36,175 bases of DNA, from assembly GCF_001646945.1 (NCBI RefSeq), contig NZ_LUTV01000003.1:646273-682447 (forward strand), given 5' to 3'. The DNA is from Endozoicomonas ascidiicola. GTDB taxonomy: Bacteria > Pseudomonadota > Gammaproteobacteria > Pseudomonadales > Endozoicomonadaceae. The position numbers and the translations under genes were made by a program. Under the pieces are notes generated by a model. The model was not told the origin of the DNA, searched no databases, and saw nothing but the letters and a program-made list of their open reading frames with translations. Shown here piece by piece: positions 1 to 36,175 of the stretch. How positions within the stretch are numbered: position 1 is the stretch's first letter; each line of letters begins with the position of its first letter.

Positions 1-291
1 CCCCTTCGTTGTCCGTTGTTTGCGCTTGAGAAGCCCCAGATTCAGGTATTCTTTAATTAGCCGGGTTATTTGCGCCCTGGAATAGCCTGAAGCGACGATC
101 AGATAGCGTTTGATCAGCCCTTTCTCAGGCTTGCTCAGAGTGCGGTATCGAAAGTGTTTGAGAGTGCCTGCAATCCATTGATAGCACTCGTCTTTTGACT
201 TCCAACCAGGCTGTATCTGCGGTGTAGCCTGAAGCAGCTCCTCCACCTGCTGGAGCGATTTGATGAGCCGTGTGTCCATTATGATTTTCAT
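1..291 (-). CDS. Integrase/transposase-like protein, N-terminal part, cut by the window edge
   Basis: An open frame reads from ATG at 291 (or ATG at 279, giving MDTRLIKSLQQ) without a stop to base 1. About 97 residues are visible. They are rich in basic residues and contain a helix-turn-helix-like stretch (SGYSRAQITRLIKEYLNLG) about 25 residues before the edge, followed by the basic run KRKQRTTKG. This resembles the N-terminal DNA-binding part of rve-type (DDE) integrase proteins common in marine gammaproteobacterial insertion elements. The catalytic domain would lie outside the window, so the family is an inference. No good ribosome binding site separates the two starts. Directly upstream are two copies of a 21-bp direct repeat, as expected for the end of a mobile element. 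Confidence 0.5.
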   Translation of the reverse strand, partial: MKIIMDTRLIKSLQQVEELLQATPQIQPGWKSKDECYQWIAGTLKHFRYRTLSKPEKGLIKRYLIVASGYSRAQITRLIKEYLNLGLLKRKQRTTKG

Positions 292-322
292 CCAGTAATT
301 TTGGACGAAAGATCAGAAATCA

Positions 323-378
323 CAGGCTCATTTCATTTTGGAAACAAGGGCTCCGTTCAGGCTCATTTCATATTGGAA
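323..378. repeat. Two 21-bp direct repeats, probable end of the mobile element
   Basis: The motif caggctcatttcat(t/a)ttgga occurs at 323-343 and 358-378 with one mismatch, repeating every 35 bp. It lies just upstream of the integrase-like gene at 1-291. Tandem binding sites at an element end are known in several transposon groups with multiple transposase sites (IS21, Tn7-like), so this is read as the transposase-binding end. The other end of the element is outside the window. Confidence 0.5.
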
Positions 379-402
379 GAGACTGGTTGTTGAGTTTTAT
401 TA

Positions 403-432
403 AATGACAATCTATTTTCAATGATTGTCATT
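403..432. promoter_or_regulatory. 10-bp inverted repeat, weak Fur-box resemblance
   Basis: AATGACAATC at 403-412 and GATTGTCATT at 423-432 are perfect inverted copies separated by 10 bases. The right half read as AATGATTGTCATT (420-432) differs from the Fur-box core AATGATAATCATT at two positions. It sits between the 3' end of yfaE and the mobile-element end. It could be an operator for the mobile gene, a stem at the end of the nrd transcript, or the relic of a promoter separated from its gene. On the nrd transcript it is not followed by a U run. Confidence 0.3.
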
Positions 433-458
433 CTTTTCTGAAAATATCATTATTGCTT

Positions 459-740
459 CTAACCATCCTTTTTCATTCGACAGCCTCCGGCTAATTCAAT
501 GCTTAAATCACTCTCTGGTTTGCAGCAGCAAGTGAGAATTTTACCTTCCGGGATAAAGGCAATAGGTTCGGTGGTGTATGACACCTCCCCGTCAATCAGG
601 GTGGCCTGACAGCTACCACAAAATCCTTCACGACACTGGAAGTCTATTTCCACCTGCTGATGTTCCAGCGCTTCCAGAACCGTTTGTTCTTTGCGGGGAA
701 TAAAGCTGAAGCCTTCCAGAATTTTAATGATGTGCGCCAT
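459..740 (-). CDS. yfaE: 2Fe-2S ferredoxin, class Ia ribonucleotide reductase maintenance protein
   Basis: This 93-residue protein is a small plant-type ferredoxin. Family knowledge: YfaE delivers electrons to the diferric centre of NrdB to regenerate the tyrosyl radical. Cluster ligands visible are Cys36, Cys41 and Cys44 in CREGFCGSC, with the fourth cysteine in the run Cys71-Cys73. The flanking stretches EPIAFIPEGKILTCCC match E. coli YfaE closely. It follows nrdB in the same direction 62 bp downstream, the same order as in E. coli, and probably shares the nrdAB transcript. The C-terminal tail (GGCRMKKDG) is slightly longer than in E. coli and adds one extra cysteine. Confidence 0.93.
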   Translation of the reverse strand: MAHIIKILEGFSFIPRKEQTVLEALEHQQVEIDFQCREGFCGSCQATLIDGEVSYTTEPIAFIPEGKILTCCCKPESDLSIELAGGCRMKKDG

Positions 741-755
741 GACGTTACCTGTTGT

Positions 756-790
756 GTTCAGGGTACTGTTCTCAACAGGGCACCCTGAAC
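756..790. other. Intercistronic hairpin between nrdB and yfaE
   Basis: GTTCAGGGT (756-764) pairs perfectly with ACCCTGAAC (782-790), and inside it CTGTT (766-770) pairs with AACAG (774-778). There is no U run after the stem on the nrd transcript, so full termination is not expected. It may stabilise the nrdAB part of the message or lower yfaE output. Confidence 0.5.
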
Positions 791-802
791 GTCATGAATG
801 GC

Positions 803-1933
803 TTACAGCGAGAAATTACTGAAGTCTTCGGACTGCACTTCGTTGTCGATCTGCCCCACAAGGTAGGAACTGACTTCTACTTCCTGTGGTGCTACCTGAA
901 CATTGTCGCTGTTCAGCCAGCTGTTCATCCAGGGCAGCGGGTTCTGTTTTGTGGCAAAGGCGGGTTCAAACCCGGCGGATACCATACGCTGGTTGGTAAT
1001 GTACTCGACATATTGACCGAGAATATCCCGGTTCAAACCAATCATGGAGCCGTCACGGAACAAGTAGTCGGCCCAGTCTTTTTCTTGCTCAGCGGCATCG
1101 ATAAAGATTTGACGAGCCTGGTCTTTTAACTCTCTGGCCACCTCTGCCATTTCCGGGTCGTCTTTACCGTCCGCCATCAGGTGCAGCATATGCTGGGTGC
1201 CGTTCAGGTGCAGGGCTTCATCCCGGGCGATCAGTTTGATGATTTTGGCATTGCCTTCCATGGTGGAACGTTCGGCAAAAGCAAAGCTGCAGGCAAAGCT
1301 GACATAGAAGCGGATGGCTTCCAGTACGTTCACCGATACGATGGTCAGGTACAGTTTCCGCTTCAGATCACGCAGGCTTACGTTAACGGTTTCACCATTA
1401 ATCGTGTGCTGCCCTTCGCCTAGGCGATGATAAAGGCTAACCCCCTCGATCAGCGCATCGTAGTATCGGGTAATATCACGAGCACGTTTGGTGATGGCTT
1501 CATTGGTGACAATATCATCAAAGATGACGGAGGGTTCGTTGACAATATTGCGAATGATATGGGTGTACGAGCGTGAGTGAATGGTTTCACTGAACGCCCA
1601 GGTTTCGATCCAGGTTTCCAGTTCTGGCAAGGAGACGATAGGTAGCAGTGCCACGTTGGGCGAGCGACCCTGCACGGAATCCAGCAGCGTCTGATATTTC
1701 AGGTTACTGAGGAAAATGTGCTTTTCGTGATCAGGTAATGCCGCGAAGTCTCGGCGATCGGTGGATAAATCCACTTCTTCGGGGCGCCAGAAAAACGACA
1801 GTTGTTTTTCAATCAGTTTTTCAAATACCGCGTATTTCTGGACATCGTAACGGGATACATTGACATGGTGACCAAAGAACATGGGCTCCTTAGTGGCGTT
1901 AAACTGTTCCTGGTTAAAGGTGGTGTATGTCAT
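803..1933 (-). CDS. nrdB: Ribonucleoside-diphosphate reductase class Ia, beta subunit
   Basis: The 376-residue protein has the same length as E. coli NrdB and aligns end to end by eye. NrdB carries the diiron-tyrosyl radical cofactor that starts reduction of ribonucleotides in NrdA. The metal ligands are all present: Asp85, Glu116, His119, Glu205, Glu239 and His242, with the radical Tyr123 in [10 protein letters not shown] (each number is one above the E. coli literature value because Met is counted). The C-terminal tail [12 protein letters not shown]...SNFSL keeps the tyrosine needed for radical transfer and for docking to NrdA. It lies 180 bp downstream of nrdA in the same direction. Confidence 0.98.
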
Positions 1934-2034
1934 TGTCTGATTAGCCCTGAATCATGTTTTCCGTGGACGAAGCCGGTAAGGATGCAGCGTACGACGTTTG
2001 TTATCTATAAGCATTTGCGCTACCGGCTTTGATA

Positions 2035-2073
2035 GTGCTCCCTCTTTCCCGGGGCTGCCGTGAGCGGGAGCGC
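2035..2073 (-). other. Stem-loop in the nrdA-nrdB gap
   Basis: GCTCCC (2037-2042) pairs with GGGAGC (2066-2071), extended by flanking G-C and G-U pairs, within the 180-bp gap between nrdA and nrdB. No coding frame of note is present in the gap. The structure may affect the relative amounts of the two subunits. No U run follows, so it is unlikely to be a full terminator. Confidence 0.35.
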
Positions 2074-2113
2074 TGCACGACAGTTTTCTTTCTTATTTAC
2101 ATCTTGCTGGCAC

Positions 2114-4384
2114 TTAGATTTTACAGGCGCCACCAGCACAATCGTCATCCATGTCTTCCTGAGTATCGGAAGCGCCGTCCCGGGTGTTGTGGTAGTACAG
2201 TGTTTTAACGCCCAGTTTATACGCGGTCAGCAAATCCTTCAGCAGTAATTTCATGGGCACTTTACCACCTTCAAACAGGTTCGGATCGTAGTTCGTGTTG
2301 GCGGAAATGGTCTGGTCCACAAACTTCTGCATAATGGCTACCAACTGCAAGTAACCGTCGTTGCTCGGCATGCTCCAAAGCAGTTCGTACTGACCTTGTA
2401 GCTCGGCGAAATCCGGTACGACTTGTTTCAGGATGCCATCTTTACTGGCTTTCACGCTGACAAAGCCCCGAGGCGGTTCAATACCATTAGTGGCGTTGCT
2501 GATCTGCGAAGACGTTTCTGATGGCATGAGCGCCGTCAGTGTCGAGTTGCGCAGACCGTGAGCCTTGATGTTTTCCCGCAGGGATTCCCAATCCAGCTGC
2601 AGCGACTGATCGCAAACGGCATCCAAATCTTTTTTATAGGTATCGATCGGGAGAACGCCTTTAGCGTAGGTAGTCTCATGGAACTTGGTGCACGTACCTT
2701 GTTCTCTGGCCAGCTTGTTGGAGGCTTTCAGCAGGTAATACTGAACGGCTTCAAAGGTGCGGTGAGTCAGGCCATTGGCAGAACCATCGGAATAGCGCAC
2801 CCCGTTTTTGGCCAAGTAGTTGGCAAAGTTAATCACACCCACACCCAATGGACGACGGCCCATGGTGGAGTTATAGGCGGCAGCAACCGGGTAGTCCTGA
2901 TAATCCAGTAAGCTGTCCAGAGCACGAACGATGAGTTCGGACAGCTCTTCCAGTTCGTTGAGATCTTTCAGTGCGCCAAGGTTAAATGCTGCCAGCGTAC
3001 AGAGGGCGATTTCACCTTCTTCGTCGTGAATATGAGTCAGTGGTTTGGTCGGCAGGGCGATTTCCAGACAGAGATTGCTCTGGCGTACCGGTGCCACAGC
3101 CGGATCAAATGGGCTGTGGGTATTGCAGTGATCCACGTTTTGCAGATAGATGCGTCCGGTGCTGGCGCGCTCGGAAGCAAATAGCGAGAACAGTTCAATG
3201 GCTTTCAGTGTGGTTTTACGCACTGATGGGTCTTGTTCGTATTGAACATAGAGCTTTTCAAACTTCTCTTGATCCGCGAAGAAAGCATCGTAAAGGCCGG
3301 GTACATCGCTTGGAGAAAAGAGTGTGATGTTGCCACCTTCGATCAAACGCTGATACATCAGTTTGTTAAACTGCACACCGTAATCTAAGTGACGCACCCG
3401 GTTGTCATCAACGCCCCGGTTGTTTTTCAGTACCAGCAGGTTTTCCACTTCCAGATGCCAGATTGGGTAAAACAGCGTGGCTGCACCACCACGAACCCCA
3501 CCTTGTGAACAGGATTTTACGGCGGTCTGGAAATGTTTATAAAAAGGAATACAGCCGGTGTGGAAGGCTTCACCGCCCCGGATCGGGCTGCCCAGTGCAC
3601 GGATATTACCGGCATTAATGCCGATGCCTGCACGCTGACTGACGTATTTCACAATAGCGCTGGATGTCGCGTTAATGGAGTCCAGAGAGTCGCCACATTC
3701 AATCAATACACAGGAGCTGAACTGACGGGTTGGTGTGCGCACGCCGGCCATGATCGGAGTTGGCAGCGATAACCGGAAAGTGGACACGGCATTATAGAAG
3801 CGCTCGATAAAGTCCAGACGGGTATCTTTCGGATAGCCAGCAAACAGGCAAGCACCGATCAGCATATAAAGAATCTGAGGGCTTTCGTAATATTCGCCAG
3901 TCACCCGGTTTTGTACCAGATACTTACCTTCCAGCTGCTTGACGGCGGCGTAGCTGAAGTTCATGTCACGACCGTGATCGATGAAGCTTTCCATCTGATC
4001 GAACTCTGCTTCGGTGTAGTCGGTCAGCAGGTGTTGGTCGTACTTCTTCATTTCTACCAGTTTGACCACATGGTTGAACAACCGGGGCGGTTCAAACTGG
4101 CCGAAGGCTTTTTTGCGCAGGTGGAAAATGGCCAGACGAGCAGCGAGATATTGGTAATCCGGTGCCTGGGCTGAAATCAGGTCGGCAGCGGATTTGATCA
4201 GTGTTTCATGGATATCGGTGGTTTTGATGCCATCGTAAAACTGAATATGGGACTTTAGCTCGACTTCGGACACCGATACATTGTCCAGACCTTCTGCAGC
4301 CCAGGTGATGACTTTGTGGATCTTTTCCAGATCCAGCGGTTCCTTGTCGCTGCGGCGTTTAGTGACCAGAAGGTTTTTGTTCAT
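2114..4384 (-). CDS. nrdA: Ribonucleoside-diphosphate reductase class Ia, alpha subunit
   Basis: This 756-residue catalytic subunit (E. coli 761) makes deoxyribonucleoside diphosphates for DNA synthesis. An N-terminal ATP-cone (about residues 5-95) provides overall activity control by ATP/dATP. Catalytic residues keep E. coli numbering exactly: Cys225 and Cys462 as the reducing pair, Cys439 as thiyl radical site with Asn437 and Glu441 in SNLCLEIALP, and Tyr730/Tyr731 in the radical pathway. The C-terminal DDCAGGACKI holds the shuttle cysteines Cys749 and Cys754 that pass electrons from thioredoxin or glutaredoxin. The start MNKNLLVTKR matches E. coli. It is first in the nrdA-nrdB-yfaE operon, after a leader of about 350 bases. 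Confidence 0.98.
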   Translation of the reverse strand: MNKNLLVTKRRSDKEPLDLEKIHKVITWAAEGLDNVSVSEVELKSHIQFYDGIKTTDIHETLIKSAADLISAQAPDYQYLAARLAIFHLRKKAFGQFEPPRLFNHVVKLVEMKKYDQHLLTDYTEAEFDQMESFIDHGRDMNFSYAAVKQLEGKYLVQNRVTGEYYESPQILYMLIGACLFAGYPKDTRLDFIERFYNAVSTFRLSLPTPIMAGVRTPTRQFSSCVLIECGDSLDSINATSSAIVKYVSQRAGIGINAGNIRALGSPIRGGEAFHTGCIPFYKHFQTAVKSCSQGGVRGGAATLFYPIWHLEVENLLVLKNNRGVDDNRVRHLDYGVQFNKLMYQRLIEGGNITLFSPSDVPGLYDAFFADQEKFEKLYVQYEQDPSVRKTTLKAIELFSLFASERASTGRIYLQNVDHCNTHSPFDPAVAPVRQSNLCLEIALPTKPLTHIHDEEGEIALCTLAAFNLGALKDLNELEELSELIVRALDSLLDYQDYPVAAAYNSTMGRRPLGVGVINFANYLAKNGVRYSDGSANGLTHRTFEAVQYYLLKASNKLAREQGTCTKFHETTYAKGVLPIDTYKKDLDAVCDQSLQLDWESLRENIKAHGLRNSTLTALMPSETSSQISNATNGIEPPRGFVSVKASKDGILKQVVPDFAELQGQYELLWSMPSNDGYLQLVAIMQKFVDQTISANTNYDPNLFEGGKVPMKLLLKDLLTAYKLGVKTLYYHNTRDGASDTQEDMDDDCAGGACKI

Positions 4385-4733
4385 TCAGTGATTACCTGTA
4401 AAATCTATTCAAAACAATAGGTTAGCTGCTCTGAGTCGCCCGCTGCTGTTTGCGGCAGAGGGCTTAAGCCCTGGCCTGAGTGGAGCGTGTATCCGGGGGT
4501 AATGCCGGGGGATCTGTTGAGCCAGATCGCCACAGTTCCATAAATACGTGACGTCAGAGTGCTGGCAACGATGCCAGCGCCTCCCGAACACTGAAGAAAC
4601 CCATTGTGAGCACACGTCCCTGTTAACAATGTCTACTCCCTGTTCATGCTATTCACTGCGCTGATCCCGGAAAATCAGTTCGTTCCGTTGAACTGATTGA
4701 TTCCTAATGACTTGTATCGGCAGAAAACGAAAA
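4385..4733 (-). other. Long structured 5' leader of nrdAB with a possible upstream reading frame
   Basis: If transcription starts near the NrdR boxes, nrdA carries about 300-350 bases of leader. Two strong hairpins are visible: AATCAGTTC (4673-4681) with GAACTGATT (4690-4698), followed on the nrdA strand by four U; and GCTGGCA (4561-4567) with TGCCAGC (4572-4578) around a four-base loop. A 74-codon frame (4629 to 4405, minus) ends 20 bp before nrdA, but its composition and lack of a known family make it doubtful as a gene. No known riboswitch was recognised; B12-box and similar conserved elements were looked for and not seen. Confidence 0.4.
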
Positions 4734-4780
4734 ACACAATATGTTGTGTAGTCATTGTTTTCATACACAAGATAATGCGC
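4734..4780 (-). promoter_or_regulatory. Paired NrdR boxes of the nrdAB operon
   Basis: ACACAATATGTTGTGT at 4734-4749 matches the NrdR-box consensus (acaCwAtATaTwGtgt) at all but one position. A second site, ACACAAGATAATGCGC at 4765-4780, matches 12 of 16 positions. Their starts are 31 bp apart, three helical turns, which is the usual spacing for the paired sites bound by the ATP-cone repressor NrdR. The nrdAB promoter should lie here; I could not place a single convincing -35/-10 pair. The nrdR gene is not in the window. Confidence 0.8.
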
Positions 4781-4819
4781 CCTATAAAGAATTTCAAGCA
4801 GACAAAGCTGGGGAGATGC

Positions 4820-4839
4820 TGTGGATAAATTGTGGGTAA
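4820..4839 (-). promoter_or_regulatory. Two tandem DnaA boxes upstream of nrdAB
   Basis: TGTGGATAA (4820-4828) is an exact DnaA box (TTATCCACA on the nrdA strand). TGTGGGTAA (4831-4839) differs from it at one base, and the two start 11 bp apart in the same direction. They lie upstream of the NrdR boxes relative to nrdA. In E. coli, paired DnaA boxes upstream of nrdAB link its transcription to replication initiation, and this arrangement is the same. Confidence 0.7.
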
Positions 4840-4860
4840 TACCTATGGTTGGTATTTGCT

Positions 4861-5116
4861 AACTGCCGAGTGGCTTAGACAGACAAAGTAAAGAATTTGC
4901 AAGCAAAAGAATCCAGGTGAGAAAAAATAAAAATGTTTTTCTGAGGGATTTTAGCGCTTTCAAAAAGAGCTGAAAGACGTGCCGCATGAGTGTACGGTTT
5001 GTTACAAGCTCAGGGTAGGACGTAAGAGCGCCGGTAGTGTAACATCAGCATTCGGAAAACCAATCATTTGAACAAAGTGGGCAATGGCTGCCCACGGTAA
5101 AACGTATTTTGAGGTT
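4861..5116. other. Intergenic stretch between the nrd and rst operons
   Basis: No coding frame with family resemblance is present. The only clear structure is a hairpin, GTGGGCA (5077-5083) with TGCCCAC (5089-5095), without a T run on either side. The rstAB promoter may be here or within the adjacent repeat; no convincing -35/-10 pair was found. Confidence 0.4.
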
Positions 5117-5231
5117 GTAGCAAAAGCCCTGGTTCCCACGCTTTTATGCCCTTTGGGTATTGCGTGGGAACCTATACATATATCTCTTTGAAAATTAAGA
5201 GGTATGCATTCCCACGCGGAGCATGGGAACG
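5117..5231 (+). repeat. 115-bp dispersed repeat, copy A
   Basis: This segment matches 28861-28975 (opposite orientation) with 5 differences in 115 positions. It folds into two hairpins: GGTTCCCACGC (5131-5141) with GCGTGGGAACC (5162-5172), and a shorter one around ttcccacgc/gcatgggaa at its right end. The segment gcaaaagccc at its left is mirrored by gggcttttgc at about 5240-5249, so the whole unit may run to about 5252 with short terminal inverted repeats. It lies immediately before rstA, and the upstream extension of the rstA frame to 5146 falls inside it. Confidence 0.8.
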
Positions 5232-5280
5232 AGAAGTATGGGCTTTTGCGGTACCCTCATTTTGTGTTGGGGTGTATAAC

Positions 5281-5997
5281 ATGGCTTTGGATAATGCTGA
5301 AACGGGTCGCATCCTGATTGTTGAGGACGATGAGCGTCTGGCAACACTGACCCGTGAATATCTTGAAAATAATGGCCTTCAGGTAACGGTAGAAGGTGAT
5401 GGCGGCAAGGCCGTGGAACGGATTCTCAGCGAGCGTCCGGATCTGGTGGTGCTGGATTTGATGCTGCCGGGTGAAGACGGTGTGTCTATCTGCCGTCGGG
5501 TGCGCAGCCAATACCATGGCCAGATTCTGATGCTGACTGCCAGAACCGACGATCTGGACGAAGTGCTGGGGCTGGAGATGGGCGCTGACGATTACGTGGC
5601 CAAGCCCGTGCGCCCAAGAGTATTACTGGCGCGGATTCGTGCCTTGTTGAGACGCAGCGCAGCGCCATTAGAAGAAGAGACGGAAGCCCCGAAAAGCATC
5701 CGGTTCGGTAATCTAGTGGTGGATAATGCACAACGGGAAGCCTGGTTGAACGATGAAAGCATTGATCTGACCAGTGCCGAGTTTGATTTGCTCTGGCTGC
5801 TTTGCTCCAACGCCGGCCGGGTGCTGAGTCGTGAAGAAATCTTTGCTCAGCTCCGCGGTATTGAATACGACGGTCAGGATCGCTCCATCGACGTTCGAGT
5901 GTCCCGAATTCGACCTAAGATCGGGGATGACCCGATGCATCCACGGTTAATCAAAACCGTGCGCAGTAAAGGGTATCTGTTTGTCAAAAGTGAATAA
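5281..5997 (+). CDS. rstA: OmpR-family response regulator, RstA-like
   Basis: A 238-residue two-domain regulator. The receiver domain (about 10-125) has acidic residues Glu15-Asp16-Asp17, phospho-acceptor Asp59 in VVLDLMLPGEDG, Thr86 and Lys108. The winged-helix OmpR/PhoB DNA-binding domain (about 140-235) ends in RSIDVRVSRIRPKIGDD and IKTVRSKGYLF. The phrases LRGIEYDGQDRSIDV and KTVRSKGYLF are close to E. coli RstA, and the next gene is RstB-like. In E. coli the pair belongs to the PhoP/Mg2+ and acid-stress network; the signal here is unknown. The ATG at 5281 is chosen because the open frame further upstream lies in a dispersed repeat and would add a non-homologous extension before MALDNAETGRILIVEDD. 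Confidence 0.9.
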   Translation: MALDNAETGRILIVEDDERLATLTREYLENNGLQVTVEGDGGKAVERILSERPDLVVLDLMLPGEDGVSICRRVRSQYHGQILMLTARTDDLDEVLGLEMGADDYVAKPVRPRVLLARIRALLRRSAAPLEEETEAPKSIRFGNLVVDNAQREAWLNDESIDLTSAEFDLLWLLCSNAGRVLSREEIFAQLRGIEYDGQDRSIDVRVSRIRPKIGDDPMHPRLIKTVRSKGYLFVKSE

Positions 5998-6035
5998 CGC
6001 CTACCTATTATGATCAGCGACCATGACCAGCGAAT

Positions 6036-7628
6036 ATGAGTAGTATTTTTCTCCGCATTTATGGCGGCCTGTTATTTTCTCTGGTTCTGGTGTCGGTGTT
6101 GTCCGGCATTGTGGTGACGATTGTGAACAGTGTGCGGCTGGTGGAATATCGCGAAGATATGGCCAGTGGCACCTTTCGGCTGGTGTCAGACGTGTTGTCA
6201 TCTTTACCCGGTGATGAACGCCAGAAATGGCTGCGGGATTGGGGGCATAAGTTGTCGATTCCGTTCTCCATGGTGCCCATGGATCAGGCCGGTTTCGACG
6301 AAGACACCACCAAACAACTCATCCGTGGTGATGTGGATGTCAGGATGTTGAATGAAACATCGGCCATCATTACTTCCCAGATTGATGATAAATGGTTGCT
6401 ACAGGGCATCGTGCCAGAAATCTCTGAACAGATGGCCAGCGGCACGATGATCTTCCTTCGTCACCTGTTACAGGAATACTCTCCACAGCAGCGATCCGCC
6501 ATACTGGCGCAACAATCGCCCGAATCATTGGGTATTCCGGTGATTTTGGCGGAATCTCCTGCCAGTCTGCAATTGACACCACTGCAACAGAATCAGCTCC
6601 AGCAAGGCGGCGTCGTGACCGTATTGAGCATCCGGGATGAAACGCTGCAGTTATATGCACAAATGAGCGACAGTGATCAGGTATTGAAGCTGGGACCGAT
6701 TCGCTTGCTGAATTTGTATCCGTTCAAATTAATTCTGACGATCGGGCTTTTTGTTTTGCTCTCAATCAGTCTGGCCATTTATATATTGGTGCGGGGGATG
6801 GAGACGCGTCTGAGAAAACTGGAGCGCGCCGCCACTCGCTTCAGCCGAGGTGACTTTGATGTTCGGGTCAATATGGAAGGAGCCGATTCCATTGGTCGTT
6901 TGTCTATGGCGTTTAATGCCATGGCGGATCATATTCAGCGGCTGTTGGATTTACAGAAAGAGATGATTCGCGGTGTTTCCCATGAGTTGAGAACACCTGT
7001 TGCCCGTTTGCGCTTTGGTCTCGACTTGATTGCAGATGCAGAAACGCAACAACAGCGGGAAACCCAGCTGGAAGGAATGGATCAGGATATTGAAGAACTG
7101 GATCATCTGGTAGACGAATTTCTGACCTACGCCAATTTGGAGCAAAGCGCACCGACTTTGAGCTTGAAACGGCATGATGTGGATAAAGTCGTGGCTCAGG
7201 TGGTGGGAGAACATCTTCGTCTTCAGAATCGGATCGAGTTGGATCATATTCCCTGTAACGTATTAAACCCTCGTCGTTTTGTTGAGATTGATCGTCGTTA
7301 TATCCACAGAGCCGTTCAGAATCTGGTGGGTAATGCCTGTCGTTATGCCGACAGTAAAGTTCAGGTACGTTTCTCCTCAACACAAGATACCTGTCGTATT
7401 GATGTGGATGATGATGGGCCGGGGATTCCAGAAGAACAGTGGGAAAGGGTATTTTCTGCTTTTTCACGTCTGGACGACAGCCGCACTCGTAAGTCCGGTG
7501 GTTATGGTTTGGGGCTCTCCATTGTTCGCAGAATCATGTACTGGCATGGAGGCAGAGCGTTGATCAGTCACAGCGCACTGGGTGGTGCCCGGTTTAGCTT
7601 GGTTTGGCCCAGAAAGCAGCGTCACTGA
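6036..7628 (+). CDS. rstB: Sensor histidine kinase, RstB-like, with enlarged periplasmic domain
   Basis: A 530-residue inner-membrane kinase paired with the regulator 38 bp upstream. Layout: first membrane segment about 8-30, periplasmic sensor region about 31-228, second membrane segment about 229-251, HAMP linker about 252-305, dimerisation/phosphotransfer domain with His316 in GVSHELRTPVARLRFGLD, then the ATPase domain with its N box (QNLVGNACRYA), G1 box (DVDDDGPGIPEE) and G2 box (GGYGLGLSIVRRI). The cytoplasmic half is RstB-like. The sensor region is about 90 residues longer than in E. coli RstB (433 residues in total), so the stimulus may differ. The gene converges on the MutS-like gene with a 13-bp gap. 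Confidence 0.9.
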   Translation: MSSIFLRIYGGLLFSLVLVSVLSGIVVTIVNSVRLVEYREDMASGTFRLVSDVLSSLPGDERQKWLRDWGHKLSIPFSMVPMDQAGFDEDTTKQLIRGDVDVRMLNETSAIITSQIDDKWLLQGIVPEISEQMASGTMIFLRHLLQEYSPQQRSAILAQQSPESLGIPVILAESPASLQLTPLQQNQLQQGGVVTVLSIRDETLQLYAQMSDSDQVLKLGPIRLLNLYPFKLILTIGLFVLLSISLAIYILVRGMETRLRKLERAATRFSRGDFDVRVNMEGADSIGRLSMAFNAMADHIQRLLDLQKEMIRGVSHELRTPVARLRFGLDLIADAETQQQRETQLEGMDQDIEELDHLVDEFLTYANLEQSAPTLSLKRHDVDKVVAQVVGEHLRLQNRIELDHIPCNVLNPRRFVEIDRRYIHRAVQNLVGNACRYADSKVQVRFSSTQDTCRIDVDDDGPGIPEEQWERVFSAFSRLDDSRTRKSGGYGLGLSIVRRIMYWHGGRALISHSALGGARFSLVWPRKQRH

Positions 7629-7641
7629 TGCTTGCTCCACA

Positions 7642-9699
7642 TTATTCAGGGTGACGATTCATACCCTGAATCATACCCTGAATAATGTTGAGAAAGTCAC
7701 TGTCAATGCCTTCCTCTCTGAGAATATCCAAAGCAACGTTTTGTGTTGAAGCGCCTGGCCATAGTCGATAGTCATAGCTTAACGATCCATCTGGGTTCAC
7801 TACCGCATTGAAGTGGAAGTTCTGATGTTTCCCCGGAGATTGGCTTTCCAGTGTTGCTATTCGGGGATAATGTGTCGATGTAATACTCAGATTGCTCGGG
7901 TTCATGGCCATTGCTTCGATTAGCCCCAGTGCAGCAGTCTCGCCTTCTTCCGGGTTGGTATTCGAAAATAATTCATCAAAAAAAACGACACTGTATTGAT
8001 TTGCTGGCAGCGATTTCAGTGTATTCAACAATTCAATAATTTTTTTTGATTCTGCACTGAAGCTGGATACCCCGGTAATGACTTCGGGTTCATTAACCAG
8101 GTGGGTGTGGATCAAGCTGAAAGGAGTGAAATCCATATGCTCTGCTGCAGCCACGGCCAGTGTTTGGGCGAGCACGATGTTTAAGCCAATGCCTTTGACC
8201 ATGGTGGATTTCCCGGCGGCATTAGGGCCCGTAATAACAGTGCTTATGGGGTTATTGTTGCCACTGGCGAAGTGGTTGGCCACGGCTGAAAATGAAGGCA
8301 GTAATGGGTTCCAGAGTTTTTCCATACTGACTTGTGGCTGGCTTGGCGGAGAAAGGTAGTGTGGAAAAATTAATCGATTTGGTCGCCAGTCCAATGACAA
8401 ACGGAGGTGATTGGCTGCTGTAATCCATGCGCCCAGTTCACCCACCGACTCCATGACCCGGCTTAATGATAAATGGTTGCGTTTTAATAACGTCAAACCG
8501 CGCTTATAGCGCCCCATATTGGAGCTCACATAATCCAGAAATGTGGGGATGCTTTCTGGGGCATCTTTCAATAATGACATGATTTCCACCATGGAAGTGG
8601 AGTTGTGAAGTTTGAGGAAGCCTTTTCCGGTGCCCAATGCCATTTGCACTGGTGGGTGTTTCTCCAGCAACTGTTCCATTTCAACCGCACTTTCTAATGC
8701 TCTTCCAGCCCGCCGGGAACGTTCGACAATAAAACGATAGGCTCGCATGTGTTCGCGAAAACGGTAATAAGACTTGTAGAGAGCAACCGCCTGAAGTACG
8801 ACAAAACTGCCAGCACTGAAAATTTTAATAGGGCTGGAAAGGTCGCTGAATTTCAGTTGAATATCGGACAGTACCTTCATCATATGGGAAGGCAGATGAA
8901 CAGTGGAGTTCAATAGGCCGTTGATAATGCCATTTTTGATGGTAAAGGTACCCACCAGAGTTGAACCCAACAGCCCCAGGGGCGCGTTCAGTGCGGTACC
9001 GATATGAAAGGCGTCATTCAAGCGCCGGGCAATCTCTTCCTGGGTACCGCTGCCGCTAAGGCCGGGCAGATGAGTTCTGCGGTCAATCTCACCAAAGGTT
9101 GGGCTATTGACGGCATCGTAGGGATCGAACAGTGCAATCAACCCATCTTCATCAATGGCGTAACGTATGAGCAGTTCTTCAAATCGGCGAAACACATTGG
9201 GGTGGTTAATCAGATATTTAATGGCCTGCTGTCGCTGATCGAGAACGCGAATATCCGCAATTGGCGAGATCAATAACTTAGCCAGCATAATTTCACCGGA
9301 GATTGTCAGGGTGGTGCCAATTTTACTGAGGAGGCTTTCTGCAGGATGTTGCCGGGTGCCACTTAGAATATGAAGGTCTTTTACGGTCTGTGCAGAGAGG
9401 ACGGGCGTGGCACTGTCGGAAAATTTAGCAAACGCTTGCAGTAAGATGCTGCGTTTTTCGCCGGGCGCTAACAGAATATCCGGTAACTCCTGCTTTTGGT
9501 GCCGGGAATTGATAGCATTTTGATAATTATCAACGGAGTGCAACTGAGATAACTCATCGTGAATTAACTGATAGATGTTGTCAGATTGGCCGGCAAAGGC
9601 GAGATGACTCTGAAACAATATGATTGAAAAAAAACTGACAATCATAAACAATCTGTCTTTTTTCAAAAAATGGAAAAATAGAGGTGTAATAAAAAACAT
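7642..9699 (-). CDS. MutS-family ATPase with signal-peptide-like N-terminus
   Basis: A 685-residue protein. The C-terminal domain is a MutS-type ABC ATPase: Walker A GPNAAGKST (491-499), Walker B VVFFDE (571-576) and the STHY histidine motif (608-611). Residues about 120-170 (SKIGTTLTISGEIMLAKLL...DQRQQAIKYL) resemble the start of the MutS core/lever domain, so core plus ATPase are present; the mismatch-reading domain I is missing. The N-terminus has a basic patch (KKDR, 13-16), a hydrophobic stretch (19-31) and LAFA-G ending at 36, which reads as a Sec signal peptide or membrane anchor. Met19 is another possible start and keeps the hydrophobic stretch; no clear ribosome site supports either. 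Function unknown. The C-terminus carries a short tandem repeat (MIQGMIQG). Confidence 0.8.
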   Translation of the reverse strand: MFFITPLFFHFLKKDRLFMIVSFFSIILFQSHLAFAGQSDNIYQLIHDELSQLHSVDNYQNAINSRHQKQELPDILLAPGEKRSILLQAFAKFSDSATPVLSAQTVKDLHILSGTRQHPAESLLSKIGTTLTISGEIMLAKLLISPIADIRVLDQRQQAIKYLINHPNVFRRFEELLIRYAIDEDGLIALFDPYDAVNSPTFGEIDRRTHLPGLSGSGTQEEIARRLNDAFHIGTALNAPLGLLGSTLVGTFTIKNGIINGLLNSTVHLPSHMMKVLSDIQLKFSDLSSPIKIFSAGSFVVLQAVALYKSYYRFREHMRAYRFIVERSRRAGRALESAVEMEQLLEKHPPVQMALGTGKGFLKLHNSTSMVEIMSLLKDAPESIPTFLDYVSSNMGRYKRGLTLLKRNHLSLSRVMESVGELGAWITAANHLRLSLDWRPNRLIFPHYLSPPSQPQVSMEKLWNPLLPSFSAVANHFASGNNNPISTVITGPNAAGKSTMVKGIGLNIVLAQTLAVAAAEHMDFTPFSLIHTHLVNEPEVITGVSSFSAESKKIIELLNTLKSLPANQYSVVFFDELFSNTNPEEGETAALGLIEAMAMNPSNLSITSTHYPRIATLESQSPGKHQNFHFNAVVNPDGSLSYDYRLWPGASTQNVALDILREEGIDSDFLNIIQGMIQGMNRHPE

Positions 9700-9880
9700 T
9701 GAGTACGATACAGATTGTTGTTAAATAACTCAGGTACTTTGAGTTTTTGAAAATAACCTATAGTTGAATAATTGAAATATTTCATTCTTTCTATTAAAAA
9801 TAACCTATGTATATGTTTAGTGCTCTTGTAGTAAAGTTTTTAATAAAGGTGTTTTTCTGTTTACGAAGAAAGGATTCTTC

Positions 9881-10360
9881 ATGATGAATAAATGCATTAT
9901 TACAGCATCGCTATATCTGGTTTCACAGTTTGTAAACGCTGATTTCTATGTAGGCATGGAATATGCCGAGCTCGATGTTGATTATCAAAGTGAGTCTCGA
10001 GATATTGGTACTATAAGTGTCATTGGTGGTACTCCTATTAAGGATTACCTCGTGATAGAAGCTCGAGCTGGAATTGGCACTGATAGTGACTCAAATAAAG
10101 ACATAGATCTATTATATGGGGTTTATGGAAAGCTAGGGCGTGTTATTGGACGGTTTTACCCTTATGCTCTTTTTGGTTATACCCAAGTAAAAGGTACTGA
10201 TGATGATGAACAGATCAGTGAATCTGATACATCTTATGGTGCAGGGGTGTCTTACCAGGTTTCTGATAAAACATCGGTAAGCTTGAATTATATGAAACAT
10301 ATAGACGACAATGAATTGTCTATTGATGGTGCCTCATTACAGTTTGTCCATCATTACTAA
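9881..10360 (+). CDS. Small outer-membrane beta-barrel protein
   Basis: A 159-residue protein with a typical signal peptide (cleavage expected after VNA, residue 20), leaving about 139 residues of alternating polar and hydrophobic strands such as FYVGMEYAELDVDY, GAGVSYQVSDKTSVSLNY and SIDGASLQFVHHY. The final aromatic residue and strand pattern fit an eight-strand outer-membrane barrel of the OmpA-like/porin-family type. The sequence AAAGGA lies 7 bases before the start. It is AT-richer than its neighbours and divergent from the MutS-like gene across a 180-bp AT-rich gap. No specific function can be assigned. Confidence 0.75.
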   Translation: MMNKCIITASLYLVSQFVNADFYVGMEYAELDVDYQSESRDIGTISVIGGTPIKDYLVIEARAGIGTDSDSNKDIDLLYGVYGKLGRVIGRFYPYALFGYTQVKGTDDDEQISESDTSYGAGVSYQVSDKTSVSLNYMKHIDDNELSIDGASLQFVHHY

Positions 10361-10384
10361 TTAAACCGGCTCAAGCCGGTTTAA
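10361..10384. terminator. Bidirectional terminator overlapping the metR stop codon
   Basis: TTAAACCGGCT and AGCCGGTTTAA form a perfect inverted repeat of 11 bases with only two bases between arms (effectively a 10-bp stem with a tetraloop). It sits between the convergent barrel gene and metR, and the metR stop codon (10371-10373) lies inside it. U tracts are short on both sides. Confidence 0.7.
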
Positions 10385-11303
10385 TGCCATTCAGTGTCGT
10401 AAAACAGGTTTCTCGCGCAGAGTTAATAAAACTGTCCATATAAGGTTGTTCTTTCTGCTCCGTTCTCACGGCAGCATACAGTGTTGACCAAACTCCTTTC
10501 TCACCAAGCGGCAGCGCATGCACCTGTCCTTTATCGAGATACTCCGCCAGCGCCCAGCAAGGTAAGGCGGAAACACCCCGCTGGCTGGCAACCAGTTGCA
10601 GCATCATTAATGTGAGTTCTGCTGTTCGTATGGAAGCGGGTTCCACTTGGGCAGGGTCCAGAAAATCATAGAAAACAGCCAGACGCTCCTGTTCTACCGG
10701 ATAAGTAATCAGAACTTCATTATTCAGATCTTCAGGGTTGGCAAACGCCTGACCGGCTAAAGGATGATTTCGGGCGAGAGCCAATAACATTTCGTAGCGA
10801 AACAAGGGCAGATAATCGATGCCATCAATGGGTGTTGGATCTGAAGTAACTACCAGGTCCAGCTCCCCGCGTGACAACGCAGGCAATGGCGCAAAATTAA
10901 ACGCAGTGGAAAAATCCATCTCCACTTCTGGCCAGTGCTTACGGTACTCATCAATCGTGGGCATTAACCACTGATAACAACTGTGACACTCAATGGCAAT
11001 GTGCAACCGACCAGACTTCCCACCCGCCAGCTTGAGCAGATTCTGTTCCACCGCTTTGAACATGGGCAGCACTTCATCCGCCAGCTCCAGCAATTTTAGC
11101 CCGGCAGTGGTGAAGCGGGGAGGACGGGTTTTTCGGACAAACACTTCCATGCCAATCCGGTGTTCCAGATCTTTCAGCTGATGAGACAGTGCTGACTGCG
11201 TTAGGTGCAGACGACTGGAGGCTTCTACCAAGCTGCCGGTTTGTTGAATGGCTTTCAGGGTTTTCAGGTGCCGAAGTTCAAGCCCAAGGTTTTGAATACT
11301 CAT
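10371..11303 (-). CDS. metR: LysR-type regulator of methionine biosynthesis
   Basis: A 310-residue LysR-family protein with an N-terminal winged helix (about 9-68; SLVEASSRLHLTQSALSHQLKDLE) and a C-terminal co-inducer domain. Stretches such as LRHLKTL, RLHIAIECHSCYQWLMP and GELDLVVTSDPTP match E. coli MetR closely. MetR activates metE and often metH or metF, with homocysteine as co-inducer. It is transcribed away from metE across a 138-bp gap, the classical metR-metE arrangement, and a MetR-box-like site lies in that gap. The final codons run into the terminator hairpin shared with the convergent gene. Confidence 0.95.
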   Translation of the reverse strand: MSIQNLGLELRHLKTLKAIQQTGSLVEASSRLHLTQSALSHQLKDLEHRIGMEVFVRKTRPPRFTTAGLKLLELADEVLPMFKAVEQNLLKLAGGKSGRLHIAIECHSCYQWLMPTIDEYRKHWPEVEMDFSTAFNFAPLPALSRGELDLVVTSDPTPIDGIDYLPLFRYEMLLALARNHPLAGQAFANPEDLNNEVLITYPVEQERLAVFYDFLDPAQVEPASIRTAELTLMMLQLVASQRGVSALPCWALAEYLDKGQVHALPLGEKGVWSTLYAAVRTEQKEQPYMDSFINSARETCFTTLNGIKPA

Positions 11304-11360
11304 ATCGAAACGTACAGCGCATTTTATTATTAAATTTATTCAACTATATCATTAATATTA

Positions 11361-11373
11361 TGAGATTGATTCA
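11361..11373. promoter_or_regulatory. MetR-box-like operator in the metR-metE gap
   Basis: TGAGATTGATTCA fits the MetR consensus TGAA-N5-TTCA with one mismatch (the fourth base, G for A). It lies about 80 bp upstream of the metE start and 58 bp upstream of metR, a suitable position to control both. Confidence 0.55.
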
Positions 11374-11441
11374 TTTTTGATCATTCCCCAGACTTGTTGT
11401 CACTCTCAACCCAAACAATAACCTCTGTCGGGAGACACAAC

Positions 11442-13745
11442 ATGACCACCACCCATAATCTGGGTTTTCCCAGAATCGGCGCCCACCGCGAATTGAAAAA
11501 AGTTCAGGAGAGCTATTGGCGTGGTGATATGTCTCAGGAACAGTTACTGGCCGAAGGTGCTCGTCTGCGTTCATTGCACTGGCAGGTGCAGAAAGACGCC
11601 GGGCTCGATTTTGTCCCTACCGGTGATTTTGCCTGGTATGACCAGGTGCTCAATCACTCATTAATGCTTGGGGCGATTCCCGAGCGTTTTACCCCTGCAG
11701 CACCATCGGATATCGACACACTGTTCCGCATGGCGCGAGGCCGGGCTCCCAGTGGCGAACCGGCCGCTGCCTGTGAAATGACCAAGTGGTTTGATACCAA
11801 CTACCACTATATTGTGCCGGAACTCACCAAAGGTCAGCAGTTCCATCTGGCGAATCGTGCATTGCTGGATGAAACCCGTGAAGCTCTGGAGCAGGGTTTT
11901 AATCCCAAGCCAGTACTGGTGGGTCCACTGACGTGGCTATGGCTATCAAAGGTCAAAGGGGAACCGTTTGATCGTTTGGAATTATTGGACAGTGTGCTGG
12001 CAGTTTATGGTCAGGTGCTTAATGAGTTAGCTGAGCTGAATGTGGAATGGGTGCAGATTGATGAGCCTATTCTGGTGCTGGATTTGCCTCAGGAATGGCA
12101 TCAGGCTTTTGAATCTGCCTATAACCAGCTACAGAGCAATAATGTGAAAGTGTTATTGGCTACTTATTTTGGTGGCTTAAATGGTTCAACGACAACCGTT
12201 GTGAATTTGCCGGTGGCAGGGCTGCATGTTGATTTGGTCAGAAACCCGGAACAACTGCCTGCGCTGTTGGATCGCCTGCCAGCTTACAAAATACTGTCTG
12301 CTGGTGTCGTGAATGGTCGAAACGTCTGGCGCGCCGATCTGCAGAAAATACAACAGCAGTTGTCTGCTGCTTCTGAACGACTCGGTGATCGTCTATGGGT
12401 AGCACCCAGCTGCTCTTTGCTCCATACGCCAGTAGACTTGGAAAGTGAAACATTGAAGCATGGCAAAGGCCTCGATCAAGAGCTGAAACCCTGGTTAGCG
12501 TTTGCCAGGCAAAAGTGTCAAGAAGTGGCGGTGCTCGGTAAAGCCCTCAGTGGTGGCGATGCTGCCAAAGATGCGTTGGTGCTGAGCGCGTTTACCGAAT
12601 CCAGGGCAGCGGTGCAATCCAAAGCGGCTTCTGCCCGTGTTCATAATAAACAGGTTCAGCAGCGTGTAGCAGCGATCAAAAACGATAGTCAGGTTGATCA
12701 GCGTGAGTCCGCTTTTGCGGTGCGTGCGAAACAGCAACAGGAAAAACTGGGGTTACCGTTGTTTCCAACCACGACTATTGGTTCGTTTCCACAAACCAAA
12801 GAAATTCGTCAGCAGCGATTGAAATACCGCAAAGGCGAGTTGGATGAACCAACCTACATCGCTGCCATGCAGAGTGAAATTAAAGTCACGCTGGAAAAAC
12901 AGGAACAGTTGGGGCTGGATGTTCTGGTGCATGGTGAAGCAGAACGTAATGACATGGTTGAATATTTTGGTGAACAGCTGGACGGCTTTGCGTTCACCGC
13001 CAATGGCTGGGTGCAGAGTTACGGCAGTCGTTGTGTAAAACCCCCCATTATTATTGGTGACATCAGTCGTCCTGAGGCGATGACGGTGTCTTGGAGTCGT
13101 TTTGCGCAAGATCAGACAGCACTGCCTGTGAAAGGCATGCTTACGGGGCCGGTTACCATTCTGTGCTGGTCATTTCCACGGGATGACGTTGAGCGCGAGC
13201 AGTCTTGTCAGCAATTAGCGCTGGCGTTGAGAGATGAAGTGGTCGATCTTGAAAAAGCAGGCATTCATATCATTCAGATTGATGAGCCTGCCATCCGGGA
13301 AGGTTTGCCTCTAAAGAAAGAAGATTGGCCTGCGTATCTCGACTGGGCAGTGAAATGCTTCCGAATCACCGCCAGTGGTGTGAAGGATGAAACACAGATT
13401 CACACCCACATGTGCTACAGCGAGTTCAATGACATCATCGAATACATTGCGGCCATGGATGCCGATGTTATCACCATTGAAACCTCACGCTCGGATATGG
13501 AATTACTGGATGCGTTTGAGGCATTCGAGTATCCAAATGAGATAGGCCCGGGTGTTTACGACATTCACTCGCCCAATGTGCCGGAGATTGCCTGGATCGA
13601 AAAGTTAATGAGCAGGGCGTCAGAAAAGATTCCCAGAGAGCGCCTTTGGGTGAATCCAGATTGTGGTTTGAAAACCAGAGATTGGCCTGAGGTAGAAGCG
13701 GCACTGAAAAATATGGTGGAGGCGGCGAAGTCTCTTCGTAGTTAA
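11442..13745 (+). CDS. metE: Cobalamin-independent methionine synthase
   Basis: A 767-residue enzyme (E. coli 753) that transfers the methyl group from 5-methyltetrahydropteroyl-triglutamate to homocysteine, the last step of methionine synthesis. It has the two-barrel MetE layout. The zinc ligands in the C-terminal barrel are His656 and Cys658 in [10 protein letters not shown], Glu680 and Cys741 in NPDCGLK, with the same spacing as in E. coli (His641, Cys643, Glu665, Cys726). The N-terminus [15 protein letters not shown] is conserved. The ATG at 11442 is preferred over an in-frame TTG at 11394 because GGGAGA lies 6 bases upstream and [13 protein letters not shown] matches the family start. 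It is followed by a strong terminator. Confidence 0.97.
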
Positions 13746-13752
13746 TAGCGAC

Positions 13753-13791
13753 AGCAGGTCTTCGGGAAAAAATTCTGAAGACCTGCTTTTT
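13753..13791 (+). terminator. Rho-independent terminator of metE
   Basis: AGCAGGTCTTC (13753-13763) pairs perfectly with GAAGACCTGCT (13777-13787), followed by a run of five T. It begins 8 bp after the metE stop codon. Confidence 0.92.
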
Positions 13792-13818
13792 GCCGCGGTA
13801 ACACTAATTGAGTAATGG

Positions 13819-14268
13819 TTAGTGCCCAGCCCGGAAAGTCACTTCTTTTACATTGGAATCCAAGTGTTCAATATTGTCTGCCGATTTAACGTTTTTATTG
13901 ATTTCACTGCTGGAGCGGTATTCTATGGTGCCATTTACCTGAGCACCTTTTGCTACTTCAATCACGTTATAGAACACCTTGCCATTAATCACCGCGCCAG
14001 AGATAAGTTCAAGATATTCTTCGGCATAGACATTACCATTTACCGTGCCATAAATGGTCATATTCTGGGCATGGATATCCCCTTCAATATTGGCCGTCTT
14101 AATAATGGTTAATTGTCCATTATCTGAGGTGATATTACCCTGCACATTACCTTCAATATGCACCGATCCAGAAAAGCTGATATCTCCATTAATGGTGGTT
14201 TCAGCAGAAATCAGAGTGGTTGCACCGTTGCTGCTGTTTTTATCTGTGTCTTTGTTATGACTGAACAT
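13819..14268 (-). CDS. Bactofilin (polymer-forming cytoskeletal protein)
   Basis: A 149-residue protein. After a short polar N-terminus, residues about 18-115 form the repeated short-strand pattern of a bactofilin right-handed beta-helix: TLISAETTINGDISFSG, HIEGNVQGNITSDNG, NIEGDIHAQNMTIYG, VNGNVYAEEYLEL and VINGKVFYNVIEV. The tail is charged and probably disordered. Bactofilins polymerise without nucleotide and act as membrane-associated scaffolds in cell shape, stalk or polar organisation. No partner peptidase (M23 type) is adjacent, so the role here is open. It stands alone, convergent with metE. Confidence 0.9.
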   Translation of the reverse strand: MFSHNKDTDKNSSNGATTLISAETTINGDISFSGSVHIEGNVQGNITSDNGQLTIIKTANIEGDIHAQNMTIYGTVNGNVYAEEYLELISGAVINGKVFYNVIEVAKGAQVNGTIEYRSSSEINKNVKSADNIEHLDSNVKEVTFRAGH

Positions 14269-14660
14269 AAGCAGTCGTCTCCATTGATGAGAAAGGTAAA
14301 GAAATAAGCCTATAGGTAAGAAAAGCCATCATCGTGTCTGTACTAGCTTGTAAATTCAGTCACTACAGAAAGTATAGAGAACGATTGTTCAACGGTAGGA
14401 AGCACCGTGATTATTAAGGCTGTTGTCACCAAATAATGACGAAGAGTCTTTAGGGGGCGATGAAACTTATCGGTGCCCGAGATATCTCTGCGGGAAATTG
14501 GCAGTTCGTTTAGAAAAGACCAATAGACCGATCATACTGTCAAGATGAAGTAATGGTACAGCTCCCGTGTAGAGCAAGGCAGAAACTGGAAGGTGAGCAG
14601 GAGTGAGCGCAGCTTTATATGACTGGTTTTGACATGATAAAGCTGCATGTCAGGTAGCTT
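14269..14660. other. Intergenic stretch between the bactofilin and catabolic operon
   Basis: No gene is recognised. A perfect 10-bp inverted repeat, GCAGCTTTAT (14609-14618) with ATAAAGCTGC (14637-14646), lies just after the end of the five-gene operon and could stop or stabilise its transcript, though no U run follows. The bactofilin promoter should be in the AT-rich left part. Confidence 0.4.
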
Positions 14661-15830
14661 TCAACGCATCGGTCTTGGCATCCCAAGCCCGAACTGAGCG
14701 ATCAGTTCACGTTGTATCTCATTAGTGCCGCCGCCAAAGGTCAGAGTCACCGAAGCACGAACTTCATACTCCAATTCACCCATCAAGAGGCTGGCTGCAG
14801 AACCCTGGCGCACCATGGCATTGGCGCCAACAATATCAATCAGCCGGCGTAGAATCTCAATGGCTGACTCAGAACCATAAACCTTGGTCGATGATGCCAG
14901 AGCGATATCCATACGCCCTTGCTCCAGATCCGCAGCAATACGGAAGTTAATCATCCGCATGGCTTCTAGCCGTGCGTAGCATTCAGCCAGTGCGGAACGA
15001 ACCCAGGCTTTATCAGTGGCACGCTTACCGAACTCATCTTCAGACCGAGCCCATAGATAAACTTTCCGGAATAGTCCAGCGACTTTATCAGACCAGGAAC
15101 CGAGGCCAAGACGTTCATGATTTAACTGAGAGGTGATCAGCCTCCAACCGCCATTTAATTCACCAACCAACATCTCCTTTGGTATACGAGCATTGTCGTA
15201 ATAGGTTGCTGCCGTTGGATTAGACGTCGTTGGAATTACGGTTTGTGAGAAGCCTTCTTCTTTGGTATCCAGAATCAGTATGGAAACACCCTTGTGCCGT
15301 GGAAGGTCGGGGTCAGTTCTGGCGGCGAGCCAGATGTAATCCGCGGCTTCAGCACCTGAGGTCCATAACTTACTGCCATTGACATAAAAGTGATCGCCAT
15401 CCAGAGTAGCGGTAGTTTTCAACGTCGCCAGATCAGAGCCTGCGCCTTGTTCGGAATAACCGATGGAAAATATCAGCTCACCGTTGGCAATGCCAGGCAG
15501 GAATTTCTCCTTCTGAAGCTCAGTACCAAACTGCATCAACGCCGGGCCCACGGTGCTGATGGTAACAAAAGGCAGTGGTGCGCCGGCAATGTTGGCTTCT
15601 TCAAAAAAGATCAGTTGCTCAGTGGCTTGATAACCCTGACCGCCATGTTCTTTTGGCCAACCAACCGCCAGCCAGCCATCTTTACCCATTTGACGAATGA
15701 CACTCCGATACTCATCACCGCCTTCTTTACCGCGCAGTGATGCCTTCAACTCCGGCGTCATCAGCTCTGTAAAATAGTCTCGTATCTCCCGGCGCAGCTG
15801 ATGCTGTTCCGGTGTCAGATCAACAAACAT
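14661..15830 (-). CDS. Acyl-CoA dehydrogenase, ChsE2/FadE29-like subunit
   Basis: A 389-residue FAD enzyme with full acyl-CoA dehydrogenase layout: helical N-terminus, middle beta domain (EQGAGSDLATLKTTA, NGSKLWTSGAEAADY) and C-terminal helical bundle ending in TFGGGTNEIQRELIAQFGLGMPRP. Glu239 in LNHERLG occupies a position close to the catalytic glutamate described for mycobacterial FadE29 (Glu241). In the igr system this subunit pairs with a second, degenerate subunit in an alpha2beta2 enzyme that desaturates a steroid propionyl-CoA side chain. The other acyl-CoA dehydrogenase of this operon (17438-18571) is the likely partner. A near-perfect GAGGAGGT lies just before the ATG, in the 10-bp gap after the aldolase gene. 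Substrate assignment is inference. Confidence 0.85.
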   Translation of the reverse strand: MFVDLTPEQHQLRREIRDYFTELMTPELKASLRGKEGGDEYRSVIRQMGKDGWLAVGWPKEHGGQGYQATEQLIFFEEANIAGAPLPFVTISTVGPALMQFGTELQKEKFLPGIANGELIFSIGYSEQGAGSDLATLKTTATLDGDHFYVNGSKLWTSGAEAADYIWLAARTDPDLPRHKGVSILILDTKEEGFSQTVIPTTSNPTAATYYDNARIPKEMLVGELNGGWRLITSQLNHERLGLGSWSDKVAGLFRKVYLWARSEDEFGKRATDKAWVRSALAECYARLEAMRMINFRIAADLEQGRMDIALASSTKVYGSESAIEILRRLIDIVGANAMVRQGSAASLLMGELEYEVRASVTLTFGGGTNEIQRELIAQFGLGMPRPMR

Positions 15831-15840
15831 CCGAACCTCC

Positions 15841-17016
15841 TCAGGCTGCGCTTAAAATCAGGCCACTGGTCGGCACACCGGTGCCGGCAGTAACTAATAC
15901 ATTTTCTACGTCGTCTACCTGGTTGATGGCAGAGCCACGCACCTGACGAACCGCTTCCGCAACACCGTTCATCCCGTGAATATAAGCTTCACCCAACTGA
16001 CCACCATGCGTGTTAATAGGCAGCGTGCCACCTCGGGCATGATGACCATCCATTACATAGTTGCGAGCTTCGCCTCGTGGTGCAAAACCAAACTCTTCCA
16101 GCTGGGTCAATACGAATGGCGTAAAGTGGTCGTATATCACAGCTGTCTGGAATGCATCTGGGCCAAGGCCGGATTGTGCATACAGTTCTTTGGCAACCAC
16201 GCCCATTTCTGGCAGGCCGGTAATGTCGTCACGATAGAATGAGGTCATGATCTGCTGTCCCTGTGCAATGCCCTGAGAACCCGCTTTTATAACCACCGGC
16301 TTTTGCTTCAGATCTTTCGCTCTTTCAGCGCTGGTGATCACCATGGCCACAGCACCATCGGACTCCTGACAGCAATCCAACAGATGCAGTGGTTCACAAA
16401 CCCAGCGTGAATTCTGATGATCTTCCAAAGTAATTGGCTTCTCATAGAAGAAGGCTTCAGGGTTAGTTGCTGCAAAGTCACGGGCAGCGACGGCTATACG
16501 ACCAAAGTCTTCTGAAGTGGCGCCATAGGTATGCATATAACGCTGGGCAAACATGCCTACCCAGGCTGCTGGCGTATGAAAACCGTGGGGCATGTACCAG
16601 CCATAGTTCACATTTTCAAAGGTCGGTGTGTTGGCAAAACCGTAATCGCCAGAACCAAAGCGATACCAGGAACGTTCATTCATCGCTCGATAAACGACAA
16701 CCGTTTTTGCAACGCCAGTGGCAACCGCCATGGCAGCATGAAGAATGGGGGCACAGGCAGCACCGCCGCCGTGAGGAATCTGGGAGAAAAACTTCACATT
16801 ATTGCAGCCCAGCAGTCGCGCGATTTCGTATTCCGGCACCTTATCAACGGAATAACTGCTGAAGCCATCCACTTCTGATGGATCAATACCTGCATCCTGC
16901 AATGCCGCCAGAGTGGCTTCCATGGCCAGTCGAAGCTCCGTGCGACCGGAATTTTTTGAAAACTCTGTGGCGCCGAGTCCGGCAATGGCAGCCCGGCCGC
17001 TGAGTGATTTATCCAT
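15841..17016 (-). CDS. Thiolase-fold lipid-transfer protein/aldolase, Ltp2-like
   Basis: A 391-residue thiolase-superfamily protein of the SCP-x/lipid-transfer type (AAIAGLGATEFSKNSGRTELRLA at its start; VYDHF-like and NTHGGQLGEAYIHGMNG near the end). In the helix normally headed by the thiolase nucleophile (HGGGAACAPILHAAMAVATG), my hand alignment puts Gly85 at the nucleophile position and Cys88 three residues later, so thiolysis is unlikely. In the mycobacterial igr operon, Ltp2 has lost the thiolase cysteine and works with the DUF35 part of ChsH2 as a retro-aldolase that cuts propionyl-CoA from the steroid side chain. Both partners are in this operon. It starts 21 bp after the small MaoC gene, with a weak AAGAGAA ribosome site. 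Confidence 0.85.
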   Translation of the reverse strand: MDKSLSGRAAIAGLGATEFSKNSGRTELRLAMEATLAALQDAGIDPSEVDGFSSYSVDKVPEYEIARLLGCNNVKFFSQIPHGGGAACAPILHAAMAVATGVAKTVVVYRAMNERSWYRFGSGDYGFANTPTFENVNYGWYMPHGFHTPAAWVGMFAQRYMHTYGATSEDFGRIAVAARDFAATNPEAFFYEKPITLEDHQNSRWVCEPLHLLDCCQESDGAVAMVITSAERAKDLKQKPVVIKAGSQGIAQGQQIMTSFYRDDITGLPEMGVVAKELYAQSGLGPDAFQTAVIYDHFTPFVLTQLEEFGFAPRGEARNYVMDGHHARGGTLPINTHGGQLGEAYIHGMNGVAEAVRQVRGSAINQVDDVENVLVTAGTGVPTSGLILSAA

Positions 17017-17037
17017 TATTTTTATTCTCTTAATCTC

Positions 17038-17457
17038 TCAATCGTTTTTGGGCAGCACGACAGAAACAGTGCCCGTGACGTGATTTCCCATGGAGTTTTT
17101 GCCTTTCAGGGTCACTTCCACCGCATTCTTTTCAGGGCTTACATCCGATATCTCACCGTTGAGCACCATGGTGTCTCCGGGATAATTTGGCGCTCCCAGT
17201 TTGATCTTGAGGTCATTGAAGCGGGCAGTTGGGCCAGCCCAGTCTTCCACAAAACGCTGAACCAGTGCGCTGGTGGTGAGAATGTTCATAAAGACATGAG
17301 GGGAACCCAACTCCTGAGCTGCGTCCTTGTCCAGATGACCCGGAAAATAATCACGGGTGGCAATAGCGCCAGCAGTGATCAGGGTGGAGGTAATCGGGAC
17401 TTCCATTTTTGGTAGCCTGTCACCAAGGCTGACGTCATTAAACTGTCGTGTTTTCAT
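17038..17457 (-). CDS. Small MaoC-like enoyl-CoA hydratase subunit, ChsH1-like
   Basis: A 139-residue single hot-dog protein. Asp36 and His41 in ATRDYFPGHLD have the five-residue spacing of the hydratase dyad reported for mycobacterial ChsH1 (Asp29/His34). It would supply the active site of a heteromeric hydratase with the MaoC part of the fusion protein at 18575-19570. The start is placed at ATG 17457 (MKTRQFND), with GGAAG ten bases upstream; ATG 17466 is another choice with that site too close. The start overlaps the last 20 bases of the upstream acyl-CoA dehydrogenase gene, which indicates translational coupling. An apparent longer frame to 17544 only overlaps that gene further. Confidence 0.85.
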   Translation of the reverse strand: MKTRQFNDVSLGDRLPKMEVPITSTLITAGAIATRDYFPGHLDKDAAQELGSPHVFMNILTTSALVQRFVEDWAGPTARFNDLKIKLGAPNYPGDTMVLNGEISDVSPEKNAVEVTLKGKNSMGNHVTGTVSVVLPKND

Positions 17458-18571
17458 CGAGGTCATACTTCCATCCCAGTTTATCGTTGATTGCCAGCCA
17501 GTCCCCCAGCTTCTCCAGAACAGCCCGGCTGCCGCCCAGGCCAAGACTCAATGCACGGCTCCAATAAAGAAAGCGGTGAATCGGATAGGTAATATCCACG
17601 CCAAAACCACCGTGAACGTGTTGAGCTTTATGCCCGATACTGTGGCCGGCTTCGCAGGCTTGCCAGGCAACGGCCAATGCTTCTGACTGTGCGGGCAGGC
17701 CTGCATCCAGTCGGTAACACAGGTGCCATAGGCTGGAGCGAAGTGCCTCAAGCGCAATATGGCAGTCGGCCATGGTCATCTGTACTGCCTGAAACTGAGC
17801 AATAGGGCGACCAAACTGAACTCGCTCGTTGATGTACTCAACAGTACGTTTAATTTGTTGACTACTGACGCCTAACTGAATGGAGGCTTGTGCAGCAATA
17901 CTGTGAACTTCCAGCCATTCCACTGCTTCTACGGATAAAGCATGGGTGCGTGGGATAATCACGTTATCCAGAGCCAGGTCTGCAATGCCTTCACCTTGAG
18001 TGAAAACACCTTCGACTTTCTGAATGCCTTTAGCAGAAAGGTCTAAAATCGCTGGGAGAATGCCCTCAACCGTTTCAATAGAAATAATGGCAATATTGGC
18101 GCTATTGCCCTCGGGTAAGCCCTCGACACGACCATTCAGCAAATATCCATCGGGTGTCGTGTCTGCTTTCACGGTAACGTCACGTGCGCGGGTTTGATCC
18201 GCTTGAGATAGCGTAAACAAAAGCTCAGCAGAGGCAGCGCTGTGCACCAGAGGGTAAAGCGCTTCATTGCCAAATTTGGCAATGGCTGCGGCGGCAATCT
18301 GATGGCGCCACAGGGGAACCTGACCTAACGCCGCGCCTTGAGCTTCCAGAACAAGCATCAGTTCCGTCATACCCAGTTCACTACCACCAAATTGTTCGGG
18401 TAGATAAAGGGCGTGGAGTCCGGTTTCGATGCAGGATTGCCAAAGGTCATCCATGGTCGTTTTTCCAGATTCATCAAAGGCAATCAGTGCCTCATCAGAA
18501 CCGCTGTCGCTAAACAGCGAAGTGGCCATATCGGCAATGGCTCGCTGGTCATCATTCAGTGAGAAATCCAT
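17438..18571 (-). CDS. Acyl-CoA dehydrogenase, ChsE1/FadE28-like subunit
   Basis: A 377-residue acyl-CoA dehydrogenase relative with a weakly conserved middle domain: the usual flavin-contact motif is replaced by SQADQTRARDVTVKA, while the C-terminal QHVHGGFGVDITYPIHRFLYWSR keeps the FAD-binding signature. Such divergent subunits occur in the alpha2beta2 dehydrogenases of steroid catabolism (FadE28 with FadE29 in mycobacteria), where only one subunit holds the catalytic base. It is probably the partner of the 389-residue dehydrogenase at the operon end. It starts 3 bp after the MaoC-DUF35 gene, and its end overlaps the ChsH1-like start, so the three genes are tightly coupled. Confidence 0.82.
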   Translation of the reverse strand: MDFSLNDDQRAIADMATSLFSDSGSDEALIAFDESGKTTMDDLWQSCIETGLHALYLPEQFGGSELGMTELMLVLEAQGAALGQVPLWRHQIAAAAIAKFGNEALYPLVHSAASAELLFTLSQADQTRARDVTVKADTTPDGYLLNGRVEGLPEGNSANIAIISIETVEGILPAILDLSAKGIQKVEGVFTQGEGIADLALDNVIIPRTHALSVEAVEWLEVHSIAAQASIQLGVSSQQIKRTVEYINERVQFGRPIAQFQAVQMTMADCHIALEALRSSLWHLCYRLDAGLPAQSEALAVAWQACEAGHSIGHKAQHVHGGFGVDITYPIHRFLYWSRALSLGLGGSRAVLEKLGDWLAINDKLGWKYDLDENTTV

Positions 18572-18574
18572 GGA

Positions 18575-19570
18575 TTAACCCCGTGCCTGCGCATTGCTAT
18601 CGATGATCCGGAACATGGGCAGAGTCAGCTCTTCATCAAAGGTCTGGAACTCTACCTGCACCCGTTGTCCGATTTTAAGGTCATTCTTGTTATCAACGCC
18701 GACCAGACCGGCAGGTACACGAACACCTTCGTCCAGCTGAATCAGGCCAATGGGATTGGGGTAATCAAATGGTGGTACTTCCGGGTAGTGCATCACAACA
18801 AAGGAGTAGAGCTCTCCACTGCCGGAAACAACTTGATAGTCCAACTCAAAAGATTGGCAGTGCATGCACACTGGCGCAGGTGGATGCTGCAGCTCATCAC
18901 AAGTTTTGCAGTGCTGAATCCGTAACTCTTTAGCTTCGCAGCCCTCCCAGAAGAAACGGGTGTCATCGCTGATACCCGGTTTTGGTCGTTTGATTACCGG
19001 CACTTCAGCAGGTGCGCTGTTTTTTTCTGGCTGCTGGTGTGGTTTGAATTTGAATACCCGGAACAGTAATTCTCCAATCTTTTCATCATCACTGGCGGCT
19101 GAGGTGTTTTCGGAAAAGAACGTCATCACCAGCGTGACAAAAAAGCCGGTTCCGAGCGCTGTGGTTTTTTCATCGCCCACTTCCGTCAGCTTTGTGACGT
19201 AGTACAGTTTTTCCCCCATAGTGATATAGCGGTCAAAACTCAGTTCCGAGTTAACGGCGACAACCGCGGGATAACCCTGCTTTTCAATCAGTTTCAGCGC
19301 ACCATAAGGATTCTCATCAGTCGATCCCTCTGGATAGTTGTTCTGATGCAAACCTTCCAGACACCAGGCTTGCAGCATCGCCGGTGGTGCAACAATGCCG
19401 TCAAATTCGGTCTGTTTGGCGTACTCTTCATCGGTGTAGAGTGGGTTATCAATCCCCATCACCTCACACCATTGGCGAACCATGGGCGCGTTGACTTTAT
19501 CCCATGCATAAACACGGCCATATTCCCGTCCGACCATGGCCTTCAATTCGGATAACCATTCGCTAGCCAA
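18575..19570 (-). CDS. MaoC-DUF35 fusion protein, ChsH2-like
   Basis: A 331-residue two-domain protein. Residues about 10-165 are a MaoC hot-dog domain; its hydratase motif reads GIDNPLY, so the usual Asp and His are Ile40 and Tyr45, meaning no activity of its own. After a linker, about 203-331 form a DUF35 domain with a zinc ribbon (Cys221, Cys224, Cys235, Cys238 in HCKTC...VCMHC) and an OB fold (GELYSFVVMHYPEVPPFDYP). This is the architecture of mycobacterial ChsH2, which pairs with ChsH1 for hydration and with Ltp2 for aldol cleavage. The start is TTG at 19570: AGGAGA stands exactly six bases upstream. An in-frame ATG at 19600 would encode that ribosome site and has none itself. First gene of the operon. 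Confidence 0.87.
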   Translation of the reverse strand: MASEWLSELKAMVGREYGRVYAWDKVNAPMVRQWCEVMGIDNPLYTDEEYAKQTEFDGIVAPPAMLQAWCLEGLHQNNYPEGSTDENPYGALKLIEKQGYPAVVAVNSELSFDRYITMGEKLYYVTKLTEVGDEKTTALGTGFFVTLVMTFFSENTSAASDDEKIGELLFRVFKFKPHQQPEKNSAPAEVPVIKRPKPGISDDTRFFWEGCEAKELRIQHCKTCDELQHPPAPVCMHCQSFELDYQVVSGSGELYSFVVMHYPEVPPFDYPNPIGLIQLDEGVRVPAGLVGVDNKNDLKIGQRVQVEFQTFDEELTLPMFRIIDSNAQARG

Positions 19571-19637
19571 GTTATCTCTCCTGTTCTTATTTTTTTTCAT
19601 TGGAAAGCAGTCTAATGATCAGGCCAACCTCATAGCT

Positions 19638-19653
19638 TCGTCTAAATGGACGA
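19638..19653. promoter_or_regulatory. Candidate operator in the divergent gap
   Basis: TCGTC-TAAATG-GACGA is a short perfect inverted repeat in the middle of the 144-bp gap between the five-gene operon and the divergent enoyl-CoA hydratase gene. A TetR- or other dimer-type operator is possible. The arms are only 5 bp, so chance is not excluded. No cognate repressor is next to it. Confidence 0.25.
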
Positions 19654-19714
19654 TGTTGCTCGAAGGCTCTATTACGAGTATTTACATAAGTCTTAAAAGG
19701 TGTGGAGTGCGAGC

Positions 19715-20500
19715 ATGTCGCAGACAGAAGAGAACGTATTATTGCTGGATTATCCGGAAGAAGGTGTTGCCCGACTGACGCTTAACCGTCCAGATGCGAC
19801 TAATGCGCTGAGTTTGGAATTGCAAAAGCAACTGTCTGAACAATTCACCGCACTGGCTGTGGATAACACGGTTCGTTGTATTATTTTGACCGGTGGAGAT
19901 GAGGTATTTGCCGCCGGTGGCGATATCACCACCATGATGGATGCAGATCCTATTGAAATCTATCAGCGCCATACTGAACGACTGTGGGCTCCCATTCAGC
20001 ATTGCCCAAAACCTGTGATCGCTGCGATTTGTGGTTACGCTTTTGGTGGCGGCTGTGAACTGGCAATGCATGCAGATATTCTTGTGGCCGGGGAAGGCGC
20101 CAGTTTCTGTCAGCCTGAGGTTCGTATTGGCATCATGCCGGGAATAGGCGGCACTCAACGTTTATTAAGAGCTGTCGGCAAAGCCAAAGCCATGCAAATG
20201 GCATTGACCGGAAAACCTATTTCAGCAAAAGAAGCCTGGGTTTCTGGTTTGGTCAGTGAATTAGTGCCGGATAAGGATGTTCAGGAGAAAGCTCTGAGTA
20301 TCGCCAGAAATATTGCCCGTATGCCGCCTCTGGCGGTTGAACAAATTAAGGAAGTGATCTTGTTGGGCATGGATGCCTCATTGGAAAGTGCGCTGGCAAT
20401 GGAGCGTAAAGCCAATGCCATGCTGTTTGCTTCCAGAGATCAGCAAGAAGGGATGACCGCTTTTCTGGAAAAACGTCATCCGAAGTTTAATGGTCAATAA
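19715..20500 (+). CDS. Enoyl-CoA hydratase (crotonase family)
   Basis: A 261-residue crotonase. It hydrates 2-enoyl-CoA thioesters in beta-oxidation. Oxyanion-hole segments are FAAGGDI (66-71) and AFGGGCELAM, and the two acid/base residues Glu115 and Glu135 (GGCELAM, QPEVRIG) are 20 residues apart as in classical enoyl-CoA hydratases (Glu144/Glu164 in rat). MPGIGGTQRL is also conserved. The ATG at 19715 is chosen over GTG at 19700 because GGAG lies 7 bases upstream of it. It is divergent from the MaoC-DUF35 operon and may act on the same pathway or in ordinary fatty-acid oxidation. Confidence 0.9.
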   Translation: MSQTEENVLLLDYPEEGVARLTLNRPDATNALSLELQKQLSEQFTALAVDNTVRCIILTGGDEVFAAGGDITTMMDADPIEIYQRHTERLWAPIQHCPKPVIAAICGYAFGGGCELAMHADILVAGEGASFCQPEVRIGIMPGIGGTQRLLRAVGKAKAMQMALTGKPISAKEAWVSGLVSELVPDKDVQEKALSIARNIARMPPLAVEQIKEVILLGMDASLESALAMERKANAMLFASRDQQEGMTAFLEKRHPKFNGQ

Positions 20501-20502
20501 CA

Positions 20503-20527
20503 AAAAGGAGCGATTAGCTCCCTTTCT
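20503..20527. terminator. Bidirectional terminator
   Basis: AAAGGAGC and GCTCCCTTT form a GC-rich stem around GATTA, flanked by A-rich sequence on the left and T-rich sequence on the right. It lies between the convergent enoyl-CoA hydratase and MFS genes and can serve both. Confidence 0.8.
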
Positions 20528-20534
20528 TATCGTC

Positions 20535-21716
20535 TCAGGAAACCAATTCTGGTTCACTGCTTCCGGAATCATCCTGAGCCTTTGTTAAGGCTGAAGGCAG
20601 AATCGTCGTAAAGATAAAAATCGCGCATGCTGTAGATAGTGCCGCAAACATTAACAGAGGCACAAAACTGGTTTCAATCAGCATACCTGCAACAGCAGGC
20701 CCGACCATTGAGCTTAATGCAAAGGCCGCAGGTATCAGCATGATGGCTCGGCCTTGAGAGTCCAGTTGAGCGATCATGGCCGTCATATACACACAACCCC
20801 AAGTAAAGCCCACTTCCCAGATCCACGCGCCCATGGCAAAAGGCAGAAAACCATTGGCGTACCAGAGTAATGCAAGGCCGCCATTAAGAACGGCAAATAC
20901 GATCAGGTAGGGTAACCATCGACCGAGGCGATTACCGACAATGGCCACAGAAAACGCAGCGGCGCCTCCCAACAATTTCAACACAGCAAAGACAATGCCC
21001 TGCTCATTTGGGGCAAGATTAAGGCTATTGCCCATTCTTTCCAGAAATGCCCAGAGACCAATATTGCCAGCACCAAAAATAAAGAAAGTGAACACGGCCA
21101 ACCAAACGACGGGGGGCATTTTTAGTTGTTTGCGAAAGCTGAATGGTTCGACAGATGCGCTGACTTTTTCCGGAAGTACAAATGCACTGATACCAAGCAG
21201 TAATACGATGGCCAGTAGCGTCAGAGCAGTTCCCTGATAGCCATAGGTGGCAGTGACATAAGCGGGTAGCAGAAATAGAACCAGTGCCGTTACCCCCAGT
21301 TCGACGCCTTGCCTTAAACCAAGAGCCCGCTCTTTGTTGGCCATTTCCCCCATAATGTGAAGGCCAAGACAGGTCATCAATCCAGCAAAGAAACCTAAAA
21401 CAGACCAAAGCAGCATCTGAAACTGCCAACCGGCAATAGAAGACAGAAACAGTAAAGTGGCAATGATGACGGCTGAAACAATGGTCAGTTTTTTCAACGA
21501 TGTGTGTTTTATCAGGAAAAACGCAGCAAAAGTACCGGTCAGGTAGCCAGTAAAACAGGCGGAGCCAAGGAAGCCGGCCTGACTGGGTGTGAGTTGAAAG
21601 GTATCTGCCAGTGAGCCAAGCAGGATTGGCAATGCGTTAAAGGGTAAGCCACCAATGGTGGAGGCAAAACTAGCGGCTAACATCAATGCCAGCAGTGGTC
21701 GTCCCGTCATTGTCAT
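20535..21716 (-). CDS. MFS transporter
   Basis: A 393-residue major facilitator superfamily protein with about 12 hydrophobic segments, for example FASTIGGLPFNALPILLGSLA, AGFLGSACFTGYLTGTFAAFF and VVWLAVFTFFIFGAGNIGLWA, and short basic loops between. The substrate cannot be read from the sequence. It is convergent with the enoyl-CoA hydratase and lies within the catabolic region, so uptake or export of a pathway compound is possible. GGAG lies 8 bases before the ATG. The C-terminus is acidic and short. Confidence 0.85.
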   Translation of the reverse strand: MTMTGRPLLALMLAASFASTIGGLPFNALPILLGSLADTFQLTPSQAGFLGSACFTGYLTGTFAAFFLIKHTSLKKLTIVSAVIIATLLFLSSIAGWQFQMLLWSVLGFFAGLMTCLGLHIMGEMANKERALGLRQGVELGVTALVLFLLPAYVTATYGYQGTALTLLAIVLLLGISAFVLPEKVSASVEPFSFRKQLKMPPVVWLAVFTFFIFGAGNIGLWAFLERMGNSLNLAPNEQGIVFAVLKLLGGAAAFSVAIVGNRLGRWLPYLIVFAVLNGGLALLWYANGFLPFAMGAWIWEVGFTWGCVYMTAMIAQLDSQGRAIMLIPAAFALSSMVGPAVAGMLIETSFVPLLMFAALSTACAIFIFTTILPSALTKAQDDSGSSEPELVS

Positions 21717-21780
21717 TATTATTCTCCAGACGAAAGAAATCGATTTAACTGGAAAACAATCAGCGATAGTGAAGGAAGGA

Positions 21781-21807
21781 GCATCCCATAAATGGACTAT
21801 GGGATGC
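21781..21807 (-). terminator. Terminator of the luxR-type/msrC operon
   Basis: GCATCCCATA (21781-21790) pairs perfectly with TATGGGATGC (21798-21807). On the minus strand the stem is followed by the pyrimidine-rich TCCTTCCTTC. It lies 11 bp after the msrC stop codon. Confidence 0.7.
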
Positions 21808-21817
21808 GATATAGACG

Positions 21818-22315
21818 TCAGGTAAGTTGCTTGAAGTTAACTGTTTTGTTGATCAGAGATACCAGCTCCTCCAGACCTGCTTGATCTTCAAGGTCAAAGC
21901 GGGAAGCATTTGGGCTGTCAATATCGAGAACGGCAACTGCAACACCATCAATCATGACAGGAATCACCAGTTCGCTGCGGCTGTCGGCATCACAAGCAAT
22001 ATGTCCCGGAAAGGCCAATACATCATCAACTAATTGCGTTGTATTCTCTGCAGCAGCGGTTCCACAGACACCTCGGCCAACAGGAATTCTCGTGCAGGCC
22101 GGCTTACCCTGAAACGGTCCAAGGACCAGGGTTTCGCCCCGAACAATATAGAATCCGACCCAGTTTACATCCCGCATCGATAGATAGAGCAGGCTGGAAA
22201 TATTGGCGAGGTTGGCAATGGCATCCTCTTCACCAGAGATCAATGCCGTGGCCTGTTGGTTGAGAAGACGGTAAAAAGCGGCTTTCTCATTTGGGTAGTC
22301 AGTCACTTCAAACAT
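21818..22315 (-). CDS. msrC: Free methionine-(R)-sulfoxide reductase (GAF-domain fRMsr)
   Basis: A 165-residue single GAF-domain enzyme that reduces free methionine-R-sulfoxide. The three cysteines are Cys74 (GKPACTRIPVG), Cys84 (GRGVCGTA) and Cys108 (GHIACDADSRSE), with the same spacing (10 and 24) as Cys84, Cys94 and Cys118 in E. coli YebR/MsrC. GPFQGK and LDIDSP are also conserved. It starts 17 bp after the LuxR-type regulator gene, so they probably share a transcript ending at the hairpin after msrC. Confidence 0.93.
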   Translation of the reverse strand: MFEVTDYPNEKAAFYRLLNQQATALISGEEDAIANLANISSLLYLSMRDVNWVGFYIVRGETLVLGPFQGKPACTRIPVGRGVCGTAAAENTTQLVDDVLAFPGHIACDADSRSELVIPVMIDGVAVAVLDIDSPNASRFDLEDQAGLEELVSLINKTVNFKQLT

Positions 22316-22332
22316 ACTGTATTTTTGAACTC

Positions 22333-23532
22333 TTAAGCTTCTGCTTCTTCAGGTAGCTCTTCGTGGGCTGTTTGTCCCAGAGCGGCAACACTGTTGAGGA
22401 ATATACGAACAAGGTCGGATTGTCGCTTGATTCCGGTTTTGGAGAAAATGGAGCGTAAATGAGCGCGAGCCGTATTACGACGAATGCCCAACGCTTCAGC
22501 AGACTCTTCCAGCGAATTACCGTTGGCCAGCTGTAAGGATAGTGCTGTTTCTGCAGGTGTCAGGCCAAACAGCTTCTTGGCAATATCACTGCTGGCCTGA
22601 GAGGTGCCGGCGGAGTCCCGAATATAAACAATAGCGGATGAGTTATTGTCGTGGTCTGACATATCAAACCGGGGGATCATTTCTATTACCAAGCCCAGAT
22701 TCACTTCGCCCGATGGCCGTGCGACCGACATTGCCAGAGGAAGTCCAGGGGATTTTGGCTCTTCGGCTCGGTCAAAAGCCTCTTTGACTAGCTTCTTTAG
22801 CGCTTTGTTGTCACTTGGGTAATACGCTTCCAGTCGTCCGGCGATGACTTTAAAGCCATCACCAGATTCCAGAATATGACGCGCAAACAGATTCTGCTCA
22901 AGGATGTTGCCCTGTCGATCAATAATCAGCGTGGCAATGGAGAGTTTGCCGATCGCTTGCGAATACAGGTTTCGCAGAGACTGGTTATGAACCAAACGAT
23001 TATTGACGTTTAGTGCGCGGCGTAAATGAGGAACGATAAGCTCGCAGAATTCACGATCTTCTTTTGAAAAATCGTCACTGCTTTCCGGGCGGGTGATTCG
23101 GAAGCGGAGCCTTTCACCATTGTTCACAGTGATATCAACGGACATAACATGATAGACGTCTTTCTGCGCACACCAGTGAATACGGTAATCACTGTTGCGC
23201 CATTCCCCTTCGGTCATTAAGTCAGCAACAGTGAACACTGTGTCCGGTTCACGACCGGCAAATGGCGTGAGTTGATGAATATATGGGCGATACTGCACAG
23301 CCACTTCATTATCAAAAGTGCCGCCAACCACAATCATCAGGCCAAGTTCTTCTTCGTTCTGATGCTTGGGAGTTTTGAGAATCAGGGTGACGTAATTGGC
23401 TTGGAATATGGATTTCAACACCCGAAGCGGTGTTTCCCAGCCGGTCTCCCCTTGAGCTGCGTCGTATATAAGACCAATCAGAGAGTCGTACTGATCAAAA
23501 TCTTGAGTGATGTGCGTCAAAGCGGACCTCAT
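22333..23532 (-). CDS. LuxR-type HTH transcriptional regulator
   Basis: A 399-residue regulator. The C-terminal LuxR helix-turn-helix occupies about 321-383 (FGLTPAETALSLQLANGNSLEESAEALGIRRNTARAHLRSIFSKTGI, read in parts). The region about 190-310 looks like a PAS-type sensor (IATLIIDRQGNILEQN), and the N-terminal 180 residues have no recognised family. It is upstream of msrC in the same direction. Its target is unknown; regulators of this architecture often sit beside the catabolic genes they control, so it is a candidate controller of part of the surrounding region. An acidic tail (EELPEEAEA) ends the protein. Confidence 0.85.
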   Translation of the reverse strand: MRSALTHITQDFDQYDSLIGLIYDAAQGETGWETPLRVLKSIFQANYVTLILKTPKHQNEEELGLMIVVGGTFDNEVAVQYRPYIHQLTPFAGREPDTVFTVADLMTEGEWRNSDYRIHWCAQKDVYHVMSVDITVNNGERLRFRITRPESSDDFSKEDREFCELIVPHLRRALNVNNRLVHNQSLRNLYSQAIGKLSIATLIIDRQGNILEQNLFARHILESGDGFKVIAGRLEAYYPSDNKALKKLVKEAFDRAEEPKSPGLPLAMSVARPSGEVNLGLVIEMIPRFDMSDHDNNSSAIVYIRDSAGTSQASSDIAKKLFGLTPAETALSLQLANGNSLEESAEALGIRRNTARAHLRSIFSKTGIKRQSDLVRIFLNSVAALGQTAHEELPEEAEA

Positions 23533-23681
23533 ATTATTATCAGGCTACAGACCACTGACGTTTAGTTAGGTGCAGTGATGCCAGGTTTTTATTATGGGGC
23601 TTGACGAGTCTCCCCGTCTGTCAGGGAGATAGCCATTCTGTGCCCATACTGTATGAATAATACTGGCAGGTAGCAAGTGAA

Positions 23682-25415
23682 TTACCTTTCACTGACGGGA
23701 AACAGTCTTCCTTGAAAAATAGTTCCCCAAATGGGGATGTCCTGTAATAACGTTGGATCTACTGTGTAGGGATCCTGGTCAAGGATAACAAAGTCTGCCA
23801 ATTTACCTTCTTCGATGCTACCAACCTCATTCTCCATTTGTATGGCGTAAGCAGCATCTATGGTGATCGCTTGTAATGCTTCGTGGACAGAAAGTCTCTG
23901 ATCTTTCGCCATTTGCAGGCCGCCAGCTCCTTTTCTATTCACTGCTACCGAAGCCAGCCGAAGCGGTTGAGCGGGAGCCATGCAAAAATCAGAGTGAAGT
24001 GATAACTTGATACCCGCATCCAGCAAATCCCTACCGCGAAAAATGGTATGGGCGCGTTCTTCACCGAGCCCCTGTTCAGCATAGACTTCACCAAGTGTAT
24101 AAAGGTAATAGGGGTTAGCAGATACCGTAATACCGTTGTCGGCTATTTTTTCTGCCTGATCTGGCCCAATGTAGCCCAAGTGATGAAGTGTTGTTCGATG
24201 GTCTTCTCTAGGGTATTTCTGCTGCAGTTTTTCTATCATATTGATCACGACTTCTGCACCCAGATCACCATTGGTGTGAATATGAAGTTGATAATCGGCT
24301 TGCCAGAATCGAGAAGCGACTTTTTCCAATTGGTCTGGTGGTGTTATCCATTGGCCGGAATGACCGTCATGATAGCCTGGTGCACGCATTTGCATGAGTT
24401 GCGAATAGAAGGCGCCGTCCGCCAGTAACTTAACTTGTTTAACATACTGTAGTTGATCGTTTCCCTTTTCCAACAGTAGCTGGCTGTGTTGAATGGCTTC
24501 TTCTGAATCGGCCTCTTCAGCAAGGCGTTCGACCAATGGAATCAGGCGTGTACGAAATGGCGTGTCACTGTCGTCAAAGAACCAGCGAAATAGCCACCAT
24601 TCAACCGTCATATCGAACATCCCAGCAGCCATGTCGGCGATGGTGGTAATGCCACCTCTATGGACAATGTCGGTCACTTGGTTAAGCCCGTCCATCATCC
24701 GTCCGGGTTTGATGACGTGACGACCAAACCGGGTCAATGCAACTTCAAGGCCGGTTTCGAAAAAATGGCCTGTTTCAAAATCCGCATGATGATGACTGGC
24801 CAGATCTTCTTCGGTAATAGCTGCCAGTTCCAGAGCTTTAGAGTTGGCCCATATTTCGTGAAAGGAGCGGTGCCAGACAATAACAGGTTTATCTGGAAAC
24901 AGTTGATCAAGAAGTGCGCGAGACATTTCACCATGGAACAGATGATGATAACCCCAGGTAATGAACCAGTCGTCGTCACTGGTTTGCTGAGCGCGCCAAT
25001 CAGTAAATGATGCTTTCAAGGCCGCACGATAATTAATCTCACCTTGAGTTGAAGTCACCTGTTTGCCCGGCAGTGACCACTCAAAAGGGGTGATCCATTC
25101 AAAAGGTAGCAATAGTGCAGCCATGGCAGGATGAAGATGATTCTCAATAAATCCGGGTGCTAATGTTTTTTCAGGGAAGTGGAGATGTTCAGCGTCTGCC
25201 CACTGTTGTTTAAGTGAAATCAGGTCGCCTGTGGCAAGGATTTTACCAGACTGTATGACGGCAGCCTCAACCCTTGGTTGCTCTGGATTCATGGTGATAA
25301 TGCTGTCCGCACTGATAATTTTATAGTTCGATGATGGTTCTAATAAGAAATAGACCGTCGTTGCTACCACGATAAAAAGGGAAAGTATCAGGCGTTTAGA
25401 GAGTATCGTTTTCAT
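23682..25415 (-). CDS. Membrane-anchored amidohydrolase (YtcJ-like)
   Basis: A 577-residue metal-dependent hydrolase. An N-terminal hydrophobic segment (about 8-25) after MKTILSKR looks like an uncleaved signal anchor, so the enzyme probably faces the periplasm. Family motifs: PGFIENHLHP with the metal-binding His93-x-His95, KLLADGAFYSQ, QLHIHTNGD, HHLGYIGPDQ and HSDFCMAPAQPL. The C-terminal GSIEEGKLADFVILDQDPYTVDP is the standard amidohydrolase ending. Members of this group hydrolyse amides or related bonds; the substrate is unknown. It stands alone with 149 bp downstream and 186 bp upstream free of genes. Confidence 0.85.
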   Translation of the reverse strand: MKTILSKRLILSLFIVVATTVYFLLEPSSNYKIISADSIITMNPEQPRVEAAVIQSGKILATGDLISLKQQWADAEHLHFPEKTLAPGFIENHLHPAMAALLLPFEWITPFEWSLPGKQVTSTQGEINYRAALKASFTDWRAQQTSDDDWFITWGYHHLFHGEMSRALLDQLFPDKPVIVWHRSFHEIWANSKALELAAITEEDLASHHHADFETGHFFETGLEVALTRFGRHVIKPGRMMDGLNQVTDIVHRGGITTIADMAAGMFDMTVEWWLFRWFFDDSDTPFRTRLIPLVERLAEEADSEEAIQHSQLLLEKGNDQLQYVKQVKLLADGAFYSQLMQMRAPGYHDGHSGQWITPPDQLEKVASRFWQADYQLHIHTNGDLGAEVVINMIEKLQQKYPREDHRTTLHHLGYIGPDQAEKIADNGITVSANPYYLYTLGEVYAEQGLGEERAHTIFRGRDLLDAGIKLSLHSDFCMAPAQPLRLASVAVNRKGAGGLQMAKDQRLSVHEALQAITIDAAYAIQMENEVGSIEEGKLADFVILDQDPYTVDPTLLQDIPIWGTIFQGRLFPVSER

Positions 25416-25466
25416 TATTATTTTTATGACAGCTTAATGATTGAGGCGTGATGGAATTATTAAGTG

Positions 25467-25478
25467 GTTAACGTTAAC
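25467..25478. promoter_or_regulatory. Palindrome GTTAACGTTAAC upstream of the amidohydrolase gene
   Basis: A perfect 12-bp palindrome lies about 50 bp upstream of the amidohydrolase start, in the 186-bp gap after the old-yellow-enzyme gene (which ends at 25602). Position and symmetry suggest an operator for a dimeric repressor (LacI/TetR/FadR-like). No cognate regulator can be named. Confidence 0.3.
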
Positions 25479-25601
25479 ACGGTAGAAAGAATGTTGGTAA
25501 AAGTGGACACAACCAGCGTCATAACAAGTATTCATCGGGATAAGAAAAATAATCTTGCTAATCAGTCTGGCTGCACCACAACGGGTGAAGCCGGTCAGGG
25601 C

Positions 25602-26681
25602 TTAAACTGCTTTTTCGTAATCGTTATAACCTTTCTCTCCCGGCGTATAGAGTGTTTTCCGGTCGAATCGAGTTAACGGGATACGCTCTTTGATTCGGTA
25701 AACCAAATCAGGGTTAGCAATAAAGTGTCGTGCGAAAGACACCGCATCACCTTGACCTGCGCTGATCGCCTGATTGGCGGCGTCCGAATCGAAGTTGTCG
25801 TTGAGAATAATTGAACCGCTGAAGTGAGTTTTGGCTAACTTAAAGGCATCAATATGTTCAACGGGAGCACGCATAATATGAAGGTAAGCCAGATTGAGGG
25901 GGGCAATCTGGCGGAGCAATTCAATGTGGCTGCCTGCCGAATCGTCGTCTTGAGTATCATTAAAGGCATTGCCGGGATTCATTCTCAAGCCTACACGACC
26001 ACTGCCAAACACTGAGGCCATGGCTTTAAGACAGTCAGCAGCAAACCGTGCCCGGTTTTCAACGCTACCGCCAAACTCATCGGTCCGATGGTTGGTTCCG
26101 GAACAGAGAAACTGCATGGGCAGGTAGCCACTGGTGCAGTGAAGCTCTACGCCGTCAAAGCCCGCAAGTTTGGCGTTTTCTGCTGCCACTCGATGTTCTT
26201 CGATCACCAATTGTACGTCACTAGTCGACAGTTCCCGTGGCATATCAAATGGCTGCATGCCAGCCTGATCTGTATAAAGTTCACCATGAGCTTGAATGCT
26301 TGAAGGAGCTACTGTTTCTACACCTGCAGGTTTGATCTTGTTGCTACCAATACGGCCAGCGTGCATCACCTGAAGCACAATCTTGCCACCATTGGCATGC
26401 ACGGCATCGGTCACCTTTTTCCAGGCAAGCACCTGTTCTTCGCTTTGGATACCCGGTTGACGGCAATACGCCTGACCGGTCACCACCGGCCATGTTCCTT
26501 CCGCAACAATCAATCCTGCCTGAGCACGGTCGGCGTAATATTGAACCATCAGTTCGTTAGGCATGCCGTCAGCCGATGCCCGGTTACGTGTCATGGGTGC
26601 CATGACCACACGGTTTTTCAGTTCAATATCGCCAATGGTGACTGGTGATAATAATGAGAGTGAATTATGCAAAGTAGTCAC
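25602..26681 (-). CDS. Old yellow enzyme family NADH:flavin oxidoreductase with altered active-site pair
   Basis: A 359-residue FMN-dependent ene-reductase. Motifs: LKNRVVMAPMTRNRA, LQVMHAGRIG, HRTDEFGGSVENR and LRMNPGNAF. In the substrate pocket, His181 and Tyr186 keep the PETN-reductase positions, but the second ligand-binding residue (His184 there, Asn in most others) is Ser184 in ELHCTSGYLPMQF. Enzymes of this family reduce activated C=C bonds, including steroid enones in some cases. The start is GTG at 26681, one base after the stop of the upstream SDR gene, so the two are translationally coupled. Activity on a steroid or aromatic intermediate is inference. Confidence 0.88.
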   Translation of the reverse strand: MTTLHNSLSLLSPVTIGDIELKNRVVMAPMTRNRASADGMPNELMVQYYADRAQAGLIVAEGTWPVVTGQAYCRQPGIQSEEQVLAWKKVTDAVHANGGKIVLQVMHAGRIGSNKIKPAGVETVAPSSIQAHGELYTDQAGMQPFDMPRELSTSDVQLVIEEHRVAAENAKLAGFDGVELHCTSGYLPMQFLCSGTNHRTDEFGGSVENRARFAADCLKAMASVFGSGRVGLRMNPGNAFNDTQDDDSAGSHIELLRQIAPLNLAYLHIMRAPVEHIDAFKLAKTHFSGSIILNDNFDSDAANQAISAGQGDAVSFARHFIANPDLVYRIKERIPLTRFDRKTLYTPGEKGYNDYEKAV

Positions 26682-26682
26682 C

Positions 26683-27456
26683 TCAATCCAGCGCCGTAAT
26701 CAATACGGCAGAGCGCCCGCCATCAACAGGCAGTTCCGTGCCGGTAATGTATGAAGCATCATCGCTGGCCAGAAACGTAATGGCGCTGGCCAGTTCTTCT
26801 GGCTGCCCAACCCGGCCCATAGGAATCAGCTTTTCTGTGTTCTGACGGCTGTTGTCGTCAGAAAGCATGCCCGCAGTGGCTGGTGTTTCTACAATGGCAG
26901 GGGTAATCACATTGACCCGGATACCGTCTCTGGCACCTTCTGCTGCAGCAGCACGGGAGAAGTTAACAACGGCGGCCTTGGATGCGGAATAGCCAGCCAT
27001 ATAAGCCGTGCCCAAAGCACCACAAATGGATGAAAGGTTAATAATGGCACCACCACCGGATTGGCGCATTAGCTTCATGGCGGTTCGTGTGCCCCAAAAG
27101 GTGCCGTCAACGGAGGTAGTGAAGTTTTCATGCCACTGTTCTGTGGTCATGTCTTCAATGCCACCCCAAGTGAAAGCCATGGCGTTATTCACCAGAATAT
27201 CCAAACGACCGTAGTCATTAGAAACTTTCTCAAGGGCTTGAATAAACTGTGTTTCGTTGCTGACATCCGCGACCACAGAGTTCACAGAACCCCCTTGTTG
27301 TTTGATCCGCTTCTCAACGGCCAGTAGTGGGTCCAGTCGCCTGCCGCAGATGATGACAGTAGCGCCTTCCCTGGCGAAACGTTCGGCTGTGGCAGCACCA
27401 ATGCCGCTGCCACCCCCAGTAATAAAGGCAATTTTGTTTTGCAGTGAACCTGCCAT
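26683..27456 (-). CDS. Short-chain dehydrogenase/reductase
   Basis: A 257-residue classical SDR. Cofactor motif TGGGSGIG (13-20), NNAMA in place of NNAG, catalytic Ser in INLSSICGALG and the GYSASK Tyr-x3-Lys pair are all present, with the C-terminal TGTELPVDGG. CGRR after the second strand suggests NADP(H) preference (inference). The substrate is unknown; hydroxysteroid dehydrogenases and 3-hydroxyacyl-CoA reductases share this fold. It is the first gene of a two-gene unit with the old-yellow-enzyme homologue. A MITE-like repeat begins 31 bp upstream of its start and may separate it from its original promoter. Confidence 0.88.
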   Translation of the reverse strand: MAGSLQNKIAFITGGGSGIGAATAERFAREGATVIICGRRLDPLLAVEKRIKQQGGSVNSVVADVSNETQFIQALEKVSNDYGRLDILVNNAMAFTWGGIEDMTTEQWHENFTTSVDGTFWGTRTAMKLMRQSGGGAIINLSSICGALGTAYMAGYSASKAAVVNFSRAAAAEGARDGIRVNVITPAIVETPATAGMLSDDNSRQNTEKLIPMGRVGQPEELASAITFLASDDASYITGTELPVDGGRSAVLITALD

Positions 27457-27486
27457 AGCTACTTCCTTTTCTTATTATTCTTATCT

Positions 27487-27650
27487 AAGAAGCTGTTCAC
27501 AATCTTTCTGCGAGCTGCAAACGATGATAAAACGCCCCTGTTTTGCAGTTTTCTTCGTTACGTAGCGCCACTATGCGCCTCAAAAAACTGAAAAACAGGA
27601 ACATTTTCTCCTCGTTTTCGCTATTCGCAAAAGATCATGAACAGCTTCTT
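27487..27650. mobile_element. 164-bp MITE-like element, copy 1
   Basis: Ends are inverted copies (AAGAAGCTGTTCA at 27487, TGAACAGCTTCTT ending at 27650), and the similarity of the two arms continues inward for roughly 40 bases. A second inner pairing, CCTGTTTTGCAGTTTT with AAAACTGAAAAACAGG, makes nearly the whole element an inverted repeat around the centre at about 27570. It carries no gene. Copy 2 at 33984-34147 is nearly identical. A TA dinucleotide flanks both ends if the element is taken as starting at AGAAGC. It lies between the SDR gene and the end of the alpha/beta hydrolase gene. Confidence 0.82.
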
Positions 27651-27655
27651 AAAAC

Positions 27656-28789
27656 TTAACCCGCGTCTTTCAGGTAAGTGTCCATAAACGACAGCATGCG
27701 TTGTTTCGCGGCTGCATCTGCTTTTTTGTCGCTACCAATGACATAGCCTTTGCCGATGCACTCAGGAGCATCCACCATCACCATAGCGCGAGCGAAGGCT
27801 CTTTCGTTTCGGCCAGCGTCTTGCGGAGCGGTGGCAGCAGGCTGACCATTAATCAAAGCAGTGCCTGTTTTTTCATCGAAAGAAAAAGAGCAATTAGTGA
27901 TGTAAGGGAAGTCGTAAAGATCCCGTGGGCGGTCAGACTCCCATGCGTGCCCAGCACCGGGAATCAGCAGTGTTTCGACCGGGCCATTTTTGGCAATGTC
28001 GCCATGGACCTGTTCGCACACATTGATATCAACGCTGTTATCGTCGTCCCCGAAAATAGCAAGATAGGCGCCGCCAGTCGTTTCTGTGGTTCCCAGCGTT
28101 TGATGGCAGGGTCCGTACACATCGATATGGGCGGCAAAGGGTGGGACTTCAGGCGCAATAACCGCTTTGACTCTGGGATCCAGAGCGTAGCGGGTGACCA
28201 TGCCACCGTATGAGTATCCAGTGACGGCAATTCGACTGGCATCAATAGCGGGGTGAGTTCCCAGTACTTTGAGCGCAGAATAGGTATCCACCAGAATGTC
28301 TGTTTCTGAGGCCGATAGCGTCTTCATCAGATAGGTGGAGTCTTTGGTGGCTCCACGAACTGAGTAGTAATCGATAATCAGTGATGCAATGCCATTCTCA
28401 GCAAACAGCTGTGCATAAACGGGTTCCCGGTTGGGGTCTATACCACCACTGCCGTGCAGAATGATGATCGCCGGTACAGGATTTTCAGCCGATGCACCCT
28501 TAGGCAGAACCAGTTCGCCTTTACCAGTGTGTTGCAGCGTGTTATCAAAATTCGTCAGCAGTTCTGAGAAATCGTAAGGGCTGCGTGTTGAAAAGTAGAT
28601 ATCGCCGGACTGATCTTCAGTCAGTGTCGTTTCAGGCGATGGCAGTTCCGGTAAATCCGGCAGGTCAATGGACGACGTCCAGGGCAGGCCTATACCGGCA
28701 TACTCGGTCTCAATGTGATAGATAAAACCTGCACCGATAGTGGTGATAACCAGGCCGGAAAAAAGCAGAGCCTTTTTTAACCGTGTCAT
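27656..28789 (-). CDS. Membrane-anchored alpha/beta hydrolase, dienelactone-hydrolase-like
   Basis: A 377-residue hydrolase. A basic N-terminus and hydrophobic segment (about 7-24) act as signal anchor. Oxyanion motif HGSGG (112-116), nucleophile Ser193 in GYSYGG, Asp at 248-250 in FGDDD and His281 in GAGHAW form the expected catalytic triad. The layout resembles dienelactone-hydrolase/acetyl-xylan-esterase-type proteins. It may cleave an ester in the periplasm, for instance on a sterol or lipid conjugate (inference from the catabolic surroundings). The MITE copy ends 5 bp from its stop codon and so forms its 3' untranslated region. Confidence 0.82.
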   Translation of the reverse strand: MTRLKKALLFSGLVITTIGAGFIYHIETEYAGIGLPWTSSIDLPDLPELPSPETTLTEDQSGDIYFSTRSPYDFSELLTNFDNTLQHTGKGELVLPKGASAENPVPAIIILHGSGGIDPNREPVYAQLFAENGIASLIIDYYSVRGATKDSTYLMKTLSASETDILVDTYSALKVLGTHPAIDASRIAVTGYSYGGMVTRYALDPRVKAVIAPEVPPFAAHIDVYGPCHQTLGTTETTGGAYLAIFGDDDNSVDINVCEQVHGDIAKNGPVETLLIPGAGHAWESDRPRDLYDFPYITNCSFSFDEKTGTALINGQPAATAPQDAGRNERAFARAMVMVDAPECIGKGYVIGSDKKADAAAKQRMLSFMDTYLKDAG

Positions 28790-28831
28790 GGTGCGCTTCC
28801 AATGTTCTTATCATTTATAACGCTGGCTCGA

Positions 28832-29003
28832 CACAAAGTGAGAGCCAGCCGTGTAAACCTCGTTCCCATGCTCCGCGTGGGAATGCATACCTCTTAATTT
28901 TCAAAGAGATAGATGTATGGGTTCCCACGCAATACCCAAAGGGCATAAAAGCATGGGAGCCAGGGCTTTTGCGACGCCTTCACAAAGTGAGAGCCAGCCG
29001 TGT
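28832..29003. repeat. 115-bp repeat copy B, flanked by a 23-bp direct repeat
   Basis: Copy B (28861-28975, opposite orientation to copy A at 5117-5231) is bordered by two exact 23-bp direct repeats beginning cacaaagtgagagccagccg, at 28832-28854 and 28981-29003. The whole unit lies between the hydrolase start (28789) and the end of the monooxygenase gene (29022). The flanking repeats could be a target duplication, though longer than usual, or leftovers of a tandem array. Confidence 0.8.
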
Positions 29004-29021
29004 TGGATTTTCTAAGATCGT

Positions 29022-30245
29022 TTATACAAAAGGATCCATATTGGGCAAGCCAAGCATAACGGCGCCGTGGGCACGTGCATAGGCATCTGCGTTGTTAGCA
29101 ATATGAGCACGAGCCTGCTTCAGGTCGCGATTAATGCGCTCAATGGGGTTTGATTTTCTCAATCCGGCACCAGCGCTGGCACGAAGCAGTTCATCCGCGA
29201 GTTCGGCACAGATTTTTGGCACCCGTGCAGATTGCGCGCGTTGTAACAGCCGCTCTTCCACTTCCATGGTGGTGCCGTTCATGGCGTTATCCACAATGCG
29301 TTGATAGTTTCTGGTCAGTACCAGCTTAAGCTGATCGGACGCAATCATGGCTTCAGTCACCGCCATTTGTGCATTTACGTCTTCCGCCGTCTTTGCACCG
29401 TGCTTACCAATATGAGCGGCGGCACGGGTGCGGAACTCATTTACGGCGCCATCCAGGGCACCCATGCAGGCGGAAGATACTGCACGCTGGAATACCTGAA
29501 TGAACGGGATTTTGTAAAGCCAGCTTGAATTGGTCTCGCGGCCCGGACAGCCGGCATCGCTGTAATTATTAGTGCGTTGAGTACGGTGCTCAGGCACAAA
29601 AACATCTTCAACGACTATGTCATGGCTGCCGGTGCCGCGCAGGCCGTGGACATCCCAGTTTTGCTCAATCTTGAAATCCGAAGCAGGCAACAGGAAGGTG
29701 GTGTGTTCCAGACCTTCTTCACCGTTGGGTTTTGGCAGCAGGCCGCCGAGGAAAATCCATGAGCAATGTTCGACACCGCTGGAGAATTCCCATTTACCAG
29801 AAAAACGATAACCGCCTTCTACCTTGGTGGCTTGGCCTGTAGGCATGTAGGTGGAGGCAATCAGCGTTGCCGGGTTATCAGCAAGCACTTCCTGTTGTGC
29901 TTTTTCCGGAAATAGAGAGAGCTGCCAGTAGTGAACACCGATGACGCCAAAGATCCAGGCAGTGGACATACACCCTTCTGCCAGCGCCATTTGAGCTTTA
30001 TAAAACACGCGCGGATCCATTTCAGAACCGCCCCAACGTTTAGGCTGGAGAATTCGGAATAGACCTGCTTCGATAATTTCTTTCACCGACTCAACCGGTA
30101 CCGAACCGGTTTCGTCTGTCATTTTTGCTCGATCTTTGAGGCGGGGAGCAATTTCTCTGGCGGCCTTGACCAGCGCGACGGCTTCCGGGGTCATGTAAGA
30201 GTCGTCCCCGTCCAGCATGTCGAAAAGATTGGTTTGTTCACTCAT
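29022..30245 (-). CDS. HsaA-like flavin-dependent monooxygenase (acyl-CoA dehydrogenase fold)
   Basis: A 407-residue group D flavin monooxygenase. Family features: FRILQPKRWGGSEMDP, TAWIFGVIGVHYWQLSLFPE, KWEFSSGVEHCSWIFLGG, VHGLRGTGSHDIVVEDVFVP and a C-terminal helical domain ending in GLPNMDPFV. By eye it resembles mycobacterial HsaA, which hydroxylates the phenolic A ring of the 9,10-seco-steroid intermediate, and C2-type 4-hydroxyphenylacetate hydroxylases. Such enzymes need a separate flavin reductase (HsaB type), which is not in the window. ATG 30245 is chosen because AGAGGG lies about 8 bases upstream and MSEQTNLFDML is hydrophilic; the frame continues to 30338 without a ribosome site. 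Confidence 0.85.
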   Translation of the reverse strand: MSEQTNLFDMLDGDDSYMTPEAVALVKAAREIAPRLKDRAKMTDETGSVPVESVKEIIEAGLFRILQPKRWGGSEMDPRVFYKAQMALAEGCMSTAWIFGVIGVHYWQLSLFPEKAQQEVLADNPATLIASTYMPTGQATKVEGGYRFSGKWEFSSGVEHCSWIFLGGLLPKPNGEEGLEHTTFLLPASDFKIEQNWDVHGLRGTGSHDIVVEDVFVPEHRTQRTNNYSDAGCPGRETNSSWLYKIPFIQVFQRAVSSACMGALDGAVNEFRTRAAAHIGKHGAKTAEDVNAQMAVTEAMIASDQLKLVLTRNYQRIVDNAMNGTTMEVEERLLQRAQSARVPKICAELADELLRASAGAGLRKSNPIERINRDLKQARAHIANNADAYARAHGAVMLGLPNMDPFV

Positions 30246-30491
30246 CGTTAAAGCCCTCTTTATTATTTTGACTTTTTTGGCCGAAAGATTGCGGCTTATT
30301 CTGGCCGACTTGATTGGATACTGACTACAGGTTTCCACATGGTACAGACAAGGCTCATCGTTAATATGGACTATCGCCAGCTCATGGAAAGTGATGTGAA
30401 TGATGGAGTTACTACATTTGGACGATGCTGGTTTTACCGTGGGGGCAATAATGCGTGAGAATCAAAAATAAGAATAAAAGAGGAATTAATT
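30246..30491. other. Divergent promoter region between the monooxygenase and Ycf48-like genes
   Basis: This 246-bp gap should hold promoters for both directions. A 39-codon plus-strand frame (ATG at about 30340) is present but shows no recognised family and is probably chance. No clear operator palindrome was seen. Confidence 0.4.
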
Positions 30492-31460
30492 ATGCGAGCA
30501 GCCATTGGCATTGGTATTTCGATTGTTGTTGCCGCAGCCGGGATTTTCGCATTTTCCCCACGCATTCCTGAGCCTCTGGCTGGGCGTAATATTCCTATTG
30601 ATAATATGAACATTACCAGCCTGAGTGGCAGTGCTGCTGGCCTCGTTGCCGCTGGCGAGCTAGGACATATTCTGGTTTCTAAAGACGATGGGCAGAGTTG
30701 GCATTTTGCAGAGATCGATAAGCAGCGCCACGCCCTGATCACCCGCTTACACTTTCAGAATGACACTCTGGGTTTTGCCACCGGTCATGAAGGTTGGATT
30801 CTGAGAACCGAAGATGGCGGTGAGAGTTGGTCTGAAGTGTCGTTTGATAAAGAAAGAAATGAACCAATTCTGGATATAAAACAGCTGCCTTCTGGTCGTT
30901 GGGTCGGCATTGGTGGTTTTGGCAAACTCGTGAGCTCAGATGATCAGGGAAAGCGTTGGAATATCGAGCCTCCGCCCAATGGTACCGATTGGCATCTTAA
31001 TGCCTTGTTGTCTTCAGAAGATGCTCAATCCTGGTTGATTGCCGGTGAAGCGGGCACGGTGTTCCGTTCACTGGATCAAGGTGAAAACTGGGAGCCGCTC
31101 CCTGAGTTTTATCATGGTTCTTTTTACGGCGGTTTGCATTTGGGCGGTGAGAACTGGCTGCTATATGGCATGCGAGGCAATTTGTTCCGCACCAGTGATA
31201 ATGGCGACAGCTGGCAGAAGCTCGATTTTACTATTCCTATTTCAATTTTTGCCCATGAATTTTTAAACGACGGAAGTATTCTCCTTGCTGGCCAAGGGGG
31301 AATGATACTTCGTAGTAGCGACAATGGTCAGTCATTCCAAATGGTTTACCGGGGTGGGCGAATGTCGGTAACCGATCTACAGCCTCTTGAAAATGGCGAC
31401 TTAATAATGAGTAGCGATAGCGGTGTGCAGTCTGTTGCTCTGTCTAATCTGCTTAATTGA
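30492..31460 (+). CDS. Ycf48-like beta-propeller protein, exported
   Basis: A 322-residue protein with an N-terminal hydrophobic signal or anchor (about 4-22) followed by repeated propeller blades with BNR/Asp-box motifs: SKDDGQSWHF, TEDGGESWSEV, SDDQGKRWNI, SLDQGENWEPL, TSDNGDSWQKL and SSDNGQSFQMV. Related proteins are annotated as Ycf48-like and, in many proteobacteria, stand next to MMPL/RND transporters in hydrophobic-compound catabolic clusters. A periplasmic partner for the transporter encoded next is the likely role. GAGGAATTAATT precedes the ATG. Its stop codon is 29 bp before the transporter start. Confidence 0.85.
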   Translation: MRAAIGIGISIVVAAAGIFAFSPRIPEPLAGRNIPIDNMNITSLSGSAAGLVAAGELGHILVSKDDGQSWHFAEIDKQRHALITRLHFQNDTLGFATGHEGWILRTEDGGESWSEVSFDKERNEPILDIKQLPSGRWVGIGGFGKLVSSDDQGKRWNIEPPPNGTDWHLNALLSSEDAQSWLIAGEAGTVFRSLDQGENWEPLPEFYHGSFYGGLHLGGENWLLYGMRGNLFRTSDNGDSWQKLDFTIPISIFAHEFLNDGSILLAGQGGMILRSSDNGQSFQMVYRGGRMSVTDLQPLENGDLIMSSDSGVQSVALSNLLN

Positions 31461-31489
31461 TAACAATAATAATTTTCAGGATCTTTCTT

Positions 31490-33922
31490 ATGGCTAACCA
31501 ATCCAACAACTCGCCCGGATCCTTTGTGGATCGATTTGTCGATGGCATTGCCAGGCTACTCATATCAAAACGACGCTTCTTTGGTGTGTTATTTATTTTA
31601 ATGACCATTGGTTTTTCGTATTCAGCGATGCAGACCCGCTTCGATGCCGGTTTTAATAAATTGATTCCGATGAATCATGATTACATGAAGGCCTTTCTTG
31701 ATCATGGCCCTAAGTTTTCAGGTGCCAACCGAATCATGGTGAACCTGCAGTGGAAAGGTGAAGGAGATATCTATAACCCTGTGTTTATGGCGCAGTTAAA
31801 GAAAGCGACAGATGAAGTTTTCTTTACGCCGGGCGTTAACCGAACCACTGTCAGATCACTCTATACGCCAGAAGTCCGCTATGTAGAAGTCACAGAATTT
31901 GGTTTTATGGGCAGTGAAGTGATTCCATCCCGCTTCACCGCAGACGAGGCAGGATTATCAACCGTACGCTCGAATGTGAATAAATCCGGGCAAGTCGGAA
32001 ACCTGGTATCTACGGATTTGACATCTGCCATGGTGCAGGCAGAGCTGTTGGAGTTTGATCAGGCTACTGGAGATAAAACAGATTATCGGGCAGTAGCCGC
32101 ACATTTAGAAAGCATTCGTACGGCGCTGGCGAATGACAATATTGAAGTAAACATCATCGGTTTTGCCAAGGTGATGGGCGATGTCATGGACGGCTTGGTC
32201 AATGTATTAATCTTTTTTATAGTAGCTTTTGGCATCACCATGTCGCTGCTGTGGGCTTATTCCCGCTCACTTAAACTGACTCTGCTGGCTATTGCTGTGG
32301 CTCTGTTGCCGGTCATCTGGCTGATGGGGACGTTGCCATTGATTGGTTACGGCATTGATCCTATGTCCGTACTGGTTCCCTTTTTGATTTTCTCCATTGG
32401 TGTTTCCCATGCTGTGCAGATGACCAACACTTGGAAGCAGGATGTGCTGATGGGCATGACGCCAATCGACGCTGCTGAGAGTGCATTTCGTAAGCTGGCT
32501 ATTCCGGGCACTGTTGCATTGTTAGCCAATGCGCTTGGTTTTATGGTGATTATGGTGATCGATATTCCCATGGTTCATGAGCTGGGTGTGACGGCTTGCC
32601 TGGGTGTTGCCATGATGATCGTCACCAACAAAATGTTTATGCCGATTATTCTTTCCCACTTGAAGCTTGAGAATATGGCATTCAGTGGGCCTGATCGTCC
32701 TGATGTAAAGCACCCAATCTGGTGGAAACTTTCTGCATTGGCAACACCAAAAGCCGCCATGATCAGCTTGGCATGCATGTTGGTATTGCTGGTGGGTGGA
32801 ACGTGGCAGTCCCGTTCACTGCTGACAGGCGATATAGGCTCAGGTGTGCCCGAGTTACGTGCAGAGTCCCGGTACAATAAAGATAATGATGAGATCGCCC
32901 AGAACTACCAGATTGGTATGGATGTGTTGTCGGTGTATCTGGAAACCAGTGGCCGTGAAGAAGCCTGTCTGGACTGGGAAGTCATGAACGCTGTTGACCG
33001 CTTTGATATGCATATGCGGGGTGTCGATGGGGTTCAGTCGGTACGTACGGTCGCCGGGCTCAGCAAACTATATGTCTCTGGAAATAATGAAGGGAACCCA
33101 CGCTGGAGAACCTTGCAGAGAGATCACAATGCCTTGGTTGCCGGTGCTCGTGCGGCGCATCCGCAACAGGGTTTGAACGACAATGGTTGTCAAATAATCA
33201 ATATGACGGTGTACCTGGACGATCATCAGGATGCCACACTGAAGCATGTATCCGGTGAAATTCAGAAATACCTTGCTGAGCAATCCGTATCCGATGCCAC
33301 GTTCCGTATGGCGGGTGGTAATGCCGGAGTTGCCGTAGCGACCAATCAGGCGGTTGAGACGGCAGAAGCTCAAATGCTGACCGCCATCTTTAGTGCAATC
33401 ACCTTACTTTGCTGGATCACCTTCCGCTCATGGCGTGGGGTATTGTGTGTGGTTGTTCCGCTGATTCTGGTGACCATACTTTGCAATGCGTTGATGTCAC
33501 TGTTGGGTATTGGACTTAAAGTGGCTACATTGCCTGTTATTGCTTTGGGTGTGGGGGTTGGTGTGGATTACGGTATCTATATCTATGAAAGTTTGCAGCA
33601 CAGCCTCAAACAAGGGCTTAGCCTTCGGGAATCTTTCTACGAAGCTATGTATCGACGTGGGACAGCTGCCGTCTTTACGGCCGTAACCATGTCTATCGGG
33701 GTTGGCACCTGGGCGTTTTCTGCCCTAAAGTTTCAGGCGGATATGGGTATTCTGCTGGCGTTTATGTTCCTGGTGAATGTGCTGGGTGCGATCTTTCTGT
33801 TGCCGGCTCTGGCCTGTTGGTTGGATGTGAAACCTGAACGTAAGGTAAACAAAACCATCAAGGTGGAGACATCTAAAGATACTGGTGGCGTGTTTGAGGC
33901 ATCAGAGATGCCCGTTAAATAA
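31490..33922 (+). CDS. RND superfamily (MMPL-type) transporter
   Basis: An 810-residue inner-membrane protein of two homologous halves, each with one membrane helix, a large periplasmic domain of roughly 160-190 residues and a five-helix bundle. The first bundle contains VLVPFLIFSIGVSHAVQMTN, the second VIALGVGVGVDYGIYIYESL, the signature with buried acidic residue used for proton coupling. Lipid- and sterol-linked members (MmpL, HpnN, NPC1/Patched) share this layout. With the Ycf48-like protein before it, transport of a hydrophobic substrate is likely; direction is not known. ATG 31490 is preferred (CAGGA eight bases upstream) over an ATG at 31457 that overlaps the preceding gene. Confidence 0.9.
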   Translation: MANQSNNSPGSFVDRFVDGIARLLISKRRFFGVLFILMTIGFSYSAMQTRFDAGFNKLIPMNHDYMKAFLDHGPKFSGANRIMVNLQWKGEGDIYNPVFMAQLKKATDEVFFTPGVNRTTVRSLYTPEVRYVEVTEFGFMGSEVIPSRFTADEAGLSTVRSNVNKSGQVGNLVSTDLTSAMVQAELLEFDQATGDKTDYRAVAAHLESIRTALANDNIEVNIIGFAKVMGDVMDGLVNVLIFFIVAFGITMSLLWAYSRSLKLTLLAIAVALLPVIWLMGTLPLIGYGIDPMSVLVPFLIFSIGVSHAVQMTNTWKQDVLMGMTPIDAAESAFRKLAIPGTVALLANALGFMVIMVIDIPMVHELGVTACLGVAMMIVTNKMFMPIILSHLKLENMAFSGPDRPDVKHPIWWKLSALATPKAAMISLACMLVLLVGGTWQSRSLLTGDIGSGVPELRAESRYNKDNDEIAQNYQIGMDVLSVYLETSGREEACLDWEVMNAVDRFDMHMRGVDGVQSVRTVAGLSKLYVSGNNEGNPRWRTLQRDHNALVAGARAAHPQQGLNDNGCQIINMTVYLDDHQDATLKHVSGEIQKYLAEQSVSDATFRMAGGNAGVAVATNQAVETAEAQMLTAIFSAITLLCWITFRSWRGVLCVVVPLILVTILCNALMSLLGIGLKVATLPVIALGVGVGVDYGIYIYESLQHSLKQGLSLRESFYEAMYRRGTAAVFTAVTMSIGVGTWAFSALKFQADMGILLAFMFLVNVLGAIFLLPALACWLDVKPERKVNKTIKVETSKDTGGVFEASEMPVK

Positions 33923-33944
33923 GTGCATGTCATAGTAGTGATGA

Positions 33945-33967
33945 AGCCCTCAAAATGAGGGCTCTTT
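33945..33967 (+). terminator. Rho-independent terminator after the transporter gene
   Basis: AGCCCTC (33945-33951) pairs with GAGGGCT (33957-33963) around AAAAT, followed by a short T stretch. It is 23 bp after the transporter stop codon. Confidence 0.82.
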
Positions 33968-33983
33968 ACTTTATAGCCGGCTT

Positions 33984-34147
33984 AAGAAGCTGTTCACAAT
34001 CTTTCTGCGAGCTGCAAACGATGATAAAACGCCCCTGTTTACCAGTTTTCTTCGTTACGTAGCGCCACTATGCGCCTCAAAAAACTGAAAAACAGGAACA
34101 TTTTCTCCTCGTTTTCGCTATTCGCAAAAGATCATGAACAGCTTCTA
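33984..34147. mobile_element. 164-bp MITE-like element, copy 2
   Basis: Identical to copy 1 (27487-27650) except for two internal bases near the middle and the last base. The right end overlaps the 3' end of the DecR-like gene: its last codons and stop are within the element. The element has no coding capacity of its own. Confidence 0.82.
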
Positions 34148-34599
34148 AGAGGCAGTGCTGTCGTGTACTTTATTTGTTCCATCGCAAAATTGCTTGAAAC
34201 GTTACAAATCCCAGGCACTGCCTGAATCAGGTTCTTATAAAAGTGGTCGTAGGCATGAATGTCCTTTACGGCTACTCGCATCATGTAATCCCACTCGCCC
34301 GCCATTCGATACAACTCCATAACTTCAGCAAAGGCTGAGGCGGTTTCAGCAAAATGATTGAGCCAGTCAATGGAATGGTTATTGGTTTTAATCTGCACAA
34401 ATACCGACAAAGGCACGCCGGCCTTATCAGGGTCGAGAAGCGCTACCCGTTTACGAATAAAGCCGCTGTCTTCCAGTTTTTTTAGCCGTCGCCAGCAGGG
34501 AGCCACTGACAGACAGACCTTGTCCGCCAGATCATTTATGGATAAATCAGCGTTCTCCTGCAGCGCTGAAAGTATGGCGACATCCTTCTGATCGATCAT
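34132..34599 (-). CDS. decR: Lrp/AsnC-family regulator, DecR (YbaO)-like
   Basis: A 155-residue regulator with an N-terminal helix-turn-helix (about 5-60; CLSVAPCWRRLKKLEDSGFI) and a C-terminal RAM domain. Segments VALLDPDKAGVPLSVFVQIKT, YRMAGEWDYMMRVAV and FAMEQIKYTTALPL match E. coli DecR closely. DecR senses cysteine and activates the cysteine uptake and desulfidase genes (cyuP, cyuA). Here it is divergent from a cyuA homologue, which supports the assignment. The last residues (RSCS and stop) are encoded by the end of a MITE copy, so the original C-terminus has been replaced, just past the conserved region. Confidence 0.88.
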   Translation of the reverse strand: MIDQKDVAILSALQENADLSINDLADKVCLSVAPCWRRLKKLEDSGFIRKRVALLDPDKAGVPLSVFVQIKTNNHSIDWLNHFAETASAFAEVMELYRMAGEWDYMMRVAVKDIHAYDHFYKNLIQAVPGICNVSSNFAMEQIKYTTALPLRSCS

Positions 34600-34735
34600 T
34601 TTTTTTCTCGAATAGCAGTTAGGGTGAAATAATTTTGCTCAATATACTGAAATCCGAAATCAGAACGAACAGATTTTTTCCCATCACTTTTTTTACACTA
34701 GATATCAAATTTAAAGACTCTTGGGGGAGAGAATT

Positions 34736-36010
34736 ATGTGGCGTACTGAGTGGGATTCTTATGTTCGTTTAATTAATGACCGTGTCGCGCCAGCAACTGG
34801 CTGTACTGAGCCTGTGTCTACAGCCCTGGCCGCTGCAGAAGCTACGCGAATTTTGGGCAAGGCTCCGGAACAAATTGAAGTATTAGTCAGTGGCAATCTA
34901 CTGAAAAATGGCATGGGTGTGGGTATTCCCGGCACGGGTGAAATTGGTTTGCATATCGCAGCGGCTCTGGGAGCGGTTTGTGGTAATCCTGACAGAGGTC
35001 TTGAAGTGCTCGGCAATGTTGCACCAAATGATGTGGAACAGGCCCGAACCATGGTGAAGAGCGATCAGGTATCTGTGCGAATGGTGGATACAGACTCCAA
35101 GCTTTATGCAGAAGTGATCTGCCATGGGGCTGGTTCAACGTCATCTGTCGTTATTAAAGATGGCCATACGAACATGGTTCGCAAAACATTGAATGGCGAT
35201 GTTCTGTTCAGCGGCTTGGATAGTGATGCAGCTAGCGCCGGTAAAGAAGAACCCGAATTAAGTGTTTCTGCTATTTTTGAGTTTGCTACTCAGGGTGATC
35301 TTGCGAAGCTTGAGTTTATTATGAAGGCAGCGGAGTTGAATTCTGCCCTGACCACCGAAGGCTTAGCTCAGGATTATGGTCTCCGAATCGGTAAAACTCT
35401 GTTGAAAACCACCAGAGACGGCCTTCAAACCACGGATTTGATGTCACAGGCGATGATCCGTTCTGCCGCTGCATCCGATGCTCGTATGGGGGGAGTCCTG
35501 TTGCCCGCTATGAGCAATTCCGGCAGTGGTAATCAGGGGATTTCAGCGACCATGCCCGTTGTCGCTGTTGCTGAAACGATTGGCGCCTCTCGTGAGCAAT
35601 TAACCCGTGCGTTGATTATGAGTCACCTGACGGCTATTCATATCAAATCCCATATGAGTGTGCTTTCTGCGCTCTGTGCTGCCACCACGGCTGCTGCAGG
35701 TGCGTCTGCAGCCATTACCTGGTTACTCGGCGGAACTCAAGAGCACCTTGAGTCAGCGTTGTTTAACATGACTGGCGATGTGACGGGTATTCTTTGCGAT
35801 GGGGCTGGCTCGGGTTGTTCTTTGAAAGTGTCTACCTCTGCTCAATCGGCTGTAAAAGCCGCATTTCTGGCAGTTGAGGGGATCCGCCTGACGTCTCATG
35901 AAGGCATTATCGAAGACAGTGTGGAAGGGACGATTGATAATATTGGTTTGATTGCTAATCAAGGACTGGAAGAGACGGATAATCTAATTATAAGGATGAT
36001 GGCGCGATAA
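34736..36010 (+). CDS. cyuA: L-cysteine desulfidase (UPF0597/YhaM family)
   Basis: A 424-residue enzyme (E. coli CyuA/YhaM about 436) that breaks cysteine into pyruvate, sulfide and ammonia using a [4Fe-4S] cluster. Family motifs: PATGCTEPVS with Cys23, PGTGEIGLHIAAALGA, SAAASDARMGG, LPAMSNSGSGNQGI, SALCAATTAAAGA and ILCDGAGSGCSLKVSTSA; the cysteines in the first and last two supply likely cluster ligands. ATG 34736 is used because GGGGGAGA lies about 7 bases before it; a TTG at 34721 would encode that site. The adjacent divergent regulator is its probable activator. No cyuP-type transporter gene is in the window. Confidence 0.92.
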   Translation: MWRTEWDSYVRLINDRVAPATGCTEPVSTALAAAEATRILGKAPEQIEVLVSGNLLKNGMGVGIPGTGEIGLHIAAALGAVCGNPDRGLEVLGNVAPNDVEQARTMVKSDQVSVRMVDTDSKLYAEVICHGAGSTSSVVIKDGHTNMVRKTLNGDVLFSGLDSDAASAGKEEPELSVSAIFEFATQGDLAKLEFIMKAAELNSALTTEGLAQDYGLRIGKTLLKTTRDGLQTTDLMSQAMIRSAAASDARMGGVLLPAMSNSGSGNQGISATMPVVAVAETIGASREQLTRALIMSHLTAIHIKSHMSVLSALCAATTAAAGASAAITWLLGGTQEHLESALFNMTGDVTGILCDGAGSGCSLKVSTSAQSAVKAAFLAVEGIRLTSHEGIIEDSVEGTIDNIGLIANQGLEETDNLIIRMMAR

Positions 36011-36032
36011 ATATGGGGTAGCCATATTTTTT
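36009..36032 (+). terminator. Rho-independent terminator at the cyuA stop
   Basis: AAATATGG (36009-36016) pairs with CCATATTT (36022-36029), followed by more T to 36032. It begins within the cyuA stop codon. Confidence 0.75.
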
Positions 36033-36051
36033 GCACATTGCAAGTGTACGC

Positions 36052-36086
36052 ACCCCGTGGATCTATGAGTCATGGGGTATTTTTTT
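36052..36086 (+). terminator. Second terminator downstream of cyuA
   Basis: ACCCC and GGGGT (36074-36078) with inner GTG/CAT contacts form a stem with an 11-base or longer loop, followed by a T-rich stretch including seven T. It may act as back-up to the terminator at the cyuA stop. Confidence 0.6.
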
Positions 36087-36111
36087 ATTAGTCTTTCGTA
36101 AGGTTAAAACC

Positions 36112-36127
36112 ACCGGCTTTAGCCGGT
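36112..36127. repeat. Palindrome ACCGGCTTTAGCCGGT, possible insertion-sequence end
   Basis: A perfect inverted repeat of seven bases per arm, followed by cagctttagctatgat, which repeats the ctttagc motif. Hairpins of this kind at element boundaries are typical of IS200/IS605-family elements, but the window ends 48 bp later, so no transposase can be seen. Confidence 0.3.
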
Positions 36128-36175
36128 CAGCTTTAGCTATGATATTTTGTCGCAGTTATCTGGATGTAGAGGTTC

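Follow-up and report, generated by a model that had tools for sequence, protein, structure and literature searches.

A candidate operon for C3 steroid side-chain cleavage in Endozoicomonas ascidiicola

Can a member of the Endozoicomonadaceae, a marine and mostly animal-associated family, shorten the side chains of steroids, and if so, of which steroids? The question is raised by a 36,175-nucleotide stretch of the E. ascidiicola genome (contig NZ_LUTV01000003.1; the whole stretch is called the window here). A first-pass annotation saw in five of its genes the composition of the igr operon, which in Mycobacterium tuberculosis comprises chsE1, chsE2, chsH1, chsH2, ltp2 and cyp125. It proposed that their products remove a three-carbon side chain, and that the bacterium uses host sterols.

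The five coupled genes were found at the place described, on the minus strand (14661–19600), and all are open. In coordinate order they encode ChsE2-, Ltp2-, ChsH1-, ChsE1- and ChsH2-type proteins (P0001 to P0005; table 1), so that the five subunits of the C3 module, including the MaoC-DUF35 fusion ChsH2, are all present. Read 5' to 3' along the operon, three bases separate chsH2 from chsE1, chsE1 and chsH1 overlap by 20, and gaps of 21 and 10 bases follow. Scans of the region for sigma-70 promoters (three seen, 6.0 expected by chance) and terminator-like elements (11 against 7.3 expected) were uninformative.

For each of the five products the top PDB match is an igr-type protein, with E-values far beyond chance (table 1). 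The entries 4wnb, 4w78, 6ok1, 4x28 and 6wy8 each hold two unlike chains, which match two partner proteins; 4x28 and 6wy8, labelled acyl-CoA dehydrogenase in the PDB itself, are ChsE1-ChsE2. Profile comparison of the five proteins gave a divided answer. The best solved relatives are all steroid side-chain enzymes and steroid-ring genes lie around the operon, both in line with the proposed igr-like cleavage, but only Ltp2 passed a curated NCBIfam cut-off, while the other four gave sub-cut-off matches to non-steroid families (PimC, AcrC, HadB and BbsA). From the genes, their order, relatives, key residues and genome context, all of them direct observations, we consider it very probable that this is the proteobacterial C3 side-chain operon (chsH2-chsE1-chsH1-ltp2-chsE2) in a bacterium of the Endozoicomonadaceae whose other steroid genes are of the aerobic 9,10-seco type.

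Table 1. Operon genes and neighbouring features in the window, with the basis of each assignment.
Feature	Coordinates	Strand	Basis
ChsE2/FadE29/Scd2A-like acyl-CoA dehydrogenase subunit (P0001), last operon gene	14661..15830	-	Glu239; best PDB 4x28_A, 1.9e-120
Ltp2/Sal2-like retro-aldolase (P0002)	15841..17016	-	Tyr295 (YDHF), Tyr345; best PDB 6ok1_A, 2e-163
ChsH1-like MaoC hydratase subunit (P0003)	17038..17457	-	Asp36/His41; best PDB 4wnb_B, 7e-26
ChsE1/FadE28/Scd2B-like acyl-CoA dehydrogenase subunit, divergent (P0004)	17438..18571	-	Best PDB 6wy8_A, 1.6e-55; then 4x28_D, 9e-36
ChsH2/Shy2-like (P0005), first operon gene	18575..19600	-	MaoC-type N-terminus without D-x4-H dyad; C-terminal zinc ribbon and OB fold (DUF35); best PDB 6ok1_B, 5e-29; also 4wnb_A, 2e-25
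Enoyl-CoA hydratase (crotonase family), divergent	19700..20500	+	NCBIfam PRK08138 above cut-off; conserved neighbour
LuxR-like regulator	22333..23532	-	Homology; annotation of plasmid relative
Old Yellow Enzyme-type oxidoreductase	25602..26681	-	NCBIfam; congener block
Short-chain dehydrogenase	26683..27456	-	NCBIfam; congener block
Dienelactone-hydrolase-fold protein	27656..28789	-	Pfam DLH
HsaA/TesA2-like 9,10-secosteroid monooxygenase	29022..30248	-	NCBIfam HsaA best match, 358.8 bits, below curated 450
YCF48/BNR-like protein, steroid block	30492..31460	+	Pfam; congener block
RND/MMPL-family transporter, steroid block	31457..33922	+	Pfam; congener block

The residues singled out by the annotation in the dehydrogenase and MaoC proteins were recovered. 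Glu239 of P0001, which the annotation put near the catalytic position of FadE29, lies in a QLNHE motif aligned with QLNHE of 4x28_A; the divergent ChsE1-like protein has no Pfam middle-domain match at 1e-3. The small MaoC protein most likely starts at an ATG near 17457 rather than at the TTG (17544) of the open reading frame listing, and residues 38/43 of P0003 are the hydratase dyad Asp36/His41 when counted from that ATG. This dyad is absent from the MaoC domain of ChsH2, where Ile and Tyr stand in its place (I50/Y55 from the ATG at 19600, I40/Y45 if the start is at 19570). The ChsH2-like protein matches FAS1_DH_region, zf-ChsH2 and OB_ChsH2_C above the Pfam cut-offs.

The Ltp2-like protein scores 678 bits against NCBIfam PRK07855 (cut-off 469). 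Its two tyrosines are equivalent to Tyr294/Tyr344 of TcLtp2, and both Ltp2-type tyrosine patterns occur in 89 of 89 Ltp2 rows. CtSal has YDCY and Gln352 where Ltp2 has YDHF and its second tyrosine (PMC12329534); with the YDHF tyrosine and a second tyrosine rather than YDCY/Gln, P0002 was rejected as a Sal-type (C5) aldolase. PMC8399759 describes the thiolase nucleophile cysteine as absent from Sal2 and its homologues. P0002 has five cysteines (71, 88, 207, 215 and 216), none inside the YDHF motif, and Cys88 is common to T. curvata Ltp2. When P0002 is aligned with the FadA of the same genome, the FadA active-site Cys95 falls within an unaligned stretch and by eye lies opposite Gly84. In the Ltp2 tree the protein belongs to a clade of Pseudomonas/Comamonas-type degraders.

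The same arrangement of genes is seen at 46 further loci: 45 of 80 genome loci, Comamonas included, and one on a Vibrio alfacsensis plasmid. This is the usual beta/gamma-proteobacterial order and is therefore uninformative on substrate: the annotation was right that it differs from the mycobacterial one, but this is no pointer to another substrate. The M. tuberculosis igr operon shares the five subunits and supplies the best or near-best solved relatives (4x28, 4w78 and 4wnb), but its order differs and no P450 was found in the Endozoicomonas genome. The C3 module has already been described in Proteobacteria (PMC8399759, PMC12502768); in other bacteria it removes the terminal three side-chain carbons of bile-acid and cholesterol derivatives. 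In Comamonas testosteroni TA441, ORF40-44 code for the same set of proteins (ChsH2, ChsE1, ChsH1, Ltp2 and ChsE2), arranged alike, with functions assigned by gene disruption (PMC12502768); for the Sal- and Shy-like ORF54/55, which lie in the same mega-cluster of TA441, no counterpart was found in the Endozoicomonas genome. A different Comamonas, a metagenome-assembled genome (L038), encodes proteins 60/46/61/81/73% identical to those of the window, in operon order. The functional set is also that of Stutzerimonas stutzeri Chol1 (scd2AB/shy2/sal2), where the names in operon order are shy2, scd2B, second hydratase subunit, sal2 and scd2A. Sal2 is reported to be essential for C3 cleavage in Chol1 (PMC8399759), a bile-acid degrader that additionally has Sal1, Shy1 and Sad. 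The side-chain cluster of the V. alfacsensis plasmid pVa1 shares the order (52-84% identity), the divergent crotonase and the regulator gene; it differs in being plasmid-borne, with a further acyl-CoA dehydrogenase (ACAD) pair after the operon and ETF genes near.

The surroundings of the operon are conserved as well. Among 21 loci mapped, all 15 with the same order have a homologue of the divergent crotonase (65-77%) upstream; a short-chain dehydrogenase usually lies between the two in those loci and is missing in the window. Homologues of the LuxR-like regulator occur near the operon in L009, L024, L087 (55%) and congeners. It has no Pfam match at 1e-5, and its pVa1 relative is annotated as a helix-turn-helix transcriptional regulator. 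The short-chain dehydrogenase in table 1 is possibly a hydroxysteroid dehydrogenase.

Genes of the KstD, HsaA, HsaB, HsaC and HsaD type are present in the genome, all below the NCBIfam equivalog cut-offs (bits/cut-off: KstD 583.8/788, HsaB 128.3/230, HsaC 286.9/450, HsaD 174.1/400; HsaA, table 1). The HsaB-like protein scores clearly higher to p-hydroxyphenylacetate hydroxylase reductase (205.7 bits), and the HsaD-like protein slightly higher to BphD (175.1 bits). KshA is well above its cut-off (PF19298, 197.6 bits against 23.3); the same search in 14 control genomes gave one match, none above cut-off. Within the genus, KshA accompanies Ltp2 in 4/4 genomes, compared with 1/8 of those without it. 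A FadD3-family ligase is above its cut-off. The StdA2-like ligase on contig C1 has PRK08279 (long-chain acyl-CoA synthetase) as its best family, above cut-off, and reaches only 171.5/900 with CasI. In 5 of the 21 mapped loci the first mapped gene beyond chsE2 is a CoAlig2 homologue; the StdA2-type ligase of C. testosteroni CNB-2 occupies this place. The CasG/StdA1-type ligase homologue scores 334.9 bits (cut-off 750) and fits best to a general long-chain ligase family (355.5 of 476); it is 49% identical to the ligase after the second ACAD pair of Comamonas L038. In this genome the ligases and the HsaC/HsaD-like genes are located apart from the operon. In a congener (G022) KshA, the KstD-, HsaA-, HsaB-, HsaC- and HsaD-like genes and the operon share one block of approximately 44 kb.

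On the precedent of the homologues, from which both the reactions and the subunit pairings are taken, the StdA2-like ligase would convert a C22 steroid that bears a three-carbon side chain on C17 into its CoA thioester. ChsE1-ChsE2 would then introduce a C17-C20 double bond, and ChsH1, paired with the inert ChsH2 MaoC domain, would add water at C17. Ltp2, seated on the DUF35 domain of ChsH2, would carry out the retro-aldol cleavage to propionyl-CoA and a 17-ketosteroid, and KstD, KshA, HsaAB, HsaC and HsaD would open rings B and A.

As the annotation had noted, the cyp125 partner is absent from the operon, and PF00067 found no P450 anywhere in the assembly, although the same search was positive in 7/14 control genomes. 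PF22691 returned only Ltp2 and a weak match, by eye an ordinary FadA-type thiolase and rejected on its sequence as a second aldolase system, while two Sal-like positive controls scored 161.7 bits. The ChsH2-like protein is the only zf-ChsH2 match in the genome; Shy was looked for through this domain only, and without a control. All these absences are read from a single draft assembly, 99.9% complete, in which some stretches are masked. Since no P450 and no Sal-type aldolase was found, known enzymes do not make up a complete cholesterol route started by a P450, nor a complete proteobacterial C5 route for bile acids. With no second zf-ChsH2 protein found either, they do not account for a start from cholesterol or bile acids, and the use of host sterols stays a proposal.

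Four readings of the substrate can be weighed against this background. A substrate outside the steroids, such as a branched-chain or aromatic acyl-CoA, is very improbable: the ACAD and MaoC folds are general and the four sub-cut-off NCBIfam matches are non-steroid, but we rejected such an operon because the closest solved structures are all steroid enzymes and the operon sits among steroid-type neighbours. Sterols are abundant animal steroids, and the operon could finish the degradation of cholesterol or phytosterols if an unrecognised non-P450 hydroxylase opened the isoprenoid chain and ordinary thiolases, such as the FadA type in this genome, continued to C22. Sterolibacterium is known to hydroxylate the side chain without an oxygenase (PMC11061730), and cholesterol use by E. 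acroporae is reported (PMC12491435, citing a preprint). We nevertheless think this rather doubtful, given the missing P450 and an Ltp2 from the Pseudomonas/Comamonas-type clade.

Degradation of bile acids from hosts or neighbours that have them, with an unusual thiolase step from C5 to C3 replacing Sal, would suit the nearest relatives, whose lineages include bile-acid degraders, and the CasG/StdA1-type ligase. It is also rather unlikely, since PF22691 finds no Sal, there is no ACAD pair between that ligase and the MBL gene, unlike in Comamonas, and invertebrates are not known to make C24 bile acids. Finally, the bacterium may take up only C22 steroid acids, from partial degradation by others or from oxidised host steroids, its pathway truncated by loss or by the mode of acquisition; in favour are the full C3 module and the StdA2-like ligase, together with the failure to detect either a C5 aldolase or a P450. 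This last reading is plausible but short of probable, because the CasG/StdA1-like ligase is kept and the enzymes may be missing from the draft rather than from the genome.

The machinery itself is already known, so the interest lies in where it was found. Two separate Ltp2 lineages exist in the family, that of the operon in 3/37 genomes and the other in 5/37, which shows that the steroid side-chain trait is patchy. The ribonucleotide reductase of this genome shares 88% identity with that of Endozoicomonas sp. Hp36, a member of the same family. A 2025 paper on the Endozoicomonadaceae reports use of cholesterol or testosterone but no steroid-utilisation genes in any family genome (PMC12491435), although a 2016 paper had already described testosterone-degradation clusters in three species (PMC4781883). 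Clusters III/IV of the latter, labelled 'fatty acid beta-oxidation', might contain the operon. The presence of the operon in a family said to have no such genes is a mild surprise. The operon and the block in the congener name specific genes for knock-out or assay, and the missing entry enzymes frame a concrete question on substrate.

Extending the C22-only reading, some Endozoicomonadaceae that live as animal symbionts could combine a C3-only cutter with the upper ring pathway but no known C5/C8 entry, making C19 17-ketosteroids from C22 or host-oxidised steroids. We regard this as unlikely but worth stating: if true, these genes would be candidates for some of the steps by which Endozoicomonas is reported to convert cholesterol to androgens, and would make the hormone-exchange hypothesis genetically testable.

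Inspection of open reading frames identified five closely spaced minus-strand genes in the window, with intergenic spacings, in operon order, of 3 bases, a 20-base overlap, 21 bases and 10 bases. The first-pass annotation had described them as an igr-like set, and sequence searches against solved structures bear this out. The MaoC-DUF35 fusion yielded the DUF35 part of ChsH2 as top match (6ok1_B, 5e-29) and also matched the MaoC part of ChsH2 (4wnb_A, 2e-25), while the small MaoC and thiolase-fold proteins gave top matches with ChsH1 (4wnb_B, 7e-26) and Ltp2 (6ok1_A, 2e-163), respectively. The 377-residue acyl-CoA dehydrogenase (ACAD) matched 6wy8_A best (entry name acyl-CoA dehydrogenase Tcur3481; 1.6e-55), which we take to be ChsE1 of T. 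curvata, and the 389-residue enzyme 4x28_A (entry name acyl-CoA dehydrogenase; 1.9e-120), presumably M. tuberculosis ChsE2. Profile searches, which the annotation had proposed, were supportive in part: in the fusion, the zinc ribbon and the OB domain exceed the Pfam cut-offs for zf-ChsH2 and OB_ChsH2_C, and the thiolase-fold protein alone exceeds a curated NCBIfam cut-off (PRK07855, 678 bits versus 469), the other four proteins matching families such as PimC, AcrC, HadB and BbsA below cut-off.

Features of the operon, its surroundings and related loci
Feature	Location	Strand	Detail
Five-gene operon	window 14661-19600	minus	
MaoC-DUF35 fusion (first in transcription order)		minus	341 aa
Acyl-CoA dehydrogenase (second)		minus	377 aa
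Small MaoC protein (third)		minus	139 aa, from ATG near 17457
Thiolase-fold protein (fourth)		minus	391 aa
Second acyl-CoA dehydrogenase (fifth)		minus	389 aa
Crotonase-family gene	window 19700-20500		upstream, divergent from operon
Amidohydrolase	window 23682-25415		
MutS-type ATPase-like protein	window 7642-9699		
HsaA-like gene	inside window		
KshA	~4 kb left of window		
KstD-like gene	C13:629.6-642.4 kb		beside KshA
Second FAD dehydrogenase	C13:629.6-642.4 kb		beside KshA
FadD3-family ligase	C13:629.6-642.4 kb		beside KshA; above NCBIfam cut-off
HsaB-like reductase	C13:629.6-642.4 kb		beside KshA
Ligase with homology to CasG	C13:629.6-642.4 kb		beside KshA
HsaC-like gene, HsaD-like gene, second ligase	contig C1		
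Steroid gene block of congener G022	its contig C1, about 69-113 kb		L104-L106, L114
Thiolase-like gene pair of G035	L110:6894-10154		

Several active-site residues predicted from the sequence also held up on alignment. The small MaoC carries the D-x4-H dyad at residues 36/41, replaced by I and Y at the equivalent positions of the fusion, and Glu239 of the second dehydrogenase, placed near the FadE29 catalytic position, lies inside a QLNHE motif aligned with that of 4x28_A; we take this glutamate to be the ChsE2 catalytic base. The description of the first dehydrogenase as degenerate agrees with a Pfam search, in which the ChsE1-like protein had no match to the middle domain. For Ltp2 of T. curvata, the catalytic residues described in PMC12329534 are Tyr294 (YDHF motif) and Tyr344, where the C5 side-chain aldolase Sal has YDCY and Gln352. 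In the window Ltp2, the T. curvata residues align with Tyr295, within a YDHF motif, and with Tyr345, and both motif patterns are present in all 89 Ltp2 rows of our tree. The window protein may also lack a cysteine at the thiolase nucleophile position, as the annotation had proposed.

Scanning the Ltp2 protein against genome contigs showed that 586 of 591 candidate stretches encode relatives, and gene order was scored with all five window proteins as queries on the best 80 of these at least 586. The order chsH2-chsE1-chsH1-ltp2-chsE2 was exact in 45 of the best 80 loci, as well as on Vibrio alfacsensis plasmid pVa1; a further 20 have chsE1-chsE2-chsH2-chsH1-ltp2, and the remainder have other orders or are interrupted by contig ends. 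Thus, the order does differ from the mycobacterial one, as first pointed out, but it is not peculiar: it is the usual beta/gamma-proteobacterial order. The same proteins are encoded by ORF40-44 of C. testosteroni TA441, where disruption mutants assign dehydrogenase (ORF41/44), hydratase (ORF40/42) and aldolase (ORF43) functions (PMC12502768), and the discussion of that paper already remarks on many unassigned homologues in Pseudomonadota. Among 21 loci mapped, all 15 with the same order share the divergent upstream crotonase-family gene; most have a short-chain dehydrogenase between it and the operon, whereas the window does not. The pVa1 locus (L087, 59898-101067) also carries an HsaA homologue, ETF genes and a regulator gene, and operons of this type occur on plasmids of fish-associated Vibrio.

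In the Ltp2 tree, whose supports are rough as the bootstrap had not fully settled, the window protein clusters first with those of its congeners (100/98), and Thalassotalea and Vibrio sequences join next (93/86, branch not starred); all belong to a beta/gamma-proteobacterial clade of 36 rows (99/99). Ltp2 matches were found in nine of 37 family genomes, partial at 27-28% in G042 and G046 and at least 64% identical in the other seven. The window lineage is present in three (the window genome G000, G021 and G022), and a second, 64-68% identical, in five (G013, G021, G029, G034 and G035; L092, L093, L099-L101). The Ltp2 sequence of G034 is identical to that of Endozoicomonas sp. Hp36 (L059), an Endozoicomonadaceae strain by taxonomy. 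This second lineage forms a separate clade (100/99), weakly placed with Halieaceae and Cellvibrionaceae (85/74). The presence of two lineages in one family, and of both in G021, suggests that they were acquired separately. In four second-lineage loci (L059; L109, G035; L111, G034; L112, G013) genes like chsH2, chsE1 and chsH1 are among the neighbours of ltp2; in the stretches covered (only ~1.5 kb 3' of ltp2 in L111), no close homologue of chsE2 mapped 3' of it. G035 also has a pair of thiolase-like genes some 20 kb away from its second-lineage ltp2; one of the pair is 29% identical to Ltp2, and both follow a protein with, by eye, a DUF35-like zinc-ribbon sequence. The window ribonucleotide reductase is 88% identical to that of Hp36 and at most 78% to those of the other ten genomes compared, which places the window genome in Endozoicomonadaceae.

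Within the genus, Ltp2 is found in four of 12 genomes and KshA in five, including all four Ltp2 carriers. The window (C13:646273-682447) belongs to a genome of 6.13 Mb in 36 contigs, where the steroid genes are split into three pieces on two contigs. In G022, by contrast, the same genes, 96-100% identical, form one contiguous block of ~44 kb, beginning with the side-chain operon adjoining metE and ending with DUF1329 and DUF1302 genes; a flanking bactofilin gene is 66% identical. The window amidohydrolase and a C1 aldehyde dehydrogenase were not found in the G022 block stretch. By eye, masked stretches and transposase-like remnants flank the KshA-KstD block (L083, L085, L084:16720-19944) and are possibly linked to its break-up. 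The KstD-, HsaA-, HsaB-, HsaC- and HsaD-like matches all fall under curated NCBIfam cut-offs, the HsaB-like protein scores higher as p-hydroxyphenylacetate hydroxylase reductase (205.7 bits) than as HsaB (128.3), and the HsaD-like protein about equally as BphD (175.1) and HsaD (174.1), so we term these genes homologues only. The MutS-type ATPase-like protein of the window has, by eye, a GPNAAGKST motif; its N-terminus looks like a signal peptide, which is not usual in a protein resembling mismatch-repair enzymes.

Degradation of cholesterol, of cholic acid and of ergosterol all pass through the step that the operon would catalyse (PMC12502768), so the substrate is not readable from the operon alone. 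In Table 1 of PMC8399759, Scd2A of CNB-2 (RS06815) has the C3 ligase StdA2 (RS06820) directly behind it, and the C5 ACAD pair precedes the C5 ligase (RS06840), a layout shared by the Comamonas locus L038. The C1 ligase of the window genome is 52% identical to the next gene mapped after chsE2 in L038, and the C13 ligase 49% identical to the one that follows the second ACAD pair there. As these homologues sit at the CNB-2 positions, this suggests that the C1 ligase is StdA2-like and the C13 ligase StdA1-like; the best NCBIfam families for both are general acyl-CoA ligases. Within the limits of a single draft assembly with masked stretches near KshA, neither Sal (the Ltp2 query recovered itself alone) nor any P450 was found in the window genome, the latter in agreement with the absence of a cyp125 partner noted at first. 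A zf-ChsH2 search of the genome returned the operon's own protein and no other, and PF22691 matched Ltp2 and, weakly, a FadA-type thiolase but no Sal, while the Sal-like proteins of control loci L023 and L034 score 161.7 bits to it.

Among open-licence PMC papers, preprints aside, none was found on Endozoicomonas and Ltp2, nor, by title, abstract start and term counts among the matches listed, on Endozoicomonas and this operon. Passages of two papers are at odds over steroid-degradation genes in Endozoicomonadaceae genomes: one states that steroid-utilisation genes were not found in the family (PMC12491435), while the other describes testosterone-degradation clusters in three Endozoicomonas, along with two more clusters of 'fatty acid beta-oxidation' genes, and remarks on synteny with testosterone degraders (PMC4781883). 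The latter clusters may include an operon of the window type. According to PMC5790920, eight tunicate metagenomes gave no matches, and one metagenome from a coral gave a low frequency. The bacterium is probably animal-associated, given that its family is Endozoicomonadaceae. The C3 side-chain module itself is already known, and the interest of the operon lies in its host context.
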